A DNA stretch of 64,000 nt from positions 13,828,501 through 13,892,500 of the forward strand of contig OZ018417.1 of the NCBI GenBank assembly GCA_963969595.1, in the 5' to 3' direction. This DNA is from Neckera pumila. Lineage: Eukaryota > Streptophyta > Bryopsida > Hypnales > Neckeraceae. A program made the translations under genes and the position numbers. The notes below the pieces were generated by a model that was not told the DNA's origin, made no database searches, and saw only the letters and a program-made list of their open reading frames with translations. How positions within the stretch are numbered: the first letter of the stretch is position 1; each line of letters starts with the position of its first letter. Positions 1-64,000 of the stretch are shown one piece after another.

Positions 1-320
1 TGACTCATTGATTGAAATGGAATGACTCAAAGCTTTTTAAGTATATATAAATGTAGAGAACCAATTTCAAAAAAAAATTCCGGAAAAAAAAGATTTTTTC
101 TAATCTGCCCAAACTGCTCGGTTACGAAAAAAAGTAACATATCAGGTCACAACTTTTTACTCGTATTTTGAAATGTCATGAAACTTGGTACACATGAAGA
201 TATTCCTCGCCCCCACCTTCTATTAAAATTTCAGCCTCAAATATGGATATCTCTAGTCACACGTACCTGCCCAAAATTTCTATACGGCCAAAAATCGCAT
301 GTTGGTCCTTTAGGGGTTAA
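1..320 (+). mobile_element. TTAA (piggyBac-like) element, type B, left part outside window
   Basis: The right end reads GGTCCTTTAGGGG followed by TTAA at 317-320. The body resembles the right half of the type B elements at 3220-3997 and 21986-22854, sharing the tract with GAATGACTCAAAGC and the CAAATGTCATGAAA motif. No coding capacity is seen. Confidence 0.75.
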
Positions 321-420
321 ATAATGTTCCCTCCAAAAAGGTCCATAACCTTGCCTTAGTAATAACTGAGTGGAATTGATGGTTAAGCTGGTAATGCCGC
401 AGAGCTATAATAATTTTCAT

Positions 421-1358
421 TTAACCCCTAAAGGACCATTGTTCCTTTAGGGGACAAATGGGATTTCGGGCAGGTACCTATGGACTAAATTTTTGTCGTG
501 ATTTTTTGAAACTTTTTTTGAAGATAGGAAAACTGCTAAGCTTCATGGGAATATAATTTTTTTTTCAATCGGTGCCCAGGAAAAAAAGTTATGCCCAAAT
601 AAGCTCAAAACAATGGACGTCAAGTAGCCAAAAATTTTTTTTTTTTATTTCTTAATTTTTTTTAATTTTTTTTCTTATAGATTATATTTTTGTCTATCTA
701 GGAAGCTTTAATTCATTTCATTTGGATTTGTTATGAGAAAGTTATGGACAATCTTGTTTTGGGGGCACTTAGAGCATCTTCCTGAAAAAAATAACTCGTA
801 TGATTCATTTCTGAACGCAATTTTTACAATTTTTCAAAAAACAAAGTTCCGCAAAGTCTAGTTTTTTTGCTAGAACAATCTCACCATTGGGATTAGTATT
901 TTTTAATTCCATCTAAAAGATATTAATATTTTAGATTTTCCTTCTACCTTGTGCCTACTTCTACTTAACAATTTTTTTAATTATAAATTATAAAAATTAA
1001 GTTTTTTTGGATTTCCTTTTTTTTCCTAGACTGTCAACTCAATTCTCCACTATAAAGATTAAAAGCTCAAAACTCTATAGTGCAAAAAATTAAAGTTAAA
1101 AATGTTCGAAAGTCAAAAAATCTAGTCCCGCAATGTGCTGAAAAACTTGTTTTTTTCACTTTAAACGCATATATCTTGCAATCTGTGCAGTCAAAAATTC
1201 TGAATTTTTTTCCACATATTGTCATACTAGTAAGGTATAAGACCCTATGATTCGATGTGAAAAAAACACTTTTTTCAATTTTTTTTACTCTTTGCTATAG
1301 AAATGGCAGTTTTGAGTGTTTTTTGGCAGAAAAAAGGCCTTGGTCCTTTAGGGGTTAA
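421..1358 (+). mobile_element. TTAA (piggyBac-like) MITE, type A, complete
   Basis: Runs from TTAA (421-424) + CCCCTAAAGGACC to TCCTTTAGGGG + TTAA (1355-1358), 938 bp including both TTAAs. Terminal inverted repeats are about 13 bp. The interior is AT-rich with no open frame. It matches the copies at 4486, 5933, 60699 and 62134 along its whole length. Plus orientation is defined here as the end with GGACCATTGT first. Confidence 0.88.
425..453. repeat. Mini-hairpin at the left end of a type A element
   Basis: CCCCTAAAGGA is followed, after a 7-base loop, by TCCTTTAGGGG, so the terminal repeat is repeated in inverted form just inside the end. Other type A copies keep this arrangement in mutated form (5937-5965 and the right end of 4486-5415). 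The opposite end lacks it, so the two ends are asymmetric. Confidence 0.85.
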
Positions 1359-2678
1359 ATTTAGTGGATTGGTAAGCAACATGCAAAACTCTAGTGTCTG
1401 GTTTTTTAGTAAGTTGACAACAATCTTTGAATGAATGTAATGGTTATTATTGCCGAGGTACTAATTGCTAATGGCAGCAGAGGGTGGATGAAATAATTTG
1501 GAGAGATGCAGAAAGAATTTGTTGCGAGATGATTTGCTTTGCCTAGGTTGTCTAGGCATCTGGACAAGGACATTAATCCTTGGTTTGGACGTTGAAAACC
1601 AATTTTTTTTCAAAAACATTATCATCTATGATCAAATTGGATATTTCAACAACCCCATTTTGGCTGCGTCTTAATTTCAAAACATAGCAAGGACATCAGA
1701 TGCAACCAAGATAAAAGCTCTAATAGGTGGTGCAATGCTTAGTCTTTAGGATTTGTTTGGGGTTTAGGATGATGCCATTGGAAGGTACAAAGGCACCATT
1801 TTGTAGCCCTCATCCTCACTCTTCTCATCGCATGGGGCTTTTGGAATCTCGATTTGCCTAGGGCAGGTCTTGCTCAAGCACCTGTAAGTGGAAGAGGTGT
1901 CATGATATATTGGTGTCAGATTGTAAAAAGAACATTATTTATATTATGTGGTTTTGTATTTGTGAAATTAAATCATGAAAGCTTAAAGAACTCCAATTGA
2001 AATGAGTAATACAAAGAAGTAGGTGGCAAAAGAATGTGCAAGCCCAACCAAATTCTTAACCACCTTGAATATGCACAAAATGGTGACAAATACAATATAG
2101 TTTTACGTGTTTGCTTGGGGCTATCCCCCAAAAAATACAAAGAGTTGTTTTTGGCTTGCAATAGAAAGCTTCCAATAGCAAGAATCTTTGAAGACTTTGA
2201 AAACTTACAATGCCAAAATATTCTATTTCCAGAGTTGTCATGTATTGGCACCTCCAAGCCTATTCAAGTGGACTTATGTAGAAGGTATTGGATGCTCTAA
2301 GAGAACTTGAAGAGGAATCTAGTCTTGGGCCCAATATTCAAAGTGTCTTGTAAATCAATCCACAATTATTGAAGGTTTTGATCTATTCAAAAAGAAAAAA
2401 TTGGATAAAACCTGGGCTAAGTTTTTATGAAGCTAACATATCATTTGTGGTTGCATAAAAGTGAGGCCTTCAAGACAGAAGTGAAAAAGACCTCACGAGT
2501 GCAAAAAGATGTATGTATCTTAGTCCATCATATTTTAAAATACAAAAAACCTTCTTGCAAACAAGAAGACGTTCAGAACTATAATTAAATTTTACTTTGA
2601 AGATTAGTTGCTACATTACATCCTTTGGGACAACTTTATCTACCAATGGTTGGAGTTCTATAACTATTCACCCACTTT
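1359..2678. other. Spacer without recognised genes
   Basis: AT-rich. The longest ATG-started frame is 2034-2300 (88 codons). It shows no domain or compositional sign of coding, and an equally long frame lies on the other strand. No transposon ends recognised. Confidence 0.5.
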
Positions 2679-3186
2679 CAGGGTTGTCATAACAGGCAAG
2701 TTAGGGTCATTGGAAGGGACAGGCAAACGGGCAAACCAGACTGGACAGGTGGACGATCTGGGCGGCTTTCAATTTGTAGATCTTAAAATTTTTTCAAGAT
2801 AGAAAAAGTTGATTGTAAATGACACGTCATCATTCTTCGCTGGCCCGATTATAAATTGAATCCGAATACAGAGTTGGAGTCCGCTCACGCCCTGATGTTA
2901 CGTCCGCGCCCGTCCGTTTGTGCCCTGTTCTTACATCCGCGCCCAAACATCTGCGCCCTGACCTGACGTCCGCGCCCCTACCAATTCCATCCGTGCCCAA
3001 GGTCTCGCTTGACAGCTAGGTGGTGTTGAGTGGCAGCTACGTTGCCCTTTTTTTCTTTACTAAAAAGTCAACTATTTGTTGACTACATCGGACGGGCGAG
3101 ACCTCTACCGAACAGGCGGGACCTTTATCAGATGGGACGGGCAGACGGATGGGCGAACCAAACGTCCGCCCAATATGACAACCCTG
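2679..3186. mobile_element. hAT-type non-autonomous element with 8-bp target duplication
   Basis: The left end CAGGGTTGTCATA (2679) and right end TATGACAACCCTG (to 3186) form perfect 13-bp terminal inverted repeats. The flanking octamers CCCACTTT (2671-2678) and CCTACTTT (3187-3194) differ at one base, as expected for an aged 8-bp target site duplication. An 8-bp duplication plus CAGGG-type ends is typical of hAT elements. The 508-bp interior is GC-rich and holds repeats of a TCCGCGCCC-like motif (about 2880-3005). No transposase. Confidence 0.85.
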
Positions 3187-3219
3187 CCTACTTTATGTCC
3201 CAAAGAATGTAATAATCAA

Positions 3220-3997
3220 AAAAATTCGCGTCATGGATTGCAAGATATAAGCATTCAAATTCATTGAAAATCATTTTCTTGGCCCTGCAAAATATAGGGC
3301 AGCTACACTTCCCAAGCTCACTTTTCTATAAAAAAATGTTCAAAATGGTGGTTCTTCTTGGATTCTTTTTCCTAGACAAGTTGTCCACATGTTTGAAAAT
3401 TTTCAGTTCATTTGGAATCGTACAACATATAGAAAAAAATAGTAAGTAGACAATAGTAGAGAATGATTCAAAATACTAAATTGTTAAGAGTTGAATTATA
3501 GAATTGAAAAATTCCAATCCCAATGGTTGCAATGTTGTTATAAATATCTACATTCTATGATTTTATTTTTTTCAAAAAATATTGAAAATCGAGTAAGATA
3601 AAGGACTTCAAAGTTTATTTTAGAATAGACAATTCATAATTGCCTTTAATCAAAAACTCCTCATAATTTTTGACTCATTGATCAAAAATTCAAAATAGAA
3701 TGATTCAAAGCTTTCTATGTATATATAACTTTAGAAATCCAATTTCAAATTCTTATTTCTAAAAAAGTGATTTTTTTTATCAGCTTGGATTGCCCATTTA
3801 CAAAATATATATATATTTTAGGCCATATTTTTTTATTCATACTTCCAAATGTCATGAAATTTAGTGCATATGAAAGATATTCCTTGTTCCCACCTTTGAT
3901 TAAAGTTTGGGCCAAAAATATAGAAATTTCTAGTCACACATACTTGCCCAAAATTGCTATGCAGCCAAAAAATACATTCTGGTCCTTTAGGGGTTAA
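3220..3997 (+). mobile_element. TTAA element, type B, left end missing
   Basis: From about 3220 the sequence follows the interior of the complete type B element at 21986-22854 (GGCAGCTACACTTC, AAATGGTGGTT) and finishes GGTCCTTTAGGGG + TTAA (3994-3997). The first part is absent. The hAT element ends only about 30 bp before the homology begins. Confidence 0.75.
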
Positions 3998-4485
3998 GGA
4001 TTCAACTCTAATCTTTAAATTCCCAGTCAATTATTTATGGACTATGGAGTAGCCTTCTATTGTATGGAAGAAACTATACTCCTTTTTAATTTTAATTTTA
4101 TTATATAAATTAGATTGATTTGTCTTTCTAATTTATATTCCAAACCAAAATGGCTATGTTCAAACATTTTCATATAAAAAATAATAGTGCAAAATGTTAA
4201 ATATTCCCTCGATGACAGAAAATTTGATATTTGGAGAATTTTTAGATGTTTTCATCACTAACCCTTCAGTGACTGTGGTTGATTTGGGGGGCGAGTCATT
4301 TTTTCAAGATATACTTTTAAAAATTTATTTTGGGATGAGCTTTGAGCTAGATAAATATAATTGGACCTTAGAATTGAGGCTACAAGGCCTTGGCAATGTA
4401 TTGCCACAAGAATGAAGGTGATCGAAGCTTTCATTTAGATATGAGAATGGCTCAAAGATTGAAGTGAAAACTAAATCTACTATAG
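3998..4485. other. Spacer between two TTAA elements
   Basis: AT-rich. It contains a 73-codon ATG frame at 4194-4415 without recognisable features. Nothing else supported. Confidence 0.4.
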
Positions 4486-5415
4486 TTAATCCCTAAAGGA
4501 CCGAGGCCCTTTTTCTACCAGAAAACACTCGAAACTACCATTTCTATAGCAAAAAGTAAAAAAATCTGAAAAAAGTTTTTTTTCACATCTAACCATAGGA
4601 TCTTACACCTAACTAGTATGAGAGTGTGTGGAATAAATTTCAGAATTTTGGACCGCACAGATTGCAAGATATCTACGTTTAAAGTGAAAAAAACAAGTTT
4701 TTCAGCACATTATGGGACTAGATTTTTTGATTTTGAACATTTTTAACTTCTTTTTTTTGCACTGAAGAGTTTTGAGCTTTTAATGTTTATATTGGAGAAT
4801 TGAGTTGAGAATCTAGCCAAAAAAAAAAAGTTCAAAAGAACTTAATTTTCATTATTAAAAAAATTGTTAAGTAGAAGTAGGTACGAGATAGAAGGAAACT
4901 CTAAAATATTTATATATTTTAGGTGGGATTAAAATGCACTAATTCCAATGGTGAGATTGTTCTAGCAAGTAAAATAAACCATGTAAAAAAGAAAAATTTG
5001 AAAAATTTGAAACATAGCATTCAGAAATGAATCCTATAAATTATATTTTTCAAAAAGATGCTCTAATTTCCCAAAAAACAAGAATGTCCATAACTTTCTC
5101 ATACAAAATCCAAATGAAATGAATTAAAGCTTTCTAGATAGACAAAAATACAATCTATGAGAAAAAAAATACTTAAAAAAAAACAAAAAAAAACTGCAAT
5201 TTTTTTACCCTGCCCGCCATCCCCTGTTTTGAGCTTATTTGGTCATAACTTTTATTCCCAAGCACCGATTGTGAAAAAAATTATATTCCCGTGAAGCTAA
5301 TCAGATTGTCTACCTCCAAGAAAAGTTTCAAAAAATGAAAAGAAAATTTCAGCCCGCAGGTACCTGCCCGAAAATGCATTTGTCCCCCAAAGGACAATGG
5401 TCCTTTAGGGGTTAA
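4486..5415 (-). mobile_element. TTAA MITE, type A, complete, inverted
   Basis: TTAA (4486-4489) is followed by TCCCTAAAGGACCGAGGCC, and the element ends CAATGGTCCTTTAGGGG + TTAA (5412-5415), 930 bp. It is the reverse complement layout of the 421-1358 copy. The first base of the left inverted repeat is mutated (T for C). Confidence 0.86.
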
Positions 5416-5470
5416 GCAAAAAGTGTCTCTAAAGTAGGTGGCTCAAGATTCTCTCACACTCTAAAACACT

Positions 5471-5705
5471 CCACTCCTCAAGTATACATTGTTTGTACAT
5501 ATTGGTTTTCCATATTCACAAGAATGTACAAAAAATGTACATTTCATGGTTTTTAAACCTTTGCCGTTTGAACTTCAAAAATTCATAACTAATTCCATAA
5601 AGTTCCAAAAAATTGAAATAACTTGGATTTGATGCCAATTCTACTTGTTTAATGAAATATAATTCAAAATTTTTTACCTCCCCAAAACTCAATTTCAACT
5701 CTTAG
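5471..5705 (+). repeat. Dispersed repeat, copy 1 (second copy at 57850-58075)
   Basis: Shares with 57850-58075 an ordered set of motifs: a GTACA-containing start, AAAAATTCATAACTAATTCC, a TCCAAAAAAT tract, CTTGG, GATGC and a closing TCAACTCTT. No terminal inverted repeats or coding signal seen, so the class is unknown. Confidence 0.5.
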
Positions 5706-5932
5706 ATGGGTAGTTCTGGGCCCTCCTACCTTAGCTAATCTATGTACATCCTTGGATTACATGGATTAGACGGTGGTGGGATTGCCAAGTGACATTGTTG
5801 CCTTCATGGCTCATGTATTTTGATAAAAATTTGGCTAGATTGAAGCTTATTTGTACATTTCCTTGGCCAACATAGATTCATTCAAACTAGCATAGCTCAC
5901 ACATTATTGCATGCCTTACCAAACAATTTGGT

Positions 5933-6862
5933 TTAACCCCTAAAGGACCATTGTTCCTTCAAGGGACAAATGGGATTTCGAGCAGGTACCTACAGGCTAA
6001 ATTTTTGTTGTGATTTTCTGAAATTTTTTTTGGAGATAGAAAAACTGATAAGCTTCGTGGGAATATAATTTTTTTTCAATCGGTGCCCGGGAACAAAAGT
6101 TATGCCCAAATAAGCTTAAAACAAGAGAGAGGGGTAGCAAAAAAAAATTTCAAAAAATTTAATTTAATTTTTTTAATTTTTTTTCCTTATAGATTGTATT
6201 TTTGTCTATTTGGAAAGCTTTGATTCATCTCATTTGGATTTTTTATGAGAAAGTTATGGACAATCTTGTTTTTCGGGCAATTAGAGCATCTTCTTGGAAA
6301 AAAGAACTTGTAGGATTCATTTTGGAATGCAATTTTTGCAATTTAAAAAAAAAAAAAAGTTCCACATGGTTTAGTTTTTTTGCTAGAATGATCTCACCAT
6401 TGGGATTAGTGCACTTTAATTCCATCTAAAATATATGAATATTTTAGATTTTCCTTCTATCTTGTATCTACTTCTACTTAACAATTTTTTAAGAATGAAA
6501 ATTAAGTTTTTTTGAATTTCTTTTTTTTTCCTAGACCCTCAACTCAATTCTCCACTAAAAGGATTTAAAGCTCAAAACTTTGTAGTGCAAAAAATTTAAG
6601 TTAAAAATGTTCAAAGTCAAAAAATCTAGTCCCGCAATGTGCTAAAAATCTTGTTTTTTTCACTTCAAACGCAGATATCTTGCAATTTGTGCGGTCAAAA
6701 ATTTTGAAATTTTTTCCTTACATTTTCATACTAGTTAGGTACAAGATCCTATGGTTAGATGTGGAAAAAAGATAATTTAAATTTTTTTGTACTCTTTGCT
6801 CTAGAAATGGTAGTTTTGAAAGTTTTTTGGCAGAAAAAAGGTCTTGGTCCTTTAGGATTTAA
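5933..6862 (+). mobile_element. TTAA MITE, type A, right end mutated
   Basis: Begins TTAA + CCCCTAAAGGACCATTGTTCC at 5933 and ends GGTCCTTTAGGAT + TTAA at 6859-6862, 930 bp. The last two bases of the right inverted repeat are AT instead of GG, so this copy is probably immobile. A TTTAA pentamer flanks both sides. Confidence 0.84.
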
Positions 6863-6992
6863 AGTGAGCGTCTAAAGATGCTCTAACTCCATTCCACTTT
6901 GGGTTTTTACAAATTAGGTGTATTTTGACCTACAACAAGCATAGAGTCCATAAATCGACCAAAATGTGGTCGACCGGTCACTAAAGGGTTAA
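6863..6992 (-). mobile_element. Possible TTAA element end fragment (type E)
   Basis: Ends GGTCACTAAAGGG + TTAA near 6989-6992. Read on the minus strand this is TTAACCCTTTAGTGACC, like the TTAACCCCTCAATGACC at the right edge of the window (63978). No matching left end was found. Confidence 0.4.
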
Positions 6993-7751
6993 AGCCTTTG
7001 TTTTCCTTACAAATCAATTGAAGCTACAATTTGGCCTATCATTAAAATCTTCTAAAGATAAAAGCTGAAACTATGCTTTTGGTGAAGTAAAAAGTATTCA
7101 AAATTATTTGAAATGAATCTCTAAATAATTTTTCAAATTTGATTGTATAGAAAATCTCCAATCTTGGTGCTAAAAAAGTCTCATTTAATGCACTCTTCAG
7201 TTTTTTTTATAAAATTTGTATTTTATAATCCATTTGGTATTCCCTTAAAAAAATCCCCATCTTAAAGGTTTAATTTTTATCTTATCAATTTTTCAATTAC
7301 ATACATGACATTTCACCATGGTTATCAACTTCACATTCTTCATAGATATTTACACTCTACGTGACATTTTGGTGTCCGTTGAATACATTTTATAATTCAT
7401 AAAAATTGATACTATGATACCTCAAAAACTTCACAAATTCACAAAACCTTTCATACTAGAGTTTTTTTAATCATAATCTCAGATACATTCAAGTGGACAG
7501 CATCTCTCATTGTAAGGATCCCCTCTTGTAGGTTTTTGGATTTTGTGCTAATTAAAAGAAGTTGAAAGCATAATAAGAATAACTTAAGACACTTAGATGC
7601 AGCTACAGAGTAATTCAAGTATATTAGTATCAAGTAATTTGTTTGCTGAAAGATATCACATTTAAGCTGTATATTTCATAACTCTCAGATTTACAAAAGA
7701 ATTGAGGCTTTACCTTCAAGTGAACCACATTTTACAAGACATAAGCTTACT
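6993..7751. other. Spacer without recognised genes
   Basis: AT-rich, with no frame longer than 60 codons that shows coding character and no transposon termini. Confidence 0.4.
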
Positions 7752-8194
7752 TTAACCCCTAAGTGATTCTGGGTGTCTTTCAATACATCTGTAGTTTTGT
7801 ATATAGCGTAAGTGCGATGTACACAGCCTTGCCTGTGAATGTTTTATTGTCCATCGAATTTGTATTTATTTTCTATTGAATGTGCATTGAAGTCTTCTAT
7901 CAAAATGCACACTTTCTGGATGCATTGGCCATACTACCAACTTTGTAAATATTGTAAAATTATATCTCTAGTACACGTATTTTTTTAGTAATACATACTG
8001 TAACATATTTGATAGCATCTCATTTCAACAATAAGCATTGCAATATTTTTCTAAAAACATATGAAAATCAATGACTATTGCACCTTCAGTTTTGTAGTTT
8101 ACATATTTGGCCAATACTTCAAGGAATTTGGCAAATACGGGTCGCATATAAATCCAGCGGACACAATGTGTTCTCTAATCAACTTAGGGGTTAA
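7752..8194. mobile_element. Short TTAA element, type D (443 bp)
   Basis: Starts TTAA + CCCCTAAGTGATT (7752) and ends AATCAACTTAGGGG + TTAA (8191-8194). The inverted repeats agree at 9 bases and then with one or two mismatches. The interior does not match type A or B, so it is a separate subfamily with the same target preference and the same CCCCTAA terminus. Confidence 0.75.
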
Positions 8195-10170
8195 GTTGGT
8201 TTTTAAAGCCACTACTCATGACAGCTGATGTATAATTTAAATACACTTTGTTGATATAGATTTTTGGTTTTACTAAGTTTTTTTTTTGTTTTTTTTTAAA
8301 TACATTGACCAATTCCATTGCAAAGGAACCTGAGTACAGCAAACAAGAAGCAAGCCTTTGGCAAGAATTTTGTAAACGTTTTCAGACAACTAACTATTGT
8401 AGCAAACCCAACAAGGCACCAAGTAATCAGATCAGCACAAAAAACCAGGTAGCCTCTCAAGATAAGCCTAACTGAATGACCCAATCTTTGTTCAGCCCAA
8501 AAAACCCTGTTTGCAGTAAAATATTGCCGAACCTTTGGAGAAATGTTGCCACCTTGTCTTGATAGAGCTTGCTAAGCTTGGCATTTGTGAGCCCCGCAAC
8601 CTTGTCCTAATAAGCTTTGTATCTCAAGGCACCTTACAAGCTAAAGTTTTGATGAATTTTGTATTCAACACTATCAGTGAAGTAAAGTCATACATTTTTA
8701 TGCAGTCAATTTGTAAGTTCTTGAAAAATCTTCGTGTTGATTGAGTCTTCCGGTCCTCCGTTGACGTTTGTCAATGGAAGCAAAAGCATTGTAAGTTCTT
8801 TTTCTTCCAATTTTATCCTTAGCCCACTAGCCTCTTGCCGGAGGTTCTTTGGATTCCTTTAAATTATTAATCTTTTGCCATTTGTAAGTGTCCAAGGTAC
8901 AACCATCATTGCAAGGACAAGAAATGACATTTGCCTCCTCCAAATCTTCAGTATCCACAATAAAAGAGTGTGCCGCCCCATAGAGTTTTGTATGATCTAT
9001 TAAGTCTAAGAAAGAAGGCATGAGACCATTAAAATAAACAAGTGTATTGGTAGTCATGGCTAATCAATGGACAACTTTCAATCTCTATTTCAAATTTTCT
9101 AGCTTAGATCACTTTGGATCTTCTACAAGAGACAAGAAAATTAGGCAATGATGCAATCTGTATGAGTTTTTTGCTAGGTTACAAAAAGATTTGTAAGCCA
9201 TTCAAATTTTGAAAGCACTTTGAGTTTCGGATTTGAGAAGGTATTTCTTATTTATAGGTAATGGCTTGAGTATGCCTTTTACATTTCACTTTTACTTTTA
9301 CATCTATGTTCTACATCCATTAGATTAATTTTCATTTCATTTTTACATTGATCTTTTACTTTTCCTTTTTACAATGGTCTTTTATTTGTCATTTTACATC
9401 TATTTTCTACATTTCATGACCATCCATCCTCATTGCATCCATATTCATATTCTATTTCTCGCTTAAATTCATGTTTTACATTTGATTTTAATCATTTCAT
9501 TTATATCACTTGAAGGTATGCTATATATCGATAATGGTTATATATGTTATGTCCTTTAACTTCATACTCCCTCCATCCCACTAATAACCTTCAAAAAGCT
9601 TCTTCACAAGGGATTAACTGCAGTTTTAGTCTTTATGCTAGTGATACATGCATCCAAAAACCAGTAATCCATCCTTTAGATCTATGCAAAATCTCTAGCT
9701 TAGGCGCCATCATCTAAGCACCCAAAATCCATGCATAAAGTATAATTTTTGAATATAATTTGTAAGTGTTGCCAGCTCCATCATTCTTGATGATTTAAAG
9801 GTTGGTGGCAACAATGAGATTCTAGAAATATGTATCCCAATCTAAATATCCACAATAAAGAAACCTAGACTAGTTCATGAACAAATCTTCATAGCGGCTA
9901 ATTGGTCATCAAATACATCGTCAATACTACTGTCCCCGGAAGTACAGCAAGTACAAGGGACCTCATATGGCAAGGCCAAGCTCTCTACAAGAAAAATGCA
10001 CCCGAATCGCTTGACTTGCCCCTATAAGGTTGCCCAATCCGGCCAAAACTTACTCAATAATTAAAATTAGGAAACAGAGCTCTTTAGTGGAACAAGAATT
10101 TTTAATGATTTAGAGATTTTAAGTGGGACAGAGGAAGTGTTCTTTTAAAACCATAATTTTAATTTGACTT
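8195..10170. other. Two-kilobase spacer, no supported gene
   Basis: A 76-codon ATG frame on the minus strand (8827-9057) includes a CPCNDGC motif, and its codon pattern is not obviously random, but I recognise no family. About 9250-9490 is a pyrimidine-rich tract with many TTTTACATT units. Nothing else stands out. Confidence 0.4.
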
Positions 10171-11092
10171 TTAACAACAACGGACCAAGGTGATTTTCCA
10201 ATTAAAAAACACTCAAAACTGTCATTTCTATTGTAAAGAGAAAAGAACTTTAAAAATTATTTTTTCTTGAATATCCAACCATAAGATCTTATACTTGACT
10301 AGTATATAATTACGTGGAAGAAATTTCAGAAACATTGACATGTAGATTTTAAGATATATGCATTTAAAGTGAAAAAAACAAGTTTGTTTGCACTTTGCTT
10401 GACTAGTTTTTGGCTTTGAATATTTTTAGTTCAAATCTTTTGCACTATTGATCTTAAATTTCTACTTATTTATGTTAGATAGCTGAACTGAGAACCTACA
10501 AAAAAAATTTAGGCCAAAAAAATGCATAATTTTCACTCATTAAGAAATTGTTAAGTAGAGGTGGATTCAAGATTAAAGAAAGAACTAAATTGTTAATAGC
10601 TTTTAGACGGAATTGAATCACAATAATCCCGATGGTGAGATTGTTCTAGAAAAAATAATAACCTTGTCTAACAATTTTTTGGGAAAATTCTAAAAATTTC
10701 ATTCAAAAATGAATTCTACAAGTTATTTTTTCAAGAAAATGCTTAGATTGCCTGAAAAACTAAGATTGTCCATAACTTCCTCATTCTAAATCCAAATTGA
10801 ATGAAACAAAGCTTCTCATGTAGAAAAAAATATAATCTTTGAGAAAAAAAATTGAAAAAAAATTATTTTGCCTTTTTGTGATTTTTTTGGTGCAGCCCCC
10901 TGAACTCCATTTTTGCTTATTGTGCCATAACTTTTGCTCCGGGCATCAATTAAAATAAAATTTATAAATTCACAAAGCTCTCACAAAATTAAAAAAGCAA
11001 CAAAAAATTCCAAAAAATATCACTAAAATTTGAGATAGTAGGAACGGACCCAAATTGACCCCTAAGGGGACAAATGGTCCTTTTAGGTTTAA
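10171..11092 (-). mobile_element. TTAA element, type A, degraded copy
   Basis: Starts TTAA (10171) with the corrupted end CAACAACGGACCAAGG and ends CAAATGGTCCTTTTAGG + TTAA (11089-11092). The interior follows the inverted type A copies motif by motif but with many substitutions, so this is an old copy. Confidence 0.7.
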
Positions 11093-11649
11093 GAGACATT
11101 CAAGTGACTTCCAAATTTCAAACAAGAGATGAATGCGAAATATCTTGAGTATCTAGAACTATGCTTTTTCATCTATCTATCCTATTTACTTTCTCTAGGA
11201 CTTCCCTTAGTAGCTAGCCATTGGTCAGATGCAAACTTCTATTCATATCCATAGCCACATTTAGTAATACTCCCATTCCACATGGCCTTAGAATTGCACT
11301 TAGTGGTGTCTTTCTACCACCACCCTAGTAGAAAATTTAGTGACCAGATCAACAAAAATTTAACAAAAAAGTGTTGATTTTTTTTGTTAATTTGGACAAG
11401 TTGATTTGGGTACTTGTGAACAAAAAGTGTTGATTTTTTTGTTGATTTGGTCAGTTCAAGAATGAGAAAAAAACAATTAATTTAAAGGAAACTTGACCAT
11501 ATAGAAATTGACACGTGGCAAGTGCCACATCATCACAAAAGTGCCACCTTGGCAATTCAAACCAATGGAGAGACTCCACCTAGACAAGCCGACACTTAAG
11601 CCAATCAAACCAATAGGGAGCCACCACCTAGGCAAGCGGCCATTTAAAC

Positions 11650-11722
11650 AAGGGGTGTTGATGGGGTTTGAACCTTGCACTCCTTGCTTATAAAGGCCTT
11701 TACCAACACACCAAGCATCCAT
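11650..11722 (-). ncRNA. Degenerate tRNA-like (SINE-type) module
   Basis: On the minus strand an A-box-like TGTGTTGGTAAAGG (11710-11697) is followed by a B-box-like GGTTCAAACCCC (11674-11663) and by a 3' segment, ATCAACACC, that can partly pair with the 5' GGTGTGTTGG. This resembles a pol III type 2 promoter or shortened tRNA. It lacks a convincing anticodon arm and is not called a functional tRNA. Confidence 0.45.
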
Positions 11723-11791
11723 GTACATGTACACATGAGAGTTTCCGTTTTTATTTATTTCATTATTGCTAGTTAAATTCAGTGTTTTTCA

Positions 11792-12090
11792 AACTCAGCA
11801 GACTTCAGAGGCCATTTAGGCATAGTAAAACAACCTTTTTTGAAGAACTTTCAACTAACAAAAGTTGCAAAATCAAGTTAACTCTTACCTCCAAAAATTC
11901 TTTTGCAATTCAAAGTCTCCAATCAAAAGTTATGGACAACATTTTGTCCATAACTTTTGATTGGAGACTCGGAATTGCAAAAGAAAATTTGGAGGTAAGA
12001 GTTAACTTGATTTTACAACTTTTATTAGTTGAAAGTTTTTTGAAAAAAGTTGTTTACTATGCCTAAAGGTCCTCTAAAGTCTACTGAGTT
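11792..12090. repeat. Long palindrome inside foldback element, copy 1
   Basis: Arms of about 145 nt run from AACTCAGCAGACTTC to its complement GTCTACTGAGTT. The centre, near 11942, pairs CAATCAAAAGTTATGGACAA with its exact complement. A transcript would form a near-perfect double-stranded RNA. Confidence 0.9.
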
Positions 12091-12443
12091 AAGAAACTAC
12101 CAAATTGTGAATGATTAAAGTTCTAAAAAAAAAAAAATTGTATTTAGAATACTAACCATGGTGATTTAAACATTTTTCAAATGAAAAAACTTACTTGAGA
12201 TTCTTGTAAGTCAAAATGAACAAAAAAGTGTTGATACTTTAAGTTGAAGTATCCAAACCAACAAAAAAAAATTGATTTTTTTGTTACTTTAGAGCTGAAG
12301 TATCTGAATCAACAAAAAAAAAGTGTTGATTTTGTTAATGTGTACCAAAATCAACACAAACTGTTAAAATGGACAATACAGTATCTAATTCAACAAAAAT
12401 TTGTTGATGTTTTGTTGATTTGGACACTGTTTTTCTACTAGTG

Positions 12444-12767
12444 CACCCATGACCCCTATGGTCTAATCACACTTAGTATTATCTTTTGACCACCACTTGT
12501 GACTTCCATGACCATCGAGGTTTTAGGATATCAATATAAAGACGTCACTTCAAATCAAATCATTCATGTGGTTTTGGGACTCACTAATCTTCTTTGTGAG
12601 ATTGACCCTCCTACCAGCCTACAAAGATGTAGAAGTTCCCATGGTGAAGCCTCAATACTAGCTCACTACCCACATGACTTTCATCATTTACTAAATATTT
12701 GTAGACTCTTGTGTTGGGTTTTATATATTTATAAATCAAACAAATTCAAACAAACAAACAACCTTAT
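12444..12767. other. Short spacer
   Basis: No gene is supported. A 90-codon frame at 12499-12771 runs into the following TTAA element and its short CAAA tract, so it is not taken as real. Confidence 0.4.
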
Positions 12768-13935
12768 TTAACCCCTAAAAAGTCCCAAGGCCATTTTGTA
12801 GTCAAAAACCACTGAAAACTGCCATTTTTGCTGCGTTCACCTAAAAAACCGGAAAAAACATTTTTTTCATAAATCTAACCGTAAGATGTTGTGTTTGACT
12901 TCACTAAGATCATGTGGTAAAAATTTCATCAAGTTTGACCGTACGGATTGGAAGAAAATTGCATTCAAAATTTGAGCAAAAGTTTTTCTGTGTGCTGCCC
13001 TGAAATTTCAGATGACTTTGACTGCCATTTGTTGAAATTTTTTGCACTACAAACTTTGAGTTTAAAATTCTAACATATTGTAGATCATGTTAAGAACATG
13101 TCCACCAATTTTCAGAAGATTTGGAGACTTACAACATTTCCAAAAAAATCTTGCAATGCAACTATGTTCTGAAAAATGACAATACAATACTTTTTTTTGC
13201 AATGAGATTTGGTAGCCCATTCTTTCAGATCTGACAAATCCCAACGGTAGATAGAAAAATGCAGTCATTATTCACAAGATCCTCAAATAAAAATTTGAAA
13301 AAATTTTTTTACCTCCATTCTATGCAATTTCAAAGACCTATGGTATGAACAAAAAGGAAAATGCCATTGGGCAACTACCAAAAACGGGTCCATGATGTCC
13401 CCTGTAAAACCCAGTATGTTCTCCATTGCGTTCCCAACATTGAAAATGCAGGAGCTCCCCACCTTCATCGAAGATCCTTCATCTACTTCAATCAACTGCC
13501 TTCTTTGTAGTTTCCCAATAAATTTCACCATACCATGCATATGGACTTGCAGACCACATAGGAGTCATTGGAAGCATGAGGTATACTCCTAGGATGGGTA
13601 GAGAGTAGTATTTGCACAGAAAGCTTGCAAAAAAATTCTTCAAACTCCAGAGTGATGGCATATCTCCTACAAGTAAAATAAAAAATGCTAGGAGGCCATA
13701 AACAACAACATTTGAGCATTCTAAAATATTTAAAACTCTTTTGAAAATTATTAGTTATTGCCAAAAAAATATCCTAAAATCATTGGAAATTCATAATAAC
13801 AATCTTTTTTGTTTTTCATTTCATTTGAATTGTAAGTAGCCGTCACTGCAACATTTGCTTGTAAATGAAAAATGGCCAAACACCAACATTGTAAAAAATG
13901 AATGTGTAATTGATACTTACTTGTTCAACATCATC

Positions 13936-14316
13936 TCAACAAAGATTTTCATGGTATTTTTGGAAGCATCCTTTTTGCCAACACATGAACTTATTGCCAC
14001 AAGTAGGGCAATATGTTTTAGGTCTTGTCAATAGCAGTGAGCCATCATTGCAAACCACGCAATGATTTTGGACCTGCGTAAATATTGGATAGCACACTCG
14101 CCTACTGTGGGGTCCTTATTCAAATTTAGTACGTCTCTTTTGAAGCCATCTCGCAGTCAATAATTCGCACAATTTAGTGCAAAACTACAAATGTGTCATA
14201 GGACACTTTGGAGGATCTCGTGCCTTGCACTTGTCCACATAAATGATGTACATGTTCACGATGCTAGTGTTGACAAGGAAAAAGAAAACCCGATGCATCA
14301 AACCACACCCATAAGG
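13936..14316 (-). pseudogene. piggyBac transposase, C-terminal fragment with stops
   Basis: A single reading frame of 127 codons, read downward from 14316, has two internal stops and a terminal TGA at 13936-13938. Its first part, VFFFLVNTSIVNMYIIY, resembles the conserved hydrophobic segment that follows the catalytic core of piggyBac transposases (an asparagine followed by an aliphatic/aromatic run ending IIY). About 80 codons later comes a cysteine-rich block: HCVVCNDG, then YCPTCG, then FMCWQKGCFQKYH. That spacing (CxxC, CxxC, C, C, YH) is the C-terminal zinc-binding domain of this family, known to bind element ends. Nothing upstream in this frame continues past a TGA at about 14323-14325. 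The two stops and missing catalytic core make it non-functional. The family call rests on motifs plus the TTAA termini; a profile search was not possible here. Confidence 0.75.
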
Positions 14317-15069
14317 CCCCCCTCAAGGCCTCAACCGGGTCCTCTTATCCCCCAATATGCTGCATTTTTTTCCCTTCAAATTTCACCCAAAATGTTCCCA
14401 AGTAATGGCTTATGCAAAGGACTCCATTGCTTGGTTATACAATGTTATGTTCCCACAATAGAAAACAGGAACTACGTTAGGATAAATAACCTAGAACAAA
14501 AACAAATATGGAAATCAAAATAGAACAAAAATTGGACAAGAACAGAAATAAGGGAAAAGGAAATGAAGTTGTGAATGGAAAAGAGTGATGAACAAAAACT
14601 GATCGTAGACATTCAACAAAATTTGATCATGGACTTTGAACCAAAAATTTAGAGAAGAAGAAAGGATAAAATGTGCTAGCAAAGAAATAAGAAAAAAGAG
14701 GAAGGACCAAAAACAAAAAAAGAAAGAAAAATTGTGCAATATTTGATCAATGGTAAAAACGGACACAATTTTTTGACTCCCTCACTTGTCTCCCCAAAGT
14801 CATTCTAGGGGTGTATGTAAAGAAAATGTAAACCCTACTTTATGCTAGAAGAATTTATCTTGTATGCGCCTCTTGCTCAATTTGGGACCATTGATTGCAA
14901 ATATGAATTTAAAATTTGCAAATTCTATCATGTGTGGCAAATAAAAAATTTCAGCATTTTTCCTTGGGAATGAGCAAGGGGTTTGTTCATAAGGGAGGGA
15001 GAAAAAGGATAACATAGAGGAATAGAAAATTAAATAAAATAAGGAGAAAAAAAAAAAAAAACACGGACA

Positions 15070-15330
15070 GGGGCCAAGCAAACTCACCTACTTGCTGCAG
15101 AGTGCCTCCTCGTGTTGGGTTGAGGCCGGGGGCGCTCTCTGGTTGAAGATGCACTGACTGCTTGCTCCCAAGTCGGGGACACGCTCCCTTGAAGGTTCCC
15201 CGCTCTCTCCAAGTTCCCCGCCTGCTGCAGGGCTGCCGTGCAGACTGCCCTCCTCTTCTCCCTCGACAGACACCCGCTGCCCTTCCCAAATCCGATTTGC
15301 TCATCCAAAGACTGACCCCTTTCAAAGTCA
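15070..15330. other. GC-rich segment inside the long piggyBac-type element
   Basis: Markedly richer in G+C than its surroundings and open in more than one minus-strand frame, but with no ATG. On the minus strand it ends in AAG|GTAGGTGAG, a strong splice-donor-like sequence. It could be a 5' exon or promoter region of the lost transposase gene, or a captured host fragment. Neither is shown. Confidence 0.35.
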
Positions 15331-15628
15331 AAGGAAATTTGCCTAACCAGCCTGCCCCTCCAGTTTGGTTTGGGCAAAAATTCCCCATAACTTTTTCATC
15401 CGGCATCGGATTGGAATAAAAATTACATATCCACAAACCTCTCGGAAAGCTACACGTCCTCAAAAAGTTTCAAAAAATCACAATATAATTTCAGCCTGTA
15501 AATACCTACCCAAACTCCAAATTGTTCCCCGAGGGGACAATGGGACTTTAGGGGTTAAGGAATAGATGGTTACAAGTAAAATAAATTGACAAAGCTTTTG
15601 AACTCTTAGTAATTTTTTTTTGGTTCAC

Positions 15629-15687
15629 TTGAACTTCTAAAGGACCATTGTCCCTTCATGGGACAAAATGGATTTCAAGCATGATCC
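15629..15687 (+). mobile_element. Remnant of a type A TTAA element next to the LTR
   Basis: CTTCTAAAGGACCATTGTCCC and the following GGGACAAAATGGATTTC match the left end of type A elements. The homology stops exactly where the left LTR starts, suggesting that the retrotransposon inserted into an older TTAA element. The other half was not found beyond 22925. Confidence 0.55.
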
Positions 15688-15900
15688 TATCAAAAATGGG
15701 ATTGAAATACAAAACAAGGACAAGATATATTCACGATATAGAAATATTCAAGATTAAATACAAAATATATAAGTAATAAGAGGAGTTGTTGAGACTGTTC
15801 CTTGGTCTCGACATCTTCATATACTTAAGTTTCTTTTATTTTAAGCCTAAGTTTCTATTTTAAAGACCTAGAACTTCTACAAGGTTCTATCTCCATGACA
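15688..15900 (-). repeat. Left LTR (3' LTR of the element), 213 bp
   Basis: Aligns from GGGATTGAAATA to ATCTCCATGACA with the outer parts of 21844-22925. The LTR has the form TGTCA...TGACA; here the first end reads TATCA. It carries the single TTAA (in ATACTTAAG) that is interrupted in the other LTR. Confidence 0.85.
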
Positions 15901-15915
15901 TCACCTTCCTTTTTA
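15901..15915 (-). other. Polypurine tract beside the 3' LTR
   Basis: On the minus strand, AAAAAGGAAGGTGA lies directly before the LTR start TGTCA. This is the expected position and composition for the plus-strand primer of an LTR retrotransposon. Confidence 0.7.
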
Positions 15916-15942
15916 GCTCCGAGATCCTTCGAGGAGTTTGTT

Positions 15943-16163
15943 CTATCTAGATCTTGGTTTGCCTAGTTGTTGCCGATGAAATGCTTGGATCTTCAATGAT
16001 GCATTTATTAAATTTGAAGTAGGTTCCCAAGTACGCTCACTAATTGGATATCCACTCCAATGAACAAGATATTTTAGTTGACCTTGTCGTATCCTCAAAT
16101 CTAAAGTATCCTTGACTTTGTATTCTTGACAATCATCTATCTCTATAGGAGGCGGTGATGCTT
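15943..16163 (-). pseudogene. Integrase C-terminus with intact chromodomain
   Basis: An open stretch ends at TAG (15943-15945). It contains EYKVKDTLDLR (from 16125) and LKYLVHWSGYP followed by TWEPTSNL, a textbook chromodomain with its conserved aromatic residues (Y, W, W). Such domains direct integration of chromoviruses to marked chromatin. It is the best preserved part of the element. Confidence 0.85.
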
Positions 16164-16376
16164 GAATTCTATCAAGAAATTAGATTCTCTATAGATTTAC
16201 AAAAGTGAAGTGTGAAAAACAAGATGTACCTTCACGGATGCAGGTAATTCCAATTAATATGCAACAACATTGATTGATCTGTTTTTCAATTTGAAACGGT
16301 CCAATCCTGCGGTAGTCATGTTTATCACTTGGTCTGGAAGTCTTGATGTTGCATTGTAGTAGCCATACCTTATTGC

Positions 16377-17418
16377 CTACTTGAAAATTTGGTTGCTCTT
16401 TTTTTTCACATCAACAGATTCCTTGTAACAAACTTGAGCTTCTTCAAGATGTTCTTCTTTTGTAATTCTTTCATATGTGTTGCAAAATCCTCTACTGCAA
16501 GGCTCTCTCCCTTCCAGCTGGTAGCATATTAATCTTGGGGTGGTATCTATAATTAATACAAAATAAAATCTCTTCTGCAGGGCTCTCTCCCTTCCAGTTG
16601 GTAGCATATCAATCTTGGGGTGGTATCCATAATTAATACAAAATAAAATCTCTTGTGTAGATGCGTGCACGCTGTTGTTGTAAGCAAATGCGGCTAGTGG
16701 CATCAAAGAGGTCCAGTAATCTTGTTAGTAGTTGATAGTACACCAAAAATATTGCTCCAAGACTTGATTTATACGCTTCATTTGTCCATCTATTTGTGGA
16801 TGAATGCCTGATGAAAGCTTGATCTTCACTTTCAAAATTTAATTAGCGATTGCCAAAGTTTGAAGATGAACTGCGGTCCACGATAAGACACAATATCATC
16901 GGATAAGCCATATAGCAATAAATATTATCAATAAAGAGCTTAGCTATTTTCTTGCCTATGATTGTGTTCTTACATGGAACAAAATGTGCCATCTTTGAAA
17001 ATCGGTCTACTATTATACAACTACTATCAAACTCCAATGAAAGTGGCAAATCAATGATGAAGTCCATTGAAACAGATGACCATGGTTATTTTGGAATCGA
17101 TAGTGGTTGTAGTAATCCATATTAAGGCCAATGACGGAAATTCTTGAAACAGGAACATATATCACATAAAAGTAAAAATCCCTTTATAGTCTTCCGCATT
17201 TGATGCCACCAAAAATTAGGAGAAATGAGCTCCAAAGTCTTGTTGTATCCAAAATGTCCAACAGTTGGAAGGTTGTGACAAGCTTGCAAGATTTGGAGAC
17301 ACAGAGGTCCTTCAGGAATGTACAAACGTTCTTCAAAATATAGAAGCTTGTCTTTGATTTTGAATTTACTAGAATCTTCAGGCTTATCATGAAGGGCTTT
17401 GTTTGATATCAAGAACAA
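16377..17418 (-). pseudogene. Integrase region, broken
   Basis: From high to low coordinate: an H-H-C-C zinc-binding part (CHNLPTVGHFGYNKT, then LLLCDICSCFK; 17122-17418), the core start DFIIDLP with VDRFSKMAHFVP (16843-17067), and the segment PLAAFAYNNSVHAST with INYGYHP (16377-16706). They are in different frames separated by stops. A 79-bp tandem duplication (16498-16655) repeats the NYGYHP part. Confidence 0.82.
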
Positions 17419-17805
17419 GAGAGTCTTTGGTCAAGATTGTTTGGACATTTTCTAAGAAACTGGAGTCAATTACAATAGAAACAAAAATTATTTGTAGATG
17501 GAAACATTTACGCTTCAAAAGAGTGGTCCGATGTAAATCATACGTTCCTTCTCCTGCTCTTGGCATAAGATTGGATTGTCTAGATAATGCAACAGCACTA
17601 CAGCACTACTAGAAAATCATAACCAAATCAACAGAAAATCAATAGATTTTTGTTATTTGGGGTAGTAGAATGACTTTTTTTGTTGATTTTTTACTTTCTA
17701 TGAAAATCAATAGAATTGTATTAACCTTTTTGTTAATTTGAGCAGTGCAATGAATACTATTAGAAGATCAATACCAAATCAACAGAATTTTTGGGAATCA
17801 AGAAT

Positions 17806-17990
17806 TTTTTTGGAATCATTTTTGGAATCTTTTTTGAATTTTTGGGGAGTTTTTGGAATTTTTTGGAATCTTGTGGAATCTTGTGGAATCTTATAGAATC
17901 TTATAGAATCTTATAGAGTCTTTGAAGATTCTTATAAAAAAAATTTAAGTAATTTGAAATCTTGTAGAATCTTGTAGAATTCTATAAAAA
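17806..17990. repeat. Minisatellite of TGGAATCTT units
   Basis: Many short units of the type GGAATCTTGT and GAATCTTATA follow one another with variable length. No coding role. Confidence 0.75.
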
Positions 17991-18324
17991 ATTTATCCAA
18001 AGTGTATTTCAATACTAGCTCAATGCCTAAAAAATTTCAATGTAATTTAAATAAAGTTGTGATTAAAAATTGATGTTTGAAAAAGTCATTTTTTTATAAA
18101 CGAGCAAACCCAGGCAGCCACAACAATTAGCCAGATTCAATGGAATTGAAATTTTTTATCCATACTTTCAACAAGATAGTTGACGTAGTTCTAAAGATCC
18201 AATAGAGTTCTTTATACATACTTTATTTCAACAAGATTGTTGAAAATTTGATCCAATGGAATTCTATATTCATTCTAGATTTTTTTATTTAACTTAATTA
18301 TTCACAATTTGGTATTTTTTGAGG

Positions 18325-18657
18325 TCAGCAAAGTTTGGCGGTCTTTTGGGCATAGTAGAACAACTTTTTTTAAACACTTTGAACTATAAAAAATTAGAAA
18401 AACAAATAAACTTTCATTTCCAAAAATCCGTTTCATATTTGAAGCGTCCAATCAAAAGTTATGGGCAAAGTTCAGAGAGGGGTTGGAAAGAACATGTTTT
18501 TTGACATTTTCAAACATCCTCTTTGAATTTTGCCTATAACTTTTAATTAAAGGCTCCAAATCTCAAACAAATAATTTGATATTCAAACTTTTTCAAGTTC
18601 AACGTTTTTTGAAAAACGTTATTCTATTATGTCTAAATGGCCTCCAAAGTTTGTTGA
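18325..18657. repeat. Long palindrome inside foldback element, copy 2
   Basis: GGCATAGTAGAACAAC in the left arm faces GTTATTCTATTATGTC in the right arm. CCAATCAAAAGTTATGGGCA faces its near complement GCCTATAACTTTTAATTAAAGG. It is homologous to 11792-12090 but more diverged. Confidence 0.75.
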
Positions 18658-18720
18658 TTTTACAATTGCAAGAACAAAATATATAAAATTCCACAACCCA
18701 TACATATACTTGTAATAATG

Positions 18721-18763
18721 CATGGTCTAGTGGTTAGGACCCCCAGGTTCAAACCCCTATGGT
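18721..18763 (+). ncRNA. Truncated tRNA-like (SINE-type) module
   Basis: TGGTCTAGTGGTTAGGA is an excellent A-box and D-arm match of the tRNA-Glu/Asp type. GGTTCAAACCCC is a B-box match. Only about 10 bases separate them, so the anticodon arm is deleted and no working tRNA is encoded. It corresponds to the module at 11650-11722 of copy 1. Confidence 0.55.
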
Positions 18764-19129
18764 GACACCTGCCCACGTGGCTGGTTGCTAAGGTGGCGGG
18801 GTTGCCTAGGTGGTGGGGCTGCCTACGTGGCTTGCTTGTCTAGGTGGCACTGCCCCTATGGTAGGTAGAATAAATTAAAAAAAATCATGCTGCTCGGATT
18901 TTCCGGGTAGCAATTTTTATTTTTCATTGTTTTAAATTTTTAAATGAAAAAAAAATGAAAAAAAAATTATATTATCTTTTTGTCCAAAACAATGGAAAAA
19001 AAACAACAACTTTTTGTTATATTTTGTTCTAAACAATGCCCCGTAAATGACTAAAAAATCAACCGTTGTTAGTTGAATTTTAGTTGTTTTGGTTTTGACG
19101 TTTCTAGTACTGCAAACAGCCCTTGTTGT

Positions 19130-19977
19130 TTCCAGGCCAATATATAATACAAAAAATCAAATCTCAACAAAGACATATTCCAACAAGCTTGACAACAATT
19201 CAATACACGAGTTGACATGAAATATTCAAGATTTTTGTGATCAATATATGTGTTGTTACCTGGTAGGTAGCTCGCTTAAGTAGATGAGGCCATTCTTGGA
19301 AAGAGTCCACAATAGAAATTAATTCCTTATCATGAATTTTGTAGTTAATTTCTGCAGCATTGAACTCTTTGAACATTGCTTACCGTTCTTGGCGCAGCCT
19401 AATCTAACATAGCTTGAATCTTCTTTGAATCCATTGACATTCCCTTATTTGGAACAATATAACCAAGAAACTCTGGTTTAGATGTGTGAAAAACATTTTT
19501 TTCTAATTTTGCAAATAACCCAACGCTTCGAACCTTTTCAAGGACATGAAGGACATATCCCTCATATATTCTTCATATTGTGTTTCATCTTTGGAGTGTA
19601 TTAAAATGTCATCCAAATAGACCACAACAAGTCATCCAAAAATTCTCAAAATATATTGTCCAGTGTTGAAAAAAGGCTAGTCCCTTGATTAATCCAAAGG
19701 ATATAACGTTATATTCAAAATGGCCATACCTTGTCTGAAATGTTGTTTTTCATTTGTCTCCTTTTATACGTAACAAGTTGTATGCAATTTTAAAATTAAT
19801 CTTGGTATAAATTTTTGCTTGACTAAGTTGACTAAGAAGATTTGCAGTCAATGATAATGGATATTGATTCTTAATTGTTATCTTGTTGAGGCCTTGATAA
19901 TCTACGCACATTTGCAAAGATCTATCTTTTTCTTTACAAGTAGAATAGGAGCACCAGCTGGAGATTTTGAATGCCAA
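19130..19977 (-). pseudogene. Reverse transcriptase and RNase H, broken
   Basis: CVDYQGLNKITIKNQYPL (19750-19977) is the early RT motif. VYLDDILIHSKDE (near 19580-19640) carries the catalytic YLDD box. AEINYKIHDKELISIV (near 19300-19370) is the RNase H start region. Stops and shifts separate them. Confidence 0.85.
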
Positions 19978-20323
19978 ATGAAATTCTTGGCTAAATTTTC
20001 CTAATATATTGCTTCAACACTTAAATTAGTCTTGCAATAAGTTGTAAATCGGTCCAAAAGGTAGTTGTGTATTTTTCTCCATATTGATGGCACAATTGTA
20101 TGAGGTAACATATTTGCATTTTTCCTTTCAAAAATATCTTCAAAAGACTTATTTTGCTTTGGAAGCTTGCTCGTCATTGTCATTGCTTTAGCTATTGGAG
20201 TTGCATAGATTGCAAAGGTAGCATTAGTCTTTGCAGCATGCATGAATGCTCTCGCTCCAATGAATAATGGTTTTTGAAATTTTTGGCAAGAATAAGATTT
20301 AGGTTTTGCAGAGGACTCTCGCA

Positions 20324-20803
20324 CTAAAGGTTTTTCAAAAAAAAAAAAGTAATATTACAATTTGACCAATCAATTTGAAGATTATATTTTTCAAGCCAAT
20401 AAAATACTAGGATGATAGGGCTAGAAGGTGAACGGATAATATTGTATGTTATTTGACTATTATGATTTTTTGAAGTAGTTTGTAGAGGAATTGTTTCATA
20501 ACTAACATTCGAGCTAACATTGCCAGAAGATAGTGGTCTTCCATCAATAACCTCAACATGAACGACTTTTGTTTTTTGTACTAGGGATATTTTACGTAAT
20601 TTTGCAAAAGATTCATCTATGAAGCATGCAAAGTCTCTTGAATCTATCAAGGCATAAGTATCTAATTTTTGAAAACCAAACATATTAGTATAATAAAACA
20701 AGGTACAGGATTTGCAGATAATATAGGATCTGAAGTTGTTAAGGAGGATGTGGAGTTCAGCCGCACAATCCCTATTGTAGCTGAATGTTGTCGTTTTCTT
20801 CAA
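20324..20803 (-). pseudogene. Aspartic protease region
   Basis: ALIDSRDFACFIDESFAK shows the retroviral-type protease active-site region, with the usual DSG triad changed to DSR, so the catalytic turn is lost. WLEKYNLQIDWSNCNITF near its end is the conserved segment before RT in this lineage. The frame is open for 159 codons. Confidence 0.78.
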
Positions 20804-20849
20804 TGCTTATACTTTGAATTTGAGGCGTGCGTCGTTGATTACTTGGAAA

Positions 20850-21700
20850 ACCATTAGCTTTGTGTCCCGGTCCTCCATAATAAAGACACAATCCTTCTTC
20901 ATGCCGCCATTTCTCTACTTGGTCCGTCAAAGGCTTGACCAAACTGCATCAATCTACATTGGTTCTGGCACAAATGAAGTTGATGGATTTGGTGGTATTG
21001 GTGTTGTAGAGTCTGCTCAATATGATCCAAGAACCAATCTTTGTTCTTGTCGTCGCTCGAATAGCCGGTTGTCACATTGTACGGCTTGCATGATAGCCTC
21101 TGATACAAGAATAGGATCTGGCGGGTTTAATAGCAAGTCTTTAACGTCATCACGCAAGCCCCATCGAAATGCATTGATTAGCTTGTTGTTGTCCCAATCC
21201 CAATCATTCACTAGAAGTCAAAATTATGCTGCATATATTGAGGCCACACTCGACCAGTGCTGTAAAGACCAAGTTTTGTTGTTGCTGTTCAGACCCTATG
21301 GGTGTCGCCAAAAGTATTTTGGAATTCCGCCAAGAAAAGATCAAGATTTGCAAGAGTTGGGGTGTCCTTCTCTAATAAAGGGGAGAACCACAATAATGCA
21401 GCTCCCGTAAATAAGGTACCAATTAATCCCAATTGCGATTCAGCGATGGAATATCTTCAAGGCTGAAGTCAAAAAACAAATCACACCTGATTTACAAAGT
21501 CTCCGAACTTTGATCAATTGCCATCAAACTTGTTTGGGAGACTGACTCAAGATTCTTTAGCTGCAAATGGGGTTGAATTTGAGGAAGCATCTGGGAACAA
21601 TTGAGCTTGAAGCTGGTTGAAGTCGTTCAAAAGCGTTCCTAAAATTGTTATTCTCCTCTTAGAATTGTTGCATCATTCTCCAGAGATCCTCCATTGAAAA
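20850..21700 (-). pseudogene. Gag region with damaged zinc knuckle
   Basis: In broken frames: a FDGNRSKFR-like start, FLAEFQNTFGD, then FRWGLRDDVKDLLLN (within 21017-21211) and, near 20870, GLCLYYGGPGHKANG. The last is a CCHC knuckle with its second cysteine replaced by tyrosine. The order is typical for Ty3/gypsy gag. Confidence 0.75.
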
Positions 21701-21843
21701 TTCTTGCAGAAAGTTTGTATCATCCATCTTGAATCTCCTATAAACTTAAAAAGAAGTCTACAAAAGAAAAGCTTAGGGACAAAACAAGAATAGAAAAAAG
21801 AAAATTTTGACAAAACTGAACTTATTGTGTAGTCTTGACAAAC

Positions 21844-22925
21844 TGTCAAGGATGGGATTGAAATATGAAACAAGTATAAGATATATTCATGATATAGAGA
21901 TATTCAAGATTAAATATAGAATAAATAAATAATAAGAGGATATGATAAGACTGAAGAATTTCTCAATCTTGACTTCTTTATATACTTAACCCCTAAAGGT
22001 CAGAGACTATATTTTCACCAAAAACGCTCCAAAATTGCCAATTCTAGTACAAGTACCAAATTTTAGAAAAAAACACATTTTTGGTCACATATAACCGTAG
22101 GATCTTGTAGTAAGCTTGTTTGAGAATATGTAGAAAAAATTTAGAATTTAGAATTTCCCACCATGTGGATCGCAAGATATTACCATTTTAATTGACAAAA
22201 CCCCTTTTTTTGGCGCTGTGAAAAAACGGGCAGCTACACTTCACAAGGTCACATTTAAATGAAAAATGTCCAAAATGGTGGTTACTCTTTGGATTCATTC
22301 TTCAAAGAAAGTTGGCTACATGCTTGAAAAACTTTAGATCATTTGGAATTGTACAACACATGTGAAAGAAATAGGTTGTAGATAGAAATAGAGAATGATT
22401 CAAAACACTAAATTTGTTAAGAATTTAATTATAAAATTGAAATATGTCAATTCCAATGGTTGTAATGTTGTAATAAATAATATACATTCTATGCTTGTAT
22501 TTTTTTCAAAAAATATTAAAAATTGAGTTAAATAAAAGACTCCAAAGTTTATTTTAGAATAGGGAATCCATAACTGCCCGCAAACTAGAACACCTCAATT
22601 TCAATTTTTTATTTTTTTAAAAAGGGATTTTTCAGAATTTTTTGAGATGCCCGCCCACCATTGAAAATGACATATCATTCAATAACTTTTTAACCATGTC
22701 GTCAAAAGTTTCGAAAATTGTTGGGCCTTAAAGCTAATCCTTGGGCATACATGGTGTGAAATTTTCAAAGAAATATAATAAAATTTTTGTTCGCAATGAG
22801 CTCCCCAAAATTACTATTTTGCTAAAAAATGCCATTTGGTCTTCTAGGGGTTAAGCTTCTTCTACTTAAGCCTAAGTTTCTATTTTAAAGACTTAGAACT
22901 TCTCCAAGGTTCTATCTCCGTGACA
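21844..22925 (-). repeat. Right LTR (5' LTR), split by a TTAA element
   Basis: 21844-21989 and 22851-22925 together align with the left LTR, from TGTCAAGGATGGGATTG to ATCTCCGTGACA. The 865-bp interruption begins and ends at TTAA. Confidence 0.85.
21986..22854 (+). mobile_element. TTAA element, type B, complete, inserted in an LTR
   Basis: TTAA (21986-21989) + CCCCTAAAGGTCAGAG to GGTCTTCTAGGGG + TTAA (22851-22854), 869 bp. The left LTR shows the unoccupied site with one TTAA, so insertion duplicated this tetranucleotide. It is the reference copy for type B. Confidence 0.9.
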
Positions 22926-25900
22926 CATGGAACGCTATATATTCTCAATGGTGAAACAATGGCACTCTTGGCACCATGTTTAAAGCCAACAAAGATAGCA
23001 AAGATCCAGATGAAATTCAAGAACTTGCATACCTAGCAAAGCTATAAACAATGCAATTGGCTAAATGGCTCATGGCATATAGGCAAAACCACACAAGACT
23101 AGCATACACGTTGATTTGCATAGTGTACACTAGTCTTCTATTTTGTATAATGACATCACTTTGGAGAATATTATGCTTCACTTTCCCAAAAATTGTAGAC
23201 TATGTGATTGGGGAATGGGTATTAACATCAATGAAGAAACACCTCCCTCTATCAATTCAAGACCCGAGGCCAGTTGGAGGAAATGTAAAAGGCCCTTTGG
23301 TGTGCGGTACCAAAAATGATGTATTTAACTTGGGAGCCGGGAACTAATCTATGTCCAAGTTGTATAGATAAGCAGCCTTGTATTAGCATATATACAAATG
23401 GAGATGCTATTGGAAAACTTGCAGAGAGAATATGACAACAATACAAACACGATTCCAAATCACTCAGTATTTGGTGCATTTGGGAAGACATTGGATGAAA
23501 TGTACAAAGCTAATCCACCAAAATGACATTTACTAACCTTTAATGCGCAGCAACTCAATAGAATACCAACGTTTTGGATCCCACTAGTATGTTGCTATCG
23601 CAAGGCCAATAAAAAACAAGAGCTTAAAAACCAGTAGACTAAAATGAGGATTAGACTTTTGTAGCGGCTGAGTGCCTTACTAGTAGGTCCTGTTATAGTA
23701 TAGCAAGAGTATGTTGAAGTCAGGGTGTCATTATTCAATCATTTCTTGAATTACCTTCATTCTGTTGTATAAATAAATTTATACTTTATATTCTATGCAA
23801 GTTATGCTTCTAGGAATGGCTTTGGTTTGCAATATTGTGTACGCCATTGTGATCCACCCATGTAGACTATCCATGACAAGTCCTATTAATAAATGCACAT
23901 CTAGTTGATGACAAATGTCATTGACAAAGATTTTTGAGATTGACTGTCAATAGAGAGGCCATATTCATTAAGTTTAGACAAACGCACATTTTGAAACTTC
24001 CTAAACCTCTATTTCAAAGATAATTGTTGCAGAGTTGTTGATGCCAAAGATATATAGAACTGAAATTGTGATGATCATTGAAAATCTGAAGAGTTGGTGT
24101 TGAAACATGCATAGCAAAATCAAAGAAAATAAATTGAAAGATTACAAATTCTTAAATAGGGCTTCCAAATGATAAGCCCAAAAGTATTGTGAAATGTAAT
24201 AACTATGGAAATTCAATAATCATGACAATTTACAAAGAACATCAATGTACATACTCATATATACAAGTATTTAAGACCATGGCTTTTGATATCATTATTG
24301 CATGAAGAACATTCAAATGTTTTGATCAACTTATATGTATACAAAAGAGAAGCTAAATACTACTTTACTTGGCTACCATTTATATATGTGCTTGGCTATA
24401 GTGTATTGGTAAAACACATAAACAGGCACATATATAAATGATTCTTGATCAACTGCACATATTGGTCTTGATATGTGCCATTGATGAAAGAAAGCGTCTT
24501 TGAACCAGTTGAGACCCAATATGTTTCAACGGCCCCAATTAGCAAAGAAGAATCCAAAATGGGTCAAAACTATGAGGATGACACCGCTTTCATCCGCAAT
24601 CCCCTTGAAAATTCCAGGGCAACAGATGCAGCAGCAAAAGCTGAGCACATTATGTAAGGTCTTAAATACATAGAAGAAAAGCAACCTCTTCTAACATATT
24701 CAAATATATCAGGGCCTAAAGCATACAATCATCACAAAAAGCTCTTTATTAGAAGCAATGAATATTAAACAAATCCTTGAACTTGATAAACATAGATCAT
24801 AAAAAGGCATGAAACTTTTCAAGAAATATCCTATATATTAACCTCGATGCAAGAATAAAGCCAAGTACACGATGTCATGAAAAAAAAAACAGGAAATCAC
24901 AGTGATGGAAATCTAGGCAGACGATTGAAATTCAAACACTAGTTTTTATGATACAAAATTATAAATACAACATATAATCAAACTTCAATGACTCAAATAT
25001 ATATAACAACAATAATTCTTACGATTCTAACAGTCTACAATTAGTTCTAGGAAGTTCATAACAAAATCCAAGCTTGGCAACGGATTGCCAATTGCCTTAT
25101 TCCACATAGAATATATAAATAAAGAGGGTCAAAAGCAAGCAACAGAGGACAACCAATGCTATTCCTCTACAGACTATCATAAGTCTCCTGAAACACAAAG
25201 CAAGTGTCTTTGACAAAGCCATGGATCAAGGCTTCCCATTAGAAAATTGTTGAGTCAATGTACACAATTTTAGAAGTTCAAGAATATAATATTGCCCTCC
25301 TAATTACAGATATTCTTCTTGAAAAAATCACCTATCAAAAGAGTGTTGTCCAAGTTGAATGAAGTAGATCCTCTAGGATTTGAGAGTAGGATTTCCACTA
25401 AAACATTCAGTAAGAAGACTAAGAAGATAGAGACAAGCACTAGAACCATACCAACAAATTGTCGAAGTCATCCGTGACATGATATACAGTTCCACAGTAC
25501 CCGTAGTTAACTACAATACATATCAAGGTTGTCTTTCAGACACATCAACATGCTAACTAATACGATATTTGTCAAGATTTGCATGAGCTTGTGCCTGTCT
25601 AATAAGCAGATTCTTAAAATATACCAAAAATATTTGAGAATATTTAAATATATACTCAAATCTTCAAATCTCCAAATATATACTCAAATTTTATGAGCAT
25701 GTCTAACATACTCTGGACACATGGTCAGCAAGACACCGTTCGACAGACATGGAGTAAAATGTGTCTGACAAGACAATGCTGTTACGTATCCACATCAAAC
25801 CGGTTCACATTTAACTTCCACAAATCCACTAATGCAAAAGAATCGCAAATTTCAAATTGAATTCACAATCAAGTTATTTTAGCATGTACATTTTCATCAA

Positions 25901-26672
25901 AGGCTCTGTAAGTCCTTCTCTACAGACATGCAAGAATAAACAAACCCCTGTCTTACATAACCCATTCCCAGGCCTTCAAATATTTCCAAGGCATCACCAC
26001 AGCAGCAGCTGCTACAGCTGCTGCTAAAGGCCATGGCAGTAAACGACTGCTTATTGCAACTGTGATGCTCTTATCACTCCCTCCGTTTCCTCTCATGCAG
26101 GTCAGACAGGAGCCATTCTCGTCACAGAAGGCTCATCACTCTCTCCATTTCCCGCTCCATGACTCGACTCCACGAAATCTACGTATCTACAACCAAAAGC
26201 ACCAAAGGCACCAGGGCATGTCTCAATGCCCTCACCTGCCCCGTCACAGTAACTTTGAGCCCACAATACTTGCGAATTTTGCCAGCCTCGGCCATTGCAA
26301 TACACCCCGAGGATGTAATCTTGCAAAACCCACAGCATCTGCTGCGAAGCAAGGAACACCCTTGACCTGAATCCATCCGAAGTAGAAAATGAGAATGTGT
26401 CAAAAATAGTGACAGGAACCTGTCAAATCAAACCCCATATTAGGGGAAAGTCTAGGGTTCACTTGATAAAACAAATGGCCCGGTCAAGCTGATAGAAATG
26501 ACATCCATACAGATCCACTCTTGATAATTCACAGAAAATACATTTTTAGGTCAAATCAGTTTTCGTTTCCCCTTTGATTTCTAAATTTCAATTCTCAACA
26601 GTCCATATACATGAAATTTCTGGAAGTGATGGAAAGAGCTGTTTTGCACCTTGCTCTGATCTGTGAGGAACT
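22926..26672. other. 3.7-kb spacer without recognised genes
   Basis: AT-rich. A small ATG frame at 23398-23526 (42 codons, containing SVFGAFGKTLDEMYKANPPK) reads like protein but matches nothing I know. It may be an exon or transposon fragment. Several frames near 26062-26403, just downstream of the trihelix gene, overlap on both strands and are more likely 3' UTR or spacer. Confidence 0.45.
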
Positions 26673-27857
26673 CTAGGATCGTTGAATAGACGTCACTCTG
26701 CCGATGATGGCTCCAATGTTCTTGTTCAAAGTGCCTAGTCCGTTCACCAGCCGGTCCAGCTTGTTGTCCACGCCCTCGATCATCTGCAGCTGCCGCTGCC
26801 GCGCGTCATCGCCCGTCAGCCCCGTGCGCTCCATCCTCTCCATGTGCTGCCGCAGGAGCTCCATGGTGAGCTCGGCGCGGATGTTGAGCGCCTCCTCGCG
26901 CTTCTCCGACGCCTCCAGCCTCACAGTGATGAGCTGCTGCATTTCACGTACAATGGCGCAGCTGGACGAATGTCGGTGCTCATGCTGGCTTGCCTCACCA
27001 TCATGCACTTCCTCGTCATGGCCGCCCCCACCCGCCTTGCTCGGCAGCTCCGGCAGGTCATCCTCCGAGCCCGAGTCCACAAGCTCAATGTCAGGCATGC
27101 GGTTGGAGATGTCGCTCGCGACTTCCAACCACACATCATAGAACTTCGGCTTCAGAAGCTCACGAACTGCCTTGCCGGAGTACACATCCGCGTTGCTCTC
27201 GTGCGCAGCACGCTTCTCCAAGCGCAGCTTGTACTTGGTGCACTCGCGGCGCACCTTCCAGTACTTGCTCTCGCACTGGTTCTTGGTGAACTCCCTGCCG
27301 AACTTCTCCTGCATGGTCTTGATAATGGGGTCCCACTTCTTCTGGTTCTTCACCTTGCCGCGGCTCTCGATGAAGAGACGCCGGTGCACGTCGTCGTAGG
27401 TTTCGAACAAGTACTTCACCATCTCCTCCGTCCAGGGCACGGCGGTCTCGATCTCCTTGCGCTTGCGCTTGCGGCCACCCTTCCTATCTCCGTCGGAGCT
27501 GAAATCGTCCAGCTGCTTAGAGGAGCGCTCCGGCTTCTTCCCACGGTGGAGCTTGCCCTTGCCGTGATCTTCCCCCACGGTCTTCATGCTCGGGTGCTCC
27601 TTCCAGACTTCGCCTTGGTCCGTCCAGTTCAATGTCCCTGTGTCTAGAGAGTAGTCCATGTCGCCATGCTCGTCGAATCCTATTGAAACACCATCTTTCC
27701 AAATCTCACGGTCTTTGCGCTTCGGGGCTCGTTTTGTTTCTACATCGGGGAAGCCGATTTGCGTGGCGGCGAAGCCCCCACTCCACGCGCCATAGCCGCT
27801 GCTATCGAGCACTCCGGGAGAAAAGAGAGCCAAATGATCGCCGCTAGTCGACTGCAT
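26673..27857 (-). CDS. Trihelix / Myb-SANT-like DNA-binding protein
   Basis: A 394-residue intronless protein. I chose the ATG at 27857 because the frame upstream has no ATG before an in-frame TAA, about 65 bases further up. A basic cluster, GGRKRKRKE (residues about 127-135), is a likely nuclear signal. It is followed by a helical DNA-binding domain (about 141-216) with the regularly spaced aromatics of the trihelix/SANT fold: PWTEEMVKYLF, KKWDPIIKTM and NQCESKYWKVRRE. An acidic, serine-rich linker (about 257-290) follows. The C-terminal third (about 301-344) is rich in E, R, L and M and predicts a coiled coil for dimerisation. The layout fits a plant transcriptional regulator in the nucleus. 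Target genes cannot be inferred. The coding region is GC-rich against AT-rich flanks. Alternative: a SANT-like domain of the type also found in transposase-derived proteins. Confidence 0.82.
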   Translation of the reverse strand: MQSTSGDHLALFSPGVLDSSGYGAWSGGFAATQIGFPDVETKRAPKRKDREIWKDGVSIGFDEHGDMDYSLDTGTLNWTDQGEVWKEHPSMKTVGEDHGKGKLHRGKKPERSSKQLDDFSSDGDRKGGRKRKRKEIETAVPWTEEMVKYLFETYDDVHRRLFIESRGKVKNQKKWDPIIKTMQEKFGREFTKNQCESKYWKVRRECTKYKLRLEKRAAHESNADVYSGKAVRELLKPKFYDVWLEVASDISNRMPDIELVDSGSEDDLPELPSKAGGGGHDEEVHDGEASQHEHRHSSSCAIVREMQQLITVRLEASEKREEALNIRAELTMELLRQHMERMERTGLTGDDARQRQLQMIEGVDNKLDRLVNGLGTLNKNIGAIIGRVTSIQRS

Positions 27858-29419
27858 GGAAAAAGCGGGAGGGTCGGGACCCGCGCCGGCACCCACTTCG
27901 CAAGGTGCCCTTCTTCTGGTGGATGACGCCTCAGAAGCTCCTTATACAGGTCGCAAATTTACTGCACAGCGCCATTTCAAATCATGCGAGTAAGTGCACT
28001 GGATAGTGATTTGCAATCGTCCAAAATCACTCCACGAGTTAGGCGATTTCTTCTCACAACTACACTAATGCCTCAGTTCAGAAGCAGCAGCTAATCCAAC
28101 TGACCTAAGAACAATGCAATCAACCTTCCCAACGTGATACAGGTCAGAATGGGCACCCAAATACCACCTTCGAGATCTGAGAAGTGTCACGAAAGCATAC
28201 TAAGGAGAGAGGCGGGTAAAGTCTTGGCTACCTTGATAGAAGAGCGAGTGGCTGGCCTACTACAGGCGTTCAACTGCTTGTTGACCTTTTTTTAAGCTCA
28301 TCCTCTGTTTGCAAGACTGTTCAGTCTGGAGAAGCCTGTACATAGACAACACGAAATAAATTGGTATTATTAATTAAGTACGCACCCTGCCTCTATTCCA
28401 AAACAAAACGCACACTCAAAATCCTTCTAAAATTCGCGAATCCCAAATAACTCGGAAGAGAATCTTCATAACATCCAAGCGCATATCGCATACTCTGAGA
28501 AAGGTTGCGACCATCGTGCAGTATAGGTGAACGACCTGACGGCAAACCAAGAGGAAACTAAGGTTAGTAGCCACGACACAAGCATATCGTGACTCGAAAT
28601 CACTTGAACATACAAAACGCGTACACAAAACGAAAGCTACCACATACCCTTAAAGTCCATTCCAAAGGCCACGGTTACAACCCACGCACGCATATTCTAA
28701 ACTCACAACAGCACAGACGCACATCTTGCCTCAAATCCTCAAAGAACCTAGCCCTCTTCAGAAACTACTCCCCTTCCACCACAACCCAAACCGAGAATCC
28801 ACAACCCAACCGAGAATTTCACAGAAAACTCTCCAAGAAACACTCAAACCTGCCAAAATCTCACCCACGAACCAGCCACCCCCCACCCTCACTACCCCAT
28901 TTCCACAAACCCTTCCCCACCTCCACGAAACCGCTCAAAGCCACCACCAAAGACTCAAAACCCACATAAGCGAACACATAAGCGAACACAAGCAAGTCCA
29001 GTTCAGTTCAGTTCAGTCCGGTCCAGGATCCCACCTGTCTAGTGCACCCTGCCCTTGAGAGAACCTCCTTCTCGTCGCACCACGCATGGAGAATGGAATC
29101 GCCCGACGGAAGCCTCCTCCCACCTGACCTTCTTGTTCTCCCCGAGTGTGGTTTCAAGCCCGTTTTGGAACGGCGGAATGGGAAGAACGACTTGGAAGAC
29201 GAGTGATGAAGACGGATTTGATGGCGATGGCGATCCTGGAGGGGAGGGCCAAGCTAGGCAAAGTGCAAGGAAGGAGGAGCACTGGCGAAAGCACCTTCTG
29301 CTGAGGGACCAAGCCACCATCCCTGAATTCCCTTTCGGGAGGTGCCCGGGAAGCAGCTGCGAAGCTAGAGGCGCCACGAGCAGCGCTTTTTTTAAAGAAG
29401 GAGCCAGCGAGTTCTTCGG
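27858..29419. other. Upstream region of the trihelix gene
   Basis: No separate gene is supported. The region 29040-29400 is GC-richer, with overlapping frames on both strands, and may hold 5' UTR or leader exons of the minus-strand trihelix transcript. A short run of AGTTC units lies near 29000. Confidence 0.4.
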
Positions 29420-29612
29420 TGCTCGTGGGATGCTGGGGGGATACTTGGTGATATCTAGATGAGAACTAGGTGTCTGGGGAGATACTTGGGTGATATCTTG
29501 TGATATCTATATGAAAACTAGGTGGCTCATGGAATACTTGGGTACGACTTGGTGATGTGCACATGAAAACTAGGTGGCTTGTAGGATACTTGGTGATATC
29601 TGTATGAGAACT
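29420..29612. repeat. Tandem repeat, four units of about 42-52 bp
   Basis: Units share GGATACTTGGTGATATCT and end ATGAAAACTAG or ATGAGAACTAC. It abuts the small element at 29613. Confidence 0.8.
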
Positions 29613-29943
29613 ACCGTATGTGAAGGATTCGGCACTTGAGTGCCGATATAGTTTGTTTATTGCACGCAAAGGATTTTGGACAATTGGAACTATTGGTGTT
29701 AGTGTTTTGGCATTTTGGCGTCCAAAGTTTTTGTGTTCAGCAAATTCTAGGTTCTTTTGTTTTAGAAAACCCGTAATGCGGGACTTAAAGCGTAATGTAG
29801 GTTTTCAAAAATATTCAAAAATTTCTGCAATATGGATGAAAAATTTCTGCAATATTTTGAACATTTCAATTGTAATATTTCAAACATTCAAATTTTCCAA
29901 AAAAATATTGAATTTATGTCTGAATCTTACCTTTACGTATGAT
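29613..29943 (+). mobile_element. Small inverted-repeat element, ACC...GTGAAGG family, copy 1
   Basis: The left end ACCGTATGTGAAGG and the right end CCTTTACGTATGAT are imperfect inverted repeats. The 331-bp body aligns with 38235-38559 through GAACTATTGG, GTTTTCAAAA, CAATATGGATGA and TTTATGTCTGA. No coding capacity. Superfamily not determined. Confidence 0.75.
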
Positions 29944-32412
29944 AAGTGATACATAGGTAAATTTTGGCCATTGGAGTTTTAAAATAGAACAATAATCTAG
30001 TTATATTGTCCAAAAACAACCTTAAGGGCGGTAGAACAATACATGTAGTTTTGGGTACACACTTTTGAATCCAAGGGATATTTTATTGCACCCTATATGT
30101 AATGACTTTAAAATAATAGAACTATTTTAGAATATTCTATGAATGTATTCTTGTTTGATTTTGTACAAAATAGAATTATTAGGTCCAAGAAATAAATTGC
30201 ACCATTTGGTTGGGTTCACATGGTTTTCTACTTTTTTGCCGGTGTTCTTCTCCCCTTGAAAAAAACAACTTAGGGTTCCTTTACATAAAGTAACCATCTT
30301 GTTTTTTATGTAGCTAATTGGCTAAAATTTGCTCTTCCAAAACAATACACCTAAGTCTCGAATTATAGAAAAGGTAGAATGAAAACATGACTAAATTTGA
30401 GAAAATAGCCATCTTGTTTTCTTTGTAGCCAATTGGCAAAAATTCACCCTTCCAAAAAAATACTCCTAAGTCCCAAATTATAGAGAAGGCAAAATGAGAA
30501 CATGAATGAATTGGAGAACATTTGAAAATGTAGACTACAACAAATAGCCTTGATTGGTCATCATATTATAGGGGCCAAATTGCACCATTTGAAAACAAAC
30601 TCTTTTTTTTGCCAAATAAAATGACAGTATTTTGTTGACAAAAGATATTTAATTCAATTTGGAAATGTAGATGAAGTTGGAAATTTGGGATGAAAAAGGG
30701 CATGAATACAATTGAAAAGTGTTGTTTTGGTACAATAGAGAATGAATGCAGTATTACAAAGACTCACAAAGTATTAAGGAATTGCTAGGTCAAAACCTTT
30801 TCAAAAAATTAAAAAAAAGGGTCCAATAGTAGTTGAGATGTGGGAGCATATTGGAGGTAGCGGTTTATATAAAGATCAATAGTTTAAAGAATATAGTAGA
30901 TGAACTCTAAGCCAATCATGTTGCAAAGATTCTTGGAGTAAATTGCAATGTATAAGACAATGCCAAACATAGAGGAAAGTTTGGAAAATAAAAGGCCACC
31001 AATGTTTTTTTGTAGCATCAAAATGTTAAAAATATGTATAGGGCTATATCCAACAAAGTGAAAATTTTTGAAACATAAAGGTTTGATGAGGAGTTCGGAG
31101 CTTCACTAGGAGACACTTTTTTCTTACAACTTTTTTTTTTGGGAACACATGGACCGATTCCATTGACCAACAAATTTTAATGAGAAGCAACATTATCAAT
31201 GCATAAATCACCAGCTTAGCAACAACCTTAAATGGATGGAAAAAAATGGGGATGGATGAAGAAAGAAGAATGGCTAATTATGTGGGCAAATTGTGTAATG
31301 TGCATCCAAATCCTCATTTAACTATGTACCCTTTATAAAAATTGAATATAATCCTCTTGGCATTGGTTTACATAAGGTAGAACAATAGAATTAGGAATTT
31401 GACCTCATGCCATTGCTGAAATTCTTTAAGTTTTTTCCCACATAAAGATAAATTTGAGATTCAATGAGAGCTATTGAAATTATCTTTTTTTTTTTTATAA
31501 AGTATGAATTTTCAATGAGTTTCTAAATTGTATTGCCTATCATGGCCCAAAAGAGTCTATAGACTATCCCAAACCAACAAACATAATAGATATCATACTC
31601 ACCTAAAGCAATCATAATATTTTCTAACATGGTTGCAATATTAAAGCCTTAAAAATCACTTCTTCTAATGAATTTACACTCAAAAGTGGGAAGTTCCTAA
31701 TTGTAGTCACTAATCACTCCATTTTCATTACCTCAGCCATTGGTTGTGGCCTAAATCCCATTTATTGAAAAGTCTTTATAATGGATCATTCTCTAGGTGT
31801 TCAAAATGTGTCTTTTGACCTTAATGGGTTGTTCAACCTCATAGTAGGGTTTTTTTTTCATTTTTAATGAAGTGCCAAAGTGGCGATATTGAATGTTATA
31901 GTGGTATTCCAAATTTCAACATTTATCCACATATTGGATAGAAAATATCATATTAAAACATATCACATATCCATAATTTAGTTTTCATCCACAATCTGGC
32001 GATTTCATCCAAGATTTCTTTTTCATTTGAAGTTTTCTGGCAATTTTCCGTCTTTTTAGTACCATTTTTTTCCTATAGGCATGGTGTTAGGCCAAAAAAA
32101 TTTGGTGCAATTTTGCACCAAAGCGCTAGAAAAAAACACACCATCTCATAGAAGATTGTCCTCCAAAAAGAAACTCAAGGGAAAAAAAGTTCCAAGGGAA
32201 CTAAGAAGTTGTTTTTTTCAAAAATTTGATGAACAGCAACATCATCCCTACGCAAGCCCACCAACCATGAACAACTTGGAATGGATGAAGACTTTTACGG
32301 ATGGATAATTTAATAGAATGCCGGATTATGTGAACAAAATATATACTACCTCTATCCCAATAAAAAACTCCTTATTTTATCTCATGTTTTTCTTATACTA
32401 ATTTCATTGACC
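29944..32412. other. AT-rich spacer with a tandem duplication
   Basis: No gene supported. 30291-30520 holds two direct copies of a unit of about 116 bp (CCATCTTGTTTT, AATTGGC, CTAAGTC, AATTATAGA in the same order). The rest is AT-rich without recognised termini. Confidence 0.5.
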
Positions 32413-32770
32413 ACTAGTGTGACCCTGTGCCATTGGCCCAATTTTCATCTACTCTCGGTTCCACTCCTGGTTCTACTGCCGATTCTATTCCCAGTTCTAC
32501 TCCTGGTTCCACTCCCAGTACCATGAACGCCACCAAAATCAAAGTAAAAGTAATTTTCTAATTTTTTAATCAATAAATACTTTGAAATTCAATAACTTTT
32601 GCACCACCGCTCCAAACGCCACGAAACCAAGCCGGTGCACCCCTCCTCGGCGAGAGCTTTCCAACGGTACCAAGCACGCAGCCGGGGGACGCACGGTCAG
32701 GAAGTTGTCCACGCTACAAACAAAACAAAACAAACAAACAAACAAACAGCCTCATTTAAGGTATTGATGT
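32413..32770 (+). repeat. GTTT/CAAA-rich dispersed repeat (family X)
   Basis: Starts ACTAGTGTGACCCTGTGCC, continues with degenerate 12-bp units of the form GGTTCCACTCCT, then a conserved core including CGGTACCAAGCACGC and GGGGGACGCACGGTC, then (CAAA)n, and ends CATTTAAGGTATTG. Five other copies lie in this window. The layout is that of a short non-coding retroposon, but no target duplication was verified. Confidence 0.7.
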
Positions 32771-33083
32771 TGTAAAATGTATAATTCAAAATGGTCTAAA
32801 TTTTATATCACTACAATCCATGAAGAACATTATATCCATTCAAAGCAACCAAAATAAAAATTGGACCCAAGCAAGCTTTGAATATGCGAACTCAAAACTA
32901 CTAAAAAAAACAGGAAGTAAAATCAAGAGCCTTTTAGTGGGACAAAGGTAGTAGTATGCAAACACCCTAGAATGCATGCATATAAGGAAAAAATAGATAG
33001 AACATAATATTCTTGAATAAGTGGGAGGACCCTTTTCTTTCTTTGCTTCCCATAAACTTACATTTATACTTTTCCCAAGGTTA

Positions 33084-33893
33084 TTAACCCCTAAAGGTCA
33101 GAGACTATGTTTTCACCAAAACTACTCAAAATTGCCATTTCTAGTACAAGTACCAAATTTTAGAAAAAGAACATTTTTGGACAAATGTAACCATAGGATC
33201 TTGTATCATACTAGTTTGAGAAGTTGTGAAAAAAATTCAAAAATTTCCACAATGTAGATTGCAAGATAATAGCGTTTGAGTTCACAAAATCCTTTTTTTG
33301 TCCCTGCAAAAATTTGGGCAAGTGCACTTCACAAGGTCACATTTGTATGAAAAAAATTCCAAAATGGTGGTTACTCTTTGAATTCATTCTTCACGACAAG
33401 TCAGCTACATACTTGAAAATTTTCAGATCATTTGAAATTGTACAACATATAGGAAACAGATAGTAAGTAGAAAAAAATAAAGAATGATTCAAAATGCAAA
33501 ATTGTTAAGAATTTAGATGTGGAATTGAAAAATGCCAATCCCAATGGTTGTAATGTTGTAATAAACAATCTACATCTAAAGTTTGTATTTTTTTCAAACA
33601 AACACTGAAAATTGAGTTAAATAAAGGACTTTAAAGTTTATTTAGAGTAGAGATTCCATAAGTACCTTCAAACTAAGAATCCTCATAACTTTCTTCTCAT
33701 CAATCAAAATGGAATGATTAAAAGCTTCCCGCTTATATATAAATCTAAAGAACCAATTTCAATTTTTTTTTTTTTTTAAATGATTTTAGAGAAAAAATTT
33801 GAACTGCCTGGACTGCCCGCCGACCAATGAAAATTACATATTGTACAATAACCATGTAGTCAAAAGCTATGAAATTTTTTGGGCCTTTAGAGG
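33084..33893 (+). mobile_element. TTAA element, type B, right end missing
   Basis: TTAA + CCCCTAAAGGTCAGAG at 33084, then homology to 21986-22854 up to GTAGTCAAAAGC and TTTTTGGGCCTTTAG. After this the sequence diverges and no GGGGTTAA end follows. Confidence 0.75.
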
Positions 33894-35184
33894 ATGGATG
33901 GACAGGCCCAAAACAAAATTCTTGAATACAAATTCCTCCAAATCAAGAAATTGTAGCATTGTAGCACAAAAAATATTTGTGTGATGGTGCTAGCATAAAA
34001 CAAGCGCCAAGGTCCTGACAAGGTTTTGGGAAAAATTTGAACTTATTATGAATTTTTAAGCAAAAATGAAGAAAATTCACATCAAATACAAAATATACTT
34101 GAAAAATCTGAAATTTTGCCATAGATGTATATTATAGTATATAACATCATGATGTAAACCAAAGTTACCATGTCATCCTGAATTTAGAAAATCAACAAAC
34201 TGTGGTTACAAGCTCAAAGTTCATATTGCTATAAAACATTGAAGTATATGAATTTTTCAAAATTTTCAATTGAAGTAGAAACTTTACTTAATAAGCTTCA
34301 TTTTGTTAGTTGGGCTCAAATTCAAAATATATCCTTTTTATGGTTAAATTTACAACAAGAATAAACAACAAGAAATAAAATATGATGAATAATCATGGGC
34401 CCGCCTTTCTAAGGTTAACAATTCCGACATCCGTACTGGACCTTGCCATTTGTATTAGTCACCTACCCATATACTACAATTTTAACAATCCTTTAGCATC
34501 ATGACAATGCACTTGGAAAGGAAAAATCTGAGCATGTGTTTTAATATTGGTCTACCCACACTTAAACAATTTAATTCCGACAAACTTTGAAAAAGTATAA
34601 AAACTTCATTTCTTGCTGGTATGTCTTGATTCTACTTGCAAATGGCTTCTCTCAAACTTTTTAATCTCTTTAAATCTGTGAGTTCACAAGTAGCTTGTCC
34701 AAAATAACTACAAAAAATAGTGAAACCAGGTTACCCCACACTAATTTCTCGACAATCCATACTACATACATATTCGTTGCTATTGTATAACGATGAATTC
34801 AATCCAGAGCCATGTGTATGGCATAGACTAGTGCACCAATTCAAGGTCTAATTCAAAGAGTTGCATGTGCCTCCATGTAGACAAGCATTGATCCATGAGG
34901 TAATTTATTTGAGGTATATAACATTGTTAACGTTCATTGGGGGGGGGGTACCCTTTTGCTTCCTCCAAAATCAGGAGGCCTCCCAACAAAAAAGTGTCTG
35001 TATAGCAAATGAGGTTCCAATATGTCTGACAACACAGACCCAGTGGCTCTGCCTGGCCAATGATATTGTGACTATTATAACTTAAGTCCCCTTACGTATC
35101 TTGTGTGTGGGGGTGGGGTGGGGTGGGGTGGGTGGGGGGGATTATACCTCCACCTGGGGAGAGGTACCTGGATTAATAATCCAT
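33894..35184. other. Spacer without recognised genes
   Basis: AT-rich. Contains a G9 run near 34940 and a (GGGGT)n tract near 35105-35140. No gene supported. Confidence 0.45.
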
Positions 35185-35547
35185 CCCTTAAGTTTGGCTG
35201 TTTGTTTGTTTTGTTTGTTACGTTGAGATCTCTCGGATTGTGCGTCCCCCGGTTGCGTGCTTGATACCGTTGGAAAGCTCTCGGCGAGGAGGGATGCATA
35301 GGCTTGATTTTGTGGCATTTGGAGTTACGGTGCGGAAGTTCTTGAATTTTGAAGTATTTATGGATCCAAAAAATAGAAAATTACTTTCACTTTGATTTTG
35401 GTCATGTTTTTGTACCGTCAGAAAGCTCTTGGCAAGGAGGGGTGGATGGGCTTTGTTTTGTGGCATTTGGAATGACAGTGTGGAAGATATTGAATTTCAA
35501 AGTTTTTACTAAGATTTTGGCTGTGGCAACGACACAGGGCACACTAC
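35185..35547 (-). repeat. Family X repeat, diverged, with internal duplication
   Basis: CCTTAAGTTTGGCTGTTTG start, core with TACCGTTGGAAAGCTCTCGG, end GACACAGGGCACACTA. The core segment with GAAAGCTCT...GAGG...TTTTGTGGCATTTGG appears twice in a row (about 35265-35390 and 35410-35520). Confidence 0.65.
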
Positions 35548-36287
35548 ACTAAAATTGGTAAATAGTGTTGGCAACACTAATTGTCCCAGCAAACACTAAT
35601 TGTGATTTGCCAGGTTAGTGTTAGAACATTATTTACCCATTCTAACACTATTTTAGCTCTATAGTAAAAATGTAGTCGAGAGGTTCACTTGTCAGCGTTG
35701 TCACTCAGATGCTCTGAACAACTTACTGAAGTGAGCATGTTGCACAGGAGCAGCCGATTCTATTGTAGATTATTGTTGTGCACTCGATTTGGTGCCCAAA
35801 AAAAGATTAAAACAATTCACTTCTGTTGCTGCCGCTCCTCGAATACTGAGCTCCAAATTCTTTTTAAGAGTTAAGACGAATGGAAAAGGTAGGAAATTCT
35901 AAACTGTTGCTACAAAGGTAAGCTTACACAGCAGCAGATGCAAGCTTGAGTCCTCTGATCCTCTCTTTTGTCAGTGGGAAGTGCAGATCAGATCTCCAGC
36001 AGGTATTAATTGCAGCATTCACGCACTGTGTTACGATGTTCACTTGAATGCCCCTTAGAGTTCAGAGTTCGTTCTAATCCAATCACGCATCCCCAAACCC
36101 TCTCTCACTGCTTCTAAATATTCTCCATTCACAACAAATTCCAGTCTGTAGAGGACAGAGTTGAATTTAACAGCGGGAGTTAAGTGCCCCAACATTATTT
36201 ACACATAAGTTGGAAAATAGTGTTAAGGGTAAAAAACAGGGAACAACACTAATTATCACTCAATATTATTTACCAATTTCAGTGTAA
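35541..36287. mobile_element. Terminal-inverted-repeat element, CACTACACTAAAATTGG ends
   Basis: CACTACACTAAAATTGGTAA at the left faces TTACCAATTTCAGTGTAATG at the right. Inside, AACACTAATTGT- and AACACTATTT-like motifs recur near both ends in inverted form. About 745 bp, no coding capacity. It adjoins the end of the family X copy. The terminal CACTA suggests that superfamily but no 3-bp target duplication is clear. Confidence 0.55.
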
Positions 36288-36794
36288 TGTTATGTAAGGC
36301 AACCTAATTGAAAAGGCAACCTAATTTCACTATTTTGTATATTGTAGATAGCAAATCTGCTATAGTCCCCTTAATACATAATCCCTTGAAATGGTAGCGA
36401 AGGGTCCTTGAATCATCCCCTCGACTTCCAAGGTTATTTCGCAACAGTGATCTCAGAACAGGTTCAGGGTTTTTAGCCAAATGTCCATTTTTGGAAGATT
36501 TTTTTGGAGTTTACACTGAGGGCAGAAAAAATTAAGTAGAAATTGAGCGAAATTTAGCCAGTTTTGGGATCGCTGTTTCTCAATGAAGCCAGCTCGTCAG
36601 CAATGGATGCCTTCTGTGACTTCATTCTGAGGCCATACTTGTGACGTCATTCTTCTGACGTCGTTGCTGAAGACTCACTGTGATGATGACTTGACTCACT
36701 CCTGACATCGTATTAAAATTATCCGCCAATTCCGGACACCAGCCAACTATTTCTATGGCACACGTTTTACTTTTATTTTTCTTGTTCTTAAAAG

Positions 36795-37110
36795 CCCAAA
36801 AGGAAAACCTCGAGTTCTCTTTTTCTTTTTGGGGAATCAAAAGAGGAAACCCTGGATTCTTCTTCTTTTTGGGGGGAAATGAAACATGGAAACCCTGGAG
36901 TCTTCTTTTTCTTTATTGGGAAACGAAACAGGAAACCTGGAGTCTTCTTTTTCTTTTTGGGGAAACGAAACAGAAAACCTGAAGTCTTTTTTTTCTTTTT
37001 TCTTTTTTTTCTTCTTGAAACATCTTTTTCTATTTTTGAAAATAGGAGAGGGGTCAGGCAGAGAACCCTCAAGTCTTCTTTTTCTTTTTTGGGAAGCAAA
37101 AGAAGAAACC
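36795..37110. repeat. Minisatellite, about 50-bp units
   Basis: At least six degenerate units containing CCTGGAGTCTTCTTTTTC and TTTTTGGGGAAACGAAACAG. Apparent open frames of 70-120 codons on both strands here arise only from this repetition. Confidence 0.85.
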
Positions 37111-37792
37111 CTGCCTCAAGTTTTTGTTTCCATCTTTCTTTTGAGATCAAGTGGAAAGAAGACCGACAAACCCCAGAAGCTTTCAGTTCGGTAACTTAAT
37201 TGGTGACAAGCATTTACCGAAGGTACAATTGTTTTTAAAGTAGGGCAAGCTCATATACAATTGTATTGCACAAATTTTATAAAAAATAAAAAATAAATTA
37301 ACTTGTAGTGACATTAATCTTTGAAAGTGATACTAATTTTGCACCCTCACTAATAGGATAAATTGTAGAGAATTGTAGATAATCATTATAGAGAATTAAA
37401 TGATGATGTATGATGATTGAAAAGCATGTGTGAACTCTAAAGTATGTCCCAATAAATTTAGACAATAATAAAATACACACATTTAAGAATGTTCAACATG
37501 TAGAACATTCTAACAATTCAATTTTTGACCTCTTTTGTAATTTTTGCATGATATTCGAATGTCATTTTTCGTTTTAGTTTAATTGCAATATCTCTATATG
37601 TGATTTTATAAAATCAACTTTATTGGTTTTCAATTATGGATGTCAAACAAATTTTTTTGGTTTTAAGTAATATGATCTCAATGAAACCTTCCATTTTCGA
37701 CAAGCTCTAATTCTTTGAGATGGTGCAAAAAAATTAATTACTTTTTAGATAGACAAAATTTTGATCAATTGTTGTTTTAATTGATAGTTACA

Positions 37793-38040
37793 AGTATGTC
37801 CTTTGCTGTCGCTATAGCCAAAAATAGAAAATAAAAGTAATTTTTAAATTTTTAAGTTCATAGATACTTTGAAATTCTATATTTTGCACACCATAGGTCT
37901 AAACGCCACAAAACAAACTCCATGCGTTCTTCCTTGCTAGCTAAAGGCTTTCCAATGGTACCAAGAATGCAACTGGGGATGCACGGTCTAGAAGGTCTCA
38001 CCATAACAAACCAAACCAAACCAAACCGCCTAAATTAATG
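37793..38040 (+). repeat. Family X repeat, degraded
   Basis: TGTCCTTTGCTGTCGC start, core AATGGTACCAAGAATGC and GGGGATGCACGGTC, then (CCAAA)n and CCTAAATTAATGTAT. The 12-bp units are missing. Confidence 0.55.
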
Positions 38041-38234
38041 TATGCATTATATTTTTTTGACAAAACATGAATTTGTTATAATTTTTGGAAGTTGAATAGG
38101 ATTTTTGATAAAGACATGGTTGCAAGCATTTCTTTATCAGAAACTAATCAGATTTGTACACAATACGAAAGTTTCTCAAGACATATACAGAATGCACAAT
38201 ACTAGGGTGATTAGAGAGGGTTAAGGGACAGAGT

Positions 38235-38559
38235 ACCATACGTGAAGGCCTGATTTGGCACCTAAGTGGCAAAAAACCTTATCTTTCATGTGCAAACGGT
38301 TTCAACAACTAGAACTATTGGGATTAGGGTTTTTGCATTTTGGTATCCAAATTGTTGTGTTTGGCAACTGCAACGTTTTCTTGTTTTGGGAAACGCAGGG
38401 CTTAAGGCATGATGCAAGTTTTCAAAATATTCAAAAATTTAGACAATATGGATGAGAAATTTCTGGAACACTTCCGACATTTCACTTTGTAATATTCCAA
38501 ACATTCAGACATTCCAAAAAATACTTAATTTATGTCTGATTCTGACCTTCACGTCCGGT
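38235..38559 (+). mobile_element. Small inverted-repeat element, ACC...GTGAAGG family, copy 2
   Basis: Ends ACCATACGTGAAGG and CCTTCACGTCCGGT. It is homologous to 29613-29943 over its full length. AGT occurs on both sides and may be a 3-bp target duplication. Confidence 0.75.
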
Positions 38560-39120
38560 AGTTTAGACGGATTATGTAGATTCTAATTAGCTGAAGCAGA
38601 TCATGACGGAAGGAGCAAACGGCCACTCAACCGGGACATTTCCAATAAAGCCATCGATTTCACTTTCAAGAGCCCCCCCTGGACCAAATGGCTCAGATCA
38701 GAAACACAAGCGCCCTTGGTAGCTTCCCCGAAAACTTCTTCTCGGTACTGCCACCGACCAAAGCAGAGAATCACCCTAAAGATTCAAGACCGCTCGATGC
38801 TACGTGAACTTCATAGCACTTGCCAAGACGATTCATGCCCAATATGCTCTTTAGCGCACTTTATACAAACAGAAAATGACATGAATTTTAAAGAAACTCA
38901 ATGGCAAGGGAAAAACACTGAGGTCAATTTGCCTTCTTTTTTGACTTTGATGACAACAAAACAAAACGACAGAACACAGTATAAGTACTTACTGTCATGT
39001 TGCAAAGTTTTCATTGATATAAGCATTCATGAAGGATCGCTCATTATCATCCAACCTTATCAAAACTTGAGCTTGAATGACCACTACATAGGAATTGCAA
39101 ACTAAGTTGAGAGCATGAAC

Positions 39121-42067
39121 TTACATCGATGACTGCAACTGTATGCACTTATACACCAACACAAGGATTGCTCCATGTGGTAAAGGAAAAGCCTTGAGAA
39201 CTCCACCACCTAACCAGAGAGCCAAGGCAACAATAGCAGCTACAGCATGGTAAGCCTTTCCTAAGACTCTGGTGGTGATTATGAGCGCAACAATAAGAGC
39301 GAGACCTTTCTCTCCTCCCATTAACCACGCCACTCCCGAAGCAAGCCTGTAACCTACTCCAAAGTCTTTCCAAAGGGCCAATGCACTTACAAGTAGACTC
39401 AGAGACGTCTGGGCACCCAAGGCATGCCACATTGCCGACACCACCCATAGAAACAACAACCCCTCCCTTCCAATACGTTGTAAATCCAATTGCTTGAGAT
39501 CTTCTTCTTCACGGGGTTTGCCACGGTTTGAATAGTTTCTGGATGGTTTTTTCTTGATGTTGCTAAACGTGCCACTACTGGGGTAGGTGTAATAGTAACT
39601 CTCCATATTAGAATACTCGCTTTCATAGGAATACACTGAATCATTCCAACCCTCATTCTCATACGGGGCTCTTCTGTAATGAGATTTGTAGTGACGTGAC
39701 CGTGACCACATGTCATTCTCTCTTCTTTGATATACCTGTTTTCTTCGAGATGTCTTGACTTGCTCCTGCAAAGAGCTATCGTACAATTTCCTGCTTGCCT
39801 CATCAGATAAAACCTGAAGACATTTTAAAACCAAGTCGTTAGAGGTAGGACTCACAGAAGATACTTGGAAGTCGGGAACCCATTTACGTGGGGTCTCCTT
39901 CCCGTTGTTGAAAAGTCACCCATTTACAATCCAGGTGGCATCCAAACACATGTATTGTAAGGAAGAAGATACTTCTAGGATTTATTACAGTCAAATATGC
40001 TTCCATGAGATGCACCATAAATGCAGTACTCATTGTTCAAGGGTAGCGTAGGCTCAAGATTGGGTCCTTGCTGAAGTTTGAAGTACAGCACCCAAATACA
40101 ACATACTTTAGTGCATTGGAATCCACTTGAAATGGACACAAGACCAAATAAAGAAATCCAATCTAATAATGGGATCCACTCAAAGTCCCCTACTACACGA
40201 TGGTACGGTTTATATGAGTTCGTGCTCTCATTTCCCAATGCAAAATATACATATATATACATGTATCGAGTAAACCTTCAACCAAAAATATGAAGTTATC
40301 AACCGATGAAAAGATTATCAGAGATATACATTTAGGGAGGTAACGCACCTCATATGCAAGACGAACGCTCATAAATGTTTCATTGGCATTCACGTCTTTA
40401 TTCACATCTGGATGCAACTGCACACCATCAAATGTATAAATACTTATTCTTGAGTTCATTACTCAATCTCAACATTTTCAATTTATCCTCTAGGCAATCA
40501 AAACATTGTGTATACTGCGTCAAAATAGAATTGCTCACATCTGCATAGATGAACATTTATTGATCTACACATTGTGCTTAGGATCAAGCAAGATTTGAAT
40601 ACAGTGAGAAATCTTGCTGACAATCGACAAGAATTTCAGAAAACTTTGGCAATGCCAACGTGATTCAAGAAGACAGTGTAAATCTTGCTGACAATCGACA
40701 AGATTTTCAGAAAACTTTGGCAATGTCAACGTGATTCAAGAAGACAGTAGACTTTGAACCTGGCGAGCGAGCTGCCTGTAGGCCAACTTAATAGCGGAGG
40801 CTGTCGCTTGGCGGCGCAAGCCGAGCACCTTGTAATGATCCACCAAATAAACTTCCTCTGAGTAGCTCCTTTCTTGCCTCCCGCCATCCTCTTCTCTTCT
40901 TGCAGCACAAATAAGCCTAGACTTGTATATGTACCACCTTCTAGATAAATTGAAAGGTTTTCTCTCGATTTCTGTCAACCCTTTAAGACTCGTAAACCTG
41001 CATGAACACAGTGGCGTAAGGTACAAAGAATGCAGGCAGTAAAAAAGATCCATGAAGGTGCAAAATTCTATTAAATGACCCTGCTATGAAGTATAAAGAA
41101 CTGCACATTGTAGCGTTCAAGTTGGAATTGAGGAAAGGAAATGGCCATCAACTGTGCGAAAAAACCGAATTCACCCTAACCCTATCCCAAAATCCCTCGA
41201 AAGCTCATAACCCCTAAATATGACCAAGGGTTTTATAGTTCGAAAACGATCTTTTCGATTGAACATATTGTGAAAATAACAGAATTCAGAAGGGACCAAA
41301 TTCTATAACACCAGACTCAGTAAAGAACATTGCATGCGTTGGTCCCAAAACGAAAGATTTGAACATATGAAGCCTCCATATGACAACTCAAACCTGCCAA
41401 AAGATCATTTGGCCCGTATGGAGCCTCTTGATCCTTGAGGTGATAAAGATTCTCACAGAGCCATGAAGTTGGAAAATTCTATTAAATAACCTTGTTATGA
41501 AGTCTGAAAAATTCCACATTGCTGTGGTCGACTTGGAATTCAAGAAAGGAAACGACCATCAGCTATGAGAAAAGACCAAAACTCACTCGAACCCTATCCC
41601 AAAATCCCTCGAAAGCTCTTAACCCCCAAATGACAAAGGGTTTTATCGTTCGAACACGATGAATTCGATTGATCACATTGTGAAAATAACGTAATGCAGA
41701 TGCAGCCGAATTCTATACCGCCAGAATCAGTAAAGAGTATTTCTTGCGTTCGTCCAAAAAGTAATCCGAATTAGAATTTCAAAAGCTAGGTTAAATACCT
41801 GAGCCCCAGTCGACCATTCCAGCACCCTAGTCCACCCCCAATCCCCAAGGGCAACGATGAGATCAATCTCGGCATACGCCCCCTCCAGTGTCCCGAATTT
41901 TCATGAATTTCGGCCGAATTCGTGGAACAGTCTTGACCTAGACTGCCATACTTCCTCTTCAATTTCACAGAAAGATCGCCCGGTGATGGTTGTGAGGAAT
42001 TGGAAAACGAGAGGAGAGGGGAGAGGTCCGAAGGAGGATGCGACCAGCAAAGAGCAATGGCCCCCAT
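39121..42067 (-). CDS. Plastid-type J-domain (DnaJ) membrane protein, four exons
   Basis: Exons on the minus strand: 42067-41799, 40997-40760, 40417-40349 and 39813-39121. All junctions are GT-AG and keep phase, giving 422 residues. The N-terminus is rich in S, P, R and K without acidic runs, up to RLICAARREE (about 117-126), and looks like a chloroplast transit peptide. The J domain (about 143-207) holds DHYKVLGL, AYRQLARQ, the HPD motif (171-173, needed to stimulate Hsp70 ATPase), FMSVRLAYEVLSD and SRKLYD. HPD lies at the exon 2/3 junction. A tyrosine-rich charged linker precedes several hydrophobic stretches (about 310-340, 355-372, 378-420), so the J domain is probably tethered to a plastid membrane. 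The stop sits in AT|GTAAGT, a perfect donor: an alternative last exon (for example 38747-38693) is possible but unproven. Partner Hsp70 and client are unknown. Confidence 0.83.
40610..40750. repeat. 71-bp tandem duplication in J-gene intron 2
   Basis: Two nearly identical units beginning AATCTTGCTGACAATCGAC and ending AAGAAGACAGT lie at 40610-40680 and 40681-40750, immediately beside the donor of exon 2. Only a few substitutions separate them, so the duplication is recent. Confidence 0.92.
41051..41760. repeat. Direct duplication of about 300 bp in J-gene intron 1
   Basis: 41051-41350 and 41461-41760 share CCATGAAG, CTATCCCAAAATCCCTCGAA, TTCGATTGA, ATTGTGAAAATAAC and CAGTAAAGA in order. About 110 bp separate them. 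They account for most of intron 1. Divergence is clearly greater than in the intron 2 duplication. Confidence 0.85.
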
Positions 42068-42378
42068 GGCCGAAAGGCAGCTCGTTCAACGTCGAATTCG
42101 GCCATGGACCGCCATCACCATGGCTATGGCGGAACTTGAAAGCGCAGAGGGACGACAGACGGCAGCTTACTGCCGGGTCGGTCTGCTTGCTCTAGCCCCT
42201 TATTAGCGCCCGCTTGAGCGATTTTGTCCCTAGATTTTTGTAGCAATTGAGCGACTTTATCCATTGGAAAAGGAGAATATACCATCAAATGTTTCACAAA
42301 AAAATTTGTATAGTTTTTGAGCGATAAAGTAGCCCCCACCAAAAAACCTTGGTTAATAAGGTCATTTTAAGAGTCACG

Positions 42379-42772
42379 TTAACCCTTTAACCGTGTAACA
42401 TTGCCGTGGACACTAAGTGTCTAATGAATGACAAAGAATCTGTGTATGTAGGACAGAAATGCGATTATTCATCCTTGGAATTTTGTGCAAAAAGGGTAGA
42501 CCTTCTAAAGTAGCTTGTCCTCAAATGAGTGCTTTTGGTTTTCTTAAAATAGATGATGCACATTGTGGTAATCCGTGGAATTCTTTTTTGATATAGTGTG
42601 CATCATTTACTTTAAGAAAACCAAAAGTATTCATTTGAGGTTAAACTACTATGCAAGGCCTCCCCTTTTTGCACGAAATTCCAAGGATGAACAATCGCAC
42701 TTCTATCCTACATGCAAAGATTCTTTGTCATTCATCGGACACTTAGTGCCTGCAACAGTGTTACAGGATTAA
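42379..42772. mobile_element. Hairpin element flanked by TTAA
   Basis: TTAACCCTTTAACCGTGTAAC at the left faces GTGTTACAGGATTAAC at the right, and the two halves pair over arms of roughly 185 nt (ATGAATGACAAAGAATC, TTCATCCTTGGAATTT, TTTTGGTTTTCTTAAA all occur in both). Total 394 bp. The TTAA boundaries and CCC start resemble the piggyBac-like elements, but the interior is unrelated. It lies about 310 bp upstream of the J-protein start codon. Confidence 0.8.
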
Positions 42773-42916
42773 CTTTAGAAGGACGTAGCCTCATACCAAG
42801 GTAGTCACCAAAACTTCTTCGATTATTGGACCAATAGGTGAATTGTTTGTTTCTACAATGAAAAATGAAGTCATCCATCAACCACTTTTTGACCTCACTC
42901 ATCCTTCAAGGGTTAA
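42769..42916. mobile_element. Single-arm remnant of a second hairpin element
   Basis: Starts at the TTAA shared with the preceding element and ends CAAGGGTTAA (42913-42916). It contains CCAAGGTAGTCACCAAAA and ATTATTGGACCAATA, as in the left arm of the next element, so it is a half-copy. Confidence 0.7.
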
Positions 42917-43201
42917 TCTTGGAAGGATGTGGCCCTGTGATCAAGGTAGTCACCAAAATCCTCCAATTATTGGACCAATAAGTACATTCTTTGTTTCCAT
43001 AGTTCACAATGAAGTCATCCGTCAAACCACTTAGAACTTCTGCATCCTTACATCTTTAAAGGATGCTAAGGCCTTAAAAAACGTGGTCAATGGATGACTT
43101 TTTTGTTTAATGTAGAAACAAAGAATGCACCCATTGGTTCAATAATTGAAGCATTTTGGTGACTACCTTGGTTATGGGAGACCACATCCTTTAAGGGTTA
43201 A
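42913..43201. mobile_element. Hairpin element flanked by TTAA, 289 bp
   Basis: The left arm GGAAGGATGTGG...CAAGGTAGTCACCAAAAT pairs with the right arm ATTTTGGTGACTACCTTG...CCACATCCTTTAAGGG. Each arm is about 140 nt. TTAA occurs at both edges (42913, 43198). No coding capacity. Confidence 0.8.
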
Positions 43202-43726
43202 AGACGCTTTTATTTAGGAGAGATTATAGAAATTGGCCTTTTTCAAAATCTTAACAATGTTAACTTATATAGGGTTCCCTTTCTCATTCCCCCAACTCTA
43301 GAGTGGCCTCCCCTAGCATTTGCAAGCCTCTAACAAATAATTTTTTTAGATAAAATTAATGAGCAAAATTGATTTGAACTAAAGCCCACCTTCCTCCGAT
43401 AAGGACAGATGGAAAATACCTCCCTCCTTTTCTAGAACTCTAGAAGGGAGGAATCACAACAATTTTGTATTGTTATGTTTGGGGCAAATTTTTCCATCTA
43501 CTCATCAAGAGAAAAAACTCAAGTTTTTGTACCCTAAGAAACAAAAGATGAAATGCAGTTTAGTCTTTACCACTTTATAGTAACAACACCTAAAATTGTC
43601 ACATATTAATATATTAAAGTTTTTGGGCATGGTTTCTATTATTGAATTGTAAGAAAAAATGTTGGATCCTTTTGGTAGTAAAAAAGGGATTCAATATTTG
43701 TTTAGAATACAATTTTTGGACACTCA
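43202..43726. other. Spacer without recognised features
   Basis: AT-rich. No gene or element end was recognised. Confidence 0.4.
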
Positions 43727-44606
43727 TTAGATGGGATTCGAGGGCCTTGGAGGGTCGTTTTAGGCCTGTTCCCCAATCTGGCCAGATTCAATGAATGCCG
43801 GTATGGGCGTGTCAGAATTCTTTTTTTTCAAAATAATAATAATAATAATAATGATTTTTAACCAAAATATCATTTTAAGCAATTTTTTTTTTTTTTTGTT
43901 ATTTTTTTTTTTTTTCAAAAATGATGTGGCAGTCGTTGTGCCATGTTAGCCAGCTGCTGCTGCAGCTGCATTCTTGTAGCCTGAGAACATAGGGAAATGC
44001 AGGGGAATTCAAAGCCCTCTAAGACCCCCAAATCCCTTCTAATGAATTCAACGAACTATGAATTTTTTAGTGCTAAAAAGAAGTGCACCTAAAATAGATC
44101 CTAGACTCTTAGGAATACAGATTGTACATTTTCATGAATTAATTGGGACAATTTTGCAAACAAGTCATGATTAGGTGCAATTTCCCTTGATTTATAAAAA
44201 GGTTGAGATGACAAAAGATCCTACACTTTAATTTGGTATAGAAATCTCTTTAATTTTTGTATTGGCTTTGGACTAAAAGAGGAAGCTTTGCATTTACAAG
44301 TATTGCATCTAAGGTAAGTGAAACTATAATCTCTAGTAATTGCATTGTTGCTATTATGTAACAAAACATACTCATTAGATGACATTTTAGGGCATTGGGA
44401 GATCATGAGTTCCCGGAGAGTTCCCTGTGTTTTTAGACTACGGGAACGCAGCTGTAGCAGCTAGTTGATGTGGTCGGGACTGCGCCACATCATTTTTGAA
44501 AATAAATAAATAAAATTCTGATAGCCCGTACCGTTGTTCATAGAATTGGACCAAATTGAGGAACGGGCCTAAAATGGGCCTCCAATGCCCGAAATGCTAT
44601 CTAATG
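43727..44606. mobile_element. Foldback element with arms of about 220-310 nt
   Basis: CATTAGATGGGATTCG at the left faces CGAAATGCTATCTAATG at the right. Inside, GGCCTGTTCC pairs with GGAACGGGCC, AGAATTC with AAATTCT, and GATGTGGCAGTCG with CGGGACTGCGCCACATC. The arms are about 43730-44040 and 44377-44605 with a unique centre. No coding capacity. Superfamily unknown. Confidence 0.72.
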
Positions 44607-44753
44607 TTTACTAGATCTCAATGGCAAATGAAAGATGATTCCAAAGTATTTTAGTTTGCATTGCTCAAACATTTGAAGAATAAGTTATTAATCTTTCATT
44701 ATAATGTTTAGTACTATTATAGTGAAACTATAAATTAATAGTAAGGAGTGGTT

Positions 44754-44955
44754 GCAAGAAAAACTGCCCCATTACAAAAAATTTGAGACCTCAACAAGGC
44801 CGCTAAGCTTGCCCCCCCCCCCCCCCCCCCTCCGTGGTGATATTATGGAAAAAATAAAATAAAATTGAAAATTGAAAATGTGACGTGGTTGCATTTCAAC
44901 CACATCAGCATTGTCAATGCCACGTTAGCGCCACATTAGCGCCATGTCATTTTTA

Positions 44956-44995
<40 letters not shown>

Positions 44996-45080
44996 CGTAA
45001 TTGCTGCCCAAAATCACACACTCGTAGTCTTGTTGAGGCTTGAAATTTTTTGTAATGGTTTTTTGTAGCGTTCTCCACAA
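44754..45080. mobile_element. Small inverted-repeat element with C19 and T32 tracts
   Basis: CCATTACAAAAAATTTGAGA and CCTCAACAAG (44777-44800) face CTTGTTGAGG and TGAAATTTTTTGTAATGG (45037-45066). Between them lie a run of 19 C (44812-44830), several CACGTTAGCGCCA motifs and a run of 32 T (44959-44990). Confidence 0.65.
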
Positions 45081-45842
45081 TACTCATGTTTTTTTCGAGA
45101 GTACTGTATAATTAGAAAAATGATTTAAAAAAAATATGAAAAATATGTTTAGTATATAAACCTTTAAGAAGAAGGTACCTTAAGAAGGAAAAGTATAGAA
45201 CTTTTTTCTAAATAGGAGAACTAGAAAAATGCAAAATCTCATGAAAATAGGTACTTTCACATTTTAATTTGTAAAAAATAGGAAAGCAAATTTAAAAAAA
45301 CTATAAATTGGCCATATGGAAAGAATCGATGGTGATGGGATTTCACCAAAAGAATGATCTTAAAACCATCTTCAATGTTCAAAAATACGTGCACAAGGGA
45401 GCCCTGTTTGCACTCATGTAGAGGACACAAAATAAAGTATATTTATATTTTCTTTGGTAGAAATATGACTTCCTACTATGGAAATAGTCTAGAAAAATTT
45501 TAGCTCTAGATAATTAATTTTGGATACTCTCCAGTACTAAAATCCCTTAAACCGCAAAGTGTGACAAATTAGGGAAATTAGAAATTCATTATAAAACTTA
45601 TTTTTTTTATTTATGAAAAATAATATGTCTCTTCACTATCAAGGGAGACTTCTTTAAAAAAAAATTCAAGTACATTGGCTTCAAGCTGCAAAAGTTATAG
45701 CTTATGACAACTCCAGGACGTCAAGTGTGACGCAAAATAGTATTGGTCTTTCTTGCATCCACCCTAAGCTTGTATATCATTAGAATTAATATCTTCATTT
45801 TGGGTAAGAATGTAGATGTAACGATTTAAGGAGCACTTAACA
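45081..45842. other. Spacer without recognised genes
   Basis: AT-rich. Nothing supported. Confidence 0.4.
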
Positions 45843-46280
45843 TCAATACCTTAAATATGGCTGTTTGTTTGTTTGTTTGTTTTGTTTTGTTTGTTTTGTT
45901 TGTAACGTTGAGATCTCCCGGACCGTGCATCCCCCGGCCGCGTGCTTGGTACCATCGGAAAGCTCTCACCGAGGAGGGGTGCACCAGCTTGGTTTTGTGG
46001 CGTTTGGAGCGGTGGTGCGAAAGTTATTGAATTTCAAAGTATTTATTGATTAAAAAATTAGAAAATTACTTTTACTTTGATTTTGGTGGCGTTCTTGGTA
46101 CTGGGAGTGGAACCGGGAGTGGAATCGGGAGTGGAACTAGAAGTGGATGAAAATTGGGCCAACGGCACAGGGCTACTGGGAGTGGAACCAGGAATAGAAC
46201 TGGGAGTAGAATTGGAAATAGAACCAGGAGTGGAACCGGGAGTAGATGAAAATTGGGCCAACGGCACAGGGCCACACTAG
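45843..46280 (-). repeat. Family X repeat, well preserved
   Basis: ACCTTAAATATGGCTGTTTG, (TTTG)n, the core with CATCCCCCGGCCGCGTGC and GAGGAGGGGTGCACCAGC, then degenerate 12-bp units (GGAGTGGAACCG) and GGCACAGGGCCACACTAG. The two blocks of 12-bp units each end in GATGAAAATTGGGCCAACGG. Confidence 0.75.
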
Positions 46281-49195
46281 TATTGTAAATAGAAAGAAAT
46301 GTGAATAGGACTTTATTTTTAAAATGTAAAACTTTACAGGAAATAATTAAGGATGATGTCATCTCATCATGCTCCTTGTTGAATTAGTATAAGATCATGT
46401 GAATCATGGACGGTTGTGGGAGTCGTAACTTTTTTGTGGCATGCTAAAATTATTGAGCTGGATTCAGATTTAGAATGTATACCAAGGGCAACTATAGTTA
46501 GGATGACCTAGCTAATCCTCTATCATTATAACATTATGACATGCTTTTTCAATTCTTCTCAAAATTTTGATTGGTTGTAATTGAAAGTCAATCTTTCAAT
46601 TTGATGAGGTTAGGATTAGGATTTAGTACTGTATTCAAATTGAATTTCAAGCTCATCCAAGTTCTTTACATATTAAACTTAGTCATACTTTGTTTGATTG
46701 ATTATTCATAAAAATAAATGAGCTATTGATTGGATGTGATGAATTTAGAATTTGAATGAAATATTGCTTATTTTATTTTATAGGTGGATTTTGATTTCCA
46801 AGTTAGCAATGTAGGATTAATGTAGGCATGAAGTTCAAATTAATTTGTAAACGATTTTCAAATATTTGTACTATTTCATAAGTTTAATGCTAAATTGAAT
46901 GTCATCTATTGATGAACCCCTCAATGCCCAAGGCCTCCTTTGAGCTTTATGGATTTTGCTCTAAACTAATCAAAAAGCCAAATTTTTGATAATTTTTATT
47001 AGTTTTTAAAAATTAAACTAAATATAATATTATAGATCACTCTAGAAAAGAAAATACATCAATATTAGAAATGGATTGAAAGATTATGATATCTGATCAC
47101 AAGGGGATTATAAACTTGAAAGTAAATAAAAATCTTTCAATTTTGTTTTCACAAATCAAATCTGAAATATTTGTGGTCATGAAAAAAGTATGAGTTTAAA
47201 GAATGTAATATACATAAACATAACCAATTATAATTGCTTCTCAAAATCTACTCTATAATTTTTTTGAATAACTTTCTAATGTGATTTTTTCTCTTAGATT
47301 CCAATGTAAATGAAGTCTCAATCATGTCCAAGAGCCCTTAACACTAGAAAATCAAGATTTGCAATGCACACCTTTCAGACTAGCACAAAATCCTGAATTC
47401 AATAAATATTAATTTTGATAAAACAAAAACCAGTTTTTTGTTGACTGATTAATTATTCATACAAAAGTTTGTTGATTGGCTATTCAGACAAACAAGTTTT
47501 TCTCAAAAATCAAAATCAAAATTTTGATGTTTAAAAAAGACTTTTATAACGGTTATAATGGATATTCTACCAAAATTATTAAAAATAATTTTTCTTGTAA
47601 GATATTATTTAACCTTAAATTTTTTGTCAACATGAAATATGGTACCTTAGACATATAGGGATTAAAGTCTATGACTTGATATGTGGATATTACTGAAACC
47701 AACAATGTAGTTGAAAAAAGTAAACTTGTTGGTAATGAGTTATTTGTTGATTAATTGACTATTTATTCAAAAAAAATTTTTATAGTAGTTTCAAAATTTA
47801 ACCAAATATTCCATTTGGTTTATGTTATTTTGGTGGCACATTTCAACATTGATGATATCAAAAGGCGCAGTTGTACACAAATGTTCGTGACGCATGCTAT
47901 GTTCTTTCATGTTCATTTTCTTTAAAATTATGTAATCATTAACTAGGGTCATTTTGTAAAAAATTGATATAGTAAGAAGGTGTTTGTATCTTCAAACTTT
48001 GAAATACAACAAATTATGTGAAGATTCTAAACAATTCATAGCTCACTTGCTAGATTCGGATGTATGGATCTTAATTTTAGGTGACTAATTGTTAAATTTG
48101 AGTAAAATCTAACCATACAACAATATACCAAGATATATGCTTGAGACAATAATAGGATCAATGTTATAGTGTAGTCTAGAATGTTGTAAGGTTGAGGCAC
48201 CCACTCCCGACCAATGACCCATTCCCGACCTATAGATGCATGTATTTTTACCAAACTCAGAATGTTTTGTTTTTTCCTTTTCAAGGTTGGAACTAATAAA
48301 TACATGACACATGTCCCAAGTTGTGAGAAAGAAAGTAGAAAATAATGATTAGGAAAAAAGTTATTGAATGATCGGCATTAGAAGAGTCTAGAGGTTGGCC
48401 ACGGGTCTAGAGCAGTTTTTGCCTCCCAAAATTCATAGTAATTTTAGTTCAAGAAATAAAATTACCAAATTTTTCGCAATCCTTGTCATTTCTATCCATG
48501 TACGTCTAAAAAACATTTGTTTTGCCTTCACTACTCCAGATCATGTTGGAATTCCTTATTCGGTCGGTTATGGGTGGCTCTACCTTAACTATAGTTTTGA
48601 AAAATCCAATGTAGATTTTGAAATAATTCTTGTTGGCTCTTTTCTTTCAATTAAAATATTACTTAAGATAATTTCAAGTAATTTTAATCAAATATTGCAA
48701 GAAAAGGACGTTTCAAGTATCATATTTTTTGAATAAAATATTACTATATATATTTGTAATTATTCAATCCTACAGTTCAACTTGAATTTTGGACGTTAGT
48801 TCATAATTATTGCTAAGTTTTAAAAATTGATTTCTTTTAATTGTGCAATTGAAGATGCTGTGACACTTTTCAAGGTACATATTTTTTAAGCATATTTTTT
48901 CACTTTTATTAAACTTAAAAAAGAGATCATCAAAACTAACTGGAATGAAAACCAATCTAATTCAAAAACTATTTATTAAGATAGAAGAACTTAAAATGAA
49001 TTATTAAGATACAAGTGCAAATAATAAACTTAAACTAAAAAACAATTTTGAAAATATCTATATGCAAGTTGTCCAAAATGATCTAAATATACATGTGCAT
49101 AAATACAGAAACAACTTAGGATACTTTTAAAGTTGAAATTTAGAGTTCATAATATATCTATATATATTTAAAAGTTTTTATGTATCAATATCTCT
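46281..49195. other. 2.9-kb AT-rich spacer without recognised genes
   Basis: No coding signal. A 113-codon frame at 48395-48736 starts with TTG rather than ATG and shows no domain. No element ends seen. Confidence 0.5.
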
Positions 49196-49443
49196 ACCTT
49201 AAATCAGGTTATTTGTTTTTTTGTTTGTTTATTATGGTGAGATCTCTTGGACCGTACATCCCCCAATCGTGTTCTTGGTACTGTTGGAAAGCCCTCAACA
49301 AGGAGGGATGCACGGACTTTGTTTTGTGGTGTTTGAACCTGCGGTGTGAAAGTTATTAAATTTCTAAATTTTTATGAACTAAACAATTCGAGAATTATTT
49401 TTTCTTTGATTTTATTATATTGTAGCAATGGCACAGGGCAAGC
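49196..49443 (-). repeat. Family X repeat, degraded, upstream of RPL27a
   Basis: CTACCTTAAATC start, short TTTG run, GATCTCTTGGACCGTACATC and TTCTTGGTACTGTTGGAAAG core, end CAATGGCACAGGGCA. The 12-bp units are absent. Confidence 0.6.
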
Positions 49444-49679
49444 TAATCTTTATCTATACCTATGTATAAAGCATGATTTCAATAACCAATATATTAAAAA
49501 ATAGTCTCATGTGGAGTTGTTTAAGTGGAAGGTACCGGTTTTCTTCAAACTATTAGAGGTTGACGAATATCTGACGTTTCTCATTCATTCAAAAATCAAA
49601 ATCGGTCTCGTAATCGGAGCCGTAGATATCCATTACAGACTGTGGACGGCTTGGATGCAATGCCATCGCAGGATGGATC

Positions 49680-49706
49680 TGGGCCGTCCGACGGAAAATT
49701 AGGGTT
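49680..49706 (+). promoter_or_regulatory. Site II and telo-box-like elements of the RPL27a promoter
   Basis: TGGGCC (49680-49685) is a site II motif (TGGGCY). TTAGGGTT (49699-49706) is a telo-box-like motif, 14 bp further down and about 104 bp before the start codon. This pairing is characteristic of plant ribosomal-protein gene promoters and serves growth-linked, co-ordinated expression. Confidence 0.7.
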
Positions 49707-49809
49707 CGGAGCTCACAAAGGCTGAGGTTCTGTGCTACATCGGTCTCTTTGTTTGCTTTCCTGTGGTATACTCGGAGGAGCTCCGAGAGACAACGCCAGG
49801 AACGTCGCC

Positions 49810-50250
49810 ATGACGACCCGACTGAAGAAGAACAGGAAGAAAAGAGGACACGTGAGCGCCGGGCACGGGCGTGTGGGCAAGCACCGCAAGCATCCGGGAG
49901 GTCGTGGTAATGCCGGAGGTATGCACCACCACCGGATTCTCTTTGACAAGTACCATCCAGGATACTTCGGCAAGGTTGGCATGAGGTACTTCCACAAGAC
50001 GATGAACAAGTTCCACTGCCCTATTGTCAACATTGATAAGTTGTGGTCTTTGGTGCCGACGGCCGTGAAGGAGAAGGTGAATGGAGACAGCAGCGCTCCT
50101 CTCCTGGATGTCACTCAGCACGGGTTTTTCAAGGTTCTCGGAAAGGGTGACTTGCCGACGCAGCCGATGGTCGTGAAGGCCAAGTTCTTCTCCAAGCTGG
50201 CTGAGAAGAAGATCAAGGAGGCCGGGGGTGCGGTCATTTTGACTGCTTAG
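49810..50250 (+). CDS. RPL27A: 60S ribosomal protein L27a (uL15)
   Basis: A 146-residue protein, the normal length for plant L27a, in one exon, as in Arabidopsis. It belongs to the large cytosolic ribosomal subunit. The N-terminus, [20 protein letters not shown], with [15 protein letters not shown] and [20 protein letters not shown] after it, is the strongly conserved basic, glycine-rich rRNA-binding extension of eukaryotic uL15. [16 protein letters not shown] and [15 protein letters not shown] form the globular part. I chose the ATG at 49810: the open frame continues upstream but has no earlier ATG in the 78 bases shown open, and the protein then starts exactly like its relatives. The coding region is GC-richer than its flanks. 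No damage is visible, so it is probably an active copy. Confidence 0.97.
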
Positions 50251-52318
50251 GGTTTGACATCGGACCTTGAATTAGGGTTTTAAGCAGAGCTGATGATGCT
50301 TTGTTGTGGTGCCTCTTGGCTTCCCCTGAAATGGAAGCTCTAATTTACAGAGACCTCGTGTTCTTGTTTCACTCTAAATCTGAGGTTTCCTTGATTATTG
50401 CATTCCTGCTTTCTTAAAGACTTTCACAGTTCCTGTCTGTTGTGCTTAAGAGTTGCCATAGCATTTCGTACAATGAATCATCTCTACCTTCCCCCGCCGG
50501 ACAGTACTGTATTCAAGCCAATCGGCGTCGTCTGCAGTTTTTCTTTATGTATCAGCAATGAATTTTATTTCTCGGAGTTGAATTTTTAGGGTTCAATTTT
50601 AGGGTTTGCTTCTGGCAGAACCTGGCGAACTACCGAATGGTACAGTGTCCTCCCATTGAGGATTTCCAACTTACAATTAGGTTGAGGTTACCAATTATGG
50701 CGAAGTTTACAAAATGCTTTTGTTCATTTGGTAGTGACAATCCAATTTGTGACTATTTACAATAGATTTAACATATTTGCTGAAAAAATGACTGAAACTA
50801 TTGCATTTTCCTCTTTAAATTTTGTGGTAGCATGTGCTTGATCAGACTATTTAGTTACATTTGGCGGTATCTTGCCAAAGAAGGAAATGACATACGTAGT
50901 TGTGAGTTCAAGGCTTTGAAATCCACCTGCGACAATAGCAAAGGGGTGCCACTTTAGATTGCAGTTAGAAGCAACGAGCTTGGTAACTGGTGTAATTATT
51001 ATTTTATTCCAGTTACTTCCATAGAATATGAGCATGAATGATGAGGACAGGGATGCTTAAAATCTCTAAGAAAATCCCTAACCCCGACACTAAGTATTCT
51101 CTTGATCATTTGATGTATCTGGATGTAGGGTTTTATATCCTAGCGTCAGTTTTCTTAATTTGTTGGTTTTGGCTATATTTACCTTACAAATAGGAGAAGT
51201 CTTTGAATAGGTAGTTCTATAATTTTTAGAAACCTTGTGAATTGGTTACAAATCTTCATAGATGCATGGTGTAGTAGTAGGCCGAAAGTGTTTTGTAGGT
51301 GATGCCCAAATCCATTTGATGCACATGAAGAAATGACACTACTACTAGTAGTAGTATCCAAACATGCCATAGTAAATAACTTGTAAGGGTATCTAGAATG
51401 AACCACTTGTAAGAGCGCCACCTCCACAATACTATAAGTATAACCATTCACTACCTAAAATGACCCCAACTCTACCTTGTACTTGTCTTTCTAATATTTA
51501 TCATTTTGGATATCCTTCTTTTGTTCAATTTCGCATCAAAAATAGGTATTAGTTTTAGGTCGATTTTAGGTTTGGTTATTTTAAAAGAAAAGAGCTTTTT
51601 GGAATGTCACTTTTACAGAAGCAATAATGTAGTACGAATTTGAATTCGTAGCCTTTGTGACAATCTAAAGCAGAAGCATCCAAAATCTTTTTTTTTGTCC
51701 CTACTTGATGTTCCTAAATTTTTTGCAATAGATATTTGGTTTTGTTGTATAATAGAATTAATTTAAATTCATACAAACCCCCTACTGTTTGATGGTGCCT
51801 CTTTCTATTTCAATTCAAGAATGCATTCAAATTTTAAAGTTATTTATCCTTAAGTTCCTAAATCTTTTCTTGAATTTTGCATATTTTTGCTTATATCTTT
51901 AAAAGTATAAATTGACATGAATGTAATCAAAATTGTCTTACAAAAAATGTGGTTTTAAAAAAGTCAAGCATCTGTTTGGATGAATGAAAAATTTCGTGGT
52001 AAAAAAAAATCCTTGCAACCTCTGTATTTATTTTCCAAAATTGGGACGTCAAAATGTTGCAACGATGCATCAATGAAGAGTTGTCCAATGAATGACTTTG
52101 TCTCATAGAGGATAGGAAAATGCAATTTTTCATCCTATATTTTTTTTGTAAGAGGTGCTTGAATACATGTTTTGAGAATGGTGTTAAATATTGCCTCATT
52201 GTGGTATTTTTGGCTTTTCTACATAAAAAGATGCTCGATTCATGATCACCATGTAGGATATTTTAACATCTTCTAGGTCTTCATTTATGGCATGAATTTG
52301 AGTCATGAAAATAATCTA
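50251..52318. other. 3' region of RPL27a and spacer
   Basis: Three TTAGGGTTT-like motifs follow the stop within 350 bp. Beyond that it is AT-rich with no gene supported. A (CTA/TAG) palindromic run lies near 51340-51360. Confidence 0.45.
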
Positions 52319-52750
52319 TACCTTAAATTTGGCTGTTTGTTTGTTTGTTTGTTTGTTTGTTTGTTTGTTTGTTTGTTTGTTTGTTTGTTTGTTTGTTTGT
52401 TTGTTTGTTTGTTTGTTTGTTTGTTTTGTTTTGTTTTGTTTTGTTTGTAGCGTGGACAACTTCCTGACCGTGCATCCCCCGGCCGCGTGCTTGGTACCGT
52501 CAGAAAGCTCTCGCCGAGGAGGGGTGCACCAGCTTGGTTTCGTGGCGTTTGGAGTGGTGGTGCAAAAGTTATTGAATTTCAAAGTATTTATTGATTAAAA
52601 AATTAGAAAATTACTTTTACTTTGATTTTGGTGGCGTTCTTGGTACTGGGAGTGGAACCGGGAGTAGAACTGGGAGTAGAATCGGAAGTAGAACCAGGAG
52701 TGGAACCGGGAGTAGATGAAAATTGGGCCAACGGCACAGGGTCACACTAG
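52319..52750 (-). repeat. Family X repeat with a long (GTTT)n microsatellite
   Basis: ACCTTAAATTTGGCTGTTTG, then about 115 bp of GTTT units (about 52334-52448, turning into GTTTT), then the conserved core and 12-bp units, ending GGCACAGGGTCACACTAG. Reading frames through the GTTT run are artefacts. Confidence 0.8.
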
Positions 52751-53227
52751 TCTTTTCTGAATTTGAGTCCAACTACTAAATTGAGGAATATCAAGTTTAA
52801 TTCCTATTCCAATTTTAAAATTTTAAAAGACCTAAAATCCAAAATTTAATTCCAGTTTGAACTTTTTAACCTATTATTATGGAATATTAATTTCCTAGTC
52901 TTAGAATGATTTAGTAAACGTTTTTGCATTACGATATTTTAAGATTTTTGGAGCATATTGTATTTGATATGAATTTTTTTTCAAACAAAATTTCAAATTC
53001 CCACAATTAAATCTGAAAATTTTAGGACATATACAAGACATGTCACTAGATCTCTGAAAACTGAAAACTGAAAACTGAAAAATTAAAAATTAAAAAATTA
53101 GAAAGTTAAAAAAGAAGAACTTTGGAGATTGAAAAAGTGGACATGGGCCCGTTCTTTCAGGATTACGGCGGTAGGTTAGGTACCTATCTATTGCCGCGCT
53201 AAGGTCCCAAGCGCGTGCTTCTTGGCT

Positions 53228-53248
53228 ATGGCGAAGCTTGCCGGATAG
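53228..53248 (+). CDS. Six-codon upstream ORF in the HINT leader
   Basis: ATG-GCG-AAG-CTT-GCC-GGA-TAG lies 74 bases before the HINT start codon. A further out-of-frame ATG at 53285 overlaps the main start. If the transcript begins upstream, these would lower translation of the main frame. The transcription start is unknown. Confidence 0.4.
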   Translation: MAKLAG

Positions 53249-53321
53249 ATCGGAAGGGCGACACGGGCAAGCACTTGAAATCGTATGGACGGATTATGTG
53301 CGAGTTGGAATTTTCTTTGCG

Positions 53322-56300
53322 ATGGCGCCGTGGAAGTGGTTGTTTCCGGAGGGGAAGAAGCCTCAGGATTGCCCATTTTGTATTCTGGCCTCGGGATCAG
53401 CCGAAGGCCGCACTCCCAATGTGTTGTTCCAGGTCCGGAAAACTAGCAATCTATAACTCTCTCTCTCTTGTTCATCTTTCAGTCTTTTCGCATTCATATA
53501 CATTTTTTTGCAATCTTTCGGTGGATCCGAGACAGAATGATTGAGGAGTCGCTGTAATTTTGGAACTCTACACAGAGGTAGGGATAGGGTTTAGGGTGAC
53601 TATATTTGAGATGGAAGATTTCCAGGGTTTTGAAAGTCGGAGGATTCACCCTCTCTCCACTTTGTGTAGTCAGAATTTATGACCTAGCTTACCTGACACA
53701 GACAACTTTCGTATGATCTTAGAGAGAAGCTGTAGATGCCTCCGAAGGTTCAGAGTATGTCAGTGTTCGTTCTGACTACTGTTGCTCCTTCTTTTTCTCG
53801 TCCATCCTTGAACCTGACTCTTCTCTTAGCGGACCATGGGATTCGTGGTTCTAAAATGACCAATTGGATTGATCATATGTTGAATCATATAATTCGGATC
53901 GGCGCAAATTTCGTATCACCAGAATCAGGGTAGAGCTTTATTTGTGTTGGTAAAATAAAATGGGAAAAAAGAAATTAAAAATTGGACAGAAGAAATTCTC
54001 CATATAGTATGTCCTACGCAAGATTGCCAACAAAACATAAGACGCAATTTTAGGCCTTTGGTTCCTAAGGGGTCAAGTTGGCTGGCACTCCATTGGGGTT
54101 GCTCCTCTGCGTCGAAATTTGTTGTGGCTGTTAACACAAGTTTTGATAGACTTCATGAGAAGCTGTCAATAATACTAATCGTATTGCTGTAGCTTCGATT
54201 CTGATGCTGATTGTATCTTAGTTCCTTTAGTCGTCTTTTGCAACAAAATATACACCACATTATACGAAGCTGCTCACCAATTGCATGCAATTGATGAGCA
54301 GTTCAATGCGCAGTTGAAGTGGTATGGTGAAAAGTAGTTTGCGAAAACTTGTACGATCAGATTGGATAAATGGTCTTGTAGCAATGCCTTCAGGAATTGG
54401 AAGTTGAGCGTGCCATTGTTTTTTGACAAAAGTGAACCGCTTTGACTACAGGATGAGCAAATAGTTGTCTTCGTTGATCGCAATCCGTCTGCCTATAGGT
54501 GGGTGACTGCATCGGTAAGGCCCGATCCTGTTGAGTATACCATAGTGCAATAATGCTAGAAGCTGTTCTGAAATTCCTGCTAATGTTGGTATGTTTCAAT
54601 CATTCTGTTTCCTATATTTTAGGAGTTTTGTTTTTGTACTTCCACATGACATGTGGACCAAAGCAATAGTCTAAAATTGCAACTGCATTGAGTTGTATGG
54701 GGTAACCGCCGATAGACGCACATGTGTTCTGATTATTAATAAATATTGATTATAAATTAATTAAAATATAATTTCTGATGGAATCAATATTTTGAACTAA
54801 TGGATTATATGTGTTTTAATACTATGATATATTATAAAGGGGTCTTTATTACGCTATAATATTATAATTGTGGTATTTAAATAAGCATTGAAGTTTTGTA
54901 TATCTTTGATGAAGTTTTAGGCAATTGGAATCGTATCAGTGGAGAATGACTGAAAAAGAAAAGTCATTACTTTTCAAAACTGTCTAGCTTTGCCTTAATA
55001 TTGTTGAGGAAATTGAAGAGAAGAAAGAGGAAACTCCAAAGTTATTTTAGACTGTTTTGCAGTTCGTCTGAATCCTTTTCTGCTGGTTGATCTTCGTAGG
55101 CATTACCTTGTGATACCGAATAACCACATCAAGACTGTCAAAGATCTTCGACCTGGCGAAGCAGATTATGCCTTGGGTAAGCAATCAACCTGAATCTAGA
55201 GTAGAGAAGTTTTATCCTGCGTCTATCTTGCGAAATCCTAACTGTGGAGATCGACCAATTTGGCAGTCGCTATGCAGAGTATATCACTAAAGGTAGAGGT
55301 CACTGTTTGCGTCACTTTAAGCACTGAAATTAACACGTAGGAGTTTTTTTGGGGAGACCACTGCAGAAATGTGGAGAGTTCACTTCGGGTGCAAGAGCCG
55401 GATTTTCTTGACATCAAATTTTGATCATTTTGTATGAATTGCTCATACAGTTAGATTGTAAACCACTATAAGTGATTTGAAACTATTTCCCCTCAAAGAT
55501 AACTGGTTGCAGACAATCAACCCAGTCTTGATTATACCCAACTTTTTAATTGAAGGCCATGCAAGTGTATCCTCTGCCTTACGTGTGCATTTGATAAGTG
55601 CAGTATCTCATATGCTCAAGCTAGGGAGGTCAACGTTGCAGCGTGACGCGCCCGATGCTCCTAACTACAGGTTCAGCCTGCTTACTTTTGATGGATTCCA
55701 TTATTTTTTTTGCGATCGCCTATACACTGTCCTGATTTTAGCGTGCCAGTAAATACTTCATCGGTTTGCTGTCTGTCTGAGAATGGCCTTCATCCTAACT
55801 CAGCACTTTATTTGCAGATTTGGCTTTCACAAGCCTCCTTTCAACAGTGTCGACCATCTTCATCTTCACTGCATGGCCCTTCCTTACAATTCTGTGTAAG
55901 ATCGTGGTCTCTCTACCAGCTTTTCATATCAAAGATTCCCCTTTTAGATTTTCAAATGGTTCATGGTAAATTAATGTTAATCAACCAGAACATTAGATCA
56001 AGACTACAATAATGATCATTTAACTTCGAGTTAATGTTGACTTCATGTTAACAGTTGCCAATATAACATCAAGGACACTAACATTGCACTAACAATTAAT
56101 TATCAGCATTTGCATTACTAGAGCATCAACTTAACATTACCTCAACCTGAGTAATAGATGAATTTAATGCCTATGACCTAAATTTTAAAACTGTGCCAAT
56201 CTTTTGTGATGTTTTTATTCGAAATAATTGTGTTCCACTTGGCTTAGATGTAAGGGGAATGTGATTAATTTTACCCTTCCGAAGTTATTACTGAACTAAC

Positions 56301-56455
56301 AATTTGATGTTTTCAGATGGAGGCGGATGAAATATGTTGGTTTAGGTTGGTGGGGTGCGTATGTTAGTGTTGAGCGAGTACTGCAATACTTGGATCCTGG
56401 GAAGGGCATGAAAGCAGGGGTTCCATTGCGTGACCAACCGGAGGCTCCTGTATGA
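53322..56455 (+). CDS. HINT4: Histidine triad (HIT) nucleotide-binding protein, HINT4-like, six exons
   Basis: Exons 53322-53432, 54452-54498, 55100-55176, 55604-55670, 55818-55895 and 56317-56455 join in phase with GT-AG boundaries to give 172 residues. No single open frame covers the gene, so it is easily missed. CPFC (17-20) matches the N-terminal cysteine pair of HINT proteins. DEQIVVFVDRNPSA (38-51) and RHYLVIPNNHIKTVKDL (53-69) form the conserved core. FGFHKPPFNSVDHLHLHCMA (102-121) contains the HxHxH active site (H114, H116, H118), the nucleophile and ligands of nucleoside phosphoramidase-type hydrolases. The C-terminal KYVGLGWWGAYVSVERVLQY corresponds to the end of plant HINT4. The plant relative is reported to act on adenosine 5'-phosphosulfate. 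All key residues are present. The donor of exon 1 (AG|GTCCGG) is weak. Confidence 0.9.
53585..53598 (+). promoter_or_regulatory. Telomere-repeat-like motif in HINT intron 1
   Basis: TAGGGTTTAGGGTG contains the plant telomere heptamer TTTAGGG. In this position, within 300 bp of the start codon, it may act as a telo-box for expression. Inference only. Confidence 0.4.
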
Positions 56456-57849
56456 TTAGAGACACCTCGTCAGTGTCTCCCCTCGAATTCCGATCCTGAG
56501 CACCTGTTCTGACGCGCCATTATATGCGGGATCCATATATCATTGCACATGCCTCTGGCCAAGCAGCATGGGAGGTCACCAGTTGTAAGTCGCTGCCTCT
56601 GTCCCGAAATAAGTGTCCGAATTGGGACTCATGTTTTTTTCAGTAGATCGGAGATTCAGAGTAGGCCATTTGGGGACTTTCTTTTGGCCACTTTGATTCA
56701 TGTTTTGACGACCACATGCAATGTGGTTCATTGATTCTCGTGATATAATATTTGAACCCATTTGAATTATGAGTTTTACAGTATAGTGAATGAAATTGGT
56801 GTCAGAAGTTTCAGACATTTATTTTCAGACGGAGTAAGTTATTTGGAATTGACTTCCTCTGTTTGTCAAGCTGGTAACTTAGCGTTGGAGCGATGCTGCG
56901 GTTTGGGGTCCCAGTGTCCCACTCTGATTGTATGTTATTTATAATGAATAAAGCACCAGTCGCCTTCTGAAGTATCTGCCGTCATTTGGGGGCATCGAGA
57001 ATTATGTGCTGATATTGTACGTTCCTTCTGTTGATTGAGCAATGCAAATTCTTGTGCGGCGTTTGTCATTTCCTAGGAGAAAGACAAGTCCAAAGCTCAA
57101 ACCTCGTATAACTCAGTCATGAACCTTAGTACTGTAAGTTACATAAAAACTGACGTCAGTCGAGTGCAAGTAATAGAATAGGTGGCTACTAAGGATAAGG
57201 GAGATGCACCTGCTCTCTACTAACGTACTAACCTAGAAACACACACCTCGATGGTTAGAAAACCTATGTAAGGTAGACAAGCCTATTACCACCCTAATTT
57301 GCAATCTGAACATCTTGGGGCCAACTCCAAGAACGGCACATATTTTTCAAAGGGGTGCGCTTGTTTCATGAATCAAACCCAAGTGGAATTATAATTTTTT
57401 GATTAAAATGGTAATTTCTGTGAATTTTTGAAATGATCTAACCTAAAATTACAAAATTGCTTGTACATTGGAGTCATAAATGTCCTATAAACCACCCATA
57501 ACTACCTTTCCATGTATCCAATGGTATTTAATTATTCACTTAAGGATTGACACGTTATCCCTTGTTAGCATTAATGCAATGATTTTGTCAAAAAATGAAC
57601 GGATTTGGATATTTTTTTGGACAAAACTAAAGCCAAAAGTAGGATGACGGAATTGGATAGTGAACGGAATTGGGCTGGTTGACCTTATATGGTGTTGGTT
57701 TAGGGTAAATGGTTTTAGGGTTGGTCTACCTCTAAACCAATAGGAGGGTCACCTAATTTGTGCTTTCAAAATCGTATTTCAACAATCTACAAGGAGTCTA
57801 ACTCAGCAAGGTAGGGTACTCTGAAAGCAACCTCTAACACAAGGGTACA
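56456..57849. other. 3' region of HINT and spacer
   Basis: The first few hundred bases are probably 3' UTR. No further exon with HIT similarity is seen and no other gene is supported. Confidence 0.45.
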
Positions 57850-58075
57850 TTTTTCTTTCTTCAATGTACCAAGAGTGTACATTTAAGGAGGTGATCACTT
57901 TTTGTGACTACATAAGTTTCAAAATAAAAAAATTCATAACTAATTCCACAAAGGTCCAAAAAATATGAAACGACTTGGTTTAGATGCTAATTCCATTTTC
58001 TTTCCACCAAAATATACTGAAAATTGCTTCAAGGAGTTCAGCTTCCCCCTAAGTGTAATCAACTCTTGAAAGGTT
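57850..58075 (+). repeat. Dispersed repeat, copy 2 (see 5471-5705)
   Basis: Shares AAAAATTCATAACTAATTCC, TCCAAAAAAT, CTTGG, GATGCTAATTC and a closing TCAACTCTT with the first copy. Confidence 0.5.
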
Positions 58076-58187
58076 GCTTTAACAACAGACTACAGTAATG
58101 TAATTTCTATTACAGAAAGAAGTGTTATGTTGTATCCAATTTGGTACCAAACCTGCCAATTGTGAAGCCCGCTTATTCAAGAGGTGA

Positions 58188-58740
58188 ATTCATATAGGGC
58201 AATCACCGAGGCAAACAGAATTTGGGAAAAAAAGCATGCTAACGAGGAAGGCAAAGCTCAACAAAAATGCTTGTTTTTTTTTTCAGAATTCCCAACAGCG
58301 AGGAAATTGCCCAACGTGAACACCCATGCAGAAATGGATGAAATATATGATCGGTGAATGAAAATCTGTAATCACCGAATACGCAAATTTCACACACCAA
58401 GAAGAAATTATGGAAAATAATTTCCTTGCCTCTTGGACGGCACATTTATTGGCGGGGGTTTACGTATAGGGCAATGCCCGCAGAGGAGGGCATTGCAACA
58501 AATAATTGGCCGACGAGGAGGGCGGAGCCCGACAAGGAGGGCTGATTATTTGGCGCAATGCCCGACAATAAGGTTATTGCCCAATGTAAGCACAAGCAAA
58601 ATTCAATGAAAACCCGGATGATAAATTGGAGCCGGATGAAAAAACCGTAATCCCCGATTACGCGGGTTTGCCCACGTAATCAGGCATTACGGCGCAGAAA
58701 CTTCCCCGCAGAATAAACGGGACAAGTCCCGCAAGTGGTT
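58188..58740. repeat. Ancient tandem duplication with contrasting base composition
   Basis: Copy 1 (about 58188-58440) and copy 2 (about 58465-58735) share ATAGGGCAAT, ATTGCCCAA, a CGAGGAAGGC/CGAGGAGGGC pair, GGATGA and GTAATCACCGA/GTAATCCCCGA in order. Copy 1 is AT-shifted while copy 2 stays GC-rich with CpG. A palindromic GGGCAATGCCC opens copy 2. Class unknown. Confidence 0.55.
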
Positions 58741-59130
58741 TATGTACTCAGGAATCAGTATGGTGACAAGAGACCACCAAATGTTTACAAGCAGATGCTA
58801 ATGAATCAAAACCACATTTTTACACTTGAACAAGTCCACTTCAAAAAATTACACATGTTCCTTCAGTGCAAATGAGAAATTATTTGAGGTATCTGTTAAC
58901 TCTATCCCTAGTTTTCATGTGTGTTTTCTTTATGGCTTATATGAATTAGTGTATGTAAGTCCCAATCTTCTAAATTAGTTCAATTATGGTCTCAAGTTTT
59001 TATTCATTCAAACATTGGAGGTATAGAATTAAAGAAATGGAGGTTGGAAGTTGATAATGGGTTCATTCATCTTTTTAAGTTGTTTAGGAAACCAAACGAT
59101 ATATATTCCGTAATATACTACAGTAGTTGT

Positions 59131-59266
59131 CACTACAAGAGAAAGGGGTGTTTTAAGTGAGTTTTTAAGTATAGTCCTAGACACATGATTTTAAGTAATT
59201 ACTTAAAATCATGTGTCTAGGACTATACTTAAAAACTCACTTAAAACACCCCTTTCTCTTGTAGTG
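59131..59266. mobile_element. Perfect 136-bp palindrome with CACTA ends and 3-bp target duplication
   Basis: From CACTACAAGAGAAAGGGG to CCCCTTTCTCTTGTAGTG every base pairs with its counterpart about a centre in AGTAATTACT (66-nt arms meeting at AATT). The flanking triplets are TGT on both sides. CACTACAAGA ends with a 3-bp duplication define a CACTA-type miniature element. The lack of any mismatch implies recent origin or gene conversion. Confidence 0.9.
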
Positions 59267-59576
59267 TGTAAAGCTTGTCAATCATGCATTCAAGTTTTTG
59301 CTCTCTTTGAAGTTATTGAAATATTTCTTAATCCATCTTGAAACCCAAAGAGGAAGACTGAATGGAGTGTAAAGTATGAAATTCAATATTATAACCAAAT
59401 AAATCAATATAACAAGTTCTGTGTCCTTATTTCCTTCAACTTCCTAAAATCCTTTTTTACCAACCCATTGTGAACTTGTTGTCAACTTCTAAACATTAAT
59501 TCAAAAGTCTCTAACAAGAGCCTACCTAATATGGCAAAAAATCAGTTTGGGTTAGGATGGACCTTCAAGCTAGTCA

Positions 59577-59750
59577 CAACAATATAAAGTAAACTACCCT
59601 GTCCTAGGCCAAATGGGAGCAAGCCCATTGTGGATAAAATTATATTAGTGGTATACATTTTTGAACTTGAATGTATACCACTAACATAATTTTGTCCACA
59701 ATGGGCTTTGCTCCCATTTGGCCTAAAATGGGGTAGTTTACCTTGTTGTT
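59577..59750. mobile_element. Hairpin element, arms about 80 nt
   Basis: GTAAACTACCC, GGCCAAATGGGAGCAAGCCC, ATTGTGGATAAAATTAT and GTGGTATACATT in the left arm each have a complement, in reverse order, in the right arm (up to GGGTAGTTTAC). The loop is only a few bases (GAACTTG). It resembles a young miniature element or small-RNA precursor. Confidence 0.85.
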
Positions 59751-59883
59751 GTTTTTTACACTAAATTATAGTGAAATTAGGTTGTGTAAATAATTAATTA
59801 GATTGCCTTAATTACCCCAAGAAAGTTATTTAACAAGCTGCATCAAAATCAATAGACATTTCTACATGATATCTTTGTTTGTA

Positions 59884-60092
59884 CAGTAGAACCTTTCTTA
59901 GTACATAGTGTTGGAATTATGCACTAAGTGAGAGGTTTATGCAGTTGGAGAGGTTCTGTACTGGACTTTGGCTAACATGGGCGCTCACTATGGGGCCTCC
60001 AACTACTGTTTACAAATAAATGCTTCAAAGTACGACCTCTCTTCACTACATATTATGCACTAAGAGAATATGCACTAAGAGAGGTTCTACTA
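59884..60092. mobile_element. Tc1/mariner (pogo)-like miniature element
   Basis: Left end CAGTAGAACCTTTCTTAG and right end CTAAGAGAGGTTCTACTA are inverted repeats, with TA on either side (59882-59883 and 60093-60094). TA targets and CAGTAGAACCTCT-type ends are found in plant pogo-like elements. 209 bp, with an internal repeat of GCACTAAG. No coding capacity. Confidence 0.75.
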
Positions 60093-60698
60093 TAATATAG
60101 AGGTTCATAAGTCCCAATTCCAACAACACCTAATTCAAAGTAGTACTTCTTGTAAAGTACAAGTAAATATTGTCAAGAAATTAGCATGGAACAACCTTAA
60201 TTTCACTATTTAGTGTAGCTTTGTTTTGGTGAGTGTTGTAAATGCGACTTTCATTGCATATTATGTTTAAACTTCAGGCTATCCCACTCACGGATTGCTC
60301 TCATGGATTGTATGGTTGCCATTGGTGGTCCCATTTTGTTGAAGGTAGGTGAGGGGTAAAAAATTGTACGTGATGAACTTTGGGAGCCCAACATTGTGTG
60401 TACACGTTTTTATGCCGCAGTGATCATTGACATGGACCGGTCTGCACACAAGTATGGCACTGTGGCTTTCCTCATGGAAGCAAATTGATTTTCTTGGTCC
60501 TCGGTCCTCAGTCCTTGGTTCTTTGTCCTTGCCTTCGCCTGAGAATATTTCCAAGATCTTCTCATAGCAAATAGTAGTAACTTTCTGGGCATTGTAAGGT
60601 GGGTAATACACCCAAACAATTGCAACCTGCCTAAAATTGCCATCATCACTATGTCTACATTTCCGAAATCAATTTGTACTTGTGTTGAAGAAATGATT

Positions 60699-61612
60699 TT
60701 AACCCCTAAAGGTCCAAGGCCTTTTTTCTGCAAAAAACACACTCAAAACTGCCATTTCTTTAGCAAAGAGTAAAAAATATGAAAATTCTTTTTTTTCACA
60801 CATCTAATTATAGGATCGTACACATAACTAGTATGAGAATGTGTGCAAAAAATTTCAGAATTTTTTGACTGCACAGATTGCAAGATATTTGCATTTAAAG
60901 TGAAAAAAGAAGATTTTCAGAACATTGTGGGACTAGATTTTTTGACTTTGAACACTTTTAACTACAAAGTTTTGCACGACAAAGTTTTGATCTTTAATTT
61001 TTATAGTGGAGAATTGAGTAGAGAGTCTATCAAAAAAAAAAAAAAAAAAAAAAAAAGTTTTTAGTATTAAAAAATTGTTAAGTAGAAGTAGGTACAAGAT
61101 AGAAGGAAAATCTAAAATATTAATATCCTTTATATGGAATGAAAATACACAAATCCCAATGTTGAGATTGTTCTAACAAAAAAACTAAACCACATGGAAC
61201 TTTTTTCTTTGAAAAACTGTAAGAATTGCATTCAGAAATGAATCCTACAAAAAAAAAATTCAAGAAAATGCTCTAAGTGCCCGAAAAATAAGATTGTCCA
61301 TAAATTTCTCATAACAAATCCAAATGGAATGAATCAAAGCTTTCCAGATAGACAAAAATATAATCTATGGAGAAAAAAATTCAATTTTTGCAAAAAAAAA
61401 ATTTATTACCCCCTCTCCCCTGTTTTGAGCTTATTTAAGCATAACTTTTGTTCCCAGACACCAATTGAAAAACCAATTATATTCCCACAAAGCTTATCAG
61501 TTTTTCTATCTTTTCAAAAAGTTGCAAAAAATCAGGACAAAAATTCAGCCCACGGGTACTTGCCCAAAATCCCATTTGTCCCCTAAGGGAACAAATGTCC
61601 TTTAGGGGTTAA
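60699..61612 (-). mobile_element. TTAA MITE, type A, complete
   Basis: TTAA + CCCCTAAAGGTCCAAGGCC (60699) to AATGTCCTTTAGGGG + TTAA (61609-61612), 914 bp. The corresponding point in copy 2 of the surrounding duplication (about 62001-62004) has a single tetranucleotide, now TGAG. It contains a 24-base A run. Confidence 0.88.
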
Positions 61613-62133
61613 AACATCTAGTTCCACATAAAATTTGATCCTTTTCGTAACTTTTGAATCCAGTATCCAAATGTCTTGCTTTTTGGTGCATTGGAGCTTC
61701 CTTTTACTTGCCAACTAGAAATTTGGACTTGTCTAACTTTAATAACTAGGCACTATAGCAAAGTAGTGGCGATTTTGGAAGTACCCACCTTAATCTATTT
61801 CACGGAAGCAAATTGATTTCTTTGTCTTTGGTCCTTTGCCTAAGAATATTTCCAAAAACTTCTCAGAGGAAATAGTATAATTTTTTGGGCAGTATAAGGT
61901 GGATAACATCCAAACTATTGCACCATGCCTAACACCGCCATCATCACTCTATATAAATCTCTAGAATCAATATGCACCTACGTTGAAGAAACAATTTGAG
62001 AACATCTACTAAAAAGCACTTTGATCCTTCACAACTTTTGCATACTGTATTCAAATGTTGTGTTCTTTGGTGCATTGGAACCTCCTTTCTGCCAACAAGA
62101 AAATATGAAAATATATAAAATTTGACCATTCTA

Positions 62134-63065
62134 TTAACTCCTAAAGGACCAAGGCCTTTTTTCTACCAAAAAACTCTCAAAACTGCCATTTCTAGAGCAA
62201 AGAGTAAAAAAATATTTAAATTGTTTTTTTTTTGCACATCTAACCATAGGATCTTATACCTAACTAGTACGAAAATGTGTGGAAAAAATTTCAGAATTTT
62301 TGACAGCACAAATTGCAAGATATCTGCGTTTGAAGTGAAAAAAACAAGTTTTTTGGCACATTGCAAGACTAGATTTTTTGACTTTGAACATTTTTAACTT
62401 AAAGTTTTTGCACTATAGAGCTTTGAGCTTTAAATCTTTGTAGTGGAGAATTGAGTTGAGAGTCTAGGGAAAAAAAAGAAATTCAAAAAAACTTAATTTT
62501 TATTCTCAAAAAAATTGTTAAGTAGAAGTAGGTACATGATAGAAGGAAAATCTAAAGTATTAATATCTTTTAGATGGAATTAAAATGCATTAATCCCAAT
62601 GGTGAGATTGTTCTAGCACAAAAACTAAACCATGTAATACTTTTATTTTTGAAAAATTGTTAAAATTGCATTCGAAAATGAATCCTACAAATTATTTTTT
62701 TCAAGAAGATGCTCTAAGTGCCCAAAAAACAAGATTGTCCATATCTTTCTCATAAAAAATCCAAATGAAATGAATCAAAGCTTTCCAAACAAACAAAAAT
62801 ATAATCTATGAGGAAAAAATAAAAATTTTAAAAATTTGATTTTTTGCAAAATTTGTTTGTTGCCCCCTCTCCCCTGTTTTGAGCTTATTTGGGCATAACT
62901 TTTGTTCCCGAGCAGCGATTGAAAAAAAAATTATATTCCCACAAAGCTTATCAATTTTTCTATCTCCAAAAAAGTTTCAAAAAATCATGGAAAAAATTCA
63001 GCCCGTAGGTACCTACCCAAAATCCCATTTGTTCCCCGAAGAGACAATGGTCCTTTAGGGGTTAA
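62134..63065 (-). mobile_element. TTAA MITE, type A, complete
   Basis: TTAA + CTCCTAAAGGACCAAGGCC (62134) to CAATGGTCCTTTAGGGG + TTAA (63062-63065), 932 bp. Copy 1 of the duplication has the empty site TTAA at 61739-61742. Confidence 0.88.
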
Positions 63066-63110
63066 TAATAGTAACTAAGCACAATAGCAACAAGCCTGGT
63101 AGTTTTGAGT

Positions 63111-63977
63111 TGAGTCTATAGTAGTTCAACGAGCCTCTTGTGGAGGCCGTTTTACCCCCAATTTTACCCATGGAAAAAACACAAAAACTTTTAATTTGCG
63201 ATGCATGATAAAATGTGCAAATTCTGGGTTCATATTTACAATAAGAGGCCCCAAATTAGCTAGCCTGAGAGGTCTAGAATATACCCTAAACATGGCACAA
63301 ATAAGGAGTCTTTTTCATTACCTTCACCCTTGGCTTTACCTCCACAAGGGGCTCGTTGCACTACAATAGACTCAACCGTGGTTTTGGGGTTTCCCACCTT
63401 CGTAGATCTCATGCTCAGCAATGTGACAAACTGGATGGATATAAAAAATTTTGGGACGGAGGTTTGGCAGTCTCTTGTGGAATTAATTGCTTTGCTATTG
63501 CATGAGTGCAAGGAGGGCCAAACACATGCAAGGACCCCATGCCACGATCCCCAACTGGATGTACTCAACGTTTTTTTTGTTTTTGTTTTTGTTTTTTTAA
63601 ACAAATGGACAATTTCCATTGATAGGGTGTACTCAATGTTTGGTGGAAACCAGCCAAGTACGACTAGTCCGACCTCTGGGGGGGGTTTTGCCAATAAAAT
63701 ACTACTTGTGTCCTTTCAACTAGTCTTCAGGACGTGTGATTTTACACACAGTTTTTGACCGGACAGCCTCTTGAATGCCTACAGACCACTCAATAGGGTT
63801 GATTTTGCACAAAGTTTTTGACTTGAAATGAAAGGCTAAAATATAAAATTGAATACATTTTGAAAAAAAATAATAATTTGAGAAACCAAATTCTGAAACA
63901 AGAACACATTCCTTGGTACATCAATCTTGGAGTGGCATGTCAGAAAAACTACTCTTCAAGGTATTTATAAGGATCAC
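63111..63977. other. Spacer without recognised genes
   Basis: Overlapping frames of about 140 codons on both strands (63260-63758) show no domain and do not begin with clear gene features. No gene is called. Confidence 0.45.
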
Positions 63978-64000
63978 TTAACCCCTCAATGACCATAAGT
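63978..64000 (+). mobile_element. Left end of a further TTAA element, cut by the window edge
   Basis: TTAA (63978-63981) + CCCCTCAATGACCATAAGT. It is similar to the end at 6976-6992 read on the other strand. Confidence 0.5.

Follow-up and report, generated by a model that had tools for sequence, protein, structure and literature searches.

A decayed piggyBac element and its complete relatives in a plant nuclear genome

The piggyBac transposase pairs the two ends of its element, cuts at their CCCC edge, excises the element precisely and inserts it at TTAA. Ends of the CCCT type are described in the accessible parts of PMC10813416 and PMC12732532. The latter, in the same parts, presents piggyBac evolution as well documented in animals and little documented in fungi and plants, and piggyBac itself as an occasional find in plants, exemplified by red algae. 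For land plants, the accessible text of PMC4438587 lists piggyBac for every taxonomic group in that study, among them land plants, that of PMC6890710 gives an annotation of PiggyBac in the fern Ceratopteris (1230 elements, 122 kb), and that of PMC8101967 merely names piggyBac in a list. Another paper on Ceratopteris (PMC9477723) contains no occurrence of piggyBac, and a lead from Niphotrichum (PMC10619864) was rejected, the accessible text holding only the word "piggybacking".

The locus described here, termed Q, lies in a 64,000-bp stretch of DNA that was analysed as a whole (the window) and had been predicted from its sequence to be a piggyBac-type element with a transposase remnant. This assignment is supported by a profile match of the remnant and by complete relatives that encode PF13843 transposases between ends of the same kind. 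With a probability of roughly 0.95, Q is dead and non-autonomous and belongs to a piggyBac family that resides in the nuclear genome of this plant.

Structure of Q and its transposase remnant

Two features by which membership of the piggyBac superfamily is recognized are present in Q, namely a TTAA target-site duplication, seen directly at both edges, and short terminal inverted repeats starting with CCC (Table 1). The edges read TTAACCCCTAAAAAGTCCCAAGG on one strand and TTAACCCCTAAAGTCCCATTG on the other, and the inverted repeat consists of CCCCTAAA followed, after a 2-bp length difference, by GTCCCA. Q is 2791 bp long with both TTAA copies counted, and its transposase is oriented from the right end toward the left end. 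The TTAA edges, inverted termini and 2.8-kb length of the original prediction were thus borne out. An interstitial telomere repeat was ruled out as the origin of CCCCTAAA: the left and right ends continue differently, and the ends border homologous units with related empty sites.

Table 1. Coordinates of Q, its parts and related elements (positions within the window)
Feature	Position	Strand	Evidence or remark
Q, piggyBac element, internally deleted and decayed	12768..15558	-	ends and TTAA; colinearity with complete 5.63-kb element; related empty sites
TTAA target-site duplication, left of Q	12768..12771	.	
TTAA target-site duplication, right of Q	15555..15558	.	
Left terminal inverted repeat of Q, CCCCTAAAAAGTCCCAA	12772..12788	+	
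Right terminal inverted repeat of Q, CCCCTAAAGTCCCATTGT (inward reading)	15537..15554	-	
C-terminal transposase remnant of Q	13939..14298	-	piggyBac profile match E 1.8e-6; own-genome matches up to 85% identity
Related empty site of Q	32728..32769	+	flanks continuous across one TTAA
A1, ~930-bp non-autonomous element, ends of Q kind	421..1358	-	
A2, ~930-bp element	4486..5415	+	
A3, ~930-bp element	5933..6862	-	
A4, 914-bp element	60699..61612	+	related empty site 61850-62102
A5, 932-bp element	62134..63065	+	
A6, degenerate A-type element, limits approximate	10179..11092	+	
B1, 869-bp element, ends CCCCTAAAGG / CCCCTAGAAG	21986..22854	+	related empty site 15687-15900
B2, B-type element, right end not found	33084..33887	+	
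B3, B-type element with right end at 3997 and no left end found	3234..3997	+	
S1, 443-bp TTAA-CCCCTAAG element	7752..8194	+	
C1, 538-bp TTAA-CCCTT element	42379..42916	+	parts 74-76% like sequence around transposase copy L030

The flanks of nine elements were joined at TTAA and compared with the window. Those of Q matched four repeats (52358-52314, 32728-32769, 45882-45841 and 49230-49190), each across a single TTAA and with 84-86% identity along 43-47 bases, interrupted by a 2-base gap; the matches are short, their left part being mostly AAAC repeat and only 12-14 bases lying from the start of the TTAA on. The related empty site of B1 matched at 84% over 219 columns and that of A4 at 76% over 263 columns, with the TTAA altered in the latter, and the remaining six of the nine elements had no clear empty site within the window. 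The repeats that provide the related empty sites of Q are copies of a ~340-bp family with AAAC/TGTT runs, possibly a SINE, found at 32413-32771, 45839-46172 and 52406-52751, with shorter copies at 35201-35402, 37828-38043 and 49195-49413.

The minus-strand frame of Q contains VFFFLVNTSIVNMYIIY and CVVC...CPTCGNKFMCWQKGCFQKYH with stops between them, so the cysteine block that was read at the outset as zinc-binding is there, in a frame broken by stops. The remnant comprises the tail of the catalytic domain and the cysteine block; only the C-terminal end of the transposase is kept, and the catalytic aspartates are absent. A piggyBac profile was made from those 96 of 120 listed piggyBac proteins that measure 540-700 aa, and was run against the six frames of the window in ~260 overlapping chunks. 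It matched the remnant of Q (E 1.8e-6) and no other place in the window, the next chunk elsewhere having an E value of 0.41. The piggyBac match expected of the remnant was therefore found with this profile, Pfam itself being silent: a Pfam scan of the remnant returned 0 families, and so no DDE_Tnp_1_7 (PF13843) match in Q itself, and the adjoining frame at 13488-13754 (minus strand) returned no family. A phmmer search of the PDB with the remnant gave two weak, unrelated matches and no piggyBac, and a protein-database search scored 0 of 71 candidates at E <= 10. The cysteine/histidine block is present in Q and its relatives, the structure model of 59 aa of the Q part being poor (pLDDT 49). A piggyBat-like cysteine pattern occurred in 0 of the 120 piggyBac proteins and, since Q escaped it as well, carries no information; the Trichoplusia ni pattern occurred in 6 of the 120.

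In its own genome the remnant matched 151 places (from 458 candidates) through query residues 45-163/164. Identities among the matches listed ran from 100% (the remnant itself) through 85%, over ~115 aa, down to 29%, and the best listed matches in open frames of more than 500 aa reached 69% (C3:2169689) and 70% (C5:24624047). The window has 15 occurrences of the motif TTAACCCCTAA, whereas 100 first-order Markov sequences average 0.02. Because of this excess, the profile match at a single place and the matches of the remnant to transposases of its own genome, the observation at Q goes beyond chance. Resemblance points to more than one candidate parent family for Q: the remnant points to the L019/L020 family (69-70%) over the 5.63-kb family (59-60%), whereas the ends look like those of the 5.63-kb family.

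Relatives of Q in the window and the genome

The window contains five full-length elements of ~930 bp (A1 to A5), mutually 80-89% alike, and a sixth that is decayed (A6). Their left ~200 bp and right ~100-175 bp match Q at 67-79%, and TTAACCCCTAAA has 13 exact occurrences in the window. A decayed A-type right end is also seen at 15637-15690, ~75 bp past Q. The B group has a further right end at 267-320, and no relative of S1 was found in the window. Bases matching a library of these elements amount to 11,765 of 64,000 (~18%) in the window, whose own members the library includes, against 991 of 40,000 (2.5%) in eight 5-kb comparison stretches that start from round coordinates and of which five showed no match; the window is therefore unusually dense and not typical of the genome.

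A palindrome close to the right end was compared with 60 shuffles. In a second complete family, L026/L027, it is perfect and equalled by 0 of the 60. It is good in A1, A2 and A4, where 0, 0 and 1 shuffles did as well, and weaker in Q (6 shuffles) and A3 (8 shuffles); in A5, in the three 5.63-kb copies and in the B elements it does not surpass the shuffles. Since its quality is uneven across the elements, no inference is drawn from it. Large palindromes of the window, perhaps foldback-type elements, lie at 59131-59266 (136 bp, perfect), 11792-12090 (~300 bp, imperfect) and 42387-42772 (386 bp, imperfect).

A PF13843 search of the genome itself, which measures 339.5 Mb in 18 contigs and has the window at C10:13828501-13892500, gave 872 first-look candidates, of which 116 were scored; 116 of 116 were above the cut-off, and a table count gave 35 with no stop within the match. 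The same search of 14 control genomes gave none. Complete elements were identified at three loci, L022, L023 and L024 (5630, 5634 and 5631 bp), which are 98.8-99.2% identical, have different flanks and carry TTAACCCCTAAAGTCCCA at both ends; their open frames from the first methionine are 567, 638 and 638 aa. The L024 and L022 proteins matched PF13843 (E 5.3e-81 and 1.3e-80), and in these two complete transposases, the ones scanned, no other Pfam family reached E <= 0.01. Residues D291, D382, D500 and D503 of the L024 protein align with D268, D346, D447 and D450 of T. ni piggyBac, the first three of which we take to be its catalytic aspartates. Intact relatives of the kind that the original prediction proposed to look for thus exist in this genome, and the transposases encoded by the complete ones with Q-type ends (567-638 aa) belong to PF13843.

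The recent complete copies are observed directly, as are the homology of Q to them and its internal deletion: Q is colinear with the complete 5.63-kb element, both ends matching at 72% and two transposase pieces at 75% and 79%. A genome search with one 5.63-kb copy gave 5837 candidates, of which 40 were scored; among these 40 the only full-length matches were L022 to L024 (99-100%). A fourth copy of the family, on contig C6, matched at 91% in two pieces, with ~260 bases missing from the match. In short derivatives of ~1 kb, a brief stretch without a match separates what is left of the two ends, ~170-320 bp of one and ~640-730 bp of the other. The second family is represented by two 5371-bp copies (L026 and L027) that are 98.9% alike; L027 has a frame of 987 aa and L026 a shorter one, open over 570 aa and 401 aa long when counted from a methionine. 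Each was inserted in a TTAA after an older CTTTTAGGGG- or CTTTAGGGG-type edge, this TTAA being at the same time the edge of an older TTAA-CCCC-type element, near 890 in L026 (82% match to A5) and near 356 in L027 (motif only). In L019 (5594-6302), and also in L020 and L025, the left end of that family is followed by tandem repeats of ~350 bp, past which a right end appears. The sequence around the transposase lineages L028 and L030 matches the short elements B1 and C1 (74-78%), a resemblance which suggests that each short family may have its own driver.

Matching ends are abundant. The exact 17-mer end TTAACCCCTAAAGGACC was counted 12,107 times in the genome, and its reversed control not once. 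A search with A5 gave 10,796 first-look candidates, which are not confirmed copies; the 40 that were scored all matched at >=89%, 37 of them, counting A5 itself, over positions 1-932 and three over almost that length.

The most probable history of Q begins with a relative of the complete 5.63-kb copies, which inserted in a TTAA beside an (AAAC)n-rich repeat and duplicated that TTAA; most of the transposase gene was lost by internal deletion, and the element decayed. We infer from the complete relatives that their DDD transposase would be enzymatically active, cutting at the CCCC ends and moving the element by excision and reinsertion at TTAA. The short relatives, which have the ends only, may be carried along in trans by whichever family drives them.

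The host and the alternative explanations

Five contig ends were fetched; one carries a (CCCTAAA)n array, with 163 units counted over 1200 bp, which we take to be the plant telomere type, two are N and two are without the array. The window contains an L27a gene at 49810-50247, whose best PDB chains are presumably plant ribosomes. The telomere-type contig end and the L27a gene support a plant as the host, probably a non-seed plant and perhaps a moss, to judge by the size of the genome and its roughly eleven large contigs. A remnant of a chromodomain Gypsy retroelement lies at 15943-16724 on the minus strand (PF00385, E 3.5e-13), with an 80-bp internal duplication at 16484-16654. By eye, its chromodomain looks like the type that the accessible text of PMC3350952 places in fungi, animals, green algae and non-seed plants and not in seed plants. 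A GC-rich stretch at 26673-27941 (minus strand) has a 422-aa open frame with a Myb/SANT-like domain just under the cut-off (PF13837, E 6.9e-6).

It is most improbable that this DNA is not plant at all and stems from animal or fungal contamination: piggyBac relatives are located on every contig from C1 to C11, the exact ends number in the thousands, one contig end is a (CCCTAAA)n array, and the best PDB matches of the L27a gene are presumably plant ribosomes. Contamination could draw on the documentation of piggyBac mainly in animals, fungi and protists (PMC12732532, accessible part) and on the adjoining chromodomain, which looks like a type common to fungi and animals (PMC3350952, likewise). 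No more credible is an origin of the ends from another superfamily that duplicates TTAA, such as Kolobok or Sola3, with the zinc-like frame arising by chance. Duplication of TTAA is not by itself unique to piggyBac, and Pfam is silent on the remnant; however, complete elements with ends of the same kind encode PF13843 transposases, a complete transposase has only piggyBac and piggyBat as PDB relatives at E <= 1, and the remnant shares as much as 85% identity with other places in its own genome and 69-70% with two open frames of more than 500 aa.

Recent acquisition of piggyBac by the plant through one horizontal transfer is unlikely, if less so than either of these. In its favour, the near-identical complete copies reflect recent movement, and the L024 protein, with 217 database matches, has no named plant protein in the 120 of them that were listed; within that list the nearest matches are unnamed (up to 68%) and the named ones are animals (Diadema 34%, Actinostola 31%). 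Against a single transfer, many decayed copies coexist with the recent ones, and in a quick tree, reduced by thinning from 106 rows to 79, the host is represented by 12 sequences spread over about five lineages (at least five label changes) among the unnamed sequences. The tree speaks more for a varied resident population than for a single recent arrival, though the unnamed sequences may themselves be from plants. A dead, resident piggyBac element thus remains the preferred reading of Q. A broader proposal is more tentative, at somewhat less than even odds: in this plant, probably a moss or other non-seed plant, several native piggyBac families may still be mobile, with intact autonomous copies driving thousands of short offshoots and with host control of their own.

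Comparison with known piggyBac systems

The original prediction had regarded piggyBac here as a notable extension to plants or as evidence of horizontal transfer. The novelty part does not hold, land plants being already listed in the accessible text of PMC4438587 and the fern Ceratopteris annotated in that of PMC6890710, and the transfer part was neither supported nor contradicted. piggyBac in land plants is already known; what is notable here is the recent complete copies and the abundance. A literature search, with most subscription papers outside its reach, turned up no description of recent, complete piggyBac families from a non-seed plant, and it is unusual for near-identical complete copies and thousands of matching ends to occur together in a land plant. 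With recent complete copies in two families, other lineages besides and ends by the thousand, this genome makes the history of piggyBac in plants directly testable, and its elements could be a source of piggyBac ends and transposases adapted to plants. The applications in plants that PMC12732532 cites in its accessible part rely on animal-derived piggyBac. The Ceratopteris and land-plant reports, as far as their accessible text goes, likewise place piggyBac in non-seed or land plants, as annotation counts or a list and with no complete copies, ends or recent movement described.

At E <= 1, the PDB matches of the L024 protein were only piggyBac of T. ni (PDB 6x67; E 1.6e-34, residues 150-618) and piggyBat of Myotis lucifugus (PDB 9c0f; E 1.7e-23, residues 125-539), in the latter case with the catalytic core alone aligning. 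The host elements have in common with T. ni piggyBac the TTAA duplication, ends that start with CCC, the DDD core and a C-terminal cysteine-rich region, a putative zinc domain. They differ from it in the cysteine block, which in the host reads C..C..RPKTYCP(T/S)(C/H)GNKFMC..KGCF..(Y/F)H, one host family having H for the fourth C. They also differ in length, the complete host elements measuring 5.4-5.6 kb and T. ni piggyBac 2472 bp (PMC10813416, accessible part). The left and right ends of the host elements are unlike each other, as they are in piggyBat according to the accessible text of PMC11707139.
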